Part shown: piece after piece, positions 1 through 64,000 of the stretch
How positions within the stretch are numbered: position 1 is the first letter of the stretch
Layout: each line of letters opens with the position of its first letter
Notes under the pieces: generated by a model
Databases searched by the model: none
Told to the model about the DNA's origin: nothing
Seen by the model: only the letters and a program-made list of their open reading frames with translations
Source of the DNA: Terrimonas sp.
GTDB lineage: Bacteria > Bacteroidota > Bacteroidia > Chitinophagales > Chitinophagaceae
NCBI RefSeq assembly: GCF_003075435.1
Contig: NZ_QCZJ01000002.1
Span: 301,972 to 365,971, forward strand
Direction: 5' to 3'
Length of the DNA: 64,000 nucleotides
Program-made: the position numbers and the translations under genes

Positions 1-2022
1 GTGAACCTTGGCAATGATACCACCATATGTGCAGGCAACAGTGTAACCATTGATGCCGGACCTGGTGCAAGCTATGCATGGAGCAACGGGGCAACAAGCA
101 GAACGATCACCGTATCTCCGTCTTCAACAACAAGCTACTCTGTAACCGTAACCAATGCTACAGGTTGTACAGGCACTGATGCAAAACAGGTTAATGTAGG
201 TCCTGCCTTAACGGTTAATTTAGGACCAGACAAGGACTATTGCGGAGGATATATGCTGTTGGATGCAGGCGTAACAGGTGCTACCTATCAGTGGGGAAGC
301 ACTTATAATCCTGTCGCATATATTTGGGAGAAGAATCAGCAAACCGCTGCTACCGGTCCGGGCAAGTATTGGGTGACCGTAACTAAAAATGGTTGTACTG
401 CATCAGATACAATTGTACTGCATCCTAAAAAAGCGGTTACTGCATCATTCACTTATACTAAGGCAGGCGATGGTACCTGTGGACCATTTGAGTTAAGCGT
501 GACAGAAAATTCAGATGTATGCTCAGGAGCAGTTAATAATCGTGAGTGGAATTTTGGAGATGGAACAATAATAAGCGGAGTTAACCAATCTGTTACTCAT
601 ACATACAGTGCACCTGGTACATATACAGTAACATTGATAGTATCAACCAGTGCGCCTGCAAAGGATACAATAAAACAAACAATAACTTTTACCGGAGCAA
701 CTATCTCTGTAAATCTGGGTAACGATACTACTTTATGTTCTGGAAGCAGCCTTGTTCTTGATGCCGGCAACCCTGGTTTAACATATGTATGGAGCACCGG
801 TGAAACAAGCCAGACTATCAGCGTAAATACATCGGGTACTTATTCTGTAGAAGTTAATAATGGCTTATGCAAAGCTATAGGTACTATACAGGTAACTGTT
901 TCAGACGGGCTGAATATTCAGCTTGGCAATGATACTACCATATGTCCTTTAAATAGTGTAACGCTTGATGCGGGTAACTATCCTGGCGCTACTTATTTAT
1001 GGAGCAGTAATGCGGGTAATAAAACGTCTCAAACCGTTACTGTCAGCCCTGATGATCCCATGACTGTATACACAGTAACTGTTACCAGGGGAACATGTAC
1101 GGGCACAGGTACTAAAACTGTTTACGTTAGCTCAGCATTACCAGTAAATCTTGGCAACGATACAGCAATATGCGCCGGTTCAAATATTACGCTTGATGCA
1201 GGACACCCGGGTGCAACATACCTGTGGAATAATGGTACAGCATTCCAGACAAATACAGTTTATGAGGCTGGAACTTACAAGGTAACTGTCAATTACATGG
1301 GCTGTTCAGGCGAAGACTCAATCAATCTTGCATTGATTGCTGCACCGGCGCCGGTTGATCTGGGAGATGATATAAATATATGCTTTGGTAACAGCCTCGT
1401 ACTTGATGCGGGTGAATATGCAGGTGCAACATACTCATGGAGCACAGGTGAGACTACACGCACCATTACTGTTTCTTCAAGCAATACTTATAGTGTAACG
1501 GTAGCTAATGGTTGTGGAAGTCCTGTAACAGACGCTATTAATGTTACTATGGGTAATCTTCCTTCACCGGTTATTACGCAATCAGGTTTAGAATTGATTT
1601 GCACACAGGCGGATACTTATCAATGGTATAAAGATGGCATATTGATCCCTGGCGCAACAAATCAGAGATATAAAGCAAAAGGCTACGGCGTTTACTCGGT
1701 AGTAGTTACAAATACAGCTTTAGCATGTTCAGGAAAATCTGCTGACTACTGGTTTGTGCCTGCAGGTGAATTCTACCTCGGTGATATACGGTTGAAAATA
1801 ACACCTAACCCAAGTGCAGGACAAACCAAGCTTGTAGTGTCTAAATTACCGCCTAGGCCGATAAAAATGACGGTATACGACAGGATTGGAAGAAGATTGA
1901 TAACCAGGGAAATATCAAATGCTGTTAATGATATAAATATGACGGGATATGCTAAAGGATTATATTTTGTAGAATGTGTGCTTGATAACAACAGAGTAAT
2001 TCTTCCATTGGTAACCCAATAA
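1..2022 (+). CDS. Secreted repeat protein with PKD-like domain and T9SS C-terminal sorting domain (5'-partial)
   Basis: The frame is open from the first base of the window, so the N-terminus lies upstream; the GTG at position 1 is inside the gene and is not a start. The visible 673 residues contain about six immunoglobulin-like modules of roughly 70 residues, each opening with an LGNDTTIC-like motif and often closing with a second Cys. A PKD-like domain (about 145-230, WNFGDGT and HTYSAPGTYTV) interrupts them. The last ~75 residues (ITPNPSAG, YDRIGRRL, GLYFVE) match the type A sorting domain recognised by the Bacteroidota type IX secretion system, so the protein is expected to be exported across the outer membrane and cell-surface attached or released. 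Adhesin or cell-surface scaffold is an inference; no catalytic motif is visible. A strong terminator follows. Confidence 0.85.
   Translation: MNLGNDTTICAGNSVTIDAGPGASYAWSNGATSRTITVSPSSTTSYSVTVTNATGCTGTDAKQVNVGPALTVNLGPDKDYCGGYMLLDAGVTGATYQWGSTYNPVAYIWEKNQQTAATGPGKYWVTVTKNGCTASDTIVLHPKKAVTASFTYTKAGDGTCGPFELSVTENSDVCSGAVNNREWNFGDGTIISGVNQSVTHTYSAPGTYTVTLIVSTSAPAKDTIKQTITFTGATISVNLGNDTTLCSGSSLVLDAGNPGLTYVWSTGETSQTISVNTSGTYSVEVNNGLCKAIGTIQVTVSDGLNIQLGNDTTICPLNSVTLDAGNYPGATYLWSSNAGNKTSQTVTVSPDDPMTVYTVTVTRGTCTGTGTKTVYVSSALPVNLGNDTAICAGSNITLDAGHPGATYLWNNGTAFQTNTVYEAGTYKVTVNYMGCSGEDSINLALIAAPAPVDLGDDINICFGNSLVLDAGEYAGATYSWSTGETTRTITVSSSNTYSVTVANGCGSPVTDAINVTMGNLPSPVITQSGLELICTQADTYQWYKDGILIPGATNQRYKAKGYGVYSVVVTNTALACSGKSADYWFVPAGEFYLGDIRLKITPNPSAGQTKLVVSKLPPRPIKMTVYDRIGRRLITREISNAVNDINMTGYAKGLYFVECVLDNNRVILPLVTQ
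4..1560 (+). repeat. In-gene tandem Ig-like modules, unit about 210 bp
   Basis: Copies start near 4, 211, 712, 922, 1141 and 1354. Each encodes an LG-D-x-x-x-C opening, a DAG-x-x-YxW core and a TYxVTV closing strand. The gap between the second and third copies is filled by a PKD-like domain. The DNA of the copies has drifted more than the protein pattern, which suggests an old duplication under selection rather than a recent expansion. Confidence 0.75.
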
Positions 2023-2053
2023 AGTTTTTTCGCGAATCTGGTGGACAACAACC

Positions 2054-2087
2054 CATCCGACGGGGCTTCCCTGTCGGATGTTTTTTT
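2054..2087 (+). terminator. Rho-independent terminator after the T9SS protein
   Basis: A perfect 8-bp stem (catccgac at 2054-2061, gtcggatg at 2073-2080) with an 11-nt loop is followed directly by seven T residues. It lies 32 bp past the stop of the upstream gene. Confidence 0.88.
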
Positions 2088-2199
2088 ATGCACATATCTA
2101 TGGTATATTAAGGTATTCTTCGTATTTTTAAAATGCTACATAGAGCATCCGCCCCATGGCTTTGGAACAATTCATTAATTACTTCACTTTTAAAATTGT

Positions 2200-2574
2200 A
2201 TGCCCATGGTTACTACAACAGACATCGATCAGTTTACAGAGGAATGTAATGCCTGGAGAGAAGCATTACGTTCACAACGCGAAGAATTCAACAGAATGAA
2301 AAATGAACTTCAGGAAGCATCAGCACACATTACCAGTAAAGAATCTCTGAAAGCTGTTGAACATTATCAAAACCAGTTTGATATCCAACTCTCCAACATT
2401 CATGATGTTAAGCAATCAATAAAAATGTACGCTAAGATGTGTGCCTTACAACCGGCAGGAGATGATATTATGCTGTCGGAACACGAGCGCATTGCATCGG
2501 ATTATAATGATTTACAGCGTACATTACAGGAGCTTAAGCATGAATTCCGGCAATTTCTTATAAGCTATTCATAA
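2200..2574 (+). CDS. Small helical/coiled-coil protein, function unknown
   Basis: This gene encodes 124 residues with no signal peptide, no membrane segment and only one Cys. The composition is rich in Glu, Gln, Lys and His, with heptad-like spacing of Leu, Met and Ile across most of the length, so a long alpha-helical hairpin or coiled coil is likely. No known family was recognised. The ATG at 2200 gives MPMVTTTD; the second ATG two codons later (2206) is an equally possible start. The gene has its own upstream gap after the terminator and lies 99 bp before the EF-G-like gene on the same strand, so the two may be co-transcribed. A cytoplasmic partner role is only an inference from position. 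Confidence 0.7.
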   Translation: MPMVTTTDIDQFTEECNAWREALRSQREEFNRMKNELQEASAHITSKESLKAVEHYQNQFDIQLSNIHDVKQSIKMYAKMCALQPAGDDIMLSEHERIASDYNDLQRTLQELKHEFRQFLISYS

Positions 2575-2673
2575 ATATCCTTTTTTGCATTTTACATCGC
2601 AGTATATAAAATACTGCGGGAGGATTTGTTATGTCCTCACCCAACTATTTTTTAACGATTAAAATTATTTGCC

Positions 2674-4815
2674 ATGGCTGCCGAGTTCGACACATCCCAT
2701 GTAAAAAACATAGTACTACTTGGGCATGCAGGCTCCGGTAAAACGGCGCTTGCAGAATGTTTACTTTTTGAAGCCGGTTTAATAACGCGCAGGGGCACCA
2801 TTGCCGAAAAAAATACGGTTGGTGATTACCATGAATTAGAGCAGGAAAGAGGGAATACCATTTTTTCAAAGCTTATGCATACCAAATGGCGCGGATATAA
2901 AATTAATATTATTGACACGCCGGGTTATGACGATTTTTCAGGAGAAGTATTATCTGCGCTTCGTGTAGCCGATACCGGTATAATGCTGCTGAATGCCGCA
3001 ATGGGCGTTGAAGTAGGAACAGATATTATCTGGCAATATACTGAGCAATTTAAAACACCTATGATTTTTGCGGTCAATCATCTTGATAATGAATCCGCTG
3101 ATTTTGACGCAACTGTACAGGAAGCAAAACAGCATTTCGGTAATAAAATTACCATCATACAATACCCCCTTCAGCAAGGAGAAGGTTTTCATTGTATTAT
3201 TGATGTGCTGAGGATGACAATGTATAAATTTAAAGATGCAGGTGGAAAGCCTGAGAAGCTACCCATCCCTGATAGTGAGCGCGAGAAGGCCGATCAGCTG
3301 CATAAAGAGCTTATAGAAGCGGTTGCCGGAAATGATGAAACCCTGATGGAGAAATATTTTGAAAAAGGAGAACTGGATGAAGATGAAATAAAAACAGGCA
3401 TGAAAAAAGCAATGATCAATCATGACCTGTTTCCTTTATTCTGCCTTTCGGCAGAAAGAAATATGGGTTGTGGACGATTGATGGGATTTATTGACAATGT
3501 TTGCCCCAGCGCTAATGAAATGCCCGCACAGGTATCCGTCAAGGGTGAACCGGTTGCCTGCAATGCCGCTTCGCCGGTTTGTGCATTTGTATTCAAATCC
3601 GTGTCAGAATCTCATGTCGGCGATTTGTCTTTCCTGAAAATTTTTTCAGGCACACTAAAAACCGGAATGGAACTTATTAATGAAACTACCGGAGCATATG
3701 AAAAGATCAACCAGCTTTACGTGGTAGAGGGCAATAAGCGAATTAATGTAAATGAACTTAGTGCCGGTGATATAGGTGCTACATTAAAGCTGAAGAACAC
3801 GCATGTAAATAATACATTGCACGAAAAAAACAGCCATTACGAACTACAGTCTATTGCTTTTCCTCCTGCCAATATGAGTATTGCCATAAGCAGCCAGAAA
3901 AAAGGAGAGGAGGAGAAACTCGCTTCAGCACTTCACCAGCTCAGGGAAGAAGATCCAACAATTATTGTTGAAGTGTCACCGGAACTAAAGCAAACCATAT
4001 TGCATTGCCAGGGCGATATGCACCTTGCTGTAATTAAATGGAAATTACTGCATCAGTATAAGGTTGATGTTACTTTTACTGATCCGCGTATTCCATACAG
4101 GGAAACTATTCAAACTGCCGCTGAAGCAATATACAGGCATAAAAAACAATCAGGTGGCGCAGGACAGTTTGGAGAGGTACATATGCGCATTGAGCCGTGG
4201 TATGAGAACATGCCTGATCCGCAAGGACTAAATGTGCGCGGCAGGGAAGTACAGGAGTTGCCCTGGGGTGGTAAGCTGGCTTTTTATAACTGTATTGTAG
4301 GCGGTGCTATTGACCAGCGGTTTTTGCCATCAATATTAAAGGGCGTAATGGAAAAAATGCAGGAAGGCCCCTTGACAGGTTCTCATGTAAGAGATATACG
4401 GGTCTCTGTCTTTGACGGGCGTATGCATCCGGTGGATAGCAATGACATTTCGTTTAAAATAGCCGGACTGATGGCTTTTAAAAACGCATTTCAGTTATCG
4501 GCCCCGCAATTACTTGAGCCAATAGAATATGTAGAAATACTTTGCCCGGAGAACATAACTGGGGCTGTTATTGGTGATCTTCAAACACGCAGGGCAATTA
4601 TTGAAGGCATTAATGTGGAAGGAAATTTTACAAAAGTAATTGCTAAAGTACCGCTTGCTGAAATGAATGATTATTCTTCTGCACTGCGTTCGCTTACCCA
4701 GGGAAGGGCTAAATTCACCAAGCGCTTTTTCGAATACGCCGTTGTGCCTTATGAAACACAGAAAAAACTCACAGAAAGCTATAGTAAATTGAGTAAAGAG
4801 GAAATGGTTGGCTGA
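2674..4815 (+). CDS. Elongation factor G-like GTPase (EF-G paralogue)
   Basis: The 713-residue protein has the full EF-G domain order: a GTPase domain (P-loop GHAGSGKT at 17-24, G3 DTPGYDDF at 81-88, G4 NHLD at 135-138), beta-barrel domain II, and domains III to V ending in the EF-G C-terminal fold. In canonical EF-G the G3 motif is DTPGH, and that His helps activate hydrolysis; here it is Tyr85. The NKxD motif also reads NHLD. These changes are typical of the divergent EF-G-like family present beside true fusA in many bacteria, whose role is not settled (ribosome-linked GTPase rather than the housekeeping translocase). No rpsL, rpsG or tuf neighbours are present, which also argues against this being the housekeeping copy. 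Confidence 0.9.
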   Translation: MAAEFDTSHVKNIVLLGHAGSGKTALAECLLFEAGLITRRGTIAEKNTVGDYHELEQERGNTIFSKLMHTKWRGYKINIIDTPGYDDFSGEVLSALRVADTGIMLLNAAMGVEVGTDIIWQYTEQFKTPMIFAVNHLDNESADFDATVQEAKQHFGNKITIIQYPLQQGEGFHCIIDVLRMTMYKFKDAGGKPEKLPIPDSEREKADQLHKELIEAVAGNDETLMEKYFEKGELDEDEIKTGMKKAMINHDLFPLFCLSAERNMGCGRLMGFIDNVCPSANEMPAQVSVKGEPVACNAASPVCAFVFKSVSESHVGDLSFLKIFSGTLKTGMELINETTGAYEKINQLYVVEGNKRINVNELSAGDIGATLKLKNTHVNNTLHEKNSHYELQSIAFPPANMSIAISSQKKGEEEKLASALHQLREEDPTIIVEVSPELKQTILHCQGDMHLAVIKWKLLHQYKVDVTFTDPRIPYRETIQTAAEAIYRHKKQSGGAGQFGEVHMRIEPWYENMPDPQGLNVRGREVQELPWGGKLAFYNCIVGGAIDQRFLPSILKGVMEKMQEGPLTGSHVRDIRVSVFDGRMHPVDSNDISFKIAGLMAFKNAFQLSAPQLLEPIEYVEILCPENITGAVIGDLQTRRAIIEGINVEGNFTKVIAKVPLAEMNDYSSALRSLTQGRAKFTKRFFEYAVVPYETQKKLTESYSKLSKEEMVG

Positions 4816-4878
4816 ATATGAGATCATTAAATACTGCCGTTATAAGGCGACGGGGCGAATTCAGGTGCTTTATCATTT

Positions 4879-5568
4879 TTATCCGTCTTTTAATCCCACA
4901 ATAATATTAATGGTCAACGCCACTATGATCGTATTATAGATAAAAGAGATAAAACCATGCAGTAAGGCAAGTTTGCGTACCTTCTTTGAAGATATATCAA
5001 CATCTGATACCTGGAATGTCATGCCTATTACAAAGGAAAAATAGGCAAAATCCAGGAAGTCGGGCAACTGATCATTGGGGAAATCAAGCCCACCCTGGTG
5101 GGTATCAGGTTTACTTTCATGATTGCCATAATACATATGTGCATACCGTGCAGTAAAAAGAGTATGAACCGTTATCCATGAAAGAATCATTCCGGCTAAT
5201 GCAAGTGGCACGTGCAGTGCTTTTCCCGGGCTTGTTTCGTTTTTTTCCGTAAGCAGTAATATAATAGCCAGCATACTTGCGGCAGAACAAACCAGTACTA
5301 TAATAAAAATGATTACCCGGCTCGGATCATCCTGTGCTGCCTGCCTGCGGATTTGTGTATGCGGTGTGGTAAAAAAAGATAGCCAGTACAATATCAACAG
5401 GCAAAAGCAAAATACATCCCAGCCCAGCATTATTCGCGAAGCGATATCTGCCTCAATGAATAAAAATGGTATGCCCGCTGCAAATGCCATACATAGCAGC
5501 AACTTTGCAATAGCGTGTTGACGGTTCAACCAATTTTGCTTTTCAGCGCTTTTTACAGCTTTACTCAT
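4879..5568 (-). CDS. DUF1345 family membrane protein
   Basis: The protein has 229 residues and five or six hydrophobic segments. The conserved DUF1345 block is clear: a VHTLFTARYAHMYY helix, then a GGLDFP turn, then PDFLDFAYFSFVIGMTFQVSDV, and a C-terminal helix with NTIIVALTINI. The biochemical role of this family is unknown; it is an inner-membrane protein. It is the last gene of a minus-strand group (PAS kinase, DUF486, DUF1345) with gaps of 43 and 38 bp and converges with the EF-G-like gene. No clear terminator hairpin was seen in the 63-bp convergent gap. Confidence 0.85.
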   Translation of the reverse strand: MSKAVKSAEKQNWLNRQHAIAKLLLCMAFAAGIPFLFIEADIASRIMLGWDVFCFCLLILYWLSFFTTPHTQIRRQAAQDDPSRVIIFIIVLVCSAASMLAIILLLTEKNETSPGKALHVPLALAGMILSWITVHTLFTARYAHMYYGNHESKPDTHQGGLDFPNDQLPDFLDFAYFSFVIGMTFQVSDVDISSKKVRKLALLHGFISFIYNTIIVALTINIIVGLKDG

Positions 5569-5606
5569 GCCGCCCCTTAATGTTCTAAAAAAAATCTTAT
5601 TCGTCT

Positions 5607-5978
5607 TTATTTTTTAAAGATAAAATATACTGCACCTACCAGAAGTACACAGCCTATAAGGTGATTAACAGTTAAAGTTAAATTTTTGAAAACGATCTTC
5701 GAAAAAATAACAAATACAACCAGCGTAATTATTTCCTGCAGTACTTTTAACTGTAACAATGAAAAAGGACCACCCAGTTGGTCTGAGCCTATCCTGTTTG
5801 CCGGCACCTGGAAACAATATTCAAAAAAGGCTATTCCCCAGCTAACCAAAATAATCAACCACATAGAAGTAGTTGCATGCCCTGTTCCTCTGCCAAAAAA
5901 TTTGAGATGCCCGTACCATGCCAATGTCATAAATGAATTTGAAAGCAGCAGCAGGAGAATAGTATAAAACGATTTCAT
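5607..5978 (-). CDS. DUF486 / DMT-like small membrane protein
   Basis: The protein has 123 residues and four predicted transmembrane helices, matching the DUF486 family, a small relative of the drug/metabolite transporter fold. Diagnostic parts are the N-terminal helix ending in AWYGHLKF, the central SWGIAFFEYCFQVPANR and the LLQLKVLQEIITL stretch. Substrate and direction of transport are unknown for the family. It sits between the PAS kinase gene and the DUF1345 gene on the same strand, so the three are probably one transcript. Confidence 0.85.
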   Translation of the reverse strand: MKSFYTILLLLLSNSFMTLAWYGHLKFFGRGTGHATTSMWLIILVSWGIAFFEYCFQVPANRIGSDQLGGPFSLLQLKVLQEIITLVVFVIFSKIVFKNLTLTVNHLIGCVLLVGAVYFIFKK

Positions 5979-6021
5979 TGAAAATTTTCCGGAAATATAT
6001 AAAAAGTATTATTGCCGGTAA

Positions 6022-7461
6022 CTAAATTTCAAATTCAACTTTTAGGGTAAATCCGTTGCCGGGTGAAGAGGTCATCTCTACATTTCCCTGGTACAGTTCA
6101 ATACGGTTCCTGATATTGCGCAATCCCAGTCCCTGGTTATTTTCAGATAGATTTACACCAATACCATCATCAATAATTGTAAGCTGCACTTTTGCATCAG
6201 GCTTCCTGATTATGATACTCGCATTTTTTGCCCTGGAGTGTTTTGTTATATTATTAAGCTGCTCCTGTATTATCCTGTACAGCATCAGCATGTGACTTTC
6301 TGTTAATCCCGCCTGATCAAAATCCAGCATATCTACAGTAATGTTGATGTCCTGTACTCCTGCAATTACATCTGCCAGGCTATTTACTGAATGCTCTAAC
6401 CCAAGTTCTTTAAGCAGGGGTGGGGCAAGGTTTTTTGATAAGTTTCTTAATTCAACAATGGCTTTGTCAATATATTCATTGCTTTTTTTCAGCAATCCTT
6501 CTCTTATATTGTCATTTGTAATTGAATGCTCTATATATAGTTTGACCACTCCCAGTAGCTGGTTAACATTATCATGCAGCTCTTCGGCAAGTTTGCGCCG
6601 CTCGCTTTCCTGTGTATCCATAACGGTTCTGGCTAACTGCCTCCTGTAGGTTATTTCTTTTTCAGTGAGCTGTTTTTCCAGATCCCGCTGTTCTGTACGA
6701 TCCTGCATTGATACAATTAACCTGAAGGGTTTTCCATCGGCGCCTCTTAAAATAGAAAACCAATCTGTAATAACTTTATAGGAGCCGTCTTTGCATAAAA
6801 ACCGGTATTCATTATGAACACTTTCAATATCCTGCTCCTGCATAGCTTTATTCAGCTTGTCTATTACTTTCTGCTTGTCTTCATGATGAATATTTGATTT
6901 CCACCATTCAAAACCTTCCTTCATATCAGCTGCGTCATAACCAAACAACAATTTTATATTATTGTTGTAATACAGCTCCCTGCTGCTCATATTCCAATCC
7001 CAAAGCCCTTCCTTCGATGCTTTATTTAAAAGATTATATCTCAGGAGATTTTCCTGAGATATTTTCTCTTCAGCAATCTTCTGAGTGGCGTCTTCAATCA
7101 ATACTACAAAAAAAACGTTCCCATCATCATCTGTAAAATCATTCACCTGCGCATTGCAGGATATATTTTCACCCGATTGAGTAATAATATTGAGCACCTT
7201 TTGCTCATTTTTTTCTGTTACCTGAAAAAATGCTGAAAATTGATTTGCTATACCTGCGCCCGAACTGAGCAACAATGAAAAATTTTTTCGGAGTAACTCT
7301 GCTGCATTATATTTTACTATTTCACTGAAAGCTTGATTTACATAACTGAAATTATATTTTGCATCCAGTCGTGCTATGCCGGTGGTAACGGAAGCCAGGA
7401 TTAAATCGATCTCTTTATTTGAAAATGATAGGGATTTACTTTTTTCAGATTTTATTTTCAT
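6022..7461 (-). CDS. PAS-domain sensor histidine kinase (HisKA_3/NarL type), cytoplasmic
   Basis: The 479-residue kinase has two PAS domains (about 20-130 and 135-260; the second has the WDWNMSSRELYY opening and a PAC-like tail ending in QDRTEQRDLE). It is followed by a HisKA_3 dimerisation helix with the phospho-acceptor His296 in ERRKLAEELHDNVNQ, and a HATPase with DDGIG and GLGLRNI boxes. No transmembrane segment is seen, so it should sense an internal signal. The ATG at 7461 is preferred over one 21 bp upstream because the protein then begins MKIKSEKS. No response regulator gene adjoins it, which makes it an orphan kinase. HisKA_3 kinases usually pair with LuxR-type regulators, so the partner should be elsewhere. 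The neighbours are two membrane proteins of unknown role. Confidence 0.9.
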   Translation of the reverse strand: MKIKSEKSKSLSFSNKEIDLILASVTTGIARLDAKYNFSYVNQAFSEIVKYNAAELLRKNFSLLLSSGAGIANQFSAFFQVTEKNEQKVLNIITQSGENISCNAQVNDFTDDDGNVFFVVLIEDATQKIAEEKISQENLLRYNLLNKASKEGLWDWNMSSRELYYNNNIKLLFGYDAADMKEGFEWWKSNIHHEDKQKVIDKLNKAMQEQDIESVHNEYRFLCKDGSYKVITDWFSILRGADGKPFRLIVSMQDRTEQRDLEKQLTEKEITYRRQLARTVMDTQESERRKLAEELHDNVNQLLGVVKLYIEHSITNDNIREGLLKKSNEYIDKAIVELRNLSKNLAPPLLKELGLEHSVNSLADVIAGVQDINITVDMLDFDQAGLTESHMLMLYRIIQEQLNNITKHSRAKNASIIIRKPDAKVQLTIIDDGIGVNLSENNQGLGLRNIRNRIELYQGNVEMTSSPGNGFTLKVEFEI

Positions 7462-7615
7462 AGCAAAATTGTAATGCAACAATAAATGTAATTCAGTTCG
7501 CAGAAAAATACGTCAATTTAATTTACATAAAATGGGAGATTGAAACCATTACAAGATAGCAACTAATTTTTTAATTTGAATTATATACCCTATAATTAGG
7601 TGGAAATAATCGGCG

Positions 7616-8554
7616 ATGGATGCAGGTAATACAGTAGTTAGTAAAAAACCAGTACCTGAAGAAATGCCTGAGACCAAAGCTATTTGGTTGAAAGCATTGC
7701 TCAGTCTTGTTTTGTATATAGGCATCTATTATTTTTTATTCCAGCAGAAAATTAAATGGATATTGCTGTTGGTAGTAGTGATGATCATACATGAAGCAGG
7801 GCATTTTATAGCCATGAAGTATTTTAAATACAAAGATGTGCAATTGTTCTTTGTACCGTTCCTCGGAGCTTTCGTTTCAGGCAGACCAGGTATTATATCA
7901 CAAAGGCAAAGGATAATTACGCTATTGGCAGGCCCTTTACCCGGTATTATCACAGGAATATTACTGTTTGTAATATTTAAGTATAATCAACAGATTTTTT
8001 ACTATCACCTTTCTTTAATGTTTGTTCTGCTGAATATATTCAATCTTTTACCTGTAAGCCCGCTTGATGGCGGACAATTAATTGAAAATCTTTCTTCAGG
8101 TACAAACAGGATCATTCAACCCATATTTCTTGCCGCATCAGGTATAGCTTTATTTTATTTTGCACTTGTTACACATAATTATTTTATTCTGCTTATTGTT
8201 TGGCTAATTGTAACGAGGTTGAGGGCGCAAATAATGCAGAACAGGATATATAACGATCTTGACAAATCATCCGTTCCATATAATAAATCGTACGAAGCTT
8301 TAAGTGATGAAGAATATATGAACATACGAAAATGCATCATCAGGAGAGTACCTTCTCTGAAAAGTTATGATGAAGATGAGATTTCGGATGATGAAGGACC
8401 TGTTATGGAATACGTTCAAAAGTTATTAAAAGGTACAGCTAAAAACGACATGACATTGCAGTATAAAATTGTTGTGATAGCAGTATGGATTATATTTACA
8501 GTTTTTCCAATTATTATGTATGTACTTTGTACTCCGGGGTATCATATATTTTGA
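7616..8554 (+). CDS. Site-2 protease family (M50) zinc metalloprotease
   Basis: The 312-residue protein has several hydrophobic helices. The zinc-binding HEAGH is at 59-63 inside a membrane segment, and the second motif NLLPVSPLDGGQ (Asp151 as third ligand) lies in a later helix; both are hallmarks of peptidase M50. The C-terminal part (about 200-270) is soluble and acidic, and a final helix lies at about 280-305. S2P enzymes cleave membrane-embedded substrates such as anti-sigma factors, but none is encoded nearby and no PDZ domain is present, so the substrate is unknown. The gene diverges from the PAS kinase and lies 20 bp upstream of pepT, so the two may be co-transcribed. Confidence 0.88.
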   Translation: MDAGNTVVSKKPVPEEMPETKAIWLKALLSLVLYIGIYYFLFQQKIKWILLLVVVMIIHEAGHFIAMKYFKYKDVQLFFVPFLGAFVSGRPGIISQRQRIITLLAGPLPGIITGILLFVIFKYNQQIFYYHLSLMFVLLNIFNLLPVSPLDGGQLIENLSSGTNRIIQPIFLAASGIALFYFALVTHNYFILLIVWLIVTRLRAQIMQNRIYNDLDKSSVPYNKSYEALSDEEYMNIRKCIIRRVPSLKSYDEDEISDDEGPVMEYVQKLLKGTAKNDMTLQYKIVVIAVWIIFTVFPIIMYVLCTPGYHIF

Positions 8555-8574
8555 TTTTATAAATATAGTATGGC

Positions 8575-9822
8575 ATGTTTGAACATTACAATTATAGCGT
8601 TGCTGATCGGTTTCTTCGTTATGTGCAGGTTGATACACAATCAGATCCTGCATCACTGAAATATCCATCTACCGAAAAACAAAAAAATCTTTCCGGTATT
8701 CTTGTGAATGAATTAAGAGCGTTGGGAATAACTGATGCTGAACTGGACGAATACGGCTATGTATATGCTACCATTCCTTCGAACTCGCAAAAAAAGATAC
8801 CAGTAATTTGTTTTTGCGCCCACGTTGATACATCGCCGGATTGCAGCGGCAATGGCGTGAAACCTGTTATCCACAGAAATTATGATGGCGGGGATATTGT
8901 ATTACCCGATGATCAAACACAAATCATTACTACCAACGATCATCCATACCTGAAAGAGAAGAAAGGCGATGATATTATTACTGCGTCTGGCACAACGTTA
9001 TTAGGCGCTGATGATAAGGCCGGGGTAGCAGTAATTATGGATATGGCGCAATATCTGGCTACTCATCCTGAGGTAAAACACGGTACTATTAAGATATTAT
9101 TTACCCCGGATGAAGAAATAGGAAGGGGAGTAGACAAGGTAAATCTTGAGAAATTAGGCGCTGACTTTGCGTATACGCTTGATGCCGGAGAGCTGGGGAG
9201 TTTTGAAGATGAAACTTTTTCGGCAGATAGTTTTACTGTTACTTTTTCAGGTGTGAGTGCACACCCGGGCTATGCAAAAGATAAACTGGTAAATGCCATT
9301 AAAGTTGCTGCTGCTTTTGTTGAAGGACTTCCCAAAAACGGGTTGTCTCCTGAAAAAACGTATGGCAGGGAAGGTTTTGTGCACCCGGTGAATATCAGCG
9401 GTATTTCAGAGCAGGTAGTTGTTCAGTTTATTGTCAGGGATTTTAATACCACAAAACTGGGCGAATATGAATTGTTGCTGCAACAACACGTTGACGAAAC
9501 CATAAAGAAATTTCCCGGCGCCACGGCAACGGTACAGGTTAAAGAACAATATCGCAATATGAAAGAAGTACTCAATGATCATCCTTTGGTAAGTGAGTTT
9601 GCCATTGAGGCTATAAAACGTGCAGGTATTGAACCTAAGCCCGGCAGTGCAAGAGGCGGAACAGATGGATCACGTTTATCATTTATGGGTTTACCATGCC
9701 CCAATATATTTACAGGCGAAATGGCTTTTCATGGCAGGCACGAATATGTAAGTATACAGGATATGGAGAAAAGCGTTCAAGCCATTGTGCATTTGGCCCG
9801 CTTATGGGAAGAGCGGGGATGA
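8575..9822 (+). CDS. pepT: Peptidase T (tripeptide aminopeptidase, M20B)
   Basis: The 415-residue protein matches PepT over its full length. Metal and catalytic motifs are visible: HVDTSPD (His83, Asp85), GADDKAG (Asp146), the PDEEIG glutamate pair at 180-181, a dimerisation domain with SGVSAHPGYAKDK, RGGTDGSRLS and the final metal His in FHGRHEY. PepT is a cytosolic dizinc exopeptidase that releases the N-terminal residue from tripeptides, feeding amino-acid recycling. The start at 8575 gives the typical MFEHYNYSVADRFLRY N-terminus. The gene follows the M50 gene by 20 bp. Confidence 0.96.
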   Translation: MFEHYNYSVADRFLRYVQVDTQSDPASLKYPSTEKQKNLSGILVNELRALGITDAELDEYGYVYATIPSNSQKKIPVICFCAHVDTSPDCSGNGVKPVIHRNYDGGDIVLPDDQTQIITTNDHPYLKEKKGDDIITASGTTLLGADDKAGVAVIMDMAQYLATHPEVKHGTIKILFTPDEEIGRGVDKVNLEKLGADFAYTLDAGELGSFEDETFSADSFTVTFSGVSAHPGYAKDKLVNAIKVAAAFVEGLPKNGLSPEKTYGREGFVHPVNISGISEQVVVQFIVRDFNTTKLGEYELLLQQHVDETIKKFPGATATVQVKEQYRNMKEVLNDHPLVSEFAIEAIKRAGIEPKPGSARGGTDGSRLSFMGLPCPNIFTGEMAFHGRHEYVSIQDMEKSVQAIVHLARLWEERG

Positions 9823-9901
9823 ATCCGGATGAAATTGTGAGGCGTGAAACGGGAAATCTGAGAAAACCATTTCAGAATAACCGTAGCTGTAAATGACCGG
9901 G

Positions 9902-10426
9902 TTAAGACTGGTTTACAAAAAGCGCTTTTAGTTCTGCCGCGTCATTAGGTTTCATTTTTCCGCCCAGTATTAATCTTAATTGCCTTCTGCGGATAGCGCC
10001 TTCATACAACCTTTGTTCTTTTTCTGTTTCAGGTGTAAGTTGGGGCACAGGCGATGCCTTTCCTTCAGCATTCAAAGCTACAAAAGTGTAATAAGCTTCA
10101 TTACTCTTATACTTATGCTGGTTTTTAAGATCTTCACCCCAAACTTCCATATGCACTTCCATCGAGCTGGTGAATGCTCTTGTAACCTTTGCATGTATAT
10201 AAACCGCATTACCAAGCTTAATAGGCGCTTCAAAAGAGATATTATCAACAGATGCTGTTACAACAGGCGCATTGGCATGCTTTTGTGCCGATAATGCCGC
10301 GGCAATATCCATCCAATACATTAACCTGCCTCCCATTAAGTTACCAAAAACATTTGTATCATTCGGCAGCACAAGCTCCGTCATCTGTATCAACGATTCA
10401 CTGGCCTTTTTTGAGTTTACTTCCAT
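9902..10426 (-). CDS. Acyl-CoA thioesterase (hotdog fold, YciA/ACOT-like)
   Basis: The protein has 174 residues from the ATG at 10426. The hotdog signature is clear: PNDTNVFGNLMGGRLMYWMD, then a helix with AAALSAQKHA and the strand ASVDNISFEAPIKLG. The family hydrolyses acyl-CoA to free acid and CoA in the cytosol. A longer frame to 10510 was rejected because the extra 28 residues are not part of the family and because an exact -7 element (TAtcTTTG on the minus strand, 10440-10447) lies just upstream of 10426. The C-terminal ~30 residues are a charged helical extension. It converges with pepT. Confidence 0.9.
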   Translation of the reverse strand: MEVNSKKASESLIQMTELVLPNDTNVFGNLMGGRLMYWMDIAAALSAQKHANAPVVTASVDNISFEAPIKLGNAVYIHAKVTRAFTSSMEVHMEVWGEDLKNQHKYKSNEAYYTFVALNAEGKASPVPQLTPETEKEQRLYEGAIRRRQLRLILGGKMKPNDAAELKALFVNQS

Positions 10427-10439
10427 ACTAAAATTTACG

Positions 10440-10447
10440 CAAAGATA
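10440..10447 (-). promoter_or_regulatory. Bacteroidota -7 promoter element (TAtcTTTG) for the thioesterase gene
   Basis: This is an exact TAnnTTTG match on the minus strand, ending 13 nt before the ATG at 10426. It predicts a leader of about 7 nt. No clear -33 element is seen. Confidence 0.5.
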
Positions 10448-10701
10448 GATGAAAAACAGCCTGTTCGCCTGCCTCTTTAAAGGTATCTTGTACACACAAG
10501 TGTACCTCACCCTCCTTCTTCCTCTTCATGCAATGGCGAGGGAGCGGTGCTGCAGCGCAAAGCCAGGCAGTATCGCTGCCACATCAGCTATAAAATATAA
10601 CCAGGCAAGCATTTAACCATTTTTCCGCTTTCATATTTTCTGGTTCTTTTTATTTTCAGGTTGCCATTCTTACCGTTTTTAAACTGCCGGAAATTGAGGC
10701 T

Positions 10702-10726
10702 CCCCTCTCCGTTGCGCGGAGAGGGG
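10702..10726. repeat. GC-rich hairpin, REP-like element
   Basis: A perfect 9-bp inverted repeat (cccctctcc / ggagagggg) surrounds a 7-nt loop, followed by ctgggggtgggggag. The base composition is sharply unlike the flanks. Similar hairpins followed by a G-rich tail are widespread as dispersed intergenic repeats in many bacterial genomes. No second copy is present in this window. Confidence 0.5.
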
Positions 10727-10916
10727 CTGGGGGTGGGGGAGAAATTTGAAACGGGAAGATTTGAAAATCTTAAATACACCCGGTAATGCATTTAAAGTGC
10801 AGTGCACCGCTGATCTTTGCAGCATAGCAAAATAACATGCAATAAGCCGCAGCGTGGCGGAATATTATTATTCATGAATGCCTGATTTAGTTCTTGCTGG
10901 CATAGAATGTTAATGG

Positions 10917-10964
10917 TAGTACTGCAGTTGAAGTGTGCAACGAAGCTTTATAGTACCACTGCAG
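10917..10964. repeat. Dispersed intergenic repeat, copy A
   Basis: It contains tagtactgcag at 10917-10927 and tagtaccactgcag at 10951-10964 flanking the block gaagtgtgcaacgaag. The inner block and both ends reappear in reverse orientation, with a deletion, at 29160-29192. This is consistent with a diverged dispersed element. Confidence 0.45.
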
Positions 10965-11021
10965 CCAGGTTCATAAAAAACATATATGTATTGCAAATAA
11001 AATAGCTGTGCCCTCTTACTT

Positions 11022-12119
11022 TCAAATTTCCACATTTTCCAACCCTTCCAAAAACCCATCGTCCGCATCCGCTCCAATGCCATTGCCATCAGGCAATTCA
11101 ACCATAAAACCATTATACCGGACGCCGCCTTTTACCGGATCAGCTTTATGACCAAGCATACAGGTATCCATATCGTAAAACCTGATATTATTTTTGGCAG
11201 CAGCAAAATGCGCAAAGGCGGTTAAAGCTACCCTGCTTTCCAGCATGCCACCCATCATACAGGGAATATTGTTTTTCTCACAAACAGTATTTATTTTTTC
11301 TGCCTCCAGTATACCTCCGCTTTTCGCGAATTTAATATTCACATAACTACAGGCATTGGCTGCAATTAAACGTTCGGCATCATGGTGATCAAACACGCTT
11401 TCATCTGCCATTACAGGTATGGGCGAAACTTTATGTAATTGCGGCAAATAATGATCGTTATACCTGCGCATGGGCTGTTCACAAAACTGAATATCATATT
11501 TACCCAATTCAGTCAGTGCATGCAAAGCGCCATCCTTTGTCCAGCCCTGGTTAGCGTCTATACGTAACCGTATATCATTACCGATAGCCTTCCTTATCTG
11601 TTTTATCCGTTCAATATCCTCATCAGGGTCTTTTCCCAGTTTTACCTTTATGATGTGCACGCCTTTGTTTTTATAATCAATAGCGGTTTGCGCCATTGCC
11701 CCGGGTGCACCGATCCCGATGGTAAGATCAGTTTCCATGCTTTTTTTATTGCCACCCAAAAAAGCATACAACGGCTGATTGCTTTTTTTAGCAGCGATAT
11801 CATACAACGCCATATCAAAAGCGCTTTTAATAGTGCTGTTGTATGCTGTAAAAGCATGTAGCTCATTCATCCGGCTGTCTATATCCAGCGCGTTTTTACC
11901 CTTCCATATAGCGGCAAAATCTTTTGCCATTTCAAAACAGGTAGCTTGTGTTTCGCCAACGATCATAGGAAAAGCAGAACATTCGCCAACACCATATATT
12001 CCCTCATCAGTATATATTCTTATAAAAATATTCTGGGCATAATGCATGGTACCGGTAGCAATGGTAAATGGATGCATGGGAATGCTGAATTTGTATATAG
12101 CTGTTTGCTTTATTTTCAT
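11022..12119 (-). CDS. L-Ala-D/L-Glu (dipeptide) epimerase, enolase superfamily
   Basis: The 365-residue protein has the mandelate racemase/muconate lactonising layout: a capping domain (about 1-120) and a TIM barrel. Visible catalytic features are the KxK acid/base in IIKVKLG, metal ligands in RIDANQGW, CEQP and MADES, the second Lys in NIKFAKSGG, and a C-terminal YDMDT acidic motif typical of dipeptide epimerases, where it binds the substrate amino group. The likely role is to epimerise L-Ala-D-Glu from peptidoglycan turnover, in the cytosol. The ATG at 12119 is chosen because the protein then begins MKIKQTAIYKF, the usual first strand; 21 further upstream codons are unlike the family. Exact dipeptide specificity cannot be read from sequence. 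Confidence 0.88.
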   Translation of the reverse strand: MKIKQTAIYKFSIPMHPFTIATGTMHYAQNIFIRIYTDEGIYGVGECSAFPMIVGETQATCFEMAKDFAAIWKGKNALDIDSRMNELHAFTAYNSTIKSAFDMALYDIAAKKSNQPLYAFLGGNKKSMETDLTIGIGAPGAMAQTAIDYKNKGVHIIKVKLGKDPDEDIERIKQIRKAIGNDIRLRIDANQGWTKDGALHALTELGKYDIQFCEQPMRRYNDHYLPQLHKVSPIPVMADESVFDHHDAERLIAANACSYVNIKFAKSGGILEAEKINTVCEKNNIPCMMGGMLESRVALTAFAHFAAAKNNIRFYDMDTCMLGHKADPVKGGVRYNGFMVELPDGNGIGADADDGFLEGLENVEI

Positions 12120-12204
12120 ATTATGTACAATAGATTTGGCAAAATAAGTAAAGAAATGAGCAAAACCGGCAAATTTATTCACTAATACATATCAGCGGGT
12201 TACT

Positions 12205-12212
12205 TACTTTTG
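12205..12212 (+). promoter_or_regulatory. -7 promoter element (TActTTTG) for proline dehydrogenase
   Basis: This is an exact TAnnTTTG match ending 22 nt before the ATG at 12235, predicting a leader of about 16 nt. A near match (TTatTTTG, minus strand, 12140-12147) serves the divergent epimerase gene. Confidence 0.5.
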
Positions 12213-12234
12213 GGGCCTAAAGAAAAACTCCGGT

Positions 12235-13464
12235 ATGGATAGATCTGTTCCTGTTTCTTTTGACAATACTGAAAACGCATTTGAATATAAAAGTAATGCC
12301 GCGCTGAAAAAAGCCCGGTTTCTCTTCTCTTCAATGGGCTATGCATCGCTTGTAAAATTGGGAACCGCTATTACGCCCTGGGCTATAAAAGCGGGGTTGC
12401 CTGTAAAAGGTATTATCCGCAATACGATTTTTGATCAGTTTGTTGGCGGGGAAACACTGGAAGAAACTGCCAATGTTGCAAAAAAATTAAGTGAATATCA
12501 TGTAGGGGTTATACTTGATTATGGTGTTGAAGGCGGCGATTATGGAGAAGAGGCTTTTGATCATTCTATGGATGAATTCATCAGGGTAATTGATTATGCT
12601 GCCACGCAACCTAATATTCCGTTCATGAGTATTAAGGTAACCGGGTTTGCAAGATTGGGTTTGCTGGAAAAACTGGATTCCTCTGTTTCTGATCATCAGG
12701 GTTCATTAATGAAACGTTATAACCAGGCAGTAAATACTTTAACAGATGAAGAAAAGAAAGAGTGGGAGCGGGTACAATACCGGATGGAAAAGATTTGCAA
12801 AATCGCTGCTGAAAAAAATATAGGTGTGCTGGTTGATGCGGAAGAAACATGGATACAGGATCCCGTTGATGTAATAACGATTCTGATGATGGAAAAATTC
12901 AATAAAACCCGTCCTGTTGTTTACAATACCATCCAGTTATATCGCCATGACCGGCTAAAATTTTTAAGAGATTCTCTCGAAGCCGCCGAATTAAAACAAT
13001 TTATCCTTGGCGCTAAGCTTGTACGTGGCGCATATATGGAAAAAGAAAGGAAACGTGCAGAAGAAATGGGCTATGCTTCACCAATACAGCCTAATAAGCA
13101 GGCAACAGATGATGATTATAATGCAGGTGTTACCTTTTGCATTGAACATCTTGATAAGATTGCACTTATTGTTGCTTCGCATAATGAATACAGCAATCTG
13201 CTTGCAGTAGATCTGTTGTTGAAAAAAGAACTTCCGCTCAATCATCCGCATGTACATTTTTCGCAATTGTACGGCATGAGCGATAATATAACTTTCAATC
13301 TTGCTAAAGCAGGCTGCTCTGTAAGTAAATACCTTCCTTTTGGGCCAATAAAAGATGTTATTCCATATTTAATGAGACGCGCACAGGAAAACAGTTCAGT
13401 AGCCGGGCAAACAGGCCGTGAGCTCGGATTAATAAGAAAGGAAATGCAAAGAAGAAAATTATAA
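12235..13464 (+). CDS. Proline dehydrogenase (FAD-dependent)
   Basis: The protein has 409 residues with a TIM-barrel PRODH domain. Diagnostic segments are LDYGVEGGD, SIKVTGFARLGLLE, LVDAEETWIQ, NTIQLYRHDRL, KLVRGAYMEKER and the C-terminal MRRAQENSSVAGQ substrate-binding arginine helix. It oxidises L-proline to delta-1-pyrroline-5-carboxylate and passes electrons to the quinone pool, usually membrane-associated. It is a stand-alone PRODH, not a PutA fusion, and no P5C dehydrogenase gene adjoins it. It is divergent from the epimerase gene. Confidence 0.95.
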   Translation: MDRSVPVSFDNTENAFEYKSNAALKKARFLFSSMGYASLVKLGTAITPWAIKAGLPVKGIIRNTIFDQFVGGETLEETANVAKKLSEYHVGVILDYGVEGGDYGEEAFDHSMDEFIRVIDYAATQPNIPFMSIKVTGFARLGLLEKLDSSVSDHQGSLMKRYNQAVNTLTDEEKKEWERVQYRMEKICKIAAEKNIGVLVDAEETWIQDPVDVITILMMEKFNKTRPVVYNTIQLYRHDRLKFLRDSLEAAELKQFILGAKLVRGAYMEKERKRAEEMGYASPIQPNKQATDDDYNAGVTFCIEHLDKIALIVASHNEYSNLLAVDLLLKKELPLNHPHVHFSQLYGMSDNITFNLAKAGCSVSKYLPFGPIKDVIPYLMRRAQENSSVAGQTGRELGLIRKEMQRRKL

Positions 13465-13567
13465 TGATGAGGAATTATTGCCTCACAACGGAAACGTATT
13501 TTCCCTTATTCACGTCTTTAATAGTATCCTTCCTGCATTAACAATTCATAAGAGTGGCTTTGTTATG

Positions 13568-13599
13568 TATGCCAGAGATGTATGACATCTTTTGGCATA
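13568..13599 (+). other. Long imperfect hairpin between proline dehydrogenase and the barrel gene
   Basis: Outer arms tatgcca (13568-13574) and tggcata (13593-13599) pair perfectly. Inner arms agatgt (13576-13581) and acatct (13585-13590) also pair, around an ATG loop. A T-rich stretch follows. It lies 104 bp after the proline dehydrogenase stop and 57 bp before the barrel start, so it could be a late terminator or a 5' leader structure. Confidence 0.35.
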
Positions 13600-13655
13600 G
13601 TTTTCATTTTACTATTCAATGAATTACAACTTTAACAATCTTAAATTACTTACTT

Positions 13656-14297
13656 ATGAAACTGAAGAACACGTTGTTTTTTATTGCAGTGTTTACCACG
13701 CTTGGCCTACTTTCTTTATCAGCGCAAAGCCAGGTTCAGATTGGTATTAACGGTGGAAGACTTGAAGGGACGGGAAGCTCGCAATGGGGTTTTGGTGGTC
13801 ATGTTAAATTTCTGGTTGCTGATAAATTTGCAATCGGTGTTGCAGCAAGAGGTTATCCTAAAAATGTAAAAACAAGCGATATTAATTTTGGTGGGAACAA
13901 TTATAAAATGACCCGTGGAAACACTATTGTACCTGTTACAGGTTCGCTTGATTACTATTTTGGTAAAGCACCTGTACGTCCTTATATAGGTGCAGATATA
14001 GGTGCTTATTTCAGGCAATATGTATTGACGATTACTCAAAATAACGGGAGTAGTTCATATTATAATACCAGCGATAAGCAAACGTTTTTCGGAGCCGCCC
14101 CAAGAGCAGGTTTAAATGTAGCACTTGGACCGGTGGGCATATTCGGACAGGCAGGATACAATTTCTTATTCGGGTCAGGCGATAAAAATAATATTACTGT
14201 GCCTGGTATAAACAACGATATTGATACAAAACCAACAGATAAATTCTGGACATTTGATGTAGGCGTATTTTTCAAGATAGGTGGTGGATCTAATTAA
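13656..14297 (+). CDS. Outer-membrane beta-barrel protein (OmpX/OmpW-like size)
   Basis: The 213-residue protein has an N-terminal signal peptide (MKLKNTLFF, hydrophobic core, cut near LSAQSQ). The rest alternates hydrophobic and polar residues in about eight strands (QIGINGGRL, HVKFLVADKFAIGVAARG, PVTGSLDYYFG, PYIGADIGAYF, GLNVALGPVGIFGQAGY) and ends in DVGVFFKIGG, as in small outer-membrane barrels. Function is unknown; pore, adhesion or structural roles are all possible. It is monocistronic, with a strong terminator after it. Confidence 0.82.
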   Translation: MKLKNTLFFIAVFTTLGLLSLSAQSQVQIGINGGRLEGTGSSQWGFGGHVKFLVADKFAIGVAARGYPKNVKTSDINFGGNNYKMTRGNTIVPVTGSLDYYFGKAPVRPYIGADIGAYFRQYVLTITQNNGSSSYYNTSDKQTFFGAAPRAGLNVALGPVGIFGQAGYNFLFGSGDKNNITVPGINNDIDTKPTDKFWTFDVGVFFKIGGGSN

Positions 14298-14331
14298 ATC
14301 CGGCAATCTTTACTCAATATATATCAACAGG

Positions 14332-14361
14332 AACTCCCGGACTGATGTGCCGGGAGTTTTT
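14332..14361 (+). terminator. Rho-independent terminator after the barrel gene
   Basis: A perfect 9-bp stem (aactcccgg 14332-14340, ccgggagtt 14350-14358) with a 9-nt loop is followed by a short T-rich tail. It is 34 bp past the stop. Confidence 0.85.
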
Positions 14362-14453
14362 ATTTGCAGAAGTAATTAGATGTTTCTCCTTCTTTATTTA
14401 ATGTCAAAACAATTAAAATATATTTTAAACAGGAGAGTTGTATTAGTATATGC

Positions 14454-15929
14454 TCAGGTATCTTGATCATCATTAAAAAGTATATCAATGCTATTGTCTT
14501 TTATTGCTTCATTAACCTTGTTTTGTACCTCAGCGCCTGGTAATTGCTGTACTTTACGCAATTGCCGCTCAATAGCCCTGCTGCGAACTTCCGCCTGGTC
14601 AATGGTATTGGTTGCTTCCTGCAATTTCTTTTTGGTTCTTTCCAGCACTGTTCCAAATTTACCAAATTCGGTTTTTACCGCGCCAAGCAGATCCCATACC
14701 TCACTGCTTCTTTTTTCAATAGCCAGCGTTCTAAAACCCATTTGCAGGCTGTTGAGCAAAGCGCTCAATGTGGTAGGACCGGTAATGGTTATTTTATAAT
14801 CTTTCTGGATTTGCTCAAACAAGCCAGGTGTTCTTAATACTTCTGCATACAAACTTTCAAAAGGAAGGAACATAATGCCATATTCAGTAGTGTTTGGCGG
14901 ATCAATATATTTTTCTTTGATATCCCGTGCATTTTTCAGAATGGCATTTTTAAATGATTTTTTTAATTCATCAATTTTTTCAGGATTGCCGTCGTCATAA
15001 GCATCTACCAGTGCTTCATAATCTTCCTTGGGAAATTTGGAATCCACGGGCAGCCACAATGTTTTTTCAAGATTGTTGTTGTTGGGCATTTTGATAGCAA
15101 ATTCTACAATAGCACCGCTGCCGGCCTTGGTTTTTACATTCCTTTCATATTGCTCATTGGTCAGTAAATCTTCAAGAATATTGGCAAGCTGATATTCCCC
15201 TAAAATGCCTCTTGATTTTACATTGCTCATTACCTTTTTTATATCTCCCACGCTGCTTGCCAGAGATTGCATTTCACCCAGTCCTTTATGCACCAGTTCA
15301 AGCCTTTCGCTGATCAGTGTAAACGAATCATTAAATCTTTTTTCAAGTGTGGTTTGCAGTTTTTCATCTACCGTATTCCGCATTTCTTCCAGCTTTTTGC
15401 TGTTATCTTCCTGCAGGTTTTTTAATTTATTCTCAACGGTTTCCCGGATCCTTTCCAGTTTTGTTTCGGTGTCATTTTTGATTTGCTCCTGTTTTATGAA
15501 AAGATCATTGAATTTTTGCCGTTGCAGCTCGTTAAAATTCTTCATGTTATTGGTGAATTTTTCTTCAAACGATTTCAGGCTGCCTGCTAATTCTGCACGG
15601 TTATCTTTTGCCGCATTGCTTAATAATTCGCTCAGCGTTCTCTGGTTGCCGGTCAAACCTGTAATGGTTTGGGTAAGTTGATCCGAAAAATTTTTCAGGG
15701 TTGTACTGAGCTCCTGGCGGGATTCACGTGCATTTTTTTGTATTTCATCCCGGTTGCCGGAAAACTCTGTTCTGATCAAGGCATCAATTCTTGAAACATC
15801 AAGGCTGGTTTTTATGAGCGTTGTTTTTATTTCATCAATATTGATTGCGGGTTTTTTAAATAAGGTGATAAGCAGACTAATTATAAGTAATAATGTACAG
15901 GCTATCAATAGCGTTTCCGGTAGTGTCAT
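14454..15929 (-). CDS. rmuC: RmuC family protein
   Basis: The 491-residue protein has an N-terminal transmembrane helix (about 5-25), a long coiled coil (about 50-215) and the C-terminal RmuC domain. The domain is recognised by VKSRGILGEYQL, LWLPVDSKFP, ARDIKEKYIDPPNTTEYGIMFLP, YAEVLR and ITGPTTLSALLNSLQMGFR. RmuC was defined in E. coli as limiting inversions at short inverted repeats and has a nuclease-related fold; the precise reaction is not established. It is membrane-anchored with the domain in the cytoplasm. It is divergent from the mdaB cassette. Confidence 0.93.
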   Translation of the reverse strand: MTLPETLLIACTLLLIISLLITLFKKPAINIDEIKTTLIKTSLDVSRIDALIRTEFSGNRDEIQKNARESRQELSTTLKNFSDQLTQTITGLTGNQRTLSELLSNAAKDNRAELAGSLKSFEEKFTNNMKNFNELQRQKFNDLFIKQEQIKNDTETKLERIRETVENKLKNLQEDNSKKLEEMRNTVDEKLQTTLEKRFNDSFTLISERLELVHKGLGEMQSLASSVGDIKKVMSNVKSRGILGEYQLANILEDLLTNEQYERNVKTKAGSGAIVEFAIKMPNNNNLEKTLWLPVDSKFPKEDYEALVDAYDDGNPEKIDELKKSFKNAILKNARDIKEKYIDPPNTTEYGIMFLPFESLYAEVLRTPGLFEQIQKDYKITITGPTTLSALLNSLQMGFRTLAIEKRSSEVWDLLGAVKTEFGKFGTVLERTKKKLQEATNTIDQAEVRSRAIERQLRKVQQLPGAEVQNKVNEAIKDNSIDILFNDDQDT

Positions 15930-16074
15930 GAAATGGTATTAATGTAAGTATAGATAGTTTCGAAATTATACTATTTAATTTAATGCATCCTGTTAACACA
16001 GGTAAAACTTGTGATATAGCTCACAGGTTAATTCCTCCTTTATACAAGAATTTTGCGTCATTAAATGTTCAATC

Positions 16075-16725
16075 ATGACAAAGGTTTTTATAATAAACGG
16101 AGGTCAGCATTTTGCGCATTCCGGCGGAAAGTTTAATGAAACACTGGTAAAATGGGACAAAGATTTTTTTACGGCACTCAATGGCTTTGAGATAAAAACT
16201 AGCAATATAAACGATCCATATCACCCGGATGAAGAAGTGCAAAAATTTGTTTGGGCTGATGTAATTGTTTACCACACTCCGGTTTGGTGGTTCGGGTTAC
16301 CGCATAAGTTTAAAGAATATCTCGACAGGGTCTTTACTGCAGGGCACCGGAGAGGCATTTATTACAGCGATGGAAGGAAGCGTGAAAATCCGGCTATTAA
16401 CTATGGCACCGGAGGGTCTATGCATGGAAAAAGCTACATGCTTACAACCACCTGGAACGCGCCTGCTACGGCATTTACACTGCCTGGTGAATTTTTCTGT
16501 GAAACCAGTGTGGATGATGGCGTAATGTTTGGATTTCATCATATGAATGCTTTTACAGGCATGGAAAAGATAGAAAGCTTTCACTTTCATGACCTTGAGA
16601 AAAATGCGACGCCTGAAAGAATTGCTCTCTATAAAAAGCAGTATTCAGCACATCTGCATAATCAATTTATAAACACACACAATCGTTATGAAACCGAAAA
16701 TTCTTTTTGTCGTAACCAGTCATGA
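16075..16725 (+). CDS. mdaB: NAD(P)H-dependent quinone reductase, MdaB-like flavoprotein
   Basis: The protein has 216 residues with a flavodoxin-like fold. The N-terminal strand KVFIINGGQHFAHSGGKFNET, the WADVIVYHTPVWWFGLPHKFKEYLDRVFTAG segment (FAD/quinone pocket), GSMHGKSYMLTTTWNAP and FGFHHMNAFTGME all match MdaB. These cytosolic enzymes reduce quinones by two electrons and protect against electrophile and oxidative stress. Its last 38 bp overlap the next gene in another frame, so the two are translationally coupled. The tail from about residue 200 on (NTHNRYETENSF) is the overlap-encoded part and is unlike the family. Confidence 0.9.
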   Translation: MTKVFIINGGQHFAHSGGKFNETLVKWDKDFFTALNGFEIKTSNINDPYHPDEEVQKFVWADVIVYHTPVWWFGLPHKFKEYLDRVFTAGHRRGIYYSDGRKRENPAINYGTGGSMHGKSYMLTTTWNAPATAFTLPGEFFCETSVDDGVMFGFHHMNAFTGMEKIESFHFHDLEKNATPERIALYKKQYSAHLHNQFINTHNRYETENSFCRNQS

Positions 16726-17362
16726 TGCAAAAGGTAGCACTGGTGAAAAAACCGGCTATTATCTTGGGGAAGTTTCTCATCCCTGGGAAGTATTAACAGC
16801 AGCAGGATATGAAATTGATTTTGTTAGTCCGCAGGGAGGTAATCCTCCGGTAGACGGCTTTGATCTTACCGATAGTACAAATAAAAAATTTTGGGAAGAT
16901 CAATACTATCATCATAAAATTTCCCACTCAATGAAACCATCTGAGGTTATTGCCGGAGATTATAAAGCAGTTTTTTTTGCAGGGGGGCATGGCGTCATGT
17001 GGGATTTACCGGACGACTTAACTATTGCAGCCTTAGCGGCAAAAATTTATGAGAACAATGGTGTTGTTGCCGCAGTTTGTCATGGCCCGGCAGGGCTGGT
17101 TAATATTAAACTCAGCAATGGAAAATTTCTTGTTGATGGTAAAAAGGTAAATGGTTTTACAAATGAAGAAGAGGAAATGGTAAAATTAACCGGTGTAGTT
17201 CCGTTTCTGTTAGAAAATAAATTAAAAGAGCGAGGGGGCATCTATGAAAAATCTGCGCCCTGGCAACTGCATGTAACTATTGACAACAGGCTTATTACAG
17301 GTCAGAATCCTCAATCGGCAAAAGCAGTAGGAAAGGCGATACGGGATAGTTTACATCAATAG
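16688..17362 (+). CDS. DJ-1/PfpI family protein (Hsp31-like class I amidotransferase fold)
   Basis: The 224-residue protein has the DJ-1/PfpI fold. The nucleophile is Cys131 in the elbow AVCHGPAGLV with His132 next to it, the upstream acidic residue lies in SHPWEVLTAAGY, and the GGHGVMWDL oxyanion loop is present. Close relatives are Hsp31-like glyoxalase III/deglycase enzymes that detoxify methylglyoxal. Which activity applies here is an inference. It overlaps mdaB by 38 bp and precedes a Crp/Fnr regulator by 22 bp, which points to a reactive-carbonyl/quinone stress cassette. Confidence 0.9.
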   Translation: MKPKILFVVTSHDAKGSTGEKTGYYLGEVSHPWEVLTAAGYEIDFVSPQGGNPPVDGFDLTDSTNKKFWEDQYYHHKISHSMKPSEVIAGDYKAVFFAGGHGVMWDLPDDLTIAALAAKIYENNGVVAAVCHGPAGLVNIKLSNGKFLVDGKKVNGFTNEEEEMVKLTGVVPFLLENKLKERGGIYEKSAPWQLHVTIDNRLITGQNPQSAKAVGKAIRDSLHQ

Positions 17363-17372
17363 TTTTTGCCTG

Positions 17373-17380
17373 TATTTTTG
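17373..17380 (+). promoter_or_regulatory. Exact -7 motif (TAttTTTG) four bases before the Crp/Fnr start codon
   Basis: The TAnnTTTG match ends at 17380 and the ATG begins at 17385. If it is a real promoter the transcript would start at or near the ATG, making it leaderless. It could also be a chance match in AT-rich DNA. Confidence 0.3.
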
Positions 17381-17384
17381 CGGT

Positions 17385-17960
17385 ATGGAATATGCCACTC
17401 TTTTACGAAAGCACATTGAAGAGATCATTGCAGTAACGGATGATGAGTTTAATATTATCCTGAATCACTTCAATTATAAAACGATCAGCAGGAAAGCATA
17501 CCTGATAGAAGCAGGACAGAAAGTATTATCAGAGTTTTTTGTGATATCGGGTTTATTAAAAGCTTTTATGTTTGATGATGCCGGCAGGGAGCATATTGTG
17601 CAGTTTGCAATGGAAAACTGGTGGATATCAGATTATCCGGCGTACAAAATGCAGGGCAGGGGAGAGATATGTGTGCAGGCGCTGGAGCCCTGTATCGTGC
17701 TGGAACTGAGTTGGGAAAATAAACAAAAATTGTGTGCACTGATCCCGAAAATGTACCAGTTTCACAATGTAAAAGCTTTTAACGGGTTTGTAGCCTTACA
17801 GAAAAGAGTGCTCTCCTTATTAAAAAACGCTGCAAAGGAAAAATATGATTTATTGTTTGAGCAGTATCCCGAATTATTTCAGCGGATATCAAAAACAATG
17901 ATTGCACATTATCTTGGGGTATCAAGAGAAACATTGAGCAGGCTGACTTTGGGAAAATAG
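17385..17960 (+). CDS. Crp/Fnr family transcriptional regulator
   Basis: The 191-residue protein has an N-terminal cyclic-nucleotide-binding-type barrel (about 20-115) and a C-terminal winged helix (about 150-190) with the recognition segment AHYLGVSRETLSRL. No Fnr-type cysteine cluster is seen, so an Fe-S oxygen sensor is unlikely, and the cAMP-binding RxS motif is not evident; the ligand is unknown. The FAMENWWISDYPAY segment is typical of Bacteroidota members. It lies directly after the MdaB and DJ-1-like genes on the same strand and is the obvious candidate to control them. Confidence 0.92.
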   Translation: MEYATLLRKHIEEIIAVTDDEFNIILNHFNYKTISRKAYLIEAGQKVLSEFFVISGLLKAFMFDDAGREHIVQFAMENWWISDYPAYKMQGRGEICVQALEPCIVLELSWENKQKLCALIPKMYQFHNVKAFNGFVALQKRVLSLLKNAAKEKYDLLFEQYPELFQRISKTMIAHYLGVSRETLSRLTLGK

Positions 17961-18067
17961 GAAAACCGGCAAGCAGTGATTATAGCAGTTAAATGCTTCA
18001 ATCACATGATATCCATATATGTCAATTTCATGATGATTATGAATAAGCCGCTTTAACGGTACAAAAC

Positions 18068-19102
18068 CTATGTCATAAACCGTTTTCTCAATTGTTCTGC
18101 CTTTTTGCCTATTAGCCAAAACGATAATGCAAGTAAAGCGAAAAACAATCCTTTGTTGGTACGATCCCAAAAATATTCAAAGTAGCGGGTATAGATATTC
18201 AGCAGAAAGAAAACAATGGTAATATCTCTCAGGGTTTCGTCTTTCTGCCTGAAAGCATACATAAGTACGGCTATCAATACAATGGTATAAGCAATCGCCC
18301 ACACAAATAATTTCCCCTGCTTTATGGCCAGCCAAACATCATAGCCCCAGTTGCCAGAAACAGATAAAAACAGGCCTGATAGTAAAAAGAATATCCAGGA
18401 GCTATACCATGTTATTAAATAATAGTTTTTGAAAAACGGTTGCCTTAGAAGAACGTAAGTAACAATAATCAGAATTATCCCGAATACACTCATACGCAGC
18501 GGGTAATTCATGCCTAAGAAATAAGTTTGAGCTGCATCAGCAGACCATGCATAGGTTTGAGTAGCCCAGCTGCTGATTAATGCGATCAACATGCATATCC
18601 AAAGTAATTTTGATTGGAGGTATATAGCAGTAATACCATATATACCTGCCGTTAAAAAAATACCGGCGCCATAGTAATGATAAGTAGTATTCGAGCTTTT
18701 GGTAAAATAGGTTATAGCTACACCTGCAGTTAGTGCTATCAACACGGTAAAGCTTTCATTGGCAAGTATGGCATAACCGAATTTCTGCTTTCTTTTTTTA
18801 GCTATCCATATCAGGAACAAAGAAAGTGCGGAAAAAATAAAACCGATTACCAGTTCAGATAATGCGAAAAAATTTCTGATTTTTTCAATCCACTTTTCAT
18901 CCAGTACCAGTGTGCCAAATGCAAGTAATGCGCAGGATATGGCCGCTATAGTGGCATAAAAAACAATAGAATCAAATTCATTGCGATAGGTAGAAATGGT
19001 TTTTTTCAGTTCATCAGCTTTTTGAGTATCCAGCAACTCATCTTTTTGCCATTGTTCAATAGCATCTTCCAGTAATTTTGCTTCCTTTTTATTAATTCGC
19101 AT
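18068..19102 (-). CDS. DUF2157-like polytopic membrane protein
   Basis: The protein has 344 residues. The soluble N-terminal ~45 residues are helical and charged (LLEDAIEQWQKDELLDTQKADEL), as in DUF2157 proteins, and are followed by about ten hydrophobic helices. It ends in a short basic tail (KKAEQLRKRF). No catalytic motif is apparent and family function is unknown. It is an inner-membrane protein transcribed alone and converges with the Crp/Fnr gene. Confidence 0.75.
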   Translation of the reverse strand: MRINKKEAKLLEDAIEQWQKDELLDTQKADELKKTISTYRNEFDSIVFYATIAAISCALLAFGTLVLDEKWIEKIRNFFALSELVIGFIFSALSLFLIWIAKKRKQKFGYAILANESFTVLIALTAGVAITYFTKSSNTTYHYYGAGIFLTAGIYGITAIYLQSKLLWICMLIALISSWATQTYAWSADAAQTYFLGMNYPLRMSVFGIILIIVTYVLLRQPFFKNYYLITWYSSWIFFLLSGLFLSVSGNWGYDVWLAIKQGKLFVWAIAYTIVLIAVLMYAFRQKDETLRDITIVFFLLNIYTRYFEYFWDRTNKGLFFALLALSFWLIGKKAEQLRKRFMT

Positions 19103-19365
19103 TATGGTTTTGATTTTTAAATGTAAGAAGATTTTTTTATCACAAAACCGCGCAAAGAATTAAGGTGCATTTCAGCTTTTTGTATTTAATACATTTTGGT
19201 ATCAGGCAATATTCGGAATAATATTTTTTACTGTTGTTTTATTTTACCGGCTTTGGTGCATTGCAGAGATGTTATTGTACACTTCTATTCCTGAATAATA
19301 CAATTTGATAGTTTATACCGCTTATTTGTAGTGTAAATCATTATCTTGGGAGTTCAATTTTTGCC
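19103..19365. other. 263-bp divergent intergenic region
   Basis: It separates the DUF2157-like gene (minus) from the beta-helix gene (plus), so two promoters are expected. A short palindrome (tgtatttaataca, 19181-19193) is the only structure noted. No exact TAnnTTTG match and no small gene were seen. Confidence 0.5.
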
Positions 19366-21381
19366 ATGTATTTTCCAATGCTCAGCCTGATATTATTATC
19401 CCTTTTTGTTTCGCCGCCTAAAGCCAAAACCCATCAGTTTTTTGTGTCGGTTACGGGCAATGATACAAATGCCGGAACAAAATCTGCACCTTTTGCCTCC
19501 GTTGCTGCGGCGCAAAAAGCAGCAAGGGCTTTTAAAAAACTAAACCCGGATGTTGGTATAAAAGTTTTGATTACGCCAGGCATATATGATCTTAAGCATG
19601 CACTTGTATTTAATGCTGAAGATGGAGGCACAAAAGATGCCCCTGTAACGTATACGTCAACCGGCAATGAAGCGCCGGTATTTACCGGCGGAAAAGCAAT
19701 TGTGAATTGGGTGCAGTTGAGGGATAGCAGTGTATTGAACAGGCTTGATAATGCTGTACGTCATAAAATATATGCTGCTGATATTTCAGGTACAGGCATA
19801 ACTGATTTGGGAGACCCTACTGAACCGGGCAGGCGGCCTGAATTATTTTGTAATAATATCTTGCAAACACTTGCCCGCTGGCCTAATGCCGGATTTGCTG
19901 TTTCAGGAAAAGTGAAAGGAAATACCGTACTTCCGCCTACCTATATTAAAGTTAATGGTACAAAAGAAGGTGTTTTTGAATATACCGATGCAACAAAAAA
20001 TAAATGGGCTGATGAAGATGATGTACGTATATGCGGCTATTTCTATTGGGATTGGGCAGAAGGATTTCAGCAGGTGAAACAAATAGATACAATTGCTAAA
20101 GTTATTACATTAAATGAGCCTTATCATCACTATGGATATAAAGACGGGTTCAGGTATTTTGGATTGAATATACTGAGTGAACTGGATAGCGCCGGCGAGT
20201 GGTATCTCGACAGAAAGCAGGGCATGCTCTATTGGTATCCCCCTGCAGGTATTGAACCTGGGAAAGCCGATGTAGTATTATCGGTATTTAGCGAAGATTT
20301 TATGGTTACCTTAAAAGATTGTGCTTACCTGGATATGGAAAACCTGGCATTCAGAGAAACAAGAGGTAGTGGCATACATATTCAGGATGGAAATAATTGC
20401 CGTATAAAAGATTGCAGGCTTGAACGTATTGGCCGCGATGGCGTGCGCATTGACAGCGGCAAAGCACATACTATAACCGGTAACTACCTGGCAGGTATGG
20501 GATTTGGCGGTATAAAAGTTTATGCAGGCAGCAGAAAAAATCTTATTCATTCTGAACATGTAATTGACAATAATATTGTTGAACATTTTTCATTATTTAA
20601 GCGCACTTATGAACCGGCTGTTCATTTTACAGGTTGTGGCATAACTATCAGGCATAACCGCTTCCGGTATTCGTCTTCTTCCGCTATGCGCCTTGATGGA
20701 AATGATATGCTGGTTGAATTTAACGAAGTAAGCTTCGTGGTGAATGAATCAGACGACCAGGGTGCAGTTGATATGTTTTTTAATCCATCTTACCGGGGAA
20801 ATATTTTTCGATACAATTACTGGTCGGATATTGCCGGTGGAACCCGGCATGGCGCCGCCGGCATACGATTAGATGATATGATAAGCGGCACACTGATTTA
20901 TGGTAATGTTTTTGAACGATGCGGTGTACTAAATTTTGGCGCTGTGCAGATACATGGCGGTAAAGAAAATGTGGTTGACAATAATGTGTTTTATAAATGT
21001 AATGCCGCCGTCAGCTTTTCCCCCTGGAGCAAAGAGCGCTGGCTGGCTGAACTGGAGTCGGAAAGAATGAAGAAAATGTTATACGAAGATGTGGATATTA
21101 ACGCGCCGGTATATACAAACCGCTATCCTGACATCAGAAATCTTAAAACAGGAATAAACGAAAACAATATTAAGAACAACCTCATCATTGATTGTAAAAC
21201 TGATTATATCAGGATTGATAAAGCACAGCAATTGAGCAACAACACTACCATTGCTTCACAAGGTTTAACGGTAACGGAATATTGTGAAACTGCCACTTTA
21301 AAAAAATATGGCATGCAGTCAATACCATTAAAGGAAATAGGCATAAAGAAAAACAAGTGGCTTTCTCTGAGCAATTCATAA
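19366..21381 (+). CDS. Exported right-handed parallel beta-helix protein, probable glycoside hydrolase or lyase
   Basis: The 671-residue protein has an N-terminal signal peptide (hydrophobic 3-16). The opening FFVSVTGNDTNAGTKSAPFASVAAAQKAA is the usual N-cap of secreted beta-helix carbohydrate enzymes (GH141/GH120-like and pectate-lyase-like proteins). A beta-sandwich-like insert follows (about 120-300), then parallel beta-helix coils (about 310-560) rich in N-x-I/V and G-I/V repeats such as GSGIHIQDGNNCRIKDCRLERIG. It is probably periplasmic or secreted and acts on a plant or algal polysaccharide. The exact CAZy family and catalytic residues cannot be assigned by eye. It is monocistronic, with no SusCD beside it. 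Confidence 0.75.
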   Translation: MYFPMLSLILLSLFVSPPKAKTHQFFVSVTGNDTNAGTKSAPFASVAAAQKAARAFKKLNPDVGIKVLITPGIYDLKHALVFNAEDGGTKDAPVTYTSTGNEAPVFTGGKAIVNWVQLRDSSVLNRLDNAVRHKIYAADISGTGITDLGDPTEPGRRPELFCNNILQTLARWPNAGFAVSGKVKGNTVLPPTYIKVNGTKEGVFEYTDATKNKWADEDDVRICGYFYWDWAEGFQQVKQIDTIAKVITLNEPYHHYGYKDGFRYFGLNILSELDSAGEWYLDRKQGMLYWYPPAGIEPGKADVVLSVFSEDFMVTLKDCAYLDMENLAFRETRGSGIHIQDGNNCRIKDCRLERIGRDGVRIDSGKAHTITGNYLAGMGFGGIKVYAGSRKNLIHSEHVIDNNIVEHFSLFKRTYEPAVHFTGCGITIRHNRFRYSSSSAMRLDGNDMLVEFNEVSFVVNESDDQGAVDMFFNPSYRGNIFRYNYWSDIAGGTRHGAAGIRLDDMISGTLIYGNVFERCGVLNFGAVQIHGGKENVVDNNVFYKCNAAVSFSPWSKERWLAELESERMKKMLYEDVDINAPVYTNRYPDIRNLKTGINENNIKNNLIIDCKTDYIRIDKAQQLSNNTTIASQGLTVTEYCETATLKKYGMQSIPLKEIGIKKNKWLSLSNS

Positions 21382-21407
21382 CGAGCAATGTTTAAAGAAG
21401 TATCGCT

Positions 21408-22316
21408 TTAAAAATCTTCATCCGTAAGTTCTTTATTTACCATTGCCCCGGTTATGTTGCCTGCATATACTGCAGCAGCAACAGAACGCATCATAAATGT
21501 ATTGTCGCCGCAGGCATATATTCCTGCAATTGTAGTCTTTTGAAAACCATCAGTTTTAATATAACCGGCTTCATTTAATTCACAGCCCAATGAAACAGGA
21601 ATATCCGAATGCTGTACAAAGGCAATAGCAGCATATACTGCAGGAAAGGACATTTTGCTGCCGTCATCAAAAACTATATTCCTGATATTACCTTTTTCGT
21701 GTTCTATTGCCGAGATTTTTGTTTCAATGATTTCAATATGGTGTTTGCCAAGCTTTGCAGATTCTTCATTATTGAATACCGCTTTACCTGAGGTTAAAAT
21801 GGTAATATCTTCTGTAAGATTGTTAACCAGGGATGCGAGATGGAGCGCTTTGGCTCCGTTTGCCATAATACCTGTTTTTTTATTTCGGAATTCATAGCCG
21901 TGGCAGTAAGGACAATGAATAACCGAAATGCCCCAGCATTCCGAAAAACCTTTTATATCCGGCATAACATCTTTTATGCCCGTAGCGAAAATGAGTTTCC
22001 TGCCCGTAAATGATTTACCTGCCTGAGTGGTAATAACAAAAGCATTGCCTGTTTTTTTCCCGCTAATCGCAAGCCCGTTGTGAAATATTACACTACTGTA
22101 GCTCAAAACCTGTGCTTTGGCTTTTTCAGCTATGGCTTTCGGCGTATCACCGTCATGCGTAATAAAGTTGTGTGAATGCGGCGTTTGCCTGTTGCATGGC
22201 AATCCGCTGTCAATGAGTAAAACCCGTCTCAATGAACGCCCCAGTGCCATAGCAGCCGAAAGTCCTGCATAGCTTCCGCCAATGATGATCACGTCAAAAT
22301 ATTTATTATCTGTCAT
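21408..22316 (-). CDS. Thioredoxin-reductase-like FAD-dependent oxidoreductase
   Basis: The protein has 302 residues. The N-terminal FAD-binding motif is VIIIGGSYAGLSAA, and the second FAD motif is GIYACGDNTF near the C-terminus. A CPYC redox pair is present in IHCPYCHGYEFR, matching the TrxB-like layout. At the place where an NADPH GxGxxA motif would be expected the sequence reads GIMANGAKALHLA, so pyridine nucleotide binding may be altered, as in many flavoproteins of this subfamily. The physiological substrate is unknown. It is divergent from a GbsR/MarR regulator across a large palindrome, which suggests direct control by that regulator. Confidence 0.88.
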   Translation of the reverse strand: MTDNKYFDVIIIGGSYAGLSAAMALGRSLRRVLLIDSGLPCNRQTPHSHNFITHDGDTPKAIAEKAKAQVLSYSSVIFHNGLAISGKKTGNAFVITTQAGKSFTGRKLIFATGIKDVMPDIKGFSECWGISVIHCPYCHGYEFRNKKTGIMANGAKALHLASLVNNLTEDITILTSGKAVFNNEESAKLGKHHIEIIETKISAIEHEKGNIRNIVFDDGSKMSFPAVYAAIAFVQHSDIPVSLGCELNEAGYIKTDGFQKTTIAGIYACGDNTFMMRSVAAAVYAGNITGAMVNKELTDEDF

Positions 22317-22399
22317 GGGATTGTATTTGTTGAAAGAAAAATCAATTTCGTTTACCCGTTCCTGTTGTATTTGTGCTGCTTTGCTTTAGAAGGTCAAAG

Positions 22400-22454
22400 T
22401 TAATAATTATTTCAATATTTGCAACGTAGTTGCAAATATTGAAATAATTATTAA
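22400..22454. promoter_or_regulatory. Perfect 26-bp inverted repeat with 3-nt spacer, candidate operator
   Basis: The arms 22400-22425 and 22429-22454 are exact reverse complements around a GTA spacer. The core reads TTTGCAAC-gta-GTTGCAAA, and the outer arms are AT-rich. It sits in the 276-bp gap between a divergent flavoprotein gene and a GbsR/MarR regulator. The core resembles the TTGCAA dyads bound by MarR-type winged-helix proteins. There is no T-run in either direction, so a terminator is unlikely. Confidence 0.7.
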
Positions 22455-22544
22455 TGAGTTTTTACTGAACAAGGAGTTGGCATAAGGTTCTTCTTTTGCG
22501 TTGCCAGGAGCATATAAAAGCTTTACAGAATAACTTGTGATAAT

Positions 22545-22592
22545 ATTTTCAAAAATATTTGAAAATTCAAAATTTAACTATAGTTTTGAATT
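22545..22592 (+). promoter_or_regulatory. Two overlapping-class inverted repeats plus -7 motif abutting the MarR-type start
   Basis: IR1 has arms attttcaa (22545-22552) and ttgaaaat (22559-22566). IR2 has arms aattcaaaa (22564-22572) and ttttgaatt (22584-22592) and ends at the base before the ATG. An exact TAgtTTTG element (22581-22588) lies inside IR2. This is consistent with autoregulation by the encoded regulator, or with a leaderless transcript. Confidence 0.45.
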
Positions 22593-23099
22593 ATGAAACT
22601 GGAAGAAGCAAAACAACAATTCATCAATAGCTGGGGGGCATTCGGCACCAACTGGGGTATTAACAGAACAATGGCGCAGATACATGCATTGTTGCTCATT
22701 AGCCCTGATCCGCTGACGCAGGATGATATGATGGAAACGCTGAACATCAGCCGCGGTAATGTAAATATGAATGTTCGCGAACTAATAGACTGGGGACTTG
22801 CAGAAAGAGTAATACTGAATGGCGAACGCAAAGAATATTTTACCGCTGAAAAAGATATATGGAAAGTAGTGAAACAAATAGTGAAGGAAAGAAAAAAGCG
22901 TGAACTGGAGCCCATGCTTCAATTGATGGATAAACTGGAACAAACTGAGGGTGATAAAAAAGACAGGCATGTAAAAGCGTTTATGGATACCGTTGAAGGC
23001 ATTAAGAAACTCGGAAAACATGCGGATAAAACATTAGATGCTTTAATAAAAGCTGAAGAGCATTGGTTTGTGAGTAATGTGGTGAAGATGTTTAAATAG
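22593..23099 (+). CDS. GbsR/MarR family transcriptional regulator
   Basis: The protein has 168 residues. A winged helix is evident: INRTMAQIHALLLISPDPLTQDDMMETLNISRGNVNMNVRELIDWGLAERV is a helix-turn-helix with the recognition helix around SRGNVNMNV. It is followed by the wing (VILNGERKEYFTAE) and a long C-terminal helical dimerisation region. GbsR-type regulators usually repress neighbouring genes. The divergent flavoprotein and the downstream DCC/TIGR01777 pair are plausible targets given the palindromes upstream. Ligand unknown. Confidence 0.9.
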   Translation: MKLEEAKQQFINSWGAFGTNWGINRTMAQIHALLLISPDPLTQDDMMETLNISRGNVNMNVRELIDWGLAERVILNGERKEYFTAEKDIWKVVKQIVKERKKRELEPMLQLMDKLEQTEGDKKDRHVKAFMDTVEGIKKLGKHADKTLDALIKAEEHWFVSNVVKMFK

Positions 23100-23239
23100 G
23101 GGAGAAGTGGTAAGAGGTAAGGGGTAAATAGGTGGCTGTTTTTACACCTTGTGCCCTGCACCTTCTACTATGGCTGCAAATTGCGGCTTTTATTTAGTAA
23201 CTAATTTTCATTATTTTCTGAAAATATAAATATTTTAAT

Positions 23240-24064
23240 ATGAAACAGAAGCTGCTTATTTATGATGATAATTGCCCGCTCTGCGCCTGGTATAGTAACC
23301 TGTTTGTGAAATATGGTTTGCTGCAATCTGAAGAAAGAAAACCTTTTTCAAGGCTCGATAATGATATTCTCCTCCGGATAGATTTTGATAAAGGAAAAGA
23401 TGAGATACCCTATATAGATACAGTCACAGGCAAAGTATTATACGGCATTGATGCGCTGGTTGACATACTCTCTGAAAAAATGCCCTGGCTGCCTGCAGTT
23501 GTTAATATAAAACCTGTAAACTGGTTCTTACGAAAACTATATAAGCTCGTATCATATAACCGGAAAGTTATTGTAGCCAGAAAATGCGGAAAGGGCGATA
23601 TTGATTGCGCGCCTTCTTTTAATATATTTTACCGCCTGCTGTTTCTGGTATTATTCCTGGCATTTAACTCAGCGATGGTCTATCCCATTCATACCTATGT
23701 GCTCTCAGCTATACCTGCTTATACCAAATCTTTTTACGAGGTGGAAACAGCGCATTTTATTTTGGTAGCGCTTAATTGTACACTTGCGTTTACCCTGCCC
23801 GCTAAAAGAGCGTTTGAATATATCGGACAGGTGAATATGCTGGCGTTTGAAACCGTATTGCTTTTACTGCTGCTGATTCCGGTGCTTGCCTATTTTTCCT
23901 CAGCGATATGGATTGTCTGCCTGTACTTTTTGTTGCTCACCATCTTTATCATCAGTGAATACCTGCGGAGGATGGACTATGCCGGCATCATTACCCGCAA
24001 TCGCTGGCTCGCAGCAATCAATATCACTTCTTTTTCCGGAATTATTCTTTATATCATCAGTTAA
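23240..24064 (+). CDS. DCC (DUF393) thiol-disulfide oxidoreductase-like domain fused to a membrane region
   Basis: The 274-residue protein has an N-terminal DCC domain (about 1-125) with the signature YDDNCPLCAWY, a CxxC redox pair at the same place as in thioredoxin-like proteins. Four or five hydrophobic helices follow (about 130-274). DCC proteins are predicted disulfide oxidoreductases of unknown substrate, and the membrane extension would tether the domain to the inner membrane. It lies 10 bp before the TIGR01777 gene, a pairing that suggests one transcript; the GbsR/MarR gene is 140 bp upstream on the same strand. Confidence 0.82.
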   Translation: MKQKLLIYDDNCPLCAWYSNLFVKYGLLQSEERKPFSRLDNDILLRIDFDKGKDEIPYIDTVTGKVLYGIDALVDILSEKMPWLPAVVNIKPVNWFLRKLYKLVSYNRKVIVARKCGKGDIDCAPSFNIFYRLLFLVLFLAFNSAMVYPIHTYVLSAIPAYTKSFYEVETAHFILVALNCTLAFTLPAKRAFEYIGQVNMLAFETVLLLLLLIPVLAYFSSAIWIVCLYFLLLTIFIISEYLRRMDYAGIITRNRWLAAINITSFSGIILYIIS

Positions 24065-24074
24065 ATATTTCAGT

Positions 24075-25058
24075 ATGAAAAACAAAAAAATAATTATTGC
24101 AGGTGGCACTGGTTTTATTGGTGAAGAAATGATCAGGTATTTCGGGAAAAATAATCACCTGGTTATTCTTACCCGGCAAATGATAAACGCTTTAAACAAT
24201 CGCAATAAATATTATTCCCTCAGCAGTACTGACCTTGCAAACGTACAATATGTTAAATGGGATGGTATCAACACAGGTGATTGGGTGGCATTGATTGAAG
24301 GAGCGGATATTGTTATTAACCTTGCCGGTAAATCTGTAAACTGCCGTTACACACCAAAGAACAAGCAGGAAATTTTTGATAGCAGGACCGATAGTGTGAA
24401 TGCCATTGGTAATGCCATCCGCCTGTGTAAAAATCCGCCGGAACTTTGGGTGAACGCATCTTCGGCTACTATATACCGTAATGCCGTGGATCGCAGGCAG
24501 GATGAATATACCGGTGAATACCATAACGACTTTTCCGTTCAGGTTTGTAAAAAATGGGAGAAGGCTTTATATGAACAGGAAACGCCTTATACCCGCAAAG
24601 TTGCGCTGCGCATGGCAATCACTTTAGGACCAGGTGGAGTGCTGATCCCTTATTTCAATTTGCTCAAATTTGGTTTGGGAGGAAGGCAGGGCAGCGGTAA
24701 CCAGATGTATAGCTGGGTACATGCAGAAGATACCTGCCGCATGATAGTATGGTTATATGAACATAAACACCTGTCAGGCACATTTAATTGTTGTTCGCCC
24801 AATCCTGTGTCCAATGCTGAATTTATGCGGTTGCTTCGTAAAGCAACGGGGCATGCATTTGGTTTACCGGCTTATGAATGGATGCTCAAACTCGGCGCGC
24901 CATTAATCGGCACCGAAACAGAACTGGTATTGAAGAGCCGGTGGGTTGTGCCAACAAAAATTATAGAAACAGGCTTTCAGTTTAAATATCCACTCCTGAA
25001 AGATGCACTGGCAGATATTATACGAAAAGTACCGAGGCGGCAGTATCATTTGTTTTAA
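24075..25058 (+). CDS. TIGR01777 family NAD(P)-dependent epimerase/SDR protein
   Basis: The protein has 327 residues from the ATG at 24075. The N-terminal Rossmann motif is GGTGFIG, NLAGKSVNCRY is the family-specific segment, ASSATIYRN stands in the place of the catalytic Ser/Tyr region, and the C-terminal SWVHAEDTCR and WVVPTKIIETGFQFKYP blocks are typical of YfcH/TIGR01777. A 63-residue longer frame from 23886 overlaps the preceding gene and was rejected. The physiological substrate is not known. Confidence 0.9.
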   Translation: MKNKKIIIAGGTGFIGEEMIRYFGKNNHLVILTRQMINALNNRNKYYSLSSTDLANVQYVKWDGINTGDWVALIEGADIVINLAGKSVNCRYTPKNKQEIFDSRTDSVNAIGNAIRLCKNPPELWVNASSATIYRNAVDRRQDEYTGEYHNDFSVQVCKKWEKALYEQETPYTRKVALRMAITLGPGGVLIPYFNLLKFGLGGRQGSGNQMYSWVHAEDTCRMIVWLYEHKHLSGTFNCCSPNPVSNAEFMRLLRKATGHAFGLPAYEWMLKLGAPLIGTETELVLKSRWVVPTKIIETGFQFKYPLLKDALADIIRKVPRRQYHLF

Positions 25059-25093
25059 AAATAGCATTTAAAAAGATATATTAGAAGTGTAAT

Positions 25094-25101
25094 TAAATTT
25101 G
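25094..25101 (+). promoter_or_regulatory. -7 promoter element (TAaaTTTG) for the RDD gene
   Basis: This is an exact TAnnTTTG match 32 nt before the ATG at 25134. It suggests the RDD gene has its own promoter rather than being read only from the TIGR01777 gene. Confidence 0.45.
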
Positions 25102-25133
25102 TTATTCAACGTTAAACCCTAAAAAAATGCCAT

Positions 25134-25619
25134 ATGGAAAATACTGAAGTAAATCTCCTTGCAGATATTGAATCTACTCATTTGGTTCAGGCAAGCACAG
25201 GTAAACGGTTTGCCAATTATATTATTGATCTCATCATTTTTTATATTGCCATTTTTGCATCCGCTTTTATATTCGCAATGATAAACCCCGGATTTGTTGA
25301 TTGGCTTAACACTGCTGGTAACAGTGCCGGGTTTGGAGTGCTGGATCGGTTGATCGGGCTTATTTTGTATGGCTTATTTATGGGATTGATTGAGACCCTT
25401 ACCAAAGGAAGATCTTTAGGAAAACTGATCACCCGCACCAGGGCGGTAAACCAGGATGGCACTACCATTTCAGCAGGTACAGCTTTTTTACGTGGGTTAT
25501 GTCGTGCAGTGCCTTTTGATGGTTTCAGCGCTCTTGGCTCTCCGTCTTTTCCCTGGCACGACAAATGGACAAAAACTTATGTAATAGACATTAAAGATTC
25601 CACTATCTTCCAATCATAA
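25134..25619 (+). CDS. RDD family membrane protein
   Basis: The 161-residue protein carries the RDD pattern: the first helix begins GKRFANYIIDLII (Arg and Asp), the second hydrophobic helix follows at about 70-85, and GRSLGKLITRTRAVNQDGTTISAGTAFLRGLCR carries the third conserved Arg/Asp region. The role of RDD proteins is mostly unknown; some act as Na+/H+ antiporters. It is an inner-membrane protein and probably monocistronic. Confidence 0.88.
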   Translation: MENTEVNLLADIESTHLVQASTGKRFANYIIDLIIFYIAIFASAFIFAMINPGFVDWLNTAGNSAGFGVLDRLIGLILYGLFMGLIETLTKGRSLGKLITRTRAVNQDGTTISAGTAFLRGLCRAVPFDGFSALGSPSFPWHDKWTKTYVIDIKDSTIFQS

Positions 25620-25679
25620 ATACAGCTTTAACGTATTTTTCTTTTTGCAAACAAGTATGCAGGCGCATTCTATATCTCC

Positions 25680-25708
25680 TTGATATATATTGCTAATAAT
25701 TGTTTTTG
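25680..25708 (+). promoter_or_regulatory. Candidate -33/-7 promoter for the GH67-like gene
   Basis: TTG at 25680-25682 and TGttTTTG at 25701-25708 are separated by 18 nt. This is one mismatch from the Bacteroidota -7 consensus and fits the usual -33 spacing. The ATG is at 25721, giving a leader of only about 6 nt. Confidence 0.4.
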
Positions 25709-25720
25709 TAAATAGATAGT

Positions 25721-28060
25721 ATGCTTAAAAGATTAATAAGACTAGCCCTTGGTTTAGTAATTGTCGCAATAGCAGACGCAAATGTTGCTGCACAATCCAT
25801 ATCATTAAAAAACGCGGTAGTCAATATTGCTCCTTCAGTTCCTTCGCCCATGCGCCAAACAGTATACAAGGTGCTTTCTGAAGAAATAGCGCAACGCTCG
25901 GGTATTACACTTAAAGCTTCGGGTAGCAGTGCAGCAAAATCTGCACAAGCTATTATGATCGCATTATCATCTGACCCTGCACTCAATAGTGAAATACTTG
26001 CCAGGCTCGATAAAGCCGGACCTGAATTTAAAAAAGAAGGCTTTCGTGTAGTAAGCATGCCCGGCAATACAATATGGATCGTAGGCGCTGATGCCCGTGG
26101 TGTTTTGTTCGGTGCCGGCTGGCTGCTGCGTAATCTTCATATGGAAAAAGGCATCGTGCAGCTTAACGCGCCGGTAGATCACGCGTCATCACCTGCTTAT
26201 CCTATTCGGGGGCACCAGTTAGGCTACCGTACTACGGCAAACTCTTATGATGCATGGGATGTGAAGCAATACGAGAAATATATAAGAGAGCTTGCCATAT
26301 TCGGCAGCAATGCGGTTGAGGGCATTCCTTTTCATGAAGATGATTCGCCAAGCCCGCATTTTAAAATACCTGCCGCTGAAATGAATGTGCGCTTAAGTGA
26401 AATTTGCCAGGCTTATGATATGGATTACTGGGTATGGATACCGGCAACTTTCGACCTGACCAATAAAGAAAAAAGAAAGGCTGAGCTTGATATGCACGAG
26501 GCATTTTATAAAAAATGCCCGCGGCTTGATCATATATTTTTCCCTGGTGGAGATCCCGGAGATAATCATCCTTCTGAAGTAATGCCCTTCTTAAAAGAGT
26601 TACAAAGCCGTTTGGTAAAATATCATCCCAATGCAAAAGTCTGGATTTCATTGCAGGGTTTTAGCGAAGAGCAGGTAGATTATTTTTACCAATATCTCAG
26701 GCATGAAAACCCTGATTGGTTAGAAGGAGTAGTATCCGGCCCCAGCAGCCCTCCTGTAGCTGAAACGCGTTTCCGTCTTCCTGCAAAATACAAACACAGG
26801 CAATATCCTGATATAACACATTCCATTCGTTGCGAATTCCCGGTTGAAAAATGGGACCAGGCTTATGCGCTTACCCTTGGCCGTGAGTCGGTAAATCCAC
26901 GCCCTTTTGCCTTTGCAAAAATTCACGAAACTTATGCGCCATTTACAGATGGTTTTGTTTCTTATTCCGATGGTTGCCATGATGATGTGAACAAAGTAAT
27001 ATGGAGTATGCGTGGCTGGGATCCGCAGATGAATGTAAATACTATACTTGAGGAGTATACACAATTCTTCTTTAATCCTAAAGTAGCTCAACCTGCTGCT
27101 GCCGGTATTGCCGCGCTGGAGCAAAACTGGTACGGACCACTACAGCAAAATGGTGGCGTGGAAGCCAGCTTTTCGTTCTGGAAAAATCTTGAAACAACAA
27201 ATTCCTCTTTACAAAATAACTGGCGCTGGCAAATGCTTTTGCTGCGGGCATATTATGATACGTATACCCGCCGAAGGTTAATATATGAGCAATCGCTGGA
27301 ACAGCAGGCTAATGAAATATTACAAACGGCAAATACATCAAATACCGCTGCTGCAATGCAGCAGGCATTGGCGTTGGTGAATAAAGCAGATAGCGAACCG
27401 GCATCCGTTGATCTGAGAAAACGTATAGAAACGCTTTGTGAAAATCTGTATCAATCTATAGGATTACAGACCAGCGTACCAAAATATAAAGCTAAAGGGT
27501 ATGAGCGTGGTGCTGTACTCGATTTTGTAGATTACCCGTTAAATAACCGCTGGTGGCTGGCAGATGAATTTGAAAAGCTGAAAAAAGAACCTGCGGAAAA
27601 ACAGGTAGCACGTTTGCTGCTGATAGGCAAATGGGAAAACCCCGGTAGCGGTAATTATTATGATGATATATCCAGCGTAAGCAAAGGTCCGCGGGTAAAA
27701 ACCATTTCTGATGATGCCACAGATATAGCCTGGTGGGACAATGGAAAAAGCCGCAGGCGGTTATCATTCCAAACCTTTCAACGCTGCCCGGTGATTGAAT
27801 ATACTAATCTTGATCCCAATACAAGGTATATGATCCGTGTTTGTGGTTCAGGTGATGCACTTATCCGTGTTGATGGTCAAAGGCTTTCACCAATATTGTA
27901 TAGTAAAGAATCCGAAACCTTTAAAGAATGGATAGTGCCATTGAATGCGAATGCCGATGGAAAAATGACCATTACTTTTGACGAACCGGAAGAATCAGAT
28001 CTGAACTGGCGTAATCAATCCAAGATATTTGATATATGGTTGCTGAGGGGAGGGCTGTGA
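25721..28060 (+). CDS. Exported alpha-glucuronidase-like glycoside hydrolase (GH67-N-type N-terminus)
   Basis: The 779-residue protein has a signal peptide (cut near VAAQS). Residues ~30-140 form an alpha/beta domain like the N-terminal domain of GH67/GH20 enzymes (VLSEEIAQRSGITLK, ADARGVLFGAGWLLRNL). A barrel follows (about 155-450: IRGHQLGYRTTANSYDAWD, FGSNAVEGIPFHEDD, DHIFFPGGDPGDNHPSEV, WISLQGFS), then a helical region and a C-terminal beta-sandwich (about 620-779). Bacteroidota proteins of this type are often labelled alpha-glucuronidase-family hydrolases. Activity on glucuronoxylan would fit the nearby xylose isomerase, but the catalytic acids are not certain. Monocistronic. Confidence 0.72.
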   Translation: MLKRLIRLALGLVIVAIADANVAAQSISLKNAVVNIAPSVPSPMRQTVYKVLSEEIAQRSGITLKASGSSAAKSAQAIMIALSSDPALNSEILARLDKAGPEFKKEGFRVVSMPGNTIWIVGADARGVLFGAGWLLRNLHMEKGIVQLNAPVDHASSPAYPIRGHQLGYRTTANSYDAWDVKQYEKYIRELAIFGSNAVEGIPFHEDDSPSPHFKIPAAEMNVRLSEICQAYDMDYWVWIPATFDLTNKEKRKAELDMHEAFYKKCPRLDHIFFPGGDPGDNHPSEVMPFLKELQSRLVKYHPNAKVWISLQGFSEEQVDYFYQYLRHENPDWLEGVVSGPSSPPVAETRFRLPAKYKHRQYPDITHSIRCEFPVEKWDQAYALTLGRESVNPRPFAFAKIHETYAPFTDGFVSYSDGCHDDVNKVIWSMRGWDPQMNVNTILEEYTQFFFNPKVAQPAAAGIAALEQNWYGPLQQNGGVEASFSFWKNLETTNSSLQNNWRWQMLLLRAYYDTYTRRRLIYEQSLEQQANEILQTANTSNTAAAMQQALALVNKADSEPASVDLRKRIETLCENLYQSIGLQTSVPKYKAKGYERGAVLDFVDYPLNNRWWLADEFEKLKKEPAEKQVARLLLIGKWENPGSGNYYDDISSVSKGPRVKTISDDATDIAWWDNGKSRRRLSFQTFQRCPVIEYTNLDPNTRYMIRVCGSGDALIRVDGQRLSPILYSKESETFKEWIVPLNANADGKMTITFDEPEESDLNWRNQSKIFDIWLLRGGL

Positions 28061-28080
28061 ACTGTGGGCGATGGGCGATC

Positions 28081-28206
28081 AGCTGTCAGCTATCAGCGAT
28101 AGGCTTTCAGCCGTCAGCCGTTAGCAGACTACATGAACATTAGAGCAAACTGTGCTATTATTCAACTTATGGCAGCCTACTTTCAATTGCTGTATAGCTG
28201 ACAGCT
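28081..28206. repeat. Intergenic inverted repeat of the 'agctgtcagctat' type
   Basis: The arms agctgtcagctat (28081-28093) and atagctgacagct (28194-28206) are exact reverse complements 100 bp apart. Between the arms, near the left one, are more cagc/gtcagc units (28094-28124). A related short stretch occurs at 31971-31994 after xylA. This fits a dispersed palindromic intergenic repeat. Confidence 0.55.
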
Positions 28207-28228
28207 AATAGCTAATCCCTATATTCAT

Positions 28229-28236
28229 TATTTTTG
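28229..28236 (+). promoter_or_regulatory. -7 promoter element (TAttTTTG) for the rhomboid gene
   Basis: This is an exact TAnnTTTG match overlapping the upstream alternative start at 28234, so the downstream ATG at 28270 is the likely start, with a leader of about 27 nt. Confidence 0.5.
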
Positions 28237-28269
28237 TTCCGGGTTAAATATAGTACCCTCATCTATAAT

Positions 28270-29115
28270 ATGGAATATACCATTATTATCAGCCTGCTGA
28301 TCATAGCAGCCAATGTAATTGTATCAAATAAGGGATTTAAGAACATTGAGTTTTTCAGTCGCTACTCATTTGAGGTAGAGAAGGTAACCTTATACAAACA
28401 ATATGATCGTATCGTTACATCAGGTTTTCTGCATGTAAACTGGATGCATTTAATCTTCAACATGCTTTCGCTTTTTTTGTTCAGCGGAAGCCTTGCAGCT
28501 ATATTAAACCCATTTTCCTATTTACTGGTATATTTTGGCAGTCTTATCTGCGGCAATTTATTTGCACTGCTTATTCATAAAAAAGATAGCGATTATAGTT
28601 CGGTTGGTGCATCAGGTGCGGTAAGCGGATTGATATTCGCAGCTATCGCGTTATCGCCCGGGTTCAGCATAGGATTATTTTTTATACCCATTGGTATTCC
28701 TGCCTGGATATTCGGGCTCGCTTTTGTGCTGTATTCCATTTATGGTATCCGTTCCCGCAAAACCAATGTCGGGCATGAAGCGCACCTTGGTTCTGCAATT
28801 ACCGGGCTGCTGATTGGTATTCTGCTCGACCCATCTGTGCTGCGCTATAATTTATTCCCTATACTCGTTATATTAATACCGTCACTTATTTTTCTTTATG
28901 TCATCATTAAAAAACCACATTTGCTGATGGTGGATAATCTTTTTTACAAGCAACATTCAAAATATTATACCATCGAAGACAAATACAATTCAAAAAAAGC
29001 TAATGCTCAGAGACAGGTAGACCAGATACTGGAAAAAATTCATAAACGCGGTATGAACAGCCTTACCAGAAAAGAAAAGGAAATACTGGATGAATATTCC
29101 AAAACAGTGAGATAG
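28270..29115 (+). CDS. Rhomboid family intramembrane serine protease
   Basis: The 281-residue protein has six hydrophobic segments. The serine motif GASGAVSG (nucleophile near residue 116) begins one helix and the catalytic His is in HEAHLGSAITG (near 171). The HVNWMHLIFNMLSLFLF block is the conserved HxxxN oxyanion helix. Rhomboids cut single-pass membrane proteins within the bilayer. A ~60-residue charged cytoplasmic tail (DKYNSKKANAQRQVDQILEKIHKRGMNSLTRKEKEILDEYSK) is common in Bacteroidota members. Start chosen as explained for the -7 element. Confidence 0.92.
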   Translation: MEYTIIISLLIIAANVIVSNKGFKNIEFFSRYSFEVEKVTLYKQYDRIVTSGFLHVNWMHLIFNMLSLFLFSGSLAAILNPFSYLLVYFGSLICGNLFALLIHKKDSDYSSVGASGAVSGLIFAAIALSPGFSIGLFFIPIGIPAWIFGLAFVLYSIYGIRSRKTNVGHEAHLGSAITGLLIGILLDPSVLRYNLFPILVILIPSLIFLYVIIKKPHLLMVDNLFYKQHSKYYTIEDKYNSKKANAQRQVDQILEKIHKRGMNSLTRKEKEILDEYSKTVR

Positions 29116-29159
29116 ATAGTGCATTTCTTTTATGGGCTTAGCTGCATTACTACTATTAA

Positions 29160-29192
29160 ACTACAGTGGCGTCGCACACTTCTGCTTCAGTA
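29160..29192. repeat. Dispersed intergenic repeat, copy B (inverted relative to copy A)
   Basis: Read on the minus strand, this stretch contains tactg, gaagtgtgcgacg and ccactgtag in the same order as tactg, gaagtgtgcaacg and ccactgcag at 10919-10964, with about 16 bases missing between the last two blocks. Confidence 0.45.
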
Positions 29193-29232
29193 AATAATTC
29201 AACATATTGCAACACCTTACTTAAATTGCATT

Positions 29233-29805
29233 ATGCTTAAGCAACTATTTCTATATAGCATCATTGGTTTATTATTCTTTTCCTGCACAAATAAGCAGGC
29301 CGCTCGGCAACAGGAGATTTTGGCGCTGAAAGAAATGAACCAACTGGTAACAGTGGAGTATGTTGTTAACAAGATCATCAAAGCAAGCGATGACCAAACC
29401 TGGTATAAGTTCGGCGATAGAAAAATTTTAATGACCTGCGAAGCAACACTGAAAGCAGGCATTGACTTTTCAAAAATCAATGCCACGGATATTAATATTA
29501 CTGATAAAGAAATCATACTGACACTTCCTCAGGCCACTTTATTTTCACTGAATATAAAACCTGAAGATATTAAAGTCGCATACCAGGAAATAGGCGCTTT
29601 CAGAAATGAATTTTCATCGCAGGAAAGAAATATGCTCGCTGCACAGGCGCAAACCCAGATACAGGCGAGCGCAGATTCGCTGGGTGTTTTGCAAACAGCA
29701 GAAACGAATGCCAGTCTTTTTGTAGGTAATTTTTTGCGAAACCTGGGATATGAAAAAGTAACAGTAAGATTTGGAGAAACAGGCGCTCCTGCTAAACTCA
29801 ATTAA
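29233..29805 (+). CDS. DUF4230 lipoprotein
   Basis: The 190-residue protein begins with a lipoprotein signal peptide ending LLFFSC (Cys18). The DUF4230 body has VTVEYVVNKIIKA, then GDRKILMTCEATLKAGIDFSKI, the strand-rich KEIILTLPQATLFSLNI, and a C-terminal amphipathic helix with NFLRNLGYEKVTVRFG. Function of the family is unknown. The stop is 2 bp before the next gene, a DUF4230 paralogue, so the two are certainly co-transcribed and probably work together in the envelope. Confidence 0.85.
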   Translation: MLKQLFLYSIIGLLFFSCTNKQAARQQEILALKEMNQLVTVEYVVNKIIKASDDQTWYKFGDRKILMTCEATLKAGIDFSKINATDINITDKEIILTLPQATLFSLNIKPEDIKVAYQEIGAFRNEFSSQERNMLAAQAQTQIQASADSLGVLQTAETNASLFVGNFLRNLGYEKVTVRFGETGAPAKLN

Positions 29806-29807
29806 CA

Positions 29808-30449
29808 ATGCTTAAGAAAACGGTTAAATATATTGTAATTGCTCTGGTCGTTATCGTACTGGCCCTGTTGTTTAAAGATAAATGGCTTCCTTCCATTGCA
29901 AATATTTTTAAGCCTAAGCCGGTCATTATTGAGGATACTCCCATTCTTATTAAGCAAATAAATGAACTTGCGCAACTCTGCACCGTTACAATTTTTGATG
30001 AAGTGGTGGCTGATTCAGCAGAGATCAGGAAAAAATCGGCCATCGAAACATTATTACCCGATCTTTCTGCTTTTGGAGCGCTTCCCATAACCGGGAGAAG
30101 AATGGTGATTATTGCGAGGGGTAAAATAATAGCAGGAACCGATCTGAAAAAATTGCAACCAGGGTCTGTATTTATTCAAGAAGATTCTGTAAGGCTTACA
30201 CTTCCGCCGGCAGAAATCCTGGATGTTATAATGAACCCTGCAGATATTGAAACCTTTAGCGAGGTTGGTGAATGGAATGATAAAGAAATAACCGCCGTTA
30301 AAATAAAAGCGCGGAACAAAATGATTGACCGCGCTATGAAACAACAGGTTCTTGAAAAAGCTGAGGAAAGAAGTATGATATTGATGGAAAATTTTTTGAG
30401 GGGAACGGGATTTAAAAAAATAAAAGTAAAACTAAATAAACCTGCCTGA
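29808..30449 (+). CDS. DUF4230 membrane-anchored paralogue
   Basis: The 213-residue protein has an uncleaved N-terminal transmembrane helix (about 8-25). The DUF4230 core shares the plan of the upstream gene: INELAQLCTVTIFDEV, then RRMVIIARGKIIAGTDLKKLQPGSVF, VRLTLPPAEILDVIMNPADIE, and NFLRGTGFKKIKVKLN at the end. One copy is lipid-anchored and the other is bound by a membrane helix, so the pair may span or decorate different faces of the periplasm. No enzymatic motif is visible. Confidence 0.85.
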   Translation: MLKKTVKYIVIALVVIVLALLFKDKWLPSIANIFKPKPVIIEDTPILIKQINELAQLCTVTIFDEVVADSAEIRKKSAIETLLPDLSAFGALPITGRRMVIIARGKIIAGTDLKKLQPGSVFIQEDSVRLTLPPAEILDVIMNPADIETFSEVGEWNDKEITAVKIKARNKMIDRAMKQQVLEKAEERSMILMENFLRGTGFKKIKVKLNKPA

Positions 30450-30641
30450 GGAATTACTACTGAATTTTACAATCGTGTAGAAAATTAAATTACAATTGAG
30501 TAATATTAAAATAATTGTCATTTTTACACATATTTTCTGAATGGCTGAAATCAGCAATATATTTCAATGATTATATATTATCTTTAGCCCCCTTAGAAAT
30601 CAGGGATAACGATTATTTGTTCAAAAAAATCTTTTAACAAT

Positions 30642-31970
30642 ATGAGCATCATTACAGGTAACAGGGAATATTTTCCTGGTATAGGACAAATTAAATACGA
30701 AGGTCAGCAGTCTGATAACCCGCTTGCGTATAAATGGTATGATGAGAACAGGGTAGTAGCAGGTAAATCTATGAAAGATCATTTTCGCTTTGCAGTAGCT
30801 TACTGGCATACGTTCTGTGGCACCGGCGCTGATCCTTTTGGGCCGGGCACAAAAAAATTTCCCTGGGATGAAAATGCTGATGCTGTACAAAGGGCAAAAG
30901 ATAAAGCAGATGCCGCGTTCGAATTTATCACCAAATTGGGTGTGCCTTATTACTGTTTTCACGACATTGACCTGGTTGATGAAGGTAGCTCGCTTGGTGA
31001 ATATGAAAGCCGTGTAAAAACAATAGTTGACTATTTAAAAGAAAAACAGAAAGCCAGTGGTGTTAAACTACTTTGGGGCACAGCCAATGTATTTTCTAAT
31101 CCGCGTTATATGAATGGCGCATCTACCAATCCGGATTTTGCTTCTGTGGCCTACGCAGGTGCGCAGGTTAAAAATGCGTTGGATGCCACTATTGCACTTA
31201 ATGGCGAAAATTATGTTTTCTGGGGTGGGAGAGAAGGTTATATGACGCTGCTCAATACAGATATGAAACGAGAGCTGGATCACCTCGGTCAGTTCCTTAC
31301 CATTGCCCGTGACTATGCCCGCAAGAATGGTTTTAAGGGTACATTTTTTATAGAGCCCAAACCCTGCGAGCCAACGAAACATCAATATGATTATGACAGC
31401 GCTACAGTTATTGGATTTTTACGTCAATATGGCTTGGATAAGGATTTTAAGCTGAATCTTGAAGTGAACCACGCAACACTTGCCGGTCATACCTTCCAGC
31501 ATGAGTTGCAGGTAGCTGCTGATAATGGTATGCTTGGCAGTATGGATGCCAACCGCGGCGATTACCAGAATGGCTGGGATACTGATCAGTTTCCTGTTAA
31601 TCTGAATGAACTGGCAGAGTGTTTACTGATCATTCTTGAAGCAGGTGGTTTTGCCGGTGGTGGCGTAAACTTTGATGCTAAAACAAGACGTAATTCCACC
31701 GACCTGGAAGATATTTTCCATGCACATATTGGTGGTATGGATGCTTTTGCAAGAGCACTGGTTATAGCTGATAATATTCTGCAGAAATCGCCTTATAAAA
31801 AATTCAGGAAAGATCGTTATGCTTCTTTTGACAGCGGTAAAGGAAAAGCGTTTGAAACAGGCAAATTAAGCCTTGAAGATCTCAGGAACTATGCTGCTGA
31901 AAATGGTGAGCCAAAACAAACCAGCGGCAGGCAGGAATGGCTGGAAAATATTATTAACAGGTATATATGA
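30642..31970 (+). CDS. xylA: Xylose isomerase
   Basis: The 442-residue protein matches long (class II) xylose isomerases end to end. Key motifs are [16 protein letters not shown], the catalytic His107 with Asp110 in CFHDIDL, WGGREGY at 195-201, FIEPKP with the metal-binding Glu238 and Lys240, [13 protein letters not shown] and [17 protein letters not shown]. It converts D-xylose to D-xylulose in the cytosol. There is no adjacent xylulokinase or xylose transporter gene. A one-mismatch -7 element (TAtcTTTA, 30579-30586) lies 56 bp upstream. The product of the GH31 alpha-xylosidase in the downstream PUL would be its substrate. Confidence 0.97.
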
Positions 31971-31994
31971 TAGCTTTCAGCTATGAGCTATAGG
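31971..31994. repeat. Short repeat related to the 28081-28206 element
   Basis: The tagctttcagctatgagcta stretch directly after the xylA stop shares cagctat and gctttcag words with the element at 28081-28124. Confidence 0.35.
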
Positions 31995-32061
31995 TGGTGG
32001 GTTAGCATCCAGATAGCCCATATCACGGCTCAAAGCTGACTGTCCATTTGCATATTTTCCA

Positions 32062-32069
32062 TACCTTTG
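32062..32069 (+). promoter_or_regulatory. -7 promoter element (TAccTTTG) for the aminotransferase gene
   Basis: This is an exact TAnnTTTG match 42 nt before the ATG at 32112. No convincing -33 element at the expected spacing. Confidence 0.45.
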
Positions 32070-32111
32070 CTGGCTTTTTTAAAACCAGTAACATTAAAAT
32101 ATTATCATTAA

Positions 32112-33302
32112 ATGAAACTTTCTTCCCGTTTACAAAAGTTCAATGAACCTGAAACATTGAAGATGGCTAAGCTTGGCCGTGAATTAAGAGCCAAAGGCGT
32201 AGATGTAATTGATTTAAGCCTTGGCGAACCTGATTTTGATACGCCTGATCATGTTAAAGCTTCAGGAAAAAAAGCGATTGATGATAACTATAGTCACTAT
32301 ACACCGGTAGCAGGGTATGCTGATCTTCGCGAAGCTGTATGTGTGAAACTTAAACGTGATAATAATCTTGATTATAAACCGGAAAACATACTGGCTTCCA
32401 CAGGAGCAAAGCAGAGTTTGGCTAATGTTATTTTAGCTGTTGTTGATATTGGCGATGAAGTAATTATTCCAACGCCTTTCTGGGTTACCTATTCTGAGCT
32501 TGTTCGTTTGGCAGATGGTAAACCTGTATTCGTTCAGTCATCTATTGAAAGCAATTATAAGATCACACCTGAGCAGCTTGAAAAAGCGATTACACCCAAA
32601 ACAAAGCTGTTCATGTTCTCTTCTCCCTGCAATCCTTCAGGTTCTGTATACAGCAGGGAAGAATTAAAGGGATTGGCTGAAGTATTCAAAAAACATCCTG
32701 ATATTCTTATCATCTCCGATGAGATATATGAGTATATCAATTACAAGGGCAAGCATGAAAGCATTGCACAGTTTGCTGAAATAAAAGACAGGGTAATTAT
32801 TGTTAATGGTTTGAGTAAAGGCTTTGCCATGACCGGCTGGCGCCTTGGTTATATTGCCGCTGATCCTGTAATAGTAAAAGGATGTGAAAAATTACAGGGA
32901 CAATTGACCAGCGCTACCTGCTCTATTACACAGCGTGCCGCTATTGATGCACTCACCGGCGACCTTACACCATCTCATGAAATGTTGAAAGCGTTTACAG
33001 AACGCCGTAAGCGAATACTGGATTTGTTGAAAGAAATTCCTGGCGTGGAATGCGCGGTTCCGGATGGTGCTTTCTATGTGTTTCCGAAAGTTGATGCATA
33101 TTTTGGGAAAAAAGACGGAGATGCGGTTATGGCGAATGCTGATGATCTTTGTATGTATCTCCTGAATACAGCCCATGTATCTACGGTAACCGGAAGCGCG
33201 TTTGGCGAACCAACCTGCATCCGCATTTCTTTTGCCAACAGTATGACGAATATTGAAAAAGCATTGGCACGTATTAAAGATGCGCTGGCTAAGCTGAAAT
33301 AG
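32112..33302 (+). CDS. PLP-dependent class I aminotransferase (aspartate aminotransferase type)
   Basis: The 396-residue protein has the fold-type I aminotransferase plan: SLGEPDFDTPDHV at the N-terminus, YTPVAGYADLREA, TPFWVTYSEL, SSPCNPSGSVY (Asn contacting PLP), DEIYEYINY (Asp and Tyr), and the Schiff-base Lys near 235 in GLSKGFAMTGWRLGY. The C-terminal Arg is in CIRISFA. The sequence is closest to class Ib aspartate aminotransferases, which transfer the amino group from aspartate to 2-oxoglutarate; other substrates cannot be excluded. Monocistronic, with its own terminator. Confidence 0.93.
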   Translation: MKLSSRLQKFNEPETLKMAKLGRELRAKGVDVIDLSLGEPDFDTPDHVKASGKKAIDDNYSHYTPVAGYADLREAVCVKLKRDNNLDYKPENILASTGAKQSLANVILAVVDIGDEVIIPTPFWVTYSELVRLADGKPVFVQSSIESNYKITPEQLEKAITPKTKLFMFSSPCNPSGSVYSREELKGLAEVFKKHPDILIISDEIYEYINYKGKHESIAQFAEIKDRVIIVNGLSKGFAMTGWRLGYIAADPVIVKGCEKLQGQLTSATCSITQRAAIDALTGDLTPSHEMLKAFTERRKRILDLLKEIPGVECAVPDGAFYVFPKVDAYFGKKDGDAVMANADDLCMYLLNTAHVSTVTGSAFGEPTCIRISFANSMTNIEKALARIKDALAKLK

Positions 33303-33321
33303 TGAAATTTATTTTAATATC

Positions 33322-33352
33322 AAAAGGTCATCATAAATGGTGACCTTTTTTA
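33322..33352 (+). terminator. Rho-independent terminator after the aminotransferase gene
   Basis: A perfect 9-bp stem (aaaaggtca 33322-33330, tgacctttt 33341-33349) with a 10-nt loop continues into a T-rich tract. It is 20 bp after the stop. Confidence 0.88.
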
Positions 33353-33365
33353 TTAAATTTAGGGT

Positions 33366-34469
33366 ATGAAACCCTTTGTGCTGATATGCTGTATGATGCT
33401 GGTTTTAGAACCAATGCTGCATGCACAATCAGTGAATGCAGATTCTGCATCTGCAAAACCTGTTACCCCTCAGAGGAAAGCTACAATTGATGAATCCGCC
33501 GCTTCGCTGGCAATGTATTTTCAGTCGCTTTATAAAAACAAAACAGACCAGCTGCAGGCAGCCTATAGTTGGGTTACCACGCATATACAATATAATTACG
33601 ACAGCTCCTATTATTTCAATAATGTTGATCATGAAGTGAAAGTTGCGGCAACATTGAGGAGGAGAAAAGGTGTTTGTGAAAATTTCGCTGTTTTGTTTGC
33701 TGATCTTGCCACCAGGATGGACATCCCCGCCTTTGTAGTGCATGGTTATACACCCGCAGCTGCCACCGGCAAAAACGCTGCGCATAGCTGGTGTGCGGTT
33801 TATTTAAATAACGACTGGTATTTATGTGATCCCACCTGGGACGCCGGGCTGCCATCCCGCAATAATTATTTTCTTGGAACCGCTTCACAATTTATTTCAT
33901 CGCATGTTCCTTTCGATCCTGTCTGGCAACTGATGGAAAAGCCTGTGGGATATAAACGCTCAAAAGGTAATGCGGTATTTAATTATAAAGATTCAATTGC
34001 CGTATTCCTGGCATCAGACAGCCTTCAGCAGTATATGGCAATAGAAAGGCGAATGAAGCAAATGAATACTGATAAAGAATTGTTCCGGATATGGCAGAGC
34101 TATAACAGAATGAAAATAGTAATTATAGCTGAAGAGGAAAACATGAATTTATATAATGCAGCGGTGGCTGATCTGAATAATGCAGCTGCATTTTTTAACA
34201 CATTTGTAAATTACCGTAACAATAAATTCCTGCCGGCAAAAACAGATAAAGAAATAGAAAAAATGCTGGATCCCATTAATGAATTAATTGCCGCGGCAAA
34301 AAGCAAGATCAGTAAAATTGGGTTAATTACAGAAAATTACCAGTATGATACTTCGACGCTTCAATCAAAACTTGACAAGCTGCTCAAAAGAAGTGAAGAA
34401 CAAAAATTTTTCCTGAAAAAATATTTAACTACCAACATTGCAGAACGCGAACAGCTAATGTATCGCTGA
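33366..34469 (+). CDS. Exported transglutaminase-like protein
   Basis: The 367-residue protein has a signal peptide (MKPFVLICCMMLVLEP, cut near MLHAQS). A transglutaminase core spans about 60-165 with the catalytic triad visible: Cys near 103 in KGVCENFAVLFADL, His near 141 in AAHSWCAVYLN and Asp near 157 in LCDPTWDAG. The rest (about 200-367) is mostly helical and charged. Bacterial members act as periplasmic proteases or cross-linking enzymes; the substrate is unknown. A large exported hydrolase gene follows after 89 bp on the same strand. Confidence 0.87.
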   Translation: MKPFVLICCMMLVLEPMLHAQSVNADSASAKPVTPQRKATIDESAASLAMYFQSLYKNKTDQLQAAYSWVTTHIQYNYDSSYYFNNVDHEVKVAATLRRRKGVCENFAVLFADLATRMDIPAFVVHGYTPAAATGKNAAHSWCAVYLNNDWYLCDPTWDAGLPSRNNYFLGTASQFISSHVPFDPVWQLMEKPVGYKRSKGNAVFNYKDSIAVFLASDSLQQYMAIERRMKQMNTDKELFRIWQSYNRMKIVIIAEEENMNLYNAAVADLNNAAAFFNTFVNYRNNKFLPAKTDKEIEKMLDPINELIAAAKSKISKIGLITENYQYDTSTLQSKLDKLLKRSEEQKFFLKKYLTTNIAEREQLMYR

Positions 34470-34558
34470 ATGTAATGTTGCGGCTTGCCTGAATATTGCC
34501 TCATTCCTTCTTTCTCAATAATATCTATACTTATCTTTACTCAATATTAAACAGGTAT

Positions 34559-37012
34559 ATGAAACAGGCATTTGCATTATCCATATTTACAATACTCATT
34601 ATTTCTGCAGCAGTAGCCCAGGATACTGTTTATTTTGAAAAAGGTTTATCAGTAAGTGGCGTGCATAAGTATGGCCGTGAAGCTTTATATACTGATTTAT
34701 TAGCACACCAGTTATATTCCGGAACATTGCAAAAGCCTGGTAACGGGATTGTATTCGCCACCGGAGATACCGGGCAGCAGTTGATATGGAAAGAAGTGAT
34801 GGCAGATAGTCTTCACCGGTTCCGTATACCCGGCCGCATGTTTGCTAATAATAGTTATTTGTATGTTACATATATGTCAGACAAGCAAAAAAACGCTATA
34901 CTGAATACTAAAGGAACCAACGCTGTATATGTAAACGGAGTGCCGCATGCCGGCGATCTTTATGCTTCCGGATGGTTACATCTTCCTGTAACGCTAAAGA
35001 AAGGACTGAACGAATTCTATATCCGGACAGGGTTCGGAACAATAGTTTCTCTTTCATTTCCAGCTAAAGCAGTCTTTTTAAATACGGAAGACCCAACAGT
35101 ACCGGTAATAAACCTTGAAGAAAATAATACTGCGCTGAAAGGAGCGATTGTGGTGGTGAATAATACAGCCAAACCTGCTGCAGGTCTGAAAATGACAGCT
35201 GTTATCAATAACAGTACAATAGAAACTGTATTACCTGTAATACCGGCAATGGCTACACGAAAAGTGATTTTTAACTTCGATGCTTCATCCATAAAAGAAA
35301 AAGGTAATTTTCAGCTTGATATCAGCCTGCTGCATAAAAATACCATTATAGATAACAGCAGTACACAATTGGAAGCTGTACCGGCAGGTGAACAATACAG
35401 TAATACGTTTATTAGTGAAATAGATGGCAGCTTGCAATACTATGCGGTAACCCCTCAATCGTCATCAGAAAAAAACAATGCAGCGCTTTTTCTTTCTGTG
35501 CATGGCGCGGGAGTGGAAGCTATAGGTCAGGCGAGGGCATATAAACCTAAAGACTGGGGAACGCTTGTTGCCGCAACCAATCGCAGACCTCGCGGTTTTA
35601 ACTGGGAAGACTGGGGGCGATTAGATGCAATGGAAGTATTGACCCTTGCAAAAAATAAATTTAAACCCGATCCTGCGCAAATATATCTTACCGGTCATTC
35701 AATGGGCGGGCACGGCACATGGTTCCTGGGCGCAACATATCCTGATAAATGGGCAGCAATTGCTCCAAGTGCCGGCTACCCCACATTAAAAGATTATGGT
35801 TCTCATGACGGAAAAATTCCTGACACAACTTCTTCACAAGCCGAGCAAATATTATTACGCGCAGGTAATCAAAGTGACGTAATAAAACTGGCAGAAAATT
35901 ACAAGCCGCTGGGTGTATATATCTTCCATGGCGATTCAGACAGAACGGTTTCTGTTGAATATGCAAGGCAGATGCGCAAAGTGCTGGGCGGGTTTCATAC
36001 TGATTTTGCCTATAAGGAATACCCGGGCGGAAGCCACTGGTTCAGTAATGAAAGTGTTGATTGGCCGCCGCTTTTCAACTTCTTTAAGGTGCATACATTA
36101 TTACCCGACAGCGCTGTAAATAATATTGATTTTAAAACTTCGAGTCCCGGCATATCTGCTGCATTCAGATGGGCAACCATTATGCAGCAGGAGTATCCAC
36201 TGCAATTCAGCCGCATAAAATTAACCAGGGATATTAAACAAAGAAAGATAACAGGTTCAGCAGAAAATATACGCCTGCTAAAATTATCGCTTGCACAATT
36301 CGGCAATAACGCTGCGGTACAAATTGTACTGGATGGTGCAAGCAACCTCTCTTATGTCACAACCAGTGCTACAGATGAAATATTCCTGATAAAAAATAAT
36401 GATACCTGGAGTATAGGAAAAGCGCCTTTGCTTTCAGAAAAAAAACCTTTGCGTTATGGCACTTTTAAAGAAGGATTCAACCATCAAATGGTATTTGTAT
36501 ATGGCACAAAAGGAAATAAAGCTGAGAATGATTGGGCGTACAACAAAGCTGTGTATGATGCTGAGTCATGGTATTACCGTGGTAATGGCGCGGTAGATAT
36601 TATTCCTGATAAAGCATATAATTTAAACGCGTACCAGGGACGCAATGTTATTCTATTTGGCAATGCACAAACCAATAGCGCATGGCAATTATTATTGGGT
36701 GATTCTCCAATACAGGTAGAGAGAAATAAAATAAAAGTTGGTGACAAAACTTATGAAGGAGATGATATTGCAGCATATTTTGTGTATCCGATAAAAAACA
36801 CAGATACTAATTCCATTGCTGTTATCAGCGGCACCGGGCTGAAAGGAATGAATGCTGCAAATGCCAATCAGTATTTTGCCGGGGGCAGCGGCTTCCCGGA
36901 TTTTATGATTTTCAGGTTAAATATGTTGAAAGAAGGCAGCAATGCTATTGAAGCTGTCGGATTTTTTGATAATGACTGGAAACTGGATGAAAGAAATAAA
37001 ATCACGAAATAA
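34559..37012 (+). CDS. Large exported alpha/beta hydrolase (prolyl-oligopeptidase/esterase-like)
   Basis: The 817-residue protein starts at 34559, where MKQAFALSIFTILIISAAVAQ is a clean signal peptide; the frame extends 21 codons further upstream without one. An N-terminal beta-rich region (about 25-270) precedes an alpha/beta hydrolase domain with nucleophile Ser near 380 in TGHSMGGHGTW, acid Asp in FHGDSDRTVSVEYARQM (about 460) and His near 492 in YPGGSHWFSNES. A further beta-rich C-terminal region (about 520-817) follows. It is likely a periplasmic or surface esterase or peptidase. The PUL begins 1 kb downstream on the other strand but there is no direct link. Confidence 0.8.
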   Translation: MKQAFALSIFTILIISAAVAQDTVYFEKGLSVSGVHKYGREALYTDLLAHQLYSGTLQKPGNGIVFATGDTGQQLIWKEVMADSLHRFRIPGRMFANNSYLYVTYMSDKQKNAILNTKGTNAVYVNGVPHAGDLYASGWLHLPVTLKKGLNEFYIRTGFGTIVSLSFPAKAVFLNTEDPTVPVINLEENNTALKGAIVVVNNTAKPAAGLKMTAVINNSTIETVLPVIPAMATRKVIFNFDASSIKEKGNFQLDISLLHKNTIIDNSSTQLEAVPAGEQYSNTFISEIDGSLQYYAVTPQSSSEKNNAALFLSVHGAGVEAIGQARAYKPKDWGTLVAATNRRPRGFNWEDWGRLDAMEVLTLAKNKFKPDPAQIYLTGHSMGGHGTWFLGATYPDKWAAIAPSAGYPTLKDYGSHDGKIPDTTSSQAEQILLRAGNQSDVIKLAENYKPLGVYIFHGDSDRTVSVEYARQMRKVLGGFHTDFAYKEYPGGSHWFSNESVDWPPLFNFFKVHTLLPDSAVNNIDFKTSSPGISAAFRWATIMQQEYPLQFSRIKLTRDIKQRKITGSAENIRLLKLSLAQFGNNAAVQIVLDGASNLSYVTTSATDEIFLIKNNDTWSIGKAPLLSEKKPLRYGTFKEGFNHQMVFVYGTKGNKAENDWAYNKAVYDAESWYYRGNGAVDIIPDKAYNLNAYQGRNVILFGNAQTNSAWQLLLGDSPIQVERNKIKVGDKTYEGDDIAAYFVYPIKNTDTNSIAVISGTGLKGMNAANANQYFAGGSGFPDFMIFRLNMLKEGSNAIEAVGFFDNDWKLDERNKITK

Positions 37013-37060
37013 ATTATTCCAGGCAAAAAGCCCTCGAAATACTTCATCCAATACAAAGTG

Positions 37061-37825
37061 TTAACCTTTTTTGTGTGATCGCCTGGTATATTTGTCCTGG
37101 GGCGGTGCTGTTTTATTTGTGAACTCCCTGTATTTATCATTGATATATACCAGCATTGCTGCTTTATCATTTGCCCTGCAAAATTTATAAGTAGGCCTGT
37201 AATTCAGCATGAATGTTTGTAAAGAATCGCCTTTTAAGCCTGTAAGCTGTGAGATATATTGATAAGGGAATTTGGAATCTATATAATATTCCTGCTCCTG
37301 CTGATAGAATGTTTTCTTAAACCTGCGCTGCTCTTTCTCTTTTTTTGAGAACCTGGTAATCGGGCTGAATGTAACACCAACACCATCTGTTGGCGTATTC
37401 CCTCTGCCACCAACCAGTTTGCTTTTGGAAGTTCCCAATACGTCTGCAAACTCTTCCGCCCTGCTTATGGAATCTACCTGGTATTTGCTTAATCCACCAA
37501 TGTCTATATCTTCAAGCTGGATGATATTTTGAAGAAGATAGATATCTAAACCATCGGTTAACATTGATTGTTTCACTATAATGGTATCAGAAATATAACT
37601 TACTGAAGAAAAGATAATTCTGTCGCCTAAGGAAGCTGGTATTTTATAATTACCTCCCATATCGCTTATTGATATGGCATTGGTATTAACATTCTTTACG
37701 GTTGCCGCAATTACCACCCGCTCATATCCCCTGTCAAATATTTTTCCGTGCAAAGAAGACTGACCCCAGCCGTATACACAAGTCATCATAAAAATAAGAA
37801 ATGCCCCTAAAAATCTAGTGTTCAT
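37061..37825 (-). CDS. CarboxypepD_reg-like domain protein, exported
   Basis: The 254-residue protein starts at 37825 (MNTRFLGAFLIFMMTCVYGWGQ is a signal peptide). The N-terminal 85 residues are a carboxypeptidase-regulatory-like beta-sandwich (LHGKIFDRGYERVVIAATVKN, GDRIIFSSVSYISDTI), as found at the start of SusC proteins. The rest is charged and helical with no recognised domain. It is not fused to a TonB receptor. Such stand-alone proteins are common in Bacteroidota with unknown function. A near-match -7 element (TTatTTTG, minus strand, 37834-37841) lies just upstream. Confidence 0.78.
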   Translation of the reverse strand: MNTRFLGAFLIFMMTCVYGWGQSSLHGKIFDRGYERVVIAATVKNVNTNAISISDMGGNYKIPASLGDRIIFSSVSYISDTIIVKQSMLTDGLDIYLLQNIIQLEDIDIGGLSKYQVDSISRAEEFADVLGTSKSKLVGGRGNTPTDGVGVTFSPITRFSKKEKEQRRFKKTFYQQEQEYYIDSKFPYQYISQLTGLKGDSLQTFMLNYRPTYKFCRANDKAAMLVYINDKYREFTNKTAPPQDKYTRRSHKKG

Positions 37826-37930
37826 AAGTAGCGCAAAATAAACCAGATAAATCTGTTTAGAAAAAACTTTATCAACCATTTTCACAGTGATGAACAGGAA
37901 TATATTTAAGCCTGGCTATTATTACCTGAT

Positions 37931-37959
37931 AAAAGAGCCGCGTTTTTCGCGGCTCTTTT
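37931..37959 (-). terminator. Terminator at the end of the PUL
   Basis: A perfect 12-bp stem (37931-37942 and 37948-37959) around a 5-nt loop has a GC-rich core gagccgcg and A/T flanks on both sides. It lies 30 bp past the stop of the last PUL gene, the second SusD. Confidence 0.9.
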
Positions 37960-37988
37960 ATATACTAATTATTATAATATGAAATTTA

Positions 37989-39581
37989 TTAATTCCAGTC
38001 GTTATTTACTTCTGCAGCAACATTAGGATTATAATTCTTTTCCACATCAGGGATAGGGAATAGTACGTGCTTATCCTGAAAAGGCTTTGTGCCGTCGCCC
38101 GGTTCGGCAGCTCTTTCGGTATTAATGGTTTGTTGGGCTATTCCCCAGCGTATTAAATCAAAATAGCGTGATTGCTCACCACATAATTCTAACTGCCTTT
38201 CACGCATCAGGATATTCATTGCAGATGCCTGATCTCCCAGTGTTGTGTATTTAACGGCGCCAGCTCTTGTTCTCACATCATTAATATAACCCAGCGGTTC
38301 CGCACCTGTATTAGATTCCTGGATATAGGTCTCCGCCAACATCAGCAATACATCTGCATAGCGTATTACCTGGGCATTGATTGAACTGGCAGGACCACCA
38401 TATGTTTTTACCAAATTGTAGTACTGGTATTTTTTCCATTTATAATCTCCCTGCTCATCACCGGTATTGAATGGAAAGATAACCGGTCCATCATCGCACT
38501 GCTCGCAATATACGGTAGCGCCACCGCTGGCCGCATTTCCATAAAAAGTTGATTTAGCCCTGGGGTCAATATAATTACCACCTCCCGCGGGGTTGGGGTA
38601 GGTAAATGCCTTTACCGCAGCAGTGGTAATATATACATTGTTCCAGTCATTAAAGCCGTATTCCTGTGCTCTGTCTGAATGGGTAGCTTTACCACCCCAG
38701 GTTTCCTGTCCGCCAAAAACATAATACTGATTGCCAATACCCCAGTCTGTCCATTCTCCGTTCATTACCTGGAATATATTTTCAGGGCTGGTTTGATTGG
38801 TTGTACTGAAAAGATGATCGTAAGATGGGTCGAGCGCATAATTATAAGGAGCTTGTGTTAGTTTTAATAATTCTGTTCTTGCATCGCCCCATTTTTTCTG
38901 GTATAAATACATCTTGCCTAACAAAGCAGTTGCCGCACCCTTGGTAGCTCTTCCTAAATCTGCACTTGCATAACTCGCAGGTAAATCTGCCTGGGCATCT
39001 TTCAAATCAGTTTCTACTGCGGCCCAAATGCTTTGTACAGCGGAACGTTCGGGGTAATTATTATCTACCATACTTTGATAGTCGGTAATCAAAGGTGCAT
39101 CACCCCATAGCGCTGCGATATTAAAATAACTATACGCCCGCAGAAATTTAGCTTCAGCTATATATTGCTTTACTTTATTCTGATCATCTGCATCTGCCGG
39201 ATTCCAGGCTGCTGCTCTGTCTATTACAATATTTGCCCTGAAGACCATGCGGTATAAACCTCTCCAAAGATCTGCTATCTGGGGTTGATTCGTTCCGAAA
39301 GTATATGCCGCCAATTGAGCAAGATCTCCCTGCATATTGTTGGTTCTTTTTGCTTCATAACCGGCCAGATCAAAAATAAAATAATACTCCCTTGCCCAAA
39401 GACCATTATGAAGTAAAGTTGCGTAAGTGGCTACTGTTGCCTGGTTAAGCGCATCGCTGTTGTTAAAATAGGTTTCATAAGAATAAGCACCCTGGCTTTC
39501 AATTTCAAGTAATGATTTTTTGCAGGAGCTGATAGTGATAATCAAACCTATTACCACCGAAAAACGAATAAAATATTTCAT
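37989..39581 (-). CDS. RagB/SusD family nutrient uptake lipoprotein (second pair)
   Basis: The 530-residue protein has a lipoprotein signal with Cys20 (ISSCKKSLLE). The SusD N-terminal TPR region is clear (LRAYSYFNIAALWGDAPLIT, typical of the family), and the C-terminal part has EYGFNDWNNVY, ADVLLMLAETYIQ and the RERQLELCGEQSRYFDLIRWG block. It caps the partner SusC transporter at the outer membrane and binds oligosaccharide. It lies 33 bp after its SusC gene and is the last gene of the PUL. Confidence 0.95.
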   Translation of the reverse strand: MKYFIRFSVVIGLIITISSCKKSLLEIESQGAYSYETYFNNSDALNQATVATYATLLHNGLWAREYYFIFDLAGYEAKRTNNMQGDLAQLAAYTFGTNQPQIADLWRGLYRMVFRANIVIDRAAAWNPADADDQNKVKQYIAEAKFLRAYSYFNIAALWGDAPLITDYQSMVDNNYPERSAVQSIWAAVETDLKDAQADLPASYASADLGRATKGAATALLGKMYLYQKKWGDARTELLKLTQAPYNYALDPSYDHLFSTTNQTSPENIFQVMNGEWTDWGIGNQYYVFGGQETWGGKATHSDRAQEYGFNDWNNVYITTAAVKAFTYPNPAGGGNYIDPRAKSTFYGNAASGGATVYCEQCDDGPVIFPFNTGDEQGDYKWKKYQYYNLVKTYGGPASSINAQVIRYADVLLMLAETYIQESNTGAEPLGYINDVRTRAGAVKYTTLGDQASAMNILMRERQLELCGEQSRYFDLIRWGIAQQTINTERAAEPGDGTKPFQDKHVLFPIPDVEKNYNPNVAAEVNNDWN

Positions 39582-39614
39582 GTAATAAAAATTATATTAT
39601 TAATAATAGGTTTC

Positions 39615-42600
39615 TTAAAATCCAAGTTGTATACCGGCGAGGAATGTTCTGGGTTGTGGTATTTGCCCGTCGTCAATACCTCTGTTGAAGATGAATGACT
39701 GACCGCTTTGTACCATTACTTCAGGATCATACCCTGTATATTTGGTGATAGTAAATAAGTTTTGGGCCGCAACATATATCCTGATGCTTTTAAAACTTCC
39801 ATTAATAAAGCCGCTCAGTTTTTCCTGGTTAAATGTATAACCAATAGTAAGGTTCCTTAAGCGGGCATAGCTGCCATCTTCCAGCCACCAGTCTGAAGCG
39901 CGGAGATTGCCGCTTGAATTAGCGTTTTGACCGAGCCTGGGTAAAGAGGCGACATCACCAGACTGACGCCATCTGTCAAGAATAGCGGTTGTTGCATTAT
40001 GACCTGTTGCCATAATCATGGTATTGAAACGGGTTGCATTTAAAAGTTTCAGACCACTTACCCCGGAAAATACTATATTAAGATCAAAATTTTTGAAGCT
40101 GACCCCTGCATTAAATCCATATACCACTTTTGGAATAGGATTACCTAATATTTCCTGGTCGGCAGATGTAACCTTGTTATCGCCATCCAGGTCTTTAAAA
40201 ATAAAATCTCCTGGTTTTAACCCTTCCTGGTATTCTGTTGCAGGAGTGCCGGTTTTGGCATTCAGCGCATCAATTTCTGCCTGGGTTGAAGCTACTTTAT
40301 CCAGCCTGTATCCATAAAAAGCGCCAATGGCTGAACCGGCTGCTGTATAGGTAAATGTAGATAACTGATCAAATGCGCCTGCTTGAATAGGTGCGGCAAA
40401 TTCGCTGCCCAGCGATAATACTTCGTTTTTATTGAACGCTGCATTTATGCTTACATTATAGCTAAAGTCTTTTGAAGTTTTGTCGGCATATCCCACCTGG
40501 AATTCAATACCCGTATTTTGGGCGTCAGCAGCATTTACTGTTTTGCTTGATTGAAAACCACTAAGGTCAATACCTGTGCTGGAAGGAATGGGCACCGAAA
40601 CAAGTAAGCCGCTACTTTTTCTTTTATACCAGTCAACAGTAATGCTTAATTTATTATTTAAAAAACCAAGATCTAATCCTATATCTGTTTGATCAGTTTG
40701 CTCCCATCTTAAATTGGGATTAGCCAATGTACTTACCGTCGTACCTGGCACAAAAGCTTCGTTGGTACCAAAGGAGTATACAAGGTTACCGGTTGGGTTT
40801 CCTGCAAATGTGAGCGGTGAAGTAAGAAAGTTAGGAATATTATTATTACCCGTGCGCCCCCAGCCAACACGTATCTTTCCTTCAGATAAAAAAGGCAATG
40901 CAGTATTTATAAAATCTTCATTGCTGAAACGCCATGCAAGGCCGGCTCCGGGAAAGTTACCGAACCTGTTGTTGGCACCAAAGTTTGAGGCTCCGTCACG
41001 CCTGAAGCTTGCTGTAAGAATATACTTATCATCAAAGCTATAGTTTATACGCGCAAAATAGGAGATAACAGATGGGCGCGCATAGTTATAGCTTGAACCG
41101 TTAACCGTTTGTGTGGATGCTACACTGATGTTCTGAATATTATCATTAGGAATGTTTGAGCCCAGGCCGCTCAGTCCGGCGGTATTGCCTGAGCTGAGAT
41201 AGCTGTTACCTAATGTGGCAGATATGCTATGCAGTCCAAATTTTTTGTCGTAAGAAAAATAGTTTTCAAATGTGTAATATGAGTAGTCATTATATGATTG
41301 AGTGGCCTGCCTTGAAAAACCCAGGTTATTGGATGCAGTATAGGGATACTGGTATCCAACATTTCTTCCGCCACCAATGGTTGCAGATAGCTGGCTGCGG
41401 AATTTAAGCCCTTTAATCAGGCTGACTTCTCCATATAGTTGTGGAAAGAAAAGATACTCTTTGTTCTTTTGTGTTTTCACATTTATTTCCTGGAGCGGGT
41501 TATTTACATTGCTGAAATCATCAACGTTAGTAACAATAGAATAGCCTCCTAAAACAGACGCATCATAAATGGGTTTATATGGAGCATAGCCAATAGCAGA
41601 AATCACATTGGTTAATAAACCAGTAGTGGTAGTCTGCCTGATGTTTAAGGTTTGCCCGAATTTGAAACGCCCTAATGTTTCTTCAAGAGAGAACCGTGCA
41701 TTTATTCTTTTATTCTTCAGATCTTTAATAGTAGACTGCTGCGTGATATAGCCAAGCGAAAGATTGTACACTACTTTATCACTACCTCCGTTTATGTTCA
41801 CGTTATTTTCAGAAACCAGTCCTTTTTGAAATATTTCTTTTTGCCAGTCAACTCTGTCAACCAGCACATCCTGTGTGTTGAATTTTGCAGGTAAAGTGTT
41901 ATTGCCGGTTGCTGCAAAATCCTTTAACGCATCAATATACTCTGCTGCATTTAATACATCCAGTTTGCGCCAGGCCTGCGCTACACCCCATTGTGATAAA
42001 ACAGAAACTCTCGGCGCGCCGGAACGTCCTTTTTTAGTAGTAACAATTACCACACCATTTGCCGCGGCGGCGCCATAAATGGCGGTGGAAGAAGCGTCTT
42101 TGAGCACGGTAATATTTTCTATATCCTGGGAACTAAGGGTATTAAAAAGATTTTTATCTCCCTGTATTCCATCAATAACATACAAAGGATCAACACTGGT
42201 AAATGACCCTGTGCCGCGTACAATAATCTGCGCATCAGCACCTGGTGTTCCGTTAGACTGTACCACCTGAACGCCGGCAGCTTTTCCTATTAGTAACTGA
42301 GACGGGTTGGTTGAAGTATTTGCGCCAGCCTCTTTTGCATTTACCACACTTACAGCTCCGGCAACTTCTTTGCGCTTAGCTGTACCATAGCCAATTACAA
42401 CCACTTCTTCAAGCCCTGCAATAGCCGGCTCAAGCGATACGGATACAAGCTGATCAGGATTTCTAACCACTACTTCTTTGTCAAGGAAGCCAACATAAGA
42501 AATAATGATGGATGTATTTGGTTTAGGAATACGAATAGAAAAATTTCCATTTTCGTCTGTTAATGATACTGTGGAGCTTCCTTTTATTTTTACGGTAGCA

Positions 42601-42737
42601 CCAGCCAGTCCGGCTCCGCCCGGACCTGTTACTTTACCTTGAATGTTTAGTTCATTTTGTGCGAATACCTGTTGGATTGGGATGAGATACAAAAGTATCA
42701 CCATCATCATTGACGAGATCGTTAGTTTTTTTCTCAT
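39615..42737 (-). CDS. SusC/RagA family TonB-dependent transporter (second pair)
   Basis: The 1040-residue protein has a signal peptide, an N-terminal CarboxypepD_reg-like domain (about 30-110: IQGKVTGPGGAGLAGATVKIKG), then the TonB-box/plug boundary EEVVVIGYGTAKRKEV, a plug (about 120-230 with YVIDGIQG and ASSTAIYGAAAANGVVIVTTKKG), and a 22-strand-type barrel ending in FLAGIQLGF. It imports oligosaccharides across the outer membrane using TonB energy. It follows the GH9 gene by 99 bp, a gap long enough for an internal promoter, though no exact -7 element was found. Confidence 0.96.
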   Translation of the reverse strand: MRKKLTISSMMMVILLYLIPIQQVFAQNELNIQGKVTGPGGAGLAGATVKIKGSSTVSLTDENGNFSIRIPKPNTSIIISYVGFLDKEVVVRNPDQLVSVSLEPAIAGLEEVVVIGYGTAKRKEVAGAVSVVNAKEAGANTSTNPSQLLIGKAAGVQVVQSNGTPGADAQIIVRGTGSFTSVDPLYVIDGIQGDKNLFNTLSSQDIENITVLKDASSTAIYGAAAANGVVIVTTKKGRSGAPRVSVLSQWGVAQAWRKLDVLNAAEYIDALKDFAATGNNTLPAKFNTQDVLVDRVDWQKEIFQKGLVSENNVNINGGSDKVVYNLSLGYITQQSTIKDLKNKRINARFSLEETLGRFKFGQTLNIRQTTTTGLLTNVISAIGYAPYKPIYDASVLGGYSIVTNVDDFSNVNNPLQEINVKTQKNKEYLFFPQLYGEVSLIKGLKFRSQLSATIGGGRNVGYQYPYTASNNLGFSRQATQSYNDYSYYTFENYFSYDKKFGLHSISATLGNSYLSSGNTAGLSGLGSNIPNDNIQNISVASTQTVNGSSYNYARPSVISYFARINYSFDDKYILTASFRRDGASNFGANNRFGNFPGAGLAWRFSNEDFINTALPFLSEGKIRVGWGRTGNNNIPNFLTSPLTFAGNPTGNLVYSFGTNEAFVPGTTVSTLANPNLRWEQTDQTDIGLDLGFLNNKLSITVDWYKRKSSGLLVSVPIPSSTGIDLSGFQSSKTVNAADAQNTGIEFQVGYADKTSKDFSYNVSINAAFNKNEVLSLGSEFAAPIQAGAFDQLSTFTYTAAGSAIGAFYGYRLDKVASTQAEIDALNAKTGTPATEYQEGLKPGDFIFKDLDGDNKVTSADQEILGNPIPKVVYGFNAGVSFKNFDLNIVFSGVSGLKLLNATRFNTMIMATGHNATTAILDRWRQSGDVASLPRLGQNANSSGNLRASDWWLEDGSYARLRNLTIGYTFNQEKLSGFINGSFKSIRIYVAAQNLFTITKYTGYDPEVMVQSGQSFIFNRGIDDGQIPQPRTFLAGIQLGF

Positions 42738-42836
42738 AACAAATTTCAGTTTTAGATTGTTAGATTATTCACTCTTTTTCTCAGGCAGGGTTAAAATTTT
42801 CTATTTCAAAAAGGAGTCCAGGTATATATAAGTTTG

Positions 42837-44561
42837 TTATTGTAAGACGTTGATGCCGCCTGCTACATACACTAATGGCGCATTCCAGTTAATGGCTATT
42901 TCATTAGATGCATATGAACATTCTTCATCAGTATAAGAAGTTTCAACTGCTGTAAATGGATAATAACATTTATCCTGTTTTCCCGGGTTGGCTCCGCCTG
43001 CCAATAAGCCGGGAACAGGTTCATCAATACCATCTGCCTCAGACGGGCGATGATGAATATGAAGGGGTGACTTATTGCCAATGCCAGTCACAAAACAATA
43101 ACCTGTTGCATTTCTTCCTAAAACATAATCCAGGTTAGAAAGTGCAGCTTCAAAGTATGTTTTATTGCCTGCGAGCAGGTATGCTTTTAATAAAAACATG
43201 CTTTGGTTCATAGCAACGGCATTGCTACCCCAAACAAAATCACGAGGCGATTGACCCATTGCCGTTTTAAAAGCAGCATTCCCCCCTGATGTTAATGTGT
43301 TGGCAAAGGCAAGCATGTCACTTCGTAATTTAGTGGTGTTTAATTTGCTGCCTGTAAATACAGATGTATACTTTAATGCTGTATATACACCCAGCATATC
43401 TACTTTGTTCCAGGTAGGAATAGAAATATTGGCGTTTGAAGGAACATGACTATTGCTTAAATATGATGTATTACCCGTAGTTGCGCTGAGTTCTACTGCT
43501 GCCCAAAACCATTCATCCGACAGGCTTTTATCGCCATAGGCTCCGGTACTGATAACCGGAGCAAAATGCTTATTCATTTCCTCCTGGTTATACACTACTG
43601 CCGCATTATTTACAGACCACTGCCACGCTGATTCTGCTGCTTTTATACAACTATCAGTTAAACCGGGAAACTTTGATTCAAATTTTTTATAGACACGTGC
43701 CGCCTGTGCCATTACCGCCGCAAAATCAAGTGCGGCTGCTGTGCTTTTTTGCACTACGTATCTTGGCGCTTTTGTTACTCCGGGCATTACTTTTCCGTCA
43801 AAAGAAGCATTGGTACATTTATGGTATACACCCCCGTCATCTTTATCCTGCATGGTAAGCATCCAGCGAAGATTATACAATACTTCATTCAATATATCGG
43901 GCACTCCATTCCCTGTTTCCGGAATATTTATGGAAAGAGCCTGATAGTAATCAGGAAAGTCTTCGTATGCAGACATCAATGTTCCCATCGTAATACCACT
44001 GTTTACAATGTATTTATTATAATCTCCTGCATCGTACCAACCTCCCGGTGAAGCAAACATATACCCGGCGGCTTTTTTAGCTGAAGCAGCAGAAGGATGG
44101 ATTAAAACATTGGTGTCGGGATGTCCCGCAGGCCGTTTCCACTTACCTGCATATTTTTCTTCAAGTGTAATATCAGAACGTTGATAGTAAAATGCTTTTA
44201 GCGAAGCGGTACTTACTGTATTAAACACATTTTTTTGTATAGCAAAAGCAGGGGAGGGCGGAATACCTTTTACACAAACTACAAAACTTCCTGTTTTTTT
44301 AAAGTTTGAAAAATCCGCGATGCGGTTAATGGTAGATGAATAAACAGATTGTATGGGTGCCTGGAGCATGGCTCTGTAAACGGTATCTTTTTTATCAGCC
44401 GTAAGAATATAAAAATCTTCGGATGCGGGTGAATAGGTAACCACTGCAATCTTTGTCCCGGCAGGATTAAATCCGCATTGGTTTAAAACAATGGCAGGAG
44501 CTTGCGCATAACAAGTAATTGTTGTAATAAATAAAGACAGTATGAGCAAATTGCTTTTCAT
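42837..44561 (-). CDS. GH9 endoglucanase with N-terminal Ig-like domain
   Basis: The 574-residue protein has a signal peptide (cut near CYAQA). The N-terminal CelD_N-type Ig domain (about 22-105: VLNQCGFNPAGTKIAVV) precedes the GH9 (alpha/alpha)6 barrel. Catalytic features are GGWYDAGDYNKY at 173-184 with Asp177 and Asp180, HHRPS at 503-507 and the general acid Glu554 in NEIAINWN. GH9 enzymes cleave beta-1,4-glucan backbones with inversion; GH9 members occur in characterised Bacteroides xyloglucan loci. It lies 3 bp downstream of the clan GH-A hydrolase gene, so the two are co-transcribed. Periplasmic or surface location. Confidence 0.93.
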   Translation of the reverse strand: MKSNLLILSLFITTITCYAQAPAIVLNQCGFNPAGTKIAVVTYSPASEDFYILTADKKDTVYRAMLQAPIQSVYSSTINRIADFSNFKKTGSFVVCVKGIPPSPAFAIQKNVFNTVSTASLKAFYYQRSDITLEEKYAGKWKRPAGHPDTNVLIHPSAASAKKAAGYMFASPGGWYDAGDYNKYIVNSGITMGTLMSAYEDFPDYYQALSINIPETGNGVPDILNEVLYNLRWMLTMQDKDDGGVYHKCTNASFDGKVMPGVTKAPRYVVQKSTAAALDFAAVMAQAARVYKKFESKFPGLTDSCIKAAESAWQWSVNNAAVVYNQEEMNKHFAPVISTGAYGDKSLSDEWFWAAVELSATTGNTSYLSNSHVPSNANISIPTWNKVDMLGVYTALKYTSVFTGSKLNTTKLRSDMLAFANTLTSGGNAAFKTAMGQSPRDFVWGSNAVAMNQSMFLLKAYLLAGNKTYFEAALSNLDYVLGRNATGYCFVTGIGNKSPLHIHHRPSEADGIDEPVPGLLAGGANPGKQDKCYYPFTAVETSYTDEECSYASNEIAINWNAPLVYVAGGINVLQ

Positions 44562-44564
44562 GTA

Positions 44565-46319
44565 TTATTTTTTGTCTACTGCTAATATTACTGTCCCGCG
44601 TGCAGGAACAGTTACTTTTACCCCGTTAGTTGTTGAAGCGGCATTTGCTTTAATGGAAGTATAATTCGACGGTCCGCCTGCTTCAAGTGTTGTGCCCATC
44701 CCGTTTATACTTACTTTCCTGGAAAATTCTCCATTATCATTACCGCCTTCAAGACTATACCAGTAAAACCCGTTTCCCGGTTTAAAGTTTTTCCATTTTA
44801 ATTCAACTGTTACAGATGTGGTACCTGTATTTATAAGTGTTGTATTGATCTGTCCTGAACTGAAAGTGGACGCGTATGCTTTAATATCTGTACTGCCGGA
44901 TACGCTTGCCGGTACTAACCGGTCGCCCAGTAATTTTTGAAAAAAATACATATAGTAAAAAGAGGGGCGGGGTGTCCACTTAGCTATATCCGGTTCACCT
45001 CCATCACTGAATAAACCATGATCATTGCCGTTGCTCCAGCCGTTCAGCAAATCCCATCTTGCGGCCAATCCATATTTGTTTTTTATTGTTTCTCCCAATA
45101 TAATTGTTGCAAATAAACCGCTGATGTTTGATACCTGTTGCTTCGATCCGGTAGCAAACATATTCCACTCTGTTAAGGCAACAGGTTTTATAACACCTCC
45201 GTAAGTTTGTATTTGCGAGGTAATAAAATTTATCATGGTTGCGGGAACTGTAAGTGCAGCATTCAATATATCCTTTGCGTTTGAATTTGTTTCATACGGA
45301 GTGAAATAATTGTGCGCTATGTAATAGTCATTAACTCCGTTTAACTCAGGTATCATGGTTTGATTCCATGTTTTTACGGTATTGGTTTGCCAGCCTTCTG
45401 TAGCCGATTCGTATGTTACAGCGCCAATGTAAATGATCTTGCCAATTTCAGTTGCAGCTTTGCGCATGGAGTCTGCAAATACTTTAAAATGCTGCGCATA
45501 TAATTTACCGGTTAAATATTCCGGCTGGCCGTCTTTATTTTTTGAAACATCAATACGGTAGCCAGCTTCCCAGTCTCCATAATTTTCATTACCTATTTCC
45601 CAGTATTTTGTTCTGCCATTATCATACCTAACCCAATCAGCGGCAAGATGAGCCGCTGCTGCAACAGGATCATCGCTGGTGCCATAGCGGGCATAACCGT
45701 AATTAATAGTGATCACTCCTTCGTTATTACCGCTTTGCTGGCGCATTTGATAATACTGATCAGTGCTGGCGCTCCAGTTGTTATTTATCTTTCCATACCA
45801 GTATCCCGAATTTTGTAAAGTGCCGCCTGCATTCATCAATTGTGAAGGCGCATCTGCCGGAGGTGAATCCTGTGGGCGATTCCAGAAATATATATCACTT
45901 GCGCTGCCGGCCGGCCAACGGATAACATGTGGCCTCAGGTTGGTGATATGATTCATGAATAGCGGCTGATCTACCATCGGCGTCATCCAGGTATTGGCAT
46001 TATGCCCGGTAATGGTTGTTGGTATTTTAGTAATGATGGAGGATGCATCTACTGTTACAATATTAGTGGTAGCCGTATTCGGAACTACCACTTCAGTATA
46101 TTCCGGTGTAGTAAATGTTTTTGCCTGCCAGTCGTTTAAGAAAAAATCGATAGTGTTAGCAACAGCAGGATCTGTAACAGGTCGCACAATTGTTGTATCT
46201 GTTCCTCCTGTTGGTGGGTCTGGATCGACGTTGGTAGTGTTGCTCTTTTTGCAGGAAAGCGTCAGTATAGCTGAGACGCCAGTTGAGAGAATAAGATATT
46301 TTATACTGAATACAGTCAT
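44565..46319 (-). CDS. Clan GH-A glycoside hydrolase lipoprotein (GH51/GH44-like)
   Basis: The 584-residue protein has a lipoprotein signal with Cys23 (LTLSCKKS) and a Thr/Pro/Asp-rich linker. The TIM barrel (about 90-470) has the acid/base Glu245 in YWEIGNENYGDW and the nucleophile Glu384 in ALTEWNMF, the clan GH-A arrangement. A C-terminal beta-sandwich (about 470-584) follows. The NIRWPAG-like segment HVIRWPAGSASD and the overall plan recall GH51 arabinofuranosidases/endoglucanases, but GH44 xyloglucanases share the features I can see. It may provide surface endo-cleavage or arabinose side-chain removal in this PUL. Confidence 0.8.
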   Translation of the reverse strand: MTVFSIKYLILSTGVSAILTLSCKKSNTTNVDPDPPTGGTDTTIVRPVTDPAVANTIDFFLNDWQAKTFTTPEYTEVVVPNTATTNIVTVDASSIITKIPTTITGHNANTWMTPMVDQPLFMNHITNLRPHVIRWPAGSASDIYFWNRPQDSPPADAPSQLMNAGGTLQNSGYWYGKINNNWSASTDQYYQMRQQSGNNEGVITINYGYARYGTSDDPVAAAAHLAADWVRYDNGRTKYWEIGNENYGDWEAGYRIDVSKNKDGQPEYLTGKLYAQHFKVFADSMRKAATEIGKIIYIGAVTYESATEGWQTNTVKTWNQTMIPELNGVNDYYIAHNYFTPYETNSNAKDILNAALTVPATMINFITSQIQTYGGVIKPVALTEWNMFATGSKQQVSNISGLFATIILGETIKNKYGLAARWDLLNGWSNGNDHGLFSDGGEPDIAKWTPRPSFYYMYFFQKLLGDRLVPASVSGSTDIKAYASTFSSGQINTTLINTGTTSVTVELKWKNFKPGNGFYWYSLEGGNDNGEFSRKVSINGMGTTLEAGGPSNYTSIKANAASTTNGVKVTVPARGTVILAVDKK

Positions 46320-46411
46320 TAGCTTAGAAGAAGATTTAAAAATAAGACCTGCATGATAATATTCTTATACAGGTCTTACGAAGTGTGTGAAAAGTTTTAT
46401 CTGGTTTTTCG

Positions 46412-47698
46412 TTATCTTAATCCGATATGATCAATATAAATGGTCCCGCTCCATCCCCTGTCCTGCAGTGTAAATTCATTAATACTTGCCGGCGAAGCAA
46501 TATCAGTTAACGGCACAAGGAATTCAGTCCATTCACCTTCCACAATCTTTACAATTTTTTCTTTGCCTGCTATTAACACGTTTAATTCTTTATCGCCTGT
46601 GCCTGTTGTTCCGAATATGGAGAATACAACATAGGTTTTACCCGATGTTGATGAATTTCCACCACCCATTTGTAATGCGCCCCCCCAGTCACCGCCAAAT
46701 ATTACTTTGATGGATTTCTCACCATCTCTTACATTATCGTTATTGGCTATATCGGAAGATCCGCCTCCCCAGCCTCCCCATTTCTGCCAGCCATTTGCCA
46801 TCTCGTCATCATAAAAAACTATTGCCAATGGCGCTAATGGAGGCAGGTCGCCGATTAATTCTAAAGCTGCTGATGATTCCACCGGCACTTTTGAATAAGG
46901 TACCAGGGTAATATTTCCTTTATTGGCTTCTTCAGGCACTGTAACAACAATTTCTGTAGATGTTTTACTTACAAAATTTGTAACAGGAGCAATTAATCCT
47001 TTAAATAAAATGCCTTCAACAAGATCAAGATTTTCCCCACTAATAGTAATATTATCGCCACGTTCAACAGGGTTAGGAGCGAATTTCGCGAATGTTGGAA
47101 GTGTTAATTCCAGTGCATTTTCTGTTTCAATTTCAAGAGGTTCGGTACCTGAAGTTGATATAATTAACTTGCCCGTTTGGGCAGTAAGAGGAACTGTTAC
47201 TACAAGCTCAGATAATGATTTACTTACAAATTCTGTTACAACAACATCCTTCTCAAAACGTATTTCTGTTATCCAGTTCATGTATTCACCCTTCAGTATT
47301 ATATTCTCTCCGGGTTTTGCTTTTAAAGGCACTTCGCTTATTACTACCGGCACTTCAAAATTGATTGGTGCTTTTGAAGTAATATTACCTTGTGGCGTTT
47401 TTAAAATAACTTTCCCAGATCCTGCCAGCTCTGGTACGGTTAACACAATCTTTTCAAAAGTCTGCTCTTTAAAATCTTTCTGTTCAATAGTAATGTTTGC
47501 CATTTCTATCGCCGTTACCTTATCAAGGTTATTGCCTATAAAAACAATGTCCTCACCATGCTTTATGCCAGACGGTCCGAAACTCAATAATTCTATTATG
47601 TCCGATTTTTTCTCCTCTTTCTTGCAGGATTCAAATATGCCCAATGATACTATTAAGAAAATACCAGTTAATAATCGTTGGATATGTATCAGTTTCAT
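46412..47698 (-). CDS. IPT/TIG-domain surface lipoprotein, candidate glycan-binding protein A
   Basis: The 428-residue protein has a lipoprotein signal with Cys25 (IFESCKKEEKKSD). Three IPT/TIG Ig-like repeats follow (about 37-115, 117-200, 202-290), each with a G-x-x-I-x-x-x-G-x-N/Y-L turn and an IVLTVP-type closing strand. A C-terminal ~135-residue beta-sandwich (DEMANGWQKWGGWGGGSSDIANN, ending in TIYIDHIGLR) looks like a carbohydrate-binding module. The plan matches SGBP-B-type proteins of Bacteroides PULs, which present glycan to SusC/D. Glycan specificity is inferred only from context. Confidence 0.85.
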   Translation of the reverse strand: MKLIHIQRLLTGIFLIVSLGIFESCKKEEKKSDIIELLSFGPSGIKHGEDIVFIGNNLDKVTAIEMANITIEQKDFKEQTFEKIVLTVPELAGSGKVILKTPQGNITSKAPINFEVPVVISEVPLKAKPGENIILKGEYMNWITEIRFEKDVVVTEFVSKSLSELVVTVPLTAQTGKLIISTSGTEPLEIETENALELTLPTFAKFAPNPVERGDNITISGENLDLVEGILFKGLIAPVTNFVSKTSTEIVVTVPEEANKGNITLVPYSKVPVESSAALELIGDLPPLAPLAIVFYDDEMANGWQKWGGWGGGSSDIANNDNVRDGEKSIKVIFGGDWGGALQMGGGNSSTSGKTYVVFSIFGTTGTGDKELNVLIAGKEKIVKIVEGEWTEFLVPLTDIASPASINEFTLQDRGWSGTIYIDHIGLR

Positions 47699-47760
47699 AT
47701 TTTATAAGTTTAATAAGAGCATGGTAAACTGTTAACGGCATACCGTAGCTCTGTAATGAA

Positions 47761-48906
47761 TTATTTGAGTACTTTGGGAACTATCCTGAAGTTATCGAAA
47801 GACATATCACAATCAAGGTCTCCCGCACCATGAAATAAAACCCTCGTGTAATAACCATCAGGACTAACGGTTAATGGTGCACCGTAACTTTCTGCAATTA
47901 CTTCAAAAGGAATTACCACTGTTTGCCATTCGCCATGAGTATCATACGGGGGCGCCCATAAGTATTGATTGTTATTGAAGTCACTTGCCAATCCTACATT
48001 CAATTTTATCATGTTATTGTTGTAAGGTTTTTGTGTATTCAGTTCAAATTTCAGATTATAATCTTCTGGTTTCAATATAGCCTCATCAGGAATATTTTTG
48101 CTTATCGGCCCCATTGCACTCGGTGGCCCACCAGCTGCCTCCAGCCAGTTCCATGAACTGATAGCTTTATTTACCCTGAAATAGTTACCATTAATAGCGG
48201 GAGGATCATCGCTACCGGGATTAGAAACCACAAAAGATGAATTCCACCAACCGGTAAAAGGATCACTGCTTATAAAAATATTCCTGTTATCCCTGAACCA
48301 GAAATCCGATTTAGTTTCTCCAAAATTGGTGGTAATAGTAATTGGCCCTGGCTCTGCTCCGGCGGGAACAACAACACTTAACATATCATCGGCAATGCCT
48401 GTTATTTCACCTTCAACACCACCGGTAAAAGTTACTTTAACAGGTGCATAAAAATAATCACCACGTATCACGGCTGTCCCTCCTTCGGGTACATACTCAC
48501 AATTCATGCTCGTAATAAGGGGTTCACTGATTTCTACTGTAAAATCATGTAATAATTCTTTACCGTCTGAAAAAATGATTTTCAGTTTATTAGTGATCTC
48601 AACAGGAATTTGACTGGGAATACTTACCAGTATAGTTGTATTGGTAATATATGTAGGCGTTAAAAGGGCCTTCTGATCATTAAACCAAATTTCTTTAGCA
48701 TTTTGAAGATTTTCTCCAACAATGGCTATCAGGTTGCTCTGGTATGCACCCACAATTAAAGAATCTGCAGATTCTGGCTTGGTAATTCGTATATAACGTA
48801 TACGTGGATCGCCATTATTAGGAAGCGTTTCCTTATTGCAGGCTGTAAATACAGATGCAATCAGAAATACTGCTGTAAAGGCTATTAAGGTTTGTATTGA
48901 TTTCAT
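47761..48906 (-). CDS. Glycan-binding surface lipoprotein B (SGBP-like, IPT/TIG)
   Basis: The 381-residue protein has a lipoprotein signal with Cys23 (VFTACNKETL). Two Ig-like domains (about 33-120 and 125-205: VPEGGTAVIRGDYF, GAEPGPITITTNFG) lead to a C-terminal ligand-binding domain (about 210-381). That domain has WWNSSFVVSNPGSDDPPAINGNYFRV, SSWNWLEAAGG and LDCDMSFDNFRIVP, a family frequently annotated as glycan-binding surface protein next to SusD. Exposed Trp residues fit a sugar platform. It is 22 bp after the first SusD gene and 62 bp before protein A. Confidence 0.88.
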   Translation of the reverse strand: MKSIQTLIAFTAVFLIASVFTACNKETLPNNGDPRIRYIRITKPESADSLIVGAYQSNLIAIVGENLQNAKEIWFNDQKALLTPTYITNTTILVSIPSQIPVEITNKLKIIFSDGKELLHDFTVEISEPLITSMNCEYVPEGGTAVIRGDYFYAPVKVTFTGGVEGEITGIADDMLSVVVPAGAEPGPITITTNFGETKSDFWFRDNRNIFISSDPFTGWWNSSFVVSNPGSDDPPAINGNYFRVNKAISSWNWLEAAGGPPSAMGPISKNIPDEAILKPEDYNLKFELNTQKPYNNNMIKLNVGLASDFNNNQYLWAPPYDTHGEWQTVVIPFEVIAESYGAPLTVSPDGYYTRVLFHGAGDLDCDMSFDNFRIVPKVLK

Positions 48907-48928
48907 TGTAAATTATTTGATGTACAGG

Positions 48929-50602
48929 TTATTGTTGATATTCTGTTGCAGGTTTCAGCAGATTGGGAGCCTGGCTTAATTCTGCATCAGGAATAGGTAG
49001 CCGGAAATTTCCGGAATTGGCAGTAATATTTCTTTCACTAAACCAGGAAGTTTTGGTAAAAGTCCATTGCGTTGGATTAGGAAACTGATCAGGTTCTGTA
49101 AAAAACAGCCCTCTGTCCTGAGCGCTCAAAATGTCGTATGCTTTCTGAGGATTGTAATAATGCAATGAAACCAGGTCGTACCATGCCATACCTTCCATTG
49201 CAAATTCTTTAAATCTTTCCTTTAATATTACATCCATAGTAATCGGGTCTTCAAATGCAGGTAAACCGGCTCTCATATGAACTTTATTAAAATACTCCAG
49301 CGCGGTTACATCTGTTGTTTCAGCATTGTTGCTTAAAACTGCTTCTGCATAAATCAGATACATTTCTGCAAGACGTAACATGTAAGTATCATTTCCGTAG
49401 CGCTGGCTTGCAGAAGCACCGCCCACATCTTCAGCTTTGCCGGTTACATATTTTTTGATAGCTAAAAAATTATTATCTGTTCCTGTAAAAGGGTAAATTA
49501 ATTTTTGCTTTCCACCTGTTATAGTTTGTGTTATTTCAGGATATGAAGCTCCGGGCAGCATAAATGTGGCTTTTAATCGCTGATCAAGTGTTCTTCCTTT
49601 TAATTTTCCATCAGATGTTTCATTAAATCCATCATACATACTGATCATCCACCACGTTGCACCTTTGTCGCCTCCCCACCCGTCGCCGTTCGCAATATCC
49701 GGGCTATAAGCAAGGTAAGCAGGTGTTGAATTTTGTGTGCCCCATGTGGTAGGACCGGAGTATACCCACTGTAGAGAAAACAATGATTCAGCGTTGTTAT
49801 CGTAAGGAAATAAAAACAGGTTAGCATAGTTGCTCAATAAAGCTGCGCCGCTGTTTTTAATTACTCTTTCTGAAAAATACCTTGCACTGTCAAGAAAAAC
49901 CTGGTTTCTTGCACCACCGCTGCTTTCAACACCGGCTCTTGTTAAATAAAATCTTGCCAACATTCCCTCGGCAGACCATCTTGTTAAACGACCCGGACGT
50001 AAAGGTGTTTCCGGAAGATCTTCAGCAATCGCACGCATCTCTTTAGTTAAAAATCTCCAGATGCTTGGAATCGTATTTCTTGTAACACTCGTATCTGCCA
50101 GTAAGGTGAGGTTGTTTTCAATAACAGGCACTTCTCCCCAATTCATTACAAGAAAGCGGTAAGCTAAAGCCCTCATAAATCTCGCTTCAGCAATCGCCAT
50201 CTTTTTAACACTTTCAGATACTTCTGCGCCGGCATAAGTATTAATATTCTGAATGGCGAGATTTGATTGCCCCACCACAATAAAAAAAGAACGCCATGCG
50301 GATCCATTTTCAGGTGTGCTTCCGGTTGTATTGAATAGTACATTACCTCTGTCATTCCATGCAGAGAAAGCTGTACCACCTCTGAAATCGCCAAGATTGT
50401 AAGAGGCCTTATCATTGTAATCAAACCAAACTTTACTGTATAATAGTGCAGTAGCAGCTAATACCTGGTCATCTGTTTTATAAAAATTACCATCGGTAAT
50501 AGCATCGGTAGGTGGTTTGATAAGAAAATCTTTGGAACATGCAGTAAAGAAAACAGTTATCATGCATGCAGCGTATGTATATATTTTAATCGTTTTTTTC
50601 AT
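48929..50602 (-). CDS. RagB/SusD family nutrient uptake lipoprotein (first pair)
   Basis: The 557-residue protein has a lipoprotein signal with Cys22 (VFFTACSKDF). SusD features are the N-terminal TPR segment MRALAYRFLVMNWGEVPVI, the IWRFLTKEMRAIAEDLP helix, the C-terminal MLRLAEMYLIYAEAVL and the ERFKEFAMEGMAWYDLVSLHYY block. The ATG at 50602 is preferred because it opens with MKKTIKIY. An ATG three codons upstream (50611) is also in frame and lies only 1 bp after the SusC stop codon, so coupling with SusC is tight either way. Confidence 0.95.
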   Translation of the reverse strand: MKKTIKIYTYAACMITVFFTACSKDFLIKPPTDAITDGNFYKTDDQVLAATALLYSKVWFDYNDKASYNLGDFRGGTAFSAWNDRGNVLFNTTGSTPENGSAWRSFFIVVGQSNLAIQNINTYAGAEVSESVKKMAIAEARFMRALAYRFLVMNWGEVPVIENNLTLLADTSVTRNTIPSIWRFLTKEMRAIAEDLPETPLRPGRLTRWSAEGMLARFYLTRAGVESSGGARNQVFLDSARYFSERVIKNSGAALLSNYANLFLFPYDNNAESLFSLQWVYSGPTTWGTQNSTPAYLAYSPDIANGDGWGGDKGATWWMISMYDGFNETSDGKLKGRTLDQRLKATFMLPGASYPEITQTITGGKQKLIYPFTGTDNNFLAIKKYVTGKAEDVGGASASQRYGNDTYMLRLAEMYLIYAEAVLSNNAETTDVTALEYFNKVHMRAGLPAFEDPITMDVILKERFKEFAMEGMAWYDLVSLHYYNPQKAYDILSAQDRGLFFTEPDQFPNPTQWTFTKTSWFSERNITANSGNFRLPIPDAELSQAPNLLKPATEYQQ

Positions 50603-50612
50603 GAGTGGCATT

Positions 50613-53600
50613 TTAAAAGTTTACACCTAAGCTTAAAGAAATTACCGGAGTGAGCGGATATCTGCCATAATCAAGCCCTATAGCCTGGTTAGAAGCGCTT
50701 GCATCACGTCCAACATAAGCGCCAACTTCGGGATCAAATCCTTTGTAACGGGTTAATGTGTAAATGTTTTGAGCGCTTATTGAAAATCTTGCCCCTTTTA
50801 TAAATTGCTGCCTGTTTAAAAAATCCTGCGAAAGGTTATATGAAAGTGTTATGTTCTTGATCCTGATATAAGAGCCATCTTCAACCCATTTATTTGTATG
50901 GCGGGTATAGTTGCCATTAGGGCCATAAGAAATGCGCGCAACATCAGTTCGAGGGTTTTCAAGCTGCACTACTCCATTTACCTCAGTAGGCCTTGCGTAT
51001 TCCATTGCTTTGATCAACAGGTTCTGGCTTACATTGGTGTTATTAGGATTAGAATTAACTCTTGCCAGGTAGTTGTATATATCATTTCCGTAAGTACCTG
51101 TTAGAAGAATGCTCAAATCGAAATTTTTATAGGAAAATGTATTAGTAAACCCTGCAAATAATTTAGGCCATGGATTTCCGATGAAAGTTTCATCATACAC
51201 GTCAATTTTACCGTCAGGTGTACCATCAGGACCACTAATGTCTTTGAACTTAACATCACCAACCCAAAGCCCGTTGGTTTGATCAATTGGCAATCTATTA
51301 CCATTATTGTCAACCGGAACCGGGCTTTTTTCAATTTCTTCAATGCTTGTAAATAACCCTTCTTCAATATACCCTCTGAATAACCATGGAGCTTGCCCTA
51401 CAACGGAACGTTGTGTCCAGTCACCCAGCCACCAGGATGTTCTGTTAATAAGTGCTGCTTCAGAATAGAATCTTTCAATGGTACTTTTAAATGCGGAAAT
51501 ATTGAAGTTGGTTTCCCATTTAAAATTCTTATTAGCAATGTTTGTTGTAATAAGCGTAGCGCCCCAACCTTTTGTTTGTATATCGCCCACATTGATATAA
51601 GGTGATTCTACAGAGCCTGTACCATTGGTGCCCATATACCATGGCAAAGGATTCGGCATTAACAGGTTATTTGTATGCTTAATATAATAGTCAAACTCTA
51701 ACTGAATTCTGTTATTGGCAAAGCCAAGGTTTAAACCAAAGTTGTTGGTTTTTGTTTCCTCCCATTTCAAGTCCGGATTTTTGTATCTCCCGGGTAAAAA
51801 TCCTGTGCCTGTTGGTGTAGCACCGGCAATCATTGGTGAGTATATAAATGCGCCACCACCCTGGTTACCTGTAACTCCTGTTTCAAATCTTAATTTAAAC
51901 TCGCTTATGAAAGGTACTTTGAAGAAGGGCTCTTGTGAAAGACGCCATGCAACTGATAATGATGGAAAGTAGCCGATCTTATTATTTTCACCAAAATTTG
52001 CAGAGCCGTCTCGGCGAATGGTAGCATTCAATATATACCGGCTGTCAAAATTATAGCTTAACCTTCCTAAGTATGATTCCATTCCCCATACACCTGAACC
52101 GCCGGAGTTAGTAGCTGTTGTTTCATCGCCTGCATTCAAATCAAGTATGTCATTCGTTAAAAATCCGGTACGGGATGAACTCACATTTTTCCAACGGGAT
52201 TCCTGAGCTTCGTGTGTCAGCATCAGTCCAACGCTATGCTTACCAAATGTTCTGTTATAATCAAGCATCTGGTTCCAGTTCCAGTATGTATTAAAATTGT
52301 TACCATTGGTCAAGGTCGGTCTGTCATTAACAGCCCAACCAATTTTATATTGCGGAATATAGTAGGTGGAGTTTTGGTATCCTACATTGGCATTAAATGA
52401 AGATCTGAAAACTAATCCTTTGGTGATATTTATTCCAAGATTTAGTCCTCCCAGGAATTGCCTTCTAACAAAATTATTAGTGGTCATATTCGCTATCGCA
52501 ATAGGATTTACGGGAGCGAACTGGTTGGCTCCATTGTTTATATCACCACCGCCCCATGTTCCGTCAATATTTTTTACAGGTATCTGAGGCGTTAGCCTGA
52601 TAGCGTTTGAAATAACATTTTCCTGGCTCGTAGTCAGAACTTCATCTGTTTGGTTGAAGTTAAGGTTAGCGCCTAATGTTATCCATTCTCTCGGTTTATT
52701 GTCAAGATTCACCCTGAAAGAATATCTTTTAAAACCGGAACCAATAGCAATACCATCCTGATCAAGATACTCGCCAGACATATAATATGTTGTTTTATCA
52801 TTACCCCCGCTCATGCTGAGAGCGTGTTTACTCATAGGAGCATTATTAAATAATTCTGATTGCCAGTCTGTTCCTTTTCCAAGAAGCGAAGGATCAAGAA
52901 ATTCCTGCGGAACTTCACCACCTACTATAGCACGCATTTCTTTTACCATCTGCGCGTACTGTTGCAGGTTCATTACCTCGAGATGTTTAGGTGGTGTTTG
53001 TACGCTGTACAAAAAATTATATTCAAGTTTAGCCTGGCCTGATTTGCCTCTTTTGGTTGTAATGAGTATTACACCATTGGTGGCGCGTGATCCATATATT
53101 GCTGTAGCAGAAGGTCCTTGTAAAAGTTGGATATCCTGTATATCGGAAGGGTTAAGGCCAGCTATAGGATTCGTTGAGCTTTGTGCGCCAAAAGAAACAC
53201 TTTCGCCCATTACCTGTACCCCGTCAATAACATACAGAGGTTCAGTTGTGCCATTAACAGTACTAACACCTCTTATATTAACAGAAATACCTCCGCCCGG
53301 CTGACCACTATTTTGAGTAATGTATACCCCGGCGGCTCGTCCCTGAATAGCTTGTTCAATAGTAGTGTTGATGGTTTTATCTATATCTTTAGCAGAAACC
53401 GTTGTTTGTGCTGATGTTAAATTAGCTCGTTTGGCAGTGCCATATCCTATAACAACAACTTCATCAAGTTTTTGAGCCAACTGCTCCATTCTTACTTCGA
53501 TCAAGGAAGAAGAACCGATATTAATCTCCCGCGTAATCATACCAACAGAGCTGATGACCAGGTTTTTTGCATTAGAAGTAACCTGAAGCGTAAATACCCC

Positions 53601-53801
53601 AAGCTGATCGGTTGCAGTTACAGCTTTGGTTTCTTTTACTTCTACAGAAGCCCCTTGTACCGGATTGCCCTGGTTGTCTTTAACTGTGCCGGTAATTTTT
53701 CGGGTACCTCCTTGCTGGGCATGTACATTTGTAATAAGCAGTAGCGCTAAAAGAGAACATAACAGAGCTCTCACTTTAGCCGCCGTTTTGTTTTTGTTCA
53801 T
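50613..53801 (-). CDS. SusC/RagA family TonB-dependent transporter (first pair)
   Basis: The 1062-residue protein has a signal peptide (ALLCSLLALLLITNVHAQ), a CarboxypepD_reg-like domain (about 35-112: ITGTVKDNQGNPVQGASVEVK), the boundary motif DEVVVIGYGTAKRANL, a plug (YVIDGVQV, GPSATAIYGSRATNGVILITTKRG) and a large barrel ending VISLSLGVNF. It is the outer-membrane transporter for the PUL target oligosaccharide. It lies 33 bp after the GH31 gene and touches the SusD gene. The two SusC proteins of this locus differ clearly in sequence and length, so they are not a recent duplication. Confidence 0.96.
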   Translation of the reverse strand: MNKNKTAAKVRALLCSLLALLLITNVHAQQGGTRKITGTVKDNQGNPVQGASVEVKETKAVTATDQLGVFTLQVTSNAKNLVISSVGMITREINIGSSSLIEVRMEQLAQKLDEVVVIGYGTAKRANLTSAQTTVSAKDIDKTINTTIEQAIQGRAAGVYITQNSGQPGGGISVNIRGVSTVNGTTEPLYVIDGVQVMGESVSFGAQSSTNPIAGLNPSDIQDIQLLQGPSATAIYGSRATNGVILITTKRGKSGQAKLEYNFLYSVQTPPKHLEVMNLQQYAQMVKEMRAIVGGEVPQEFLDPSLLGKGTDWQSELFNNAPMSKHALSMSGGNDKTTYYMSGEYLDQDGIAIGSGFKRYSFRVNLDNKPREWITLGANLNFNQTDEVLTTSQENVISNAIRLTPQIPVKNIDGTWGGGDINNGANQFAPVNPIAIANMTTNNFVRRQFLGGLNLGINITKGLVFRSSFNANVGYQNSTYYIPQYKIGWAVNDRPTLTNGNNFNTYWNWNQMLDYNRTFGKHSVGLMLTHEAQESRWKNVSSSRTGFLTNDILDLNAGDETTATNSGGSGVWGMESYLGRLSYNFDSRYILNATIRRDGSANFGENNKIGYFPSLSVAWRLSQEPFFKVPFISEFKLRFETGVTGNQGGGAFIYSPMIAGATPTGTGFLPGRYKNPDLKWEETKTNNFGLNLGFANNRIQLEFDYYIKHTNNLLMPNPLPWYMGTNGTGSVESPYINVGDIQTKGWGATLITTNIANKNFKWETNFNISAFKSTIERFYSEAALINRTSWWLGDWTQRSVVGQAPWLFRGYIEEGLFTSIEEIEKSPVPVDNNGNRLPIDQTNGLWVGDVKFKDISGPDGTPDGKIDVYDETFIGNPWPKLFAGFTNTFSYKNFDLSILLTGTYGNDIYNYLARVNSNPNNTNVSQNLLIKAMEYARPTEVNGVVQLENPRTDVARISYGPNGNYTRHTNKWVEDGSYIRIKNITLSYNLSQDFLNRQQFIKGARFSISAQNIYTLTRYKGFDPEVGAYVGRDASASNQAIGLDYGRYPLTPVISLSLGVNF

Positions 53802-53834
53802 ATGCGTGCAATTATGGTTTTAAAATGTAGATGA

Positions 53835-56711
53835 TTAATATTTAATGTTCATTTTTATCGTTTGCTCGTTACCGTTATATGATATGGCAGTATCGGCCTG
53901 GGCAGAAAAATCAATGTTCGTTTTCTTGTCTTTATCTATCCATACTATTCTGAAAATTTTATTTTTAGATATGCCTTTAAAGTCTCCGCTGCATTTGCCG
54001 ATGGTAAGGGTTTGACTCGCTTCTTTGTAGCTAATGGGAATATTGCAAAACGCGCCTTTTTCATAATTATAATTCACGCCTTCATCTTCATATAAATTAA
54101 AGCTGGCATCGCGCCCTGTATAAATATATAAGGTAATTTTATCTGTATTGGTGTCGTTGGTATGCTGAATATCCGGTCCAACAGGAATGATTGATCCTTC
54201 TTTTACGAACAGCGGCATTCTTTCATACGGCGCCGCAGCATCAATATACTGACCGCCTTCGTTGTACTTGCCCGTATACATATCGTACCACCCTTGACCT
54301 GCCGGTAAGTACAATTTTCTTTCTACCGCATGTGGTTTATATACCGGGTTTACAAGTATAGATGAACCGAACATATATTGATCACCAATATTCTTTACAT
54401 TAGGATCTGATGCAAAATCCATGATCAGCCCACGCATTAATGTATAGTTGTTGTGGTAAACACTGCCGGTTGCTGAATATATATAAGGCATCAACCTGTA
54501 ACGAAGCTGGTTGTAATACAACATGCTTTTATAAGCCGGATGATTTTCCGGCGCTATATTATATATCTCTCTATAAGGATATTGACCATGCGATCTGAAT
54601 AAGGGACAGAATGCGCCGAACTGGTACCATCTTGTATTTAATTCTCTCCATTCTTCAAGCGCTTCTCCCTGGGGGTTGGGTTTATCATATTTATCTTCTA
54701 CAAAAAATCCCCCTATGTCCGTTGTCCAGTAGGGGAGACCGGATAAAGAAAAATTAATACCCGCCGGTATCTGTCTTTCCAGTTCATCAAATCTTGCTGC
54801 TATATCTCCGCTCCATGTTGCTGCGCCATAGCGCTGCATACCTGCATAAGCTGAACGAGTAAGAATGAAAACACGTTGATCGTTATTGGTTTGTCTTTGC
54901 CCTTCATAAATGCCTTTAGCGTTTTGAAGTGCATAACCATTAAAGTATTGTGTAGCAGGACCGAGTGCCGTTGGGTTCATTAATGTCTTACGTTTTTCGA
55001 TAGTGGCATTAGAGAGAATATCCGGTTCCGTTGCATCTAACCACCATGCATCAACGCCTTTGCTGAATAGTTTTGAATTGAGTAAATTCCAAAATCCTTT
55101 TCTCGCATCCGCATTGTAAGCATCATAAAATGTTGACACGTATCCTTTACCTATCCAGTCGCGGGTTTCATCTTTTATATTTTGTTTGTAGAGCCAGTTG
55201 TTTTTATCAAATAATTTATAAGTCTCAATGCCTTCGTAAAACTTAGGCCAAACCGATATCATAAAATGAGCATTATACTCATTATGCAATTTTTTAATCA
55301 TTCCATCCGGATCAGGAAACCTGGTTGAATCAAATTCCTGGCTGCCCCAGGCATCTTCCTTCCAGTAACTCCAGTCGAGCACGATATTGTCCAGACCAAT
55401 TTTTCTTTTCCTGAATTCAGCCACCGTGCTTTCAATTTCTGCCTGGGTTTTATAACGTTCGCGGCTTTGCCAAAAACCCAAGGCCCATTTGGGGAGAATA
55501 GGAGCTTTACCTGTTAATTCACGGTAACCGCTGATGATATCATCAGCGGTTTGGCCGTAAACAAAATAATAATCTATTGCCTCTGCTGCCTCAGAATAAA
55601 TAGTCATCTTATTATTTAAAGAAACAGGGTTAGGACTAAGCCATTTTAAAGAAACAAAAGCCTGGATTGACTCTGGTATCCATTCTATTTTGATAGGATA
55701 TTTTTTGTTTTTTTCAAGTTGAACGGCAAAAAATGAAGGACCTGGATTCCAGCCTTCACGCCATTTGTCCAGCAATAATTTTCCATCAAGCCAGTATTTG
55801 ATATAGCCTGATGCCGAAAGATAGAATTTATGCTCGCCGGTGGTGTCAGCACTTATATATCCTTCCCATTTTACTTTTCCTTTATCCATCGGAAAACCGG
55901 CAGGAATATTTTTTAATGATGAGAGAAAAGCATAATCAATTTTATCTTCCTGCTGTTTTACAAATATTTTGCTGCTGTCTGTTCTATCACTGTATGTGGC
56001 AGTTAAACCTTTTGATATGCCATCGGATCCTGTAAGCGATAAAGAAGATATGTCTTGTTTCTTACGGTTATCGCCAAATGAAGTAATGGAGTAATTATCC
56101 CACAATAATCCATATTTACGGGACGAAACAAGAAAGGGTACGGATACAGTGGAATTATATTGGGTCAGATCAACATCCTTATCTTTATAATTGATCATAC
56201 CGGTTTGCGGTTGCCCCAAGCCATAAAAAGCCTCTTCTGTTGGCGATTCAAATACCTGGCTCACCTGGTACAACGGTTTTTCGTCAACTTTAACCGGGAT
56301 AATTGTTTTTCCGCCACCTGCTTTTTCCTGCAGAATAATATTTCCACTGCTGTCTTTAAAAATTATTTCACCGGTAGCAAAGGAAACTGTTGCTGATATA
56401 CTATTGGTTTTTAAAATTGCTTCAGTGGCATTATGTTGTTCTGTCCAGGCAACTGCAGGCAGTTTTGTGTGATCCCGCATAAGACTTTCGGTTGTTGGAA
56501 ATTCTCCTGCGCCTGTAGCTGTTATACGAATAATTTTTGGAGTGATGGCTGTTAATCTTATTAAAGATGCACCACCCGGAGCTGCCTGTTTAAGCTTAAT
56601 GATAATGCCGTCATCTAATGTAATTATTTCCTGCCGGGAAGTGCATGCAAAAAGGAAGGGATAAACACATGCTGTTATAATATAAATACTTTTCTTTATA
56701 CAAGGCAACAT
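53835..56711 (-). CDS. GH31 alpha-xylosidase with inserted PA14 domain, lipoprotein
   Basis: The 958-residue protein has a lipoprotein signal with Cys23 (FLFACTSRQ). The N-terminal beta-sandwich (about 40-240) is followed by a PA14 insert (about 270-370: KWEGYISADTTGEHKFYLS, KYWLDGKLLLDKW), the GH31 barrel (about 400-730) and C-terminal beta domains. The nucleophile is Asp559 in WWLDATEPD and the acid/base is Asp636 in ATWSGD. PA14 in this position is a feature of characterised alpha-xylosidases that remove the non-reducing-end xylose from xyloglucan oligosaccharides. Alpha-glucosidase activity is a less likely alternative. It is the first gene of the nine-gene PUL transcript. Confidence 0.93.
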   Translation of the reverse strand: MLPCIKKSIYIITACVYPFLFACTSRQEIITLDDGIIIKLKQAAPGGASLIRLTAITPKIIRITATGAGEFPTTESLMRDHTKLPAVAWTEQHNATEAILKTNSISATVSFATGEIIFKDSSGNIILQEKAGGGKTIIPVKVDEKPLYQVSQVFESPTEEAFYGLGQPQTGMINYKDKDVDLTQYNSTVSVPFLVSSRKYGLLWDNYSITSFGDNRKKQDISSLSLTGSDGISKGLTATYSDRTDSSKIFVKQQEDKIDYAFLSSLKNIPAGFPMDKGKVKWEGYISADTTGEHKFYLSASGYIKYWLDGKLLLDKWREGWNPGPSFFAVQLEKNKKYPIKIEWIPESIQAFVSLKWLSPNPVSLNNKMTIYSEAAEAIDYYFVYGQTADDIISGYRELTGKAPILPKWALGFWQSRERYKTQAEIESTVAEFRKRKIGLDNIVLDWSYWKEDAWGSQEFDSTRFPDPDGMIKKLHNEYNAHFMISVWPKFYEGIETYKLFDKNNWLYKQNIKDETRDWIGKGYVSTFYDAYNADARKGFWNLLNSKLFSKGVDAWWLDATEPDILSNATIEKRKTLMNPTALGPATQYFNGYALQNAKGIYEGQRQTNNDQRVFILTRSAYAGMQRYGAATWSGDIAARFDELERQIPAGINFSLSGLPYWTTDIGGFFVEDKYDKPNPQGEALEEWRELNTRWYQFGAFCPLFRSHGQYPYREIYNIAPENHPAYKSMLYYNQLRYRLMPYIYSATGSVYHNNYTLMRGLIMDFASDPNVKNIGDQYMFGSSILVNPVYKPHAVERKLYLPAGQGWYDMYTGKYNEGGQYIDAAAPYERMPLFVKEGSIIPVGPDIQHTNDTNTDKITLYIYTGRDASFNLYEDEGVNYNYEKGAFCNIPISYKEASQTLTIGKCSGDFKGISKNKIFRIVWIDKDKKTNIDFSAQADTAISYNGNEQTIKMNIKY

Positions 56712-56782
56712 TCAGCAATCGTTTCGGTTAAAAGAAAATTGATACTCCAAAACTAATAACCCGATTAAAAAAGCAGGGTAGC

Positions 56783-56870
56783 CAAATGTTCAAAATAAGG
56801 CGTTCAAATGTTCCGCCTAAGGGGTGCATTTGTTTATTTATGGGGCATCAAATGTTAACCATATTTCATT
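56783..56870. promoter_or_regulatory. Array of four CAAATGTT-type motifs at exact 22-bp spacing, candidate HTCS operator
   Basis: CAAATGTT occurs at 56783-56790, 56805-56812 and 56849-56856, and CATTTGTT (two mismatches) at 56827-56834. Starts are 22, 22 and 22 bp apart, two helical turns. The first two copies also share a TAAGGsG block 13 bp after the motif start, and the third has a shifted TATGGGG. The array sits in the 245-bp gap between the GH31 and HTCS start codons. Same-face direct repeats are what an AraC-type DNA-binding dimer or oligomer would need. Confidence 0.65.
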
Positions 56871-56956
56871 ATCAGATTGTTTCTGCAATAGTTATGAGTT
56901 TTAAGGCACCACATTCGTATTTTAATTATTATTGCATATAGCCTTTGTTTGCTGTT

Positions 56957-59900
56957 ATGTTCAAAAAGTCTGTTCAACTTATTGCGTGTTTGCTTTTTTA
57001 CTGCTTGTGGGGATATTCACAAAAAAATGAATATCAGTTCATGCACCTTGATGTGCGGCAGGGGCTTTCGCATAACCAGGTAAATACCATTTTTAAAGAT
57101 GATAAGGGGTTTATGTGGTTTGGCACCATGTCGGGGTTGAACAGGTTTGATGGCTACGACTTTAAAGTATTCAGGAATGACCTGCTCGACACCACTACGC
57201 TAAGCGATAATTATATCAGCAATATTTTTGAGCTGCCAGACCGTAAGCTGTGGATAGTAACAAGAAATGGTAATAATATATATGATCCCAAAAAAGAATC
57301 TTTTGCACGTAATGATCAGCAATACCTTGCCTCTCTTTCCCTGCCTGCCGGAAACGTAACATTTATTTTAAAAGATAAAAAAGGCGATTTCTGGTTTGTA
57401 TACCAGAATCTTATTGGAGTATATAAATATTCTCCGTCAACCAGGAGATCTGTAAAAATCCTTAATCTGTCTGAAGCCGCAACAGGAATATCAGCCAATG
57501 ATGTTACTATGTTAGCACCGGACCTGGATAATAATATATGGGTTATTCACCGCAATGGAATTATTGAAAAAATTGATAACGCTTCGGGTAAAGTAAGTTT
57601 CCGGTCAAACGAATTGCAAACAAGAAATGCAGGTAAAAATGAAAACTACTTCCTCTTTATTGATAAAGATAACGAGCTCTGGATAACAGTTCCGCTGTCT
57701 ATAACACATGGCGGCATTTACTATTTTAAACCTTCTTCCAATACGCTTTATTATTTTTCTAAAGAAACTGCCGGTATACAGCTAAACTCGAATATTGTTT
57801 CCGGCATTGTACAAGGTAATGACGGTAGAATATGGATCGGTACTGACCATGGTGGCGTAAATATTATTGAGAAGAAAAACATGCAGGTACAATACCTGAT
57901 GAACGATGCAGAAGATCATACGAGCATATCTCAAAACAGTATATGGAGTATTTATAAAGATAATGCCGGGGTAATATGGTTAGGCACTTTTAAGCAGGGT
58001 ATTAATTATTATAGCAGTCAATTAGCTTTATTCAGTTTATTCAAACACAAAATATCTGATCCCGGCAGTCTTCCTTTTGAGGATGTGAATAAGTTTGTTG
58101 AAGATAAAGAAGGCAACCTGTGGATAGGAACAAATGGCGGAGGACTTCTGCATTATGACAGGCGATCAGGAAAATTTAAAAGTTTCCGGCACGATCCTAA
58201 AAACATAAACAGCATCAGCAGTGATGTTGTGGTTAGTTTATGCATTGATCATGAAAATAAAGTATGGATAGGAACATATTATGGAGGATTGAATTGTTAC
58301 GACGGTAAAAAGTTTATACATTTTCGGCATAATGCGGCAGATACAAGCAGTATATCCGACGACAGCATCTGGGAAATATTTGAAGATGCGGATAAAAAGC
58401 TTTGGATTGGAACATTAACCAGTGGAATGAACCTGTTCGACAGAACTACGCAAAACTTCCGGCATTTTGATGTAGAAAACCGTTCGCTTCATTCAAATTA
58501 TATTTCAGTAATTATTGAAGATAAAGAAAAAAATCTCTGGCTGGCAACATCCAATGGTATTGATGTGATGGATAAAAAATCAGGCGCGTTTCGCTATTAT
58601 GGCCACGATGATAAAGATCGTTTCTCTTTAAGCAATAACAATGTAATGTCCATCTTGCAGGATAGTCGTGGCAGGATATGGGCCGGCACCCGCGAGGGAT
58701 TGAATGTATTAGATACTGAAAAGAAAAAATTTACTGTATTCAGAAAAGAAAATGGTCTGCCTGATAATACCATACTTACAATATTGGAAGATGATGCTCA
58801 TAATTTATGGATAGGCACTCCCAATGGATTAAGCAATGGTATTGTAAGTACCGATAAAGAAGGGAATATCAGTATGCGGTTCATTAATTATGATGAATCG
58901 AACGGTTTGCAGGGCAGGGAATTCAATGATAAGGCAGCTTATAAATTAAGATCAGGTGAGCTTGCTTTTGGCGGACCTTATGGGTTTAACATATTCCTTC
59001 CGGCAAAATTTCCTTCCGCAAATGAGCTTCCTGAAGTAGTAATTACCGCTTTAAATATATTCAACCAGTCCGTAGAACCTTTTAAAAAAATAGACGGACA
59101 TGAAATACTTTCTGAAGCTATTACAGAAACAAAAGAAATTACACTAAAGTATAATCAAAATGTATTCTCCATTTCTTTTTCAGCGCTTGGCATAGGTATG
59201 TCGCCCAAGAACAAGTTCAGGTATATGCTTGAGGGCTTTAATAAAGAATGGCTTACTACCGATGGACGGCAACGAATGATAACATACACTAATATTGACC
59301 CCGGTAAATATACTTTAAAGATAAAACCTGACAGTGGCGACCCTGCGAACATTGCTGAAGTAACAACACTACAAATAAATGTACTGCCGCCATTCTGGAG
59401 AACAATACCGGCATTTCTGCTATATGTTGTTGCAGCAATCGGGATATTACTTTTAGCCAGGCGGCTTACCATTCAGAGAGCCAATATGCGTTTCAGGATG
59501 GCACAACAACAAAAAGAAGCGGAACGTATTCATGAACTGGATATGATGAAGCTGAAATTCTTTACCAATGTCAGTCATGAATTCAGAACACCTATTTCAC
59601 TCATTATTACACCGGTAGAAAAGCTGATGAAAGACCCCGGCGAAGATGTTCACAAAAAACAATACCAGCTTATACACCGCAATGCGAAAAGGTTACTCGG
59701 ATTGGTTAATCAATTGCTCGATTTTCGTAAGCTTGAAATGAAAGAGTTGAGATTGCAACCTTCAATAGGGGATATCATTGGTTTTCTTAAAGAGCTTACA
59801 TTCTCATTTACCGATCTCGCTGAAAAGAAGAATATCAATTTTACTTTTTGCTCTGCTGCAGAATCAGTTGAAATGCCCTTTGACGCAGACAAGATAGAAC

Positions 59901-61096
59901 GTATAATGTTTAATCTCCTGTCAAATGCATTTAAGTTTACAAGAGAGAATGGTAAAATCAGTGTGCATGTAAATGTAGCAGGTGGTGCAGAAGCTCAAGA
60001 AATGCTTGAAATAAAAGTTTCGGATAGCGGTATTGGTATACCAAAAGAAACCATGGAAAAAATATTTGAACGCTTTTTTCAGCATGATGTTCCGGGCAAT
60101 ATGCTAAACCAGGGAAGCGGTATCGGTTTAGCTATCTCGAAAGAATTTGCAAAATTACACGGTGGTGATGTTAAAGTTGATAGTGTAGTAGGGGAGGGGA
60201 CTACATTTACGGTGTTACTGCCTTTAATCACTTCAGTTACGCATTCATCTTATAAAAACAATATAGAGGTAGAAGAAACCCTGGTGCAGGCGGTTGAAGA
60301 AGAAAACGGGCACACCACAAGCCGGAAGAAAAGCATATTAATTATTGAAGATAATGATGATATACGGTTTTATATACAGGATAACCTCCGGAATAATTAT
60401 ACAGTATACCAGGCAGTAAATGGAAAAGAGGGTTGGAAAAAGGCGCAGGAACTGCAACCTGATATGATCATAAGCGATGTAATGATGCCGGAAATGGATG
60501 GTATTGAATTATTGAAAAAAATAAAAACAGACCCTAGTACGTCTCATATACCTGTTATATTATTAACCGCCCGTGTAACTGATGATCAGAAATTGGAAGG
60601 ATTAAATACCGGTGCGGTAGATTATATAACCAAACCTTTCAGTTTTGAAATGTTACAATCCCGCATAAAAAGCTTGTTGGCGCAGCAGGAGTCTATGCGG
60701 AATTTATTTCAGAAGCAAATAGAAATCAACCCTAAAGAAATCAGTGCTACGCCTGTTGATGAAAGATTTATTGAAAAAGCCGTTGAAATAGTAGAGCAAA
60801 ATATAGCTGAAACTGAATTTTCAGTTGAAGATTTAAGCAAAGCTTTATTCATGAGCCGCGTTGCGCTGTACAAAAAATTACTCTCGCTTACCGGGAAAGC
60901 GCCTTTGGATTTTATACGTATCATACGAATGAAACGTGCAGCGCAGCTAATGAAAAAAACACAGATGAGCGTATCGGAAATTGCGTATGAAGTAGGCTTT
61001 AATAATCCCAAGTATTTCACCAAATCCTTTAAAAAAGAATTCGGGAAATTACCCTCCGAATATATTACGGAAAACAGGAAGACTGCTAAAAGTTAG
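56957..61096 (+). CDS. Hybrid two-component system regulator (HTCS) of the PUL
   Basis: The 1379-residue protein is a one-protein phosphorelay. Order: signal peptide; about 14 two-bladed-propeller Reg_prop repeats (about 25-715, many IWIGT and LWIGT motifs); a Y_Y_Y domain (about 725-805); a membrane helix (about 815-835); HisKA with phospho-His near 873 in NVSHEFRTP; HATPase (NLLSNAFKFT near 985, SGIGIPKE, GSGIGLAIS); a receiver domain (IIEDNDD near 1126, phospho-Asp near 1173 in ISDVMMPEMDG, TKPFSF); and an AraC helix-turn-helix (about 1275-1374: AYEVGFNNPKYFTKSFKKEFGKLPSEY). The periplasmic propeller binds a sugar cue and the AraC part turns on the divergent PUL. The ATG at 56957 was preferred over a TTG 12 bp upstream. 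Confidence 0.96.
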   Translation: MFKKSVQLIACLLFYCLWGYSQKNEYQFMHLDVRQGLSHNQVNTIFKDDKGFMWFGTMSGLNRFDGYDFKVFRNDLLDTTTLSDNYISNIFELPDRKLWIVTRNGNNIYDPKKESFARNDQQYLASLSLPAGNVTFILKDKKGDFWFVYQNLIGVYKYSPSTRRSVKILNLSEAATGISANDVTMLAPDLDNNIWVIHRNGIIEKIDNASGKVSFRSNELQTRNAGKNENYFLFIDKDNELWITVPLSITHGGIYYFKPSSNTLYYFSKETAGIQLNSNIVSGIVQGNDGRIWIGTDHGGVNIIEKKNMQVQYLMNDAEDHTSISQNSIWSIYKDNAGVIWLGTFKQGINYYSSQLALFSLFKHKISDPGSLPFEDVNKFVEDKEGNLWIGTNGGGLLHYDRRSGKFKSFRHDPKNINSISSDVVVSLCIDHENKVWIGTYYGGLNCYDGKKFIHFRHNAADTSSISDDSIWEIFEDADKKLWIGTLTSGMNLFDRTTQNFRHFDVENRSLHSNYISVIIEDKEKNLWLATSNGIDVMDKKSGAFRYYGHDDKDRFSLSNNNVMSILQDSRGRIWAGTREGLNVLDTEKKKFTVFRKENGLPDNTILTILEDDAHNLWIGTPNGLSNGIVSTDKEGNISMRFINYDESNGLQGREFNDKAAYKLRSGELAFGGPYGFNIFLPAKFPSANELPEVVITALNIFNQSVEPFKKIDGHEILSEAITETKEITLKYNQNVFSISFSALGIGMSPKNKFRYMLEGFNKEWLTTDGRQRMITYTNIDPGKYTLKIKPDSGDPANIAEVTTLQINVLPPFWRTIPAFLLYVVAAIGILLLARRLTIQRANMRFRMAQQQKEAERIHELDMMKLKFFTNVSHEFRTPISLIITPVEKLMKDPGEDVHKKQYQLIHRNAKRLLGLVNQLLDFRKLEMKELRLQPSIGDIIGFLKELTFSFTDLAEKKNINFTFCSAAESVEMPFDADKIERIMFNLLSNAFKFTRENGKISVHVNVAGGAEAQEMLEIKVSDSGIGIPKETMEKIFERFFQHDVPGNMLNQGSGIGLAISKEFAKLHGGDVKVDSVVGEGTTFTVLLPLITSVTHSSYKNNIEVEETLVQAVEEENGHTTSRKKSILIIEDNDDIRFYIQDNLRNNYTVYQAVNGKEGWKKAQELQPDMIISDVMMPEMDGIELLKKIKTDPSTSHIPVILLTARVTDDQKLEGLNTGAVDYITKPFSFEMLQSRIKSLLAQQESMRNLFQKQIEINPKEISATPVDERFIEKAVEIVEQNIAETEFSVEDLSKALFMSRVALYKKLLSLTGKAPLDFIRIIRMKRAAQLMKKTQMSVSEIAYEVGFNNPKYFTKSFKKEFGKLPSEYITENRKTAKS

Positions 61097-61103
61097 TATA
61101 TCG

Positions 61104-61562
61104 TCATTTTGAGAAAAACCGTTGATCTATAGGGATATTTCTCCTGTACACAACTTTTACCTTAGAAAAATCGGTGTGATTTGGATTGAGCAGCAGGTTA
61201 GTTTCCTCAGGCATAATAACCGAAGGCACCTCCAATGCCAGGAATTCGTTTTGCCTTATAAAATTATCACCAACCATTCCCAATGCCCCGGGCGCAGGAT
61301 TAAAATACCAGTTAGTGGGCATATCTTTTATATCCGTTTTATCAATTTTATCATCCGGAATTTCAAGGCAGATCATGCAATAGTCAATCAGCGGAATTTT
61401 TGCCATGTGCACAACACTTTCCAGCAAAGCCAGCGAAGGTGAGCTGGCGGTATATAATATGTATGTTCCCTTGCTGTGCCAGCGCCCTGCAAATGCCGCA
61501 GCCCCGGTTCCTTTCAGGTCATCTATATACATGCATTTGCTGATGCGGTAAACATTTCTCAT
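61104..61562 (-). CDS. RES-domain toxin (predicted NAD+ phosphorylase)
   Basis: The 152-residue protein matches the RES family. Conserved Arg near the N-terminus (VYRISK), AGRWHSKGTYILYTASSPSLALLE (the G-R-W, Tyr and Glu of the active site) and the central VGDNFIRQNEFLALEVPSVIMPEETNLLLNP block are all present. Characterised RES toxins cut NAD+ with phosphate and stop growth. Its ATG overlaps the stop of the upstream antitoxin by one base (TAATG), so the two are translationally coupled. The 3' end abuts the convergent HTCS gene with a 7-bp gap. Confidence 0.9.
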   Translation of the reverse strand: MRNVYRISKCMYIDDLKGTGAAAFAGRWHSKGTYILYTASSPSLALLESVVHMAKIPLIDYCMICLEIPDDKIDKTDIKDMPTNWYFNPAPGALGMVGDNFIRQNEFLALEVPSVIMPEETNLLLNPNHTDFSKVKVVYRRNIPIDQRFFSK

Positions 61563-62092
61563 TATGCAAAAATTCCGTGCTCTATTCTGCCAAGTTCATT
61601 CATTAACATATCTATGCCTATTGAAGTATCCAGGAATTCTTTTGGTTTTTTATTATCAAGGGCCATTACAGCGCTGTCCATCCAGGTTTTAAAGCCTTCC
61701 ATACTGCCAAATACTTCTTCACCACGGCTATACAGCCTGGCTAACTCTATTAACCTTTCTGATTGTTCTGGATTTAATTTTTGAGTAGCTGCATATCTTC
61801 TTAATGTACGATCTGAAGTTCTGATAATTTTAGTGATTTCTGGTACGGTAATGCCTGTATTATCCATGAGATTGTCAAGGGCTTTTTTAGGAATACCGCT
61901 TCTTATTACTGAAATAAAATCAGTAGAATTATTGACTTTGGAAAAAGAGGGAAAACCGGACATGCCTAATAAATGGATAGACCGGGATATAAAATTTTGC
62001 AACATTGAATTAGGCGCTGCAGTATAATAAATGGCTGCAGGTTCTTCCACGATGCTTGCTGAATGTACCGGGTGCTCTTTTTTCTTTGCCAT
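61562..62092 (-). CDS. Xre/MbcA/ParS (DUF2384) antitoxin
   Basis: The 176-residue protein has an N-terminal region (about 1-65) rich in Pro/Ser, an Xre-like helix-turn-helix (about 75-120: IPKKALDNLMDNTGITVPEITKIIRTSDRTLRRY) and the C-terminal toxin-binding DUF2384 domain (about 125-176: SERLIELARLYSRGEEVFGSMEGFKTWMDS, ending in GRIEHGIFA). It neutralises the RES toxin by inserting its tail and represses its own promoter. An exact -7 element lies 20 bp upstream. Confidence 0.92.
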   Translation of the reverse strand: MAKKKEHPVHSASIVEEPAAIYYTAAPNSMLQNFISRSIHLLGMSGFPSFSKVNNSTDFISVIRSGIPKKALDNLMDNTGITVPEITKIIRTSDRTLRRYAATQKLNPEQSERLIELARLYSRGEEVFGSMEGFKTWMDSAVMALDNKKPKEFLDTSIGIDMLMNELGRIEHGIFA

Positions 62093-62112
62093 CTTTTTTT
62101 TGTACTTTCTCC

Positions 62113-62120
62113 CAAATTTA
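62113..62120 (-). promoter_or_regulatory. -7 promoter element (TAaaTTTG) for the toxin-antitoxin pair
   Basis: This is an exact TAnnTTTG match on the minus strand, 20 nt before the antitoxin ATG. A TTTT block about 20 nt further upstream may act as the -33 element. An imperfect dyad (cgg-N8-ccg, 62121-62134) adjoins it and could be the antitoxin operator. Confidence 0.5.
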
Positions 62121-62160
62121 CGGTCATTTGTCCGGATTTAAAAATTTTCTTCTAACTTTT

Positions 62161-62508
62161 TTAAATTCTTTCAAAAAATTCCTGCGGGTTGGTCAGCATG
62201 GAAAACCCTGCGGTAACTATCGCGAAGATGAGAAACAGTAAAAAAAGTATGGATGGAATTAAGCCAATAAGGGCACAGATTCGCCCTGTTTTAAGATTAT
62301 TGTATGATGATATCGTATATAATTCAGGGTTTTCAGAGTATAGCCTTACATCTTTGCCATATAGTACCAATGCTACTATAGAACATACCACACCCGGAAT
62401 ACCATAGCAACAGCATCCTACAATGGAAACAATACCTAAAGCCAGTACGGCAGATGCATTGGGCAGTGGTTGTTGCGACTGCGGCGCAAATAGTGAAGTA
62501 TCCTGCAT
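62161..62508 (-). CDS. CCC-motif membrane protein
   Basis: The 115-residue protein has a Pro/Gln-rich N-terminus and two or three hydrophobic helices. Helix 1 carries the CCC triplet (Cys32-34) in IVGCCCYGIPGVV, and the NLKTGRICALIGLIPSILF helix follows the charged YGKDVRLYSENPELYT loop. The family is found in Bacteroidota next to DUF2752 proteins and its role is unknown. Its start touches the stop of the DUF2752 gene with no gap, so the pair is co-transcribed and probably forms one membrane system. Confidence 0.8.
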   Translation of the reverse strand: MQDTSLFAPQSQQPLPNASAVLALGIVSIVGCCCYGIPGVVCSIVALVLYGKDVRLYSENPELYTISSYNNLKTGRICALIGLIPSILFLLFLIFAIVTAGFSMLTNPQEFFERI

Positions 62509-62835
62509 TTAAAGAAATATTTGATGGTGAAATATTTTAAAAAAATAATGCGCAACTATGATTGCCACCACAATAACCTGTAATCCGATAATGACTTTTG
62601 TACCAAATGAAAATCGATAAATTAAATGAAAAAAACTAAAAATCACTAAAATAAAAATAGGGATTAAAGCAGGGTATAATTGAAGTGAGTCCAATAAATC
62701 TCCCTTTATCAGGGCAATAAAACTCCTTTGCATACCGCAGCCCGGGCATTGCATATTCAAATATTTTACTGAAGGGCATTGGAGCAAATTATGCTCTAAC
62801 CAATTGATCCATTCAGCAAACAAGAGTAGCTGCAA
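62509..62835 (-). CDS. DUF2752 membrane protein, probable non-ATG start
   Basis: About 108 residues. The DUF2752 signature is clear: Cys20 in QCPSVKY, then QCPGCGMQRSF (Cys30, Cys33), then two hydrophobic helices. The conserved part extends upstream of the only in-frame ATG (62754), which would cut off the first Cys, so initiation is likely at TTG near 62835 or at another nearby non-ATG codon. The proS stop is 20 bp upstream, which suggests coupling with proS. The paired Cys motif hints at metal binding or redox. Confidence 0.78.
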   Translation of the reverse strand: MQLLLFAEWINWLEHNLLQCPSVKYLNMQCPGCGMQRSFIALIKGDLLDSLQLYPALIPIFILVIFSFFHLIYRFSFGTKVIIGLQVIVVAIIVAHYFFKIFHHQIFL

Positions 62836-62855
62836 TTGAATTTGTATTACATGTA

Positions 62856-64000
62856 TTAATATGCCTGGGCAAACAATACCCGTTTATCGCTCGGCTTTCC
62901 GGTCAATATGCAGGCGCCAGCTTCTTCCTGAACGTCTAAAGGTATACAACGAATAGTAGCCTTCGTCAATTCCTTTATTTTTTCTTCTGTTTCGCTGGTG
63001 CCATCCCAGTGCGCCGAAATAAATCCGCCTTTGTTTGCTATCAGGCCTGTAAATTCATCCCATGTATTGGCAGGGGTTATGCTCTCATCCCGGAATTTCT
63101 TCGCTCTGTCAAACATATCCTGCTGTATCTGCGTCAGTAAATTAAATATTTGTTCGGATAAATTATCCATGCTGATGGAACTTTTCTCCCTCGTATCTCT
63201 TCTTGCTATTTCTACAGTATTGTTTTCGATATCTCTTGCGCCGATGGCAATACGTACAGGCACGCCTTTCTTTTCATACTCGGCAAATTTCCAACCGGGG
63301 CGGGAATTATCATTATCGTCATATTTAACGCGTATGCCGGCTAACTTAAGTTCGTGCATTAAATCTTTAACCCGCGAATCTATTAGCTGCTTTTGTTCAT
63401 CACCCTTATAAATAGGTACAATTACCACCTGCAACGGAGCAATTTTAGGAGGTAATATCAAGCCTTCATCATCACTATGCGCCATAACCAAAGCGCCAAT
63501 CAATCTTGTAGATACACCCCAGGAAGTCGCCCAAACAAACTCCTGCTTATTTTCTTTTGTCAGAAACTGTACATCAAATGCCTTTGCGAAATTCTGTCCA
63601 AGAAAATGAGAAGTGCCTGCCTGCAACGCTTTACCATCCTGCATCAGGGCCTCAATGCAATAGGTATCAACAGCTCCTGCAAATCTTTCATTGGGGGTTT
63701 TAATACCCTTAATTACGGGCACAGCCATCCAGTTTTCTACAAATTCTGCATATACATTAAGCATGCGTACCGCTTCTTCTACAGCTTCCTGTGAGGTAGC
63801 ATGTGCGGTATGCCCTTCCTGCCACAAAAACTCCGCTGTCCGCAAAAACAAGCGTGTACGCATTTCCCACCTTACAACGTTTGCCCATTGGTTTACAAGT
63901 ATAGGTAAATCCCTGTATGATTGAATCCATGTTTTATAAGTATTCCAGATAATAGCTTCACTTGTTGGGCGTATCACCAATTCTTCTTCCAGCTTTGCCT
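62856..64000 (-). CDS. proS: Proline--tRNA ligase, 5'-partial (archaeal/eukaryotic-type)
   Basis: The frame runs off the window end, leaving about 380 C-terminal residues. Class II ProRS motifs are visible: motif 2 ([38 protein letters not shown]), [31 protein letters not shown], motif 3 at [27 protein letters not shown], and the anticodon-binding domain from about [13 protein letters not shown]. The C-terminal region ends [14 protein letters not shown], the usual end of the type lacking the bacterial editing insertion. It charges tRNA-Pro in the cytosol. Confidence 0.96.

What the first reader, a model, noticed from the sequence alone, without database searches (positions are those of the whole stretch)
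56783..56870. Phased 22-bp motif array between the HTCS gene and the PUL
Seen: CAAATGTT at 56783, 56805 and 56849, and CATTTGTT at 56827, i.e. four copies at exact 22-bp intervals, with a second shared block TAAGGsG inside the first two units. Known: HTCS proteins carry an AraC-type DNA-binding domain and act on their adjacent PUL; such domains often bind direct repeats on one face of the helix. Inference: this is the HTCS operator. No copy was found in the 99-bp gap before the second SusC, suggesting one controlled promoter for all nine genes.
Basis: partly seen in the sequence, partly recalled or inferred. Interest (0 to 1): 0.72.

Follow-up and report, generated by a model that had tools for sequence, protein, structure and literature searches.

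The report
Operator array for xyloglucan gene cluster
A row of four matching DNA sites, spaced two helix turns apart, is very probably where a membrane sugar sensor lands to switch on a plant-fibre (xyloglucan) digestion gene cluster; similar sites sit in front of related clusters in distant relatives, even where the sensor gene lies elsewhere in the genome.

Summary
The array is real: CAWWTGTT at 56783, 56805, 56827, 56849, exactly 22 bp apart, found once in the 6.18-Mb draft genome. It faces the PUL: a TAnnTTTG (-7) box on the PUL strand lies 18 bp from unit 1. Comparative evidence is strong. All 10 same-genus orthologs of the first PUL gene (GH31) carry the array, including four whose HTCS is on another contig and has none upstream. 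So do 7 of 8 more distant HTCS loci fetched and 23 of 46 assessable named Bacteroidota loci, 13 of 14 where GH31 adjoins the HTCS. HTCSs with 'SRV'-type recognition helix: 16 of 16 positive; others 7 of 30. Exact -7 boxes cluster at 17-19 bp (15 of 18). Best reading: operator of the xyloglucan HTCS, bound by activated dimers where a -33 box would lie. Direct-repeat HTCS operators (mean 21 bp) were predicted in 2013, so this is a new, well-resolved member of a known kind. Binding is untested.

The parts
56774..56795 (+). operator unit 1, CAGGGTAGCCAAATGTT core, nearest the PUL promoter
56796..56817 (+). operator unit 2, TAAGGCGTTCAAATGTT core
56818..56839 (+). operator unit 3, TAAGGGGTGCATTTGTT core (the ATTTG form is also unit 3 in G010 and G009)
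56840..56861 (+). operator unit 4, ATGGGGCATCAAATGTTAA core, farthest from the PUL promoter
56748..56755 (-). TAGTTTTG, match to the Bacteroidota -7 box TAnnTTTG, 18 bp from unit 1; inferred PUL promoter
   Evidence: consensus from PMC7366714 (passage)
56960..61096 (+). HTCS sensor-regulator (Reg_prop, Y_Y_Y, HisKA, HATPase_c, Response_reg, HTH_18), inferred to bind the array; ATG at 56960 chosen here, the mechanical ORF starts at TTG 56945
53835..56711 (-). GH31 with PA14 domain (probable alpha-xylosidase by context), first PUL gene
50613..53801 (-). SusC-like TonB-dependent transporter
48929..50611 (-). SusD-like protein
47761..48906 (-). surface glycan-binding protein with Pfam SGBP_B_XBD xyloglucan-binding domain
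   Evidence: E 1.2e-34
46412..47698 (-). TIG-domain protein
44565..46319 (-). conserved protein, no Pfam or NCBIfam family at E 0.001, no PDB sequence relative at E 0.1
42837..44561 (-). GH9
39615..42737 (-). second SusC-like transporter
37989..39581 (-). second SusD-like protein
46320..46411 (-). gap with terminator-like hairpin AAGACCTG...CAGGTCTT-ATTTTT inside the cluster
37886..37988 (-). gap with GC-rich terminator-like hairpin AAAAGAGCCGCG...CGCGGCTCTTTT after the second SusD, likely end of the cluster

Best explanation
The array is the operator of the xyloglucan HTCS. Each 22-bp unit (about AGGGGTAtyAAATGTTaa) is one site for one AraC-type DNA-binding domain: its two helix-turn-helix motifs would read the G-block and the ATGTT block, about one helix turn apart on one face. 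An activated HTCS homodimer would cover two adjacent units and the four-unit array two dimers side by side; in the ten four-unit arrays the steps 1-2 and 3-4 are nearly fixed at 22 bp while the middle step varies from 20 to 22. Unit 1 starts 18 bp from the -7 box of the divergent PUL promoter, about where a -33 element would lie, so bound HTCS would recruit RNA polymerase to a promoter that lacks a -33 box. Shown by sequence: unit, phasing, orientation, distance to the -7 box, conservation with the PUL, association with the recognition helix. Inferred: binding, phosphorylation control, dimer pairing, activation, and xyloglucan oligosaccharides as the signal.
For: A PWM from 12 units of three loci finds a tandem pair in each of the 14 other loci; 500 shuffles reach the score 0 times in 11 of 14 and once in 3; the mean pair score peaks at spacing 22 (24.4) and 21 (18.1) and is 10.8 or less at every other spacing from 12 to 40. 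The array precedes GH31 in 10 of 10 same-genus orthologs; in G003, G006, G002 and G007 the HTCS lies on another contig and the fetched DNA upstream of it has no scoring pair within 2.5 kb. In tandem loci the array lies between the HTCS 3' end and the PUL. Named loci: 23 of 46 assessable positive; 13 of 14 with adjacent GH31; 1 of 13 with HTCS under 35% identity and SusC only. Recognition helix [SNT]RV: 16 of 16 positive; others 7 of 30. Exact -7 boxes within -5 to 75 bp of unit 1 in 40 loci: 18 found, at 17 (1), 18 (13), 19 (1), 39 (1), 40 (2) bp. Prior work: 16 HTCS motifs predicted as direct repeats, mean 21 bp (PMC3878776, passages); ChIP-seq shows that intact HTCSs bind DNA at their PULs, one with its top peak at the 3' region of the HTCS gene (PMC3404733 section 9); HTCS fragments shift promoters of susCD homologs (PMC11253607, passages).
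Against: No binding, footprint or expression data for this system. Only 7 of 17 SusC-adjacent HTCSs of 40% identity or more are positive; of the 10 negatives 8 are Mucilaginibacter, and none has [SNT]RV. One distant HTCS (L202) is positive, and some positives are weak (L142, L144, L149 score about 11). G001 has the array but no HTCS ortholog was found (510-contig assembly). G017:C32 has an HTCS with neither PUL genes nor array in the stretches fetched. In G020 a repeat on the other strand scores higher (20.1 against 18.6). Ten of 40 loci have no -7 box at 17-19 bp even with one mismatch; three of these have an exact one at 39-40 bp. [quoted passage not shown] Related genomes are not independent observations.
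Confidence: 0.88

Rival explanations
1. The array is an operator of the PUL promoter, but the binding protein is another AraC-type regulator or a global regulator rather than this HTCS.
For: No protein-DNA data; G001 has the array without a detected HTCS ortholog.
Against: HTCS and array co-occur: of 12 genus genomes, 9 have both the HTCS ortholog (in G011 a fragment at a contig end) and the GH31 ortholog with array, 2 (G004, G005) have neither ortholog, G001 has GH31 and array only. Array presence follows the HTCS recognition helix. One site in the genome argues against a global regulator.
Confidence: 0.07
2. The array regulates the HTCS gene itself (autoregulation), and its place beside the PUL is incidental to the divergent layout.
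For: In the window and close relatives the array lies between the two divergent genes.
Against: Where the HTCS is unlinked (4 genomes) the array is with the PUL and not upstream of the HTCS; in tandem loci it lies downstream of the HTCS; the -7 box at fixed distance faces the PUL. In Segatella copri the xyloglucan-linked HTCS gene is not upregulated (PMC11784079, passages). Secondary autoregulation in the divergent loci is not excluded.
Confidence: 0.03
3. Chance or a decayed simple repeat without function.
For: The window-only statistic is moderate: 1 of 2000 shuffles, and other places score as high.
Against: Unit, phase and orientation recur in 40 loci, and the promoter distance in most of them.
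Confidence: 0.01

Closest known systems
Predicted HTCS operators of Bacteroides thetaiotaomicron (PMC3878776, 2013; 12 of 33 passages shown)
   Same: Direct repeats upstream of the PUL, same helix face, mean distance 21 bp, read as dimers of AraC-type domains; also found by comparative genomics.
   Different: There two sites per motif; here up to four units, other lineages, a recurrent -7 distance, and unlinked HTCS cases. The motif logos (figures) could not be compared; the passages shown name no xyloglucan HTCS.
Class II activation by AraC (araI1-I2 at the E. coli araBAD promoter; recalled, from no call)
   Same: Direct repeats two turns apart, proximal site abutting or overlapping the upstream promoter element.
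   Different: Regulator is a membrane-bound HTCS; promoter is of the Bacteroidota -7 type; up to four units.
HTCS-GH2-GH31 cluster and distant xyloglucan PUL of Segatella copri DSM18205 (PMC11784079; passages)
   Same: HTCS beside a GH31 predicted alpha-xylosidase; core xyloglucan PUL elsewhere, so the HTCS would have to act at a distance.
   Different: No operator is described in the passages seen; enzymes differ (GH5_4, GH2). A Prevotella sp. locus here (L182) has HTCS-array-GH31.

Membership tests
HTCS direct-repeat operator (PMC3878776 type) | direct repeat of conserved sites at about 21 bp start to start | tested here: met
   22-22-22 in the window; steps of 20-23 in the 40 loci, mostly 21-22
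HTCS direct-repeat operator (PMC3878776 type) | upstream of PUL genes whose HTCS is adjacent | tested here: met
   also with unlinked HTCS in 4 genomes
HTCS direct-repeat operator (PMC3878776 type) | conserved upstream of orthologous genes | tested here: met
   10 of 10 genus GH31 orthologs
HTCS direct-repeat operator (PMC3878776 type) | physical binding by the HTCS | not testable with these tools
   needs gel shift, footprint or ChIP
HTCS protein | propeller sensor, Y_Y_Y, HisKA, HATPase, receiver and AraC-type HTH in one chain | tested here: met
   PDB sequence relatives 4a2l, 3v9f, 12aw
HTCS protein | receiver S/CHIP motif of the inhibitory receiver-HTH interface (PMC11253607) | tested here: met
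   SHIP at residue 1195; the D and K partners of the motif were not mapped
Primary-sigma (ABfr) Bacteroidota promoter | -7 box TAnnTTTG | tested here: met
   TAGTTTTG 56748-56755, the only exact match on the PUL strand in the ten gaps checked
Primary-sigma (ABfr) Bacteroidota promoter | -33 box TTTG | tested here: not met
   no TTTG in the 18 bp upstream of the -7 box; the nearest upstream TTTG is inside unit 1, 27 bp from the box
Xyloglucan PUL | xyloglucan-binding SGBP, GH31, GH9, SusC/D | tested here: met
   SGBP_B_XBD E 1.2e-34, GH31 with PA14, GH9, SusD
Xyloglucan PUL | alpha-xylosidase specificity of GH31 | tested here: inconclusive
   best NCBIfam equivalog is alpha-xylosidase, but 231.7 bits is below its cut-off of 606

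The most novel reading that the evidence does not exclude
The array marks an old, phylum-wide pairing of one HTCS subfamily (first recognition helix SRVxLYKK-like, second N[ND]PKYF-like) with one operator-promoter module: two to four units, pairs of units at a nearly fixed 22 bp, a looser step between pairs, and a -7 box at 18 bp with no -33 box. A membrane-tethered regulator would bind as two dimers and take the place of the -33 element, and the pairing survives the HTCS gene moving elsewhere in the genome.
Probability: 0.5. Interest if true: 0.55.

Novelty: new member of a known kind. Interest (0 to 1): 0.45.

Why it matters
HTCSs control many polysaccharide utilisation loci of Bacteroidota. 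In the papers seen here their operators are computer predictions from gut Bacteroides, with ChIP-seq peaks and gel shifts on promoter fragments. A resolved unit, a spacing rule, a promoter distance and a matching recognition helix make a testable code: one can look for the PUL that an unlinked HTCS controls, build fixed-distance reporters, and ask whether the HTCS stands in for the -33 element.

Tried and rejected
Rejected: autoregulation as the main role (array follows the PUL); global regulator (single genomic site); simple tandem repeat; window-only significance as sufficient proof.

Mistakes and dead ends. One search showed only the low-coordinate side of each locus; genome-search loci are not turned, so the views of L006, L008, L011, L014 and L016 there showed the wrong end and were not used. 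The patterns had the G-block to ATGTT distance one base too long: still caught true arrays in G002, G006, G009 and G010 and two unrelated places (G011:C391, G005:C45); all 19 hits were dropped; one search is the corrected search. In one search three loci (L099-L101) were cut at the wrong place and redone.

Rows not counted: 34 of 80 named loci had no GH31 or SusC match within 1.5 kb of the HTCS on the right strand and were not assessable. Among these, L131 and L141 show a pair (17.8 and 23.8) about 120 and 520 bp before a more distant GH31 or SusC; they are not counted as positives. L130 is the same contig as G017:C32 by its length and is not assessable. Where a locus had two candidate genes (L154) the better was used. 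L135's second helix was not covered by the match and counts as 'other' in the second-helix table. G001 has no HTCS ortholog but is counted among the 10 GH31 loci.

Literature: direct-repeat HTCS operators are in print (PMC3878776). Searches aimed at HTCS operators or a xyloglucan HTCS (one search returned nothing) listed no title or abstract start that describes a xyloglucan HTCS operator; most listed papers were not opened and only open-licence papers are held. Passages only were seen of PMC3878776, PMC12125979, PMC11253607, PMC7366714, PMC10766802 and PMC11784079; passages (53) and section 9 (54) of PMC3404733.

Not done: no structure prediction, no covariance model, no tree. The recognition-helix association is not corrected for relatedness and its rule was chosen.

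Full report
OBSERVATION. Three phased copies occur only here in the 6.18-Mb draft genome, with none for the reversed control pattern; the two-unit pattern with G-block is perfect only here. Within the window alone the evidence is moderate (1 of 2000 shuffles; several other places score as high or higher).

THE UNIT. Aligning the array with G010 and G009 shows the register: a G-block, five variable bases, then A[AT][AT]TGTT, repeated every 22 bp. The G at unit positions 4, 5 and 15 is invariant in the 12 units (2.25 bits each). The two blocks lie about one helix turn apart, as expected for the two HTH motifs of an AraC-type domain (inference).

WHERE IT SITS. The array lies in the 248-bp gap between GH31 (minus strand, start codon ending at 56711) and the HTCS (plus strand, ATG 56960). 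On the GH31 strand there is one exact TAnnTTTG in this gap, TAGTTTTG at 56748-56755, and none in the nine other intergenic gaps of the cluster. TAnnTTTG is the -7 consensus of the primary sigma factor of Bacteroidota (PMC7366714, passage). The 18 bp between it and unit 1 keep their length across loci but not their sequence.

THE CLUSTER. Pfam finds a xyloglucan-binding SGBP domain, GH31 with PA14, GH9, SusD and TIG domains; the second SusC passes its NCBIfam cut-off. This points to xyloglucan. The HTCS has the full domain set.

ORTHOLOGS IN THE GENUS. Of 12 genus genomes, 10 have a GH31 ortholog at 68% identity or more and all 10 carry the array in front of it. Nine have four units and G007 has two. 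HTCS and GH31 are adjacent in G000, G010, G009, G008 and, with an HTCS fragment at a contig end, G011. In G003, G006, G002 and G007 the HTCS is on another contig; in the roughly 19 kb fetched on either side of it there is no ortholog of a PUL gene, only weak partial SusC-like matches (27-29% identity) in G003 and G006. The fetched DNA upstream of those four HTCS genes shows no scoring pair within 2.5 kb, only scattered weaker ones farther off. In G001 no HTCS ortholog was found. The array therefore goes with the PUL and, in those four genomes, would have to be recognised in trans.

WIDER. Eight HTCS loci from the same family at 44-51% identity were fetched. Seven have a PUL beside the HTCS and all seven have phased units; there HTCS and PUL run in tandem and the array lies between the HTCS 3' end and the first PUL gene (GH31 or SusC), turned the same way relative to the PUL. 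The eighth (G017:C32) has neither. In 46 a GH31 or SusC lies within 1.5 kb on the right strand; 23 of these are positive (at most 2 of 200 shuffles): 13 of 14 with GH31, and with SusC 7 of 17 at HTCS identity of 40% or more, 2 of 2 at 35-40%, 1 of 13 under 35%. Positives come from Chitinophaga, Flavihumibacter, Pedobacter, Parapedobacter, Sphingobacterium, Mucilaginibacter, Chryseosolibacter, Prevotella and several MAGs of Chitinophagaceae, Cytophagales and Bacteroidales.

STATISTICS. With the PWM trained on G000, G010 and G009 only, the 14 other loci score above nearly all shuffles (0 of 500 reach it in 11, 1 of 500 in 3). The spacing profile peaks sharply at 21-22 bp. The opposite strand scores lower in 13 of 14 (at most 8.8) and higher in G020 (20.1 against 18.6). 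Of the 14, six were chosen by GH31 homology and one (G008) by HTCS homology; the seven family loci were chosen by HTCS homology and an adjacent PUL, after the scan had shown pairs there.

PROMOTER DISTANCE. Over 40 operator loci (17 unnamed, 23 named) the 18 exact -7 boxes found within -5 to 75 bp of unit 1 lie at 17 (1), 18 (13), 19 (1), 39 (1) and 40 (2) bp; 39-40 is 18 plus one more step. Of the 22 other loci, 15 have a one-mismatch box at 17-19 bp and 7 do not; one-mismatch boxes are weak evidence. Ten loci have four units: step 1-2 is 22 bp in 10 of 10, step 3-4 in 9 of 10 (21 once), step 2-3 is 22 in 4, 21 in 5 and 20 in 1. A simple reading is two dimers, each on two units.

PROTEIN SIDE. 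In the first recognition helix, [SNT]RV goes with the operator (16 of 16; others 7 of 30); PK in the second helix also (18 of 24; others 5 of 22). The rule was picked after inspecting and the sequences are related, so the Fisher P of 5e-7 is only indicative. The receiver has the SHIP motif that PMC11253607 (passages) ties to inhibition of DNA binding until phosphorylation, which fits an inducible activator.

MECHANISM. Shown by sequence: unit, phase, strand, distance, conservation, helix association. Inferred: oligosaccharides bind the propeller sensor; the HTCS phosphorylates itself; HTH domains are released and dimers bind adjacent units on one face; unit 1, near where a -33 box would be, brings in RNA polymerase at the -7 box; GH31 and the genes behind it are transcribed. 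ChIP-seq shows that intact membrane HTCSs can bind DNA at their PULs, one with its strongest peak at the 3' region of its own gene (PMC3404733 section 9), close to where tandem loci here carry the array. Against over-reading the -33 point: PMC7366714 (passage) notes that no -33 motif could be identified in Flavobacterium johnsoniae.

ONE PROMOTER FOR NINE GENES? No other array and no other exact -7 box was found in the intergenic gaps of the cluster, and a GC-rich terminator-like hairpin follows the second SusD. But a terminator-like hairpin sits in the 92-bp gap at 46320-46411, and the second SusC/SusD pair was not seen in the G008, G009 and G010 stretches fetched (a 24% SusD-like match lies on the other strand in G010). 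The claim stays open.

NOVELTY. Direct-repeat HTCS operators of mean 21 bp were predicted for 16 of 36 B. thetaiotaomicron HTCSs (PMC3878776, passages). This is a new member, with more units, a promoter-distance rule and trans cases.

Noticed in passing
61104-62092 (-): RES/Xre-type toxin-antitoxin pair next to the HTCS 3' end, above the NCBIfam cut-offs.
   Followed up: no
44565-46319 (-): Protein matched over nearly its whole length at 56-82% identity in seven other genus genomes, and in part in an eighth (G001), with no Pfam or NCBIfam family at E 0.001 (one Pfam match at E 0.042, below cut-off) and no PDB sequence relative at E 0.1; a possible uncharacterised enzyme of these clusters.
   Followed up: partly
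46320-46411 (-): Terminator- or attenuator-like hairpin between two genes of the cluster; could separate expression of the import genes from that of the enzymes behind it.
   Followed up: no
37989-42737 (-): Second SusC/SusD pair not seen in the stretches fetched for the orthologous clusters of G008, G009, G010; may be a later addition.
   Followed up: partly
L175 (Pedobacter steynii), about 12025: Variant pair 22 bp apart, GAAATCTTAAA and GAAATTCTTAAA in place of AAATGTTAA, beside an HTCS whose first recognition helix differs (MSTPILYKK): possible co-variation of site and helix.
   Followed up: no
L136, L137, L149, L150, L160, L178 (Mucilaginibacter): HTCSs at 46-48% identity with recognition helix VSRYTLYKK and a weak or no copy of this operator (3-58 of 200 shuffles reach the score in five, 2 of 200 in L149): a group with probably shifted specificity.
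   Followed up: no
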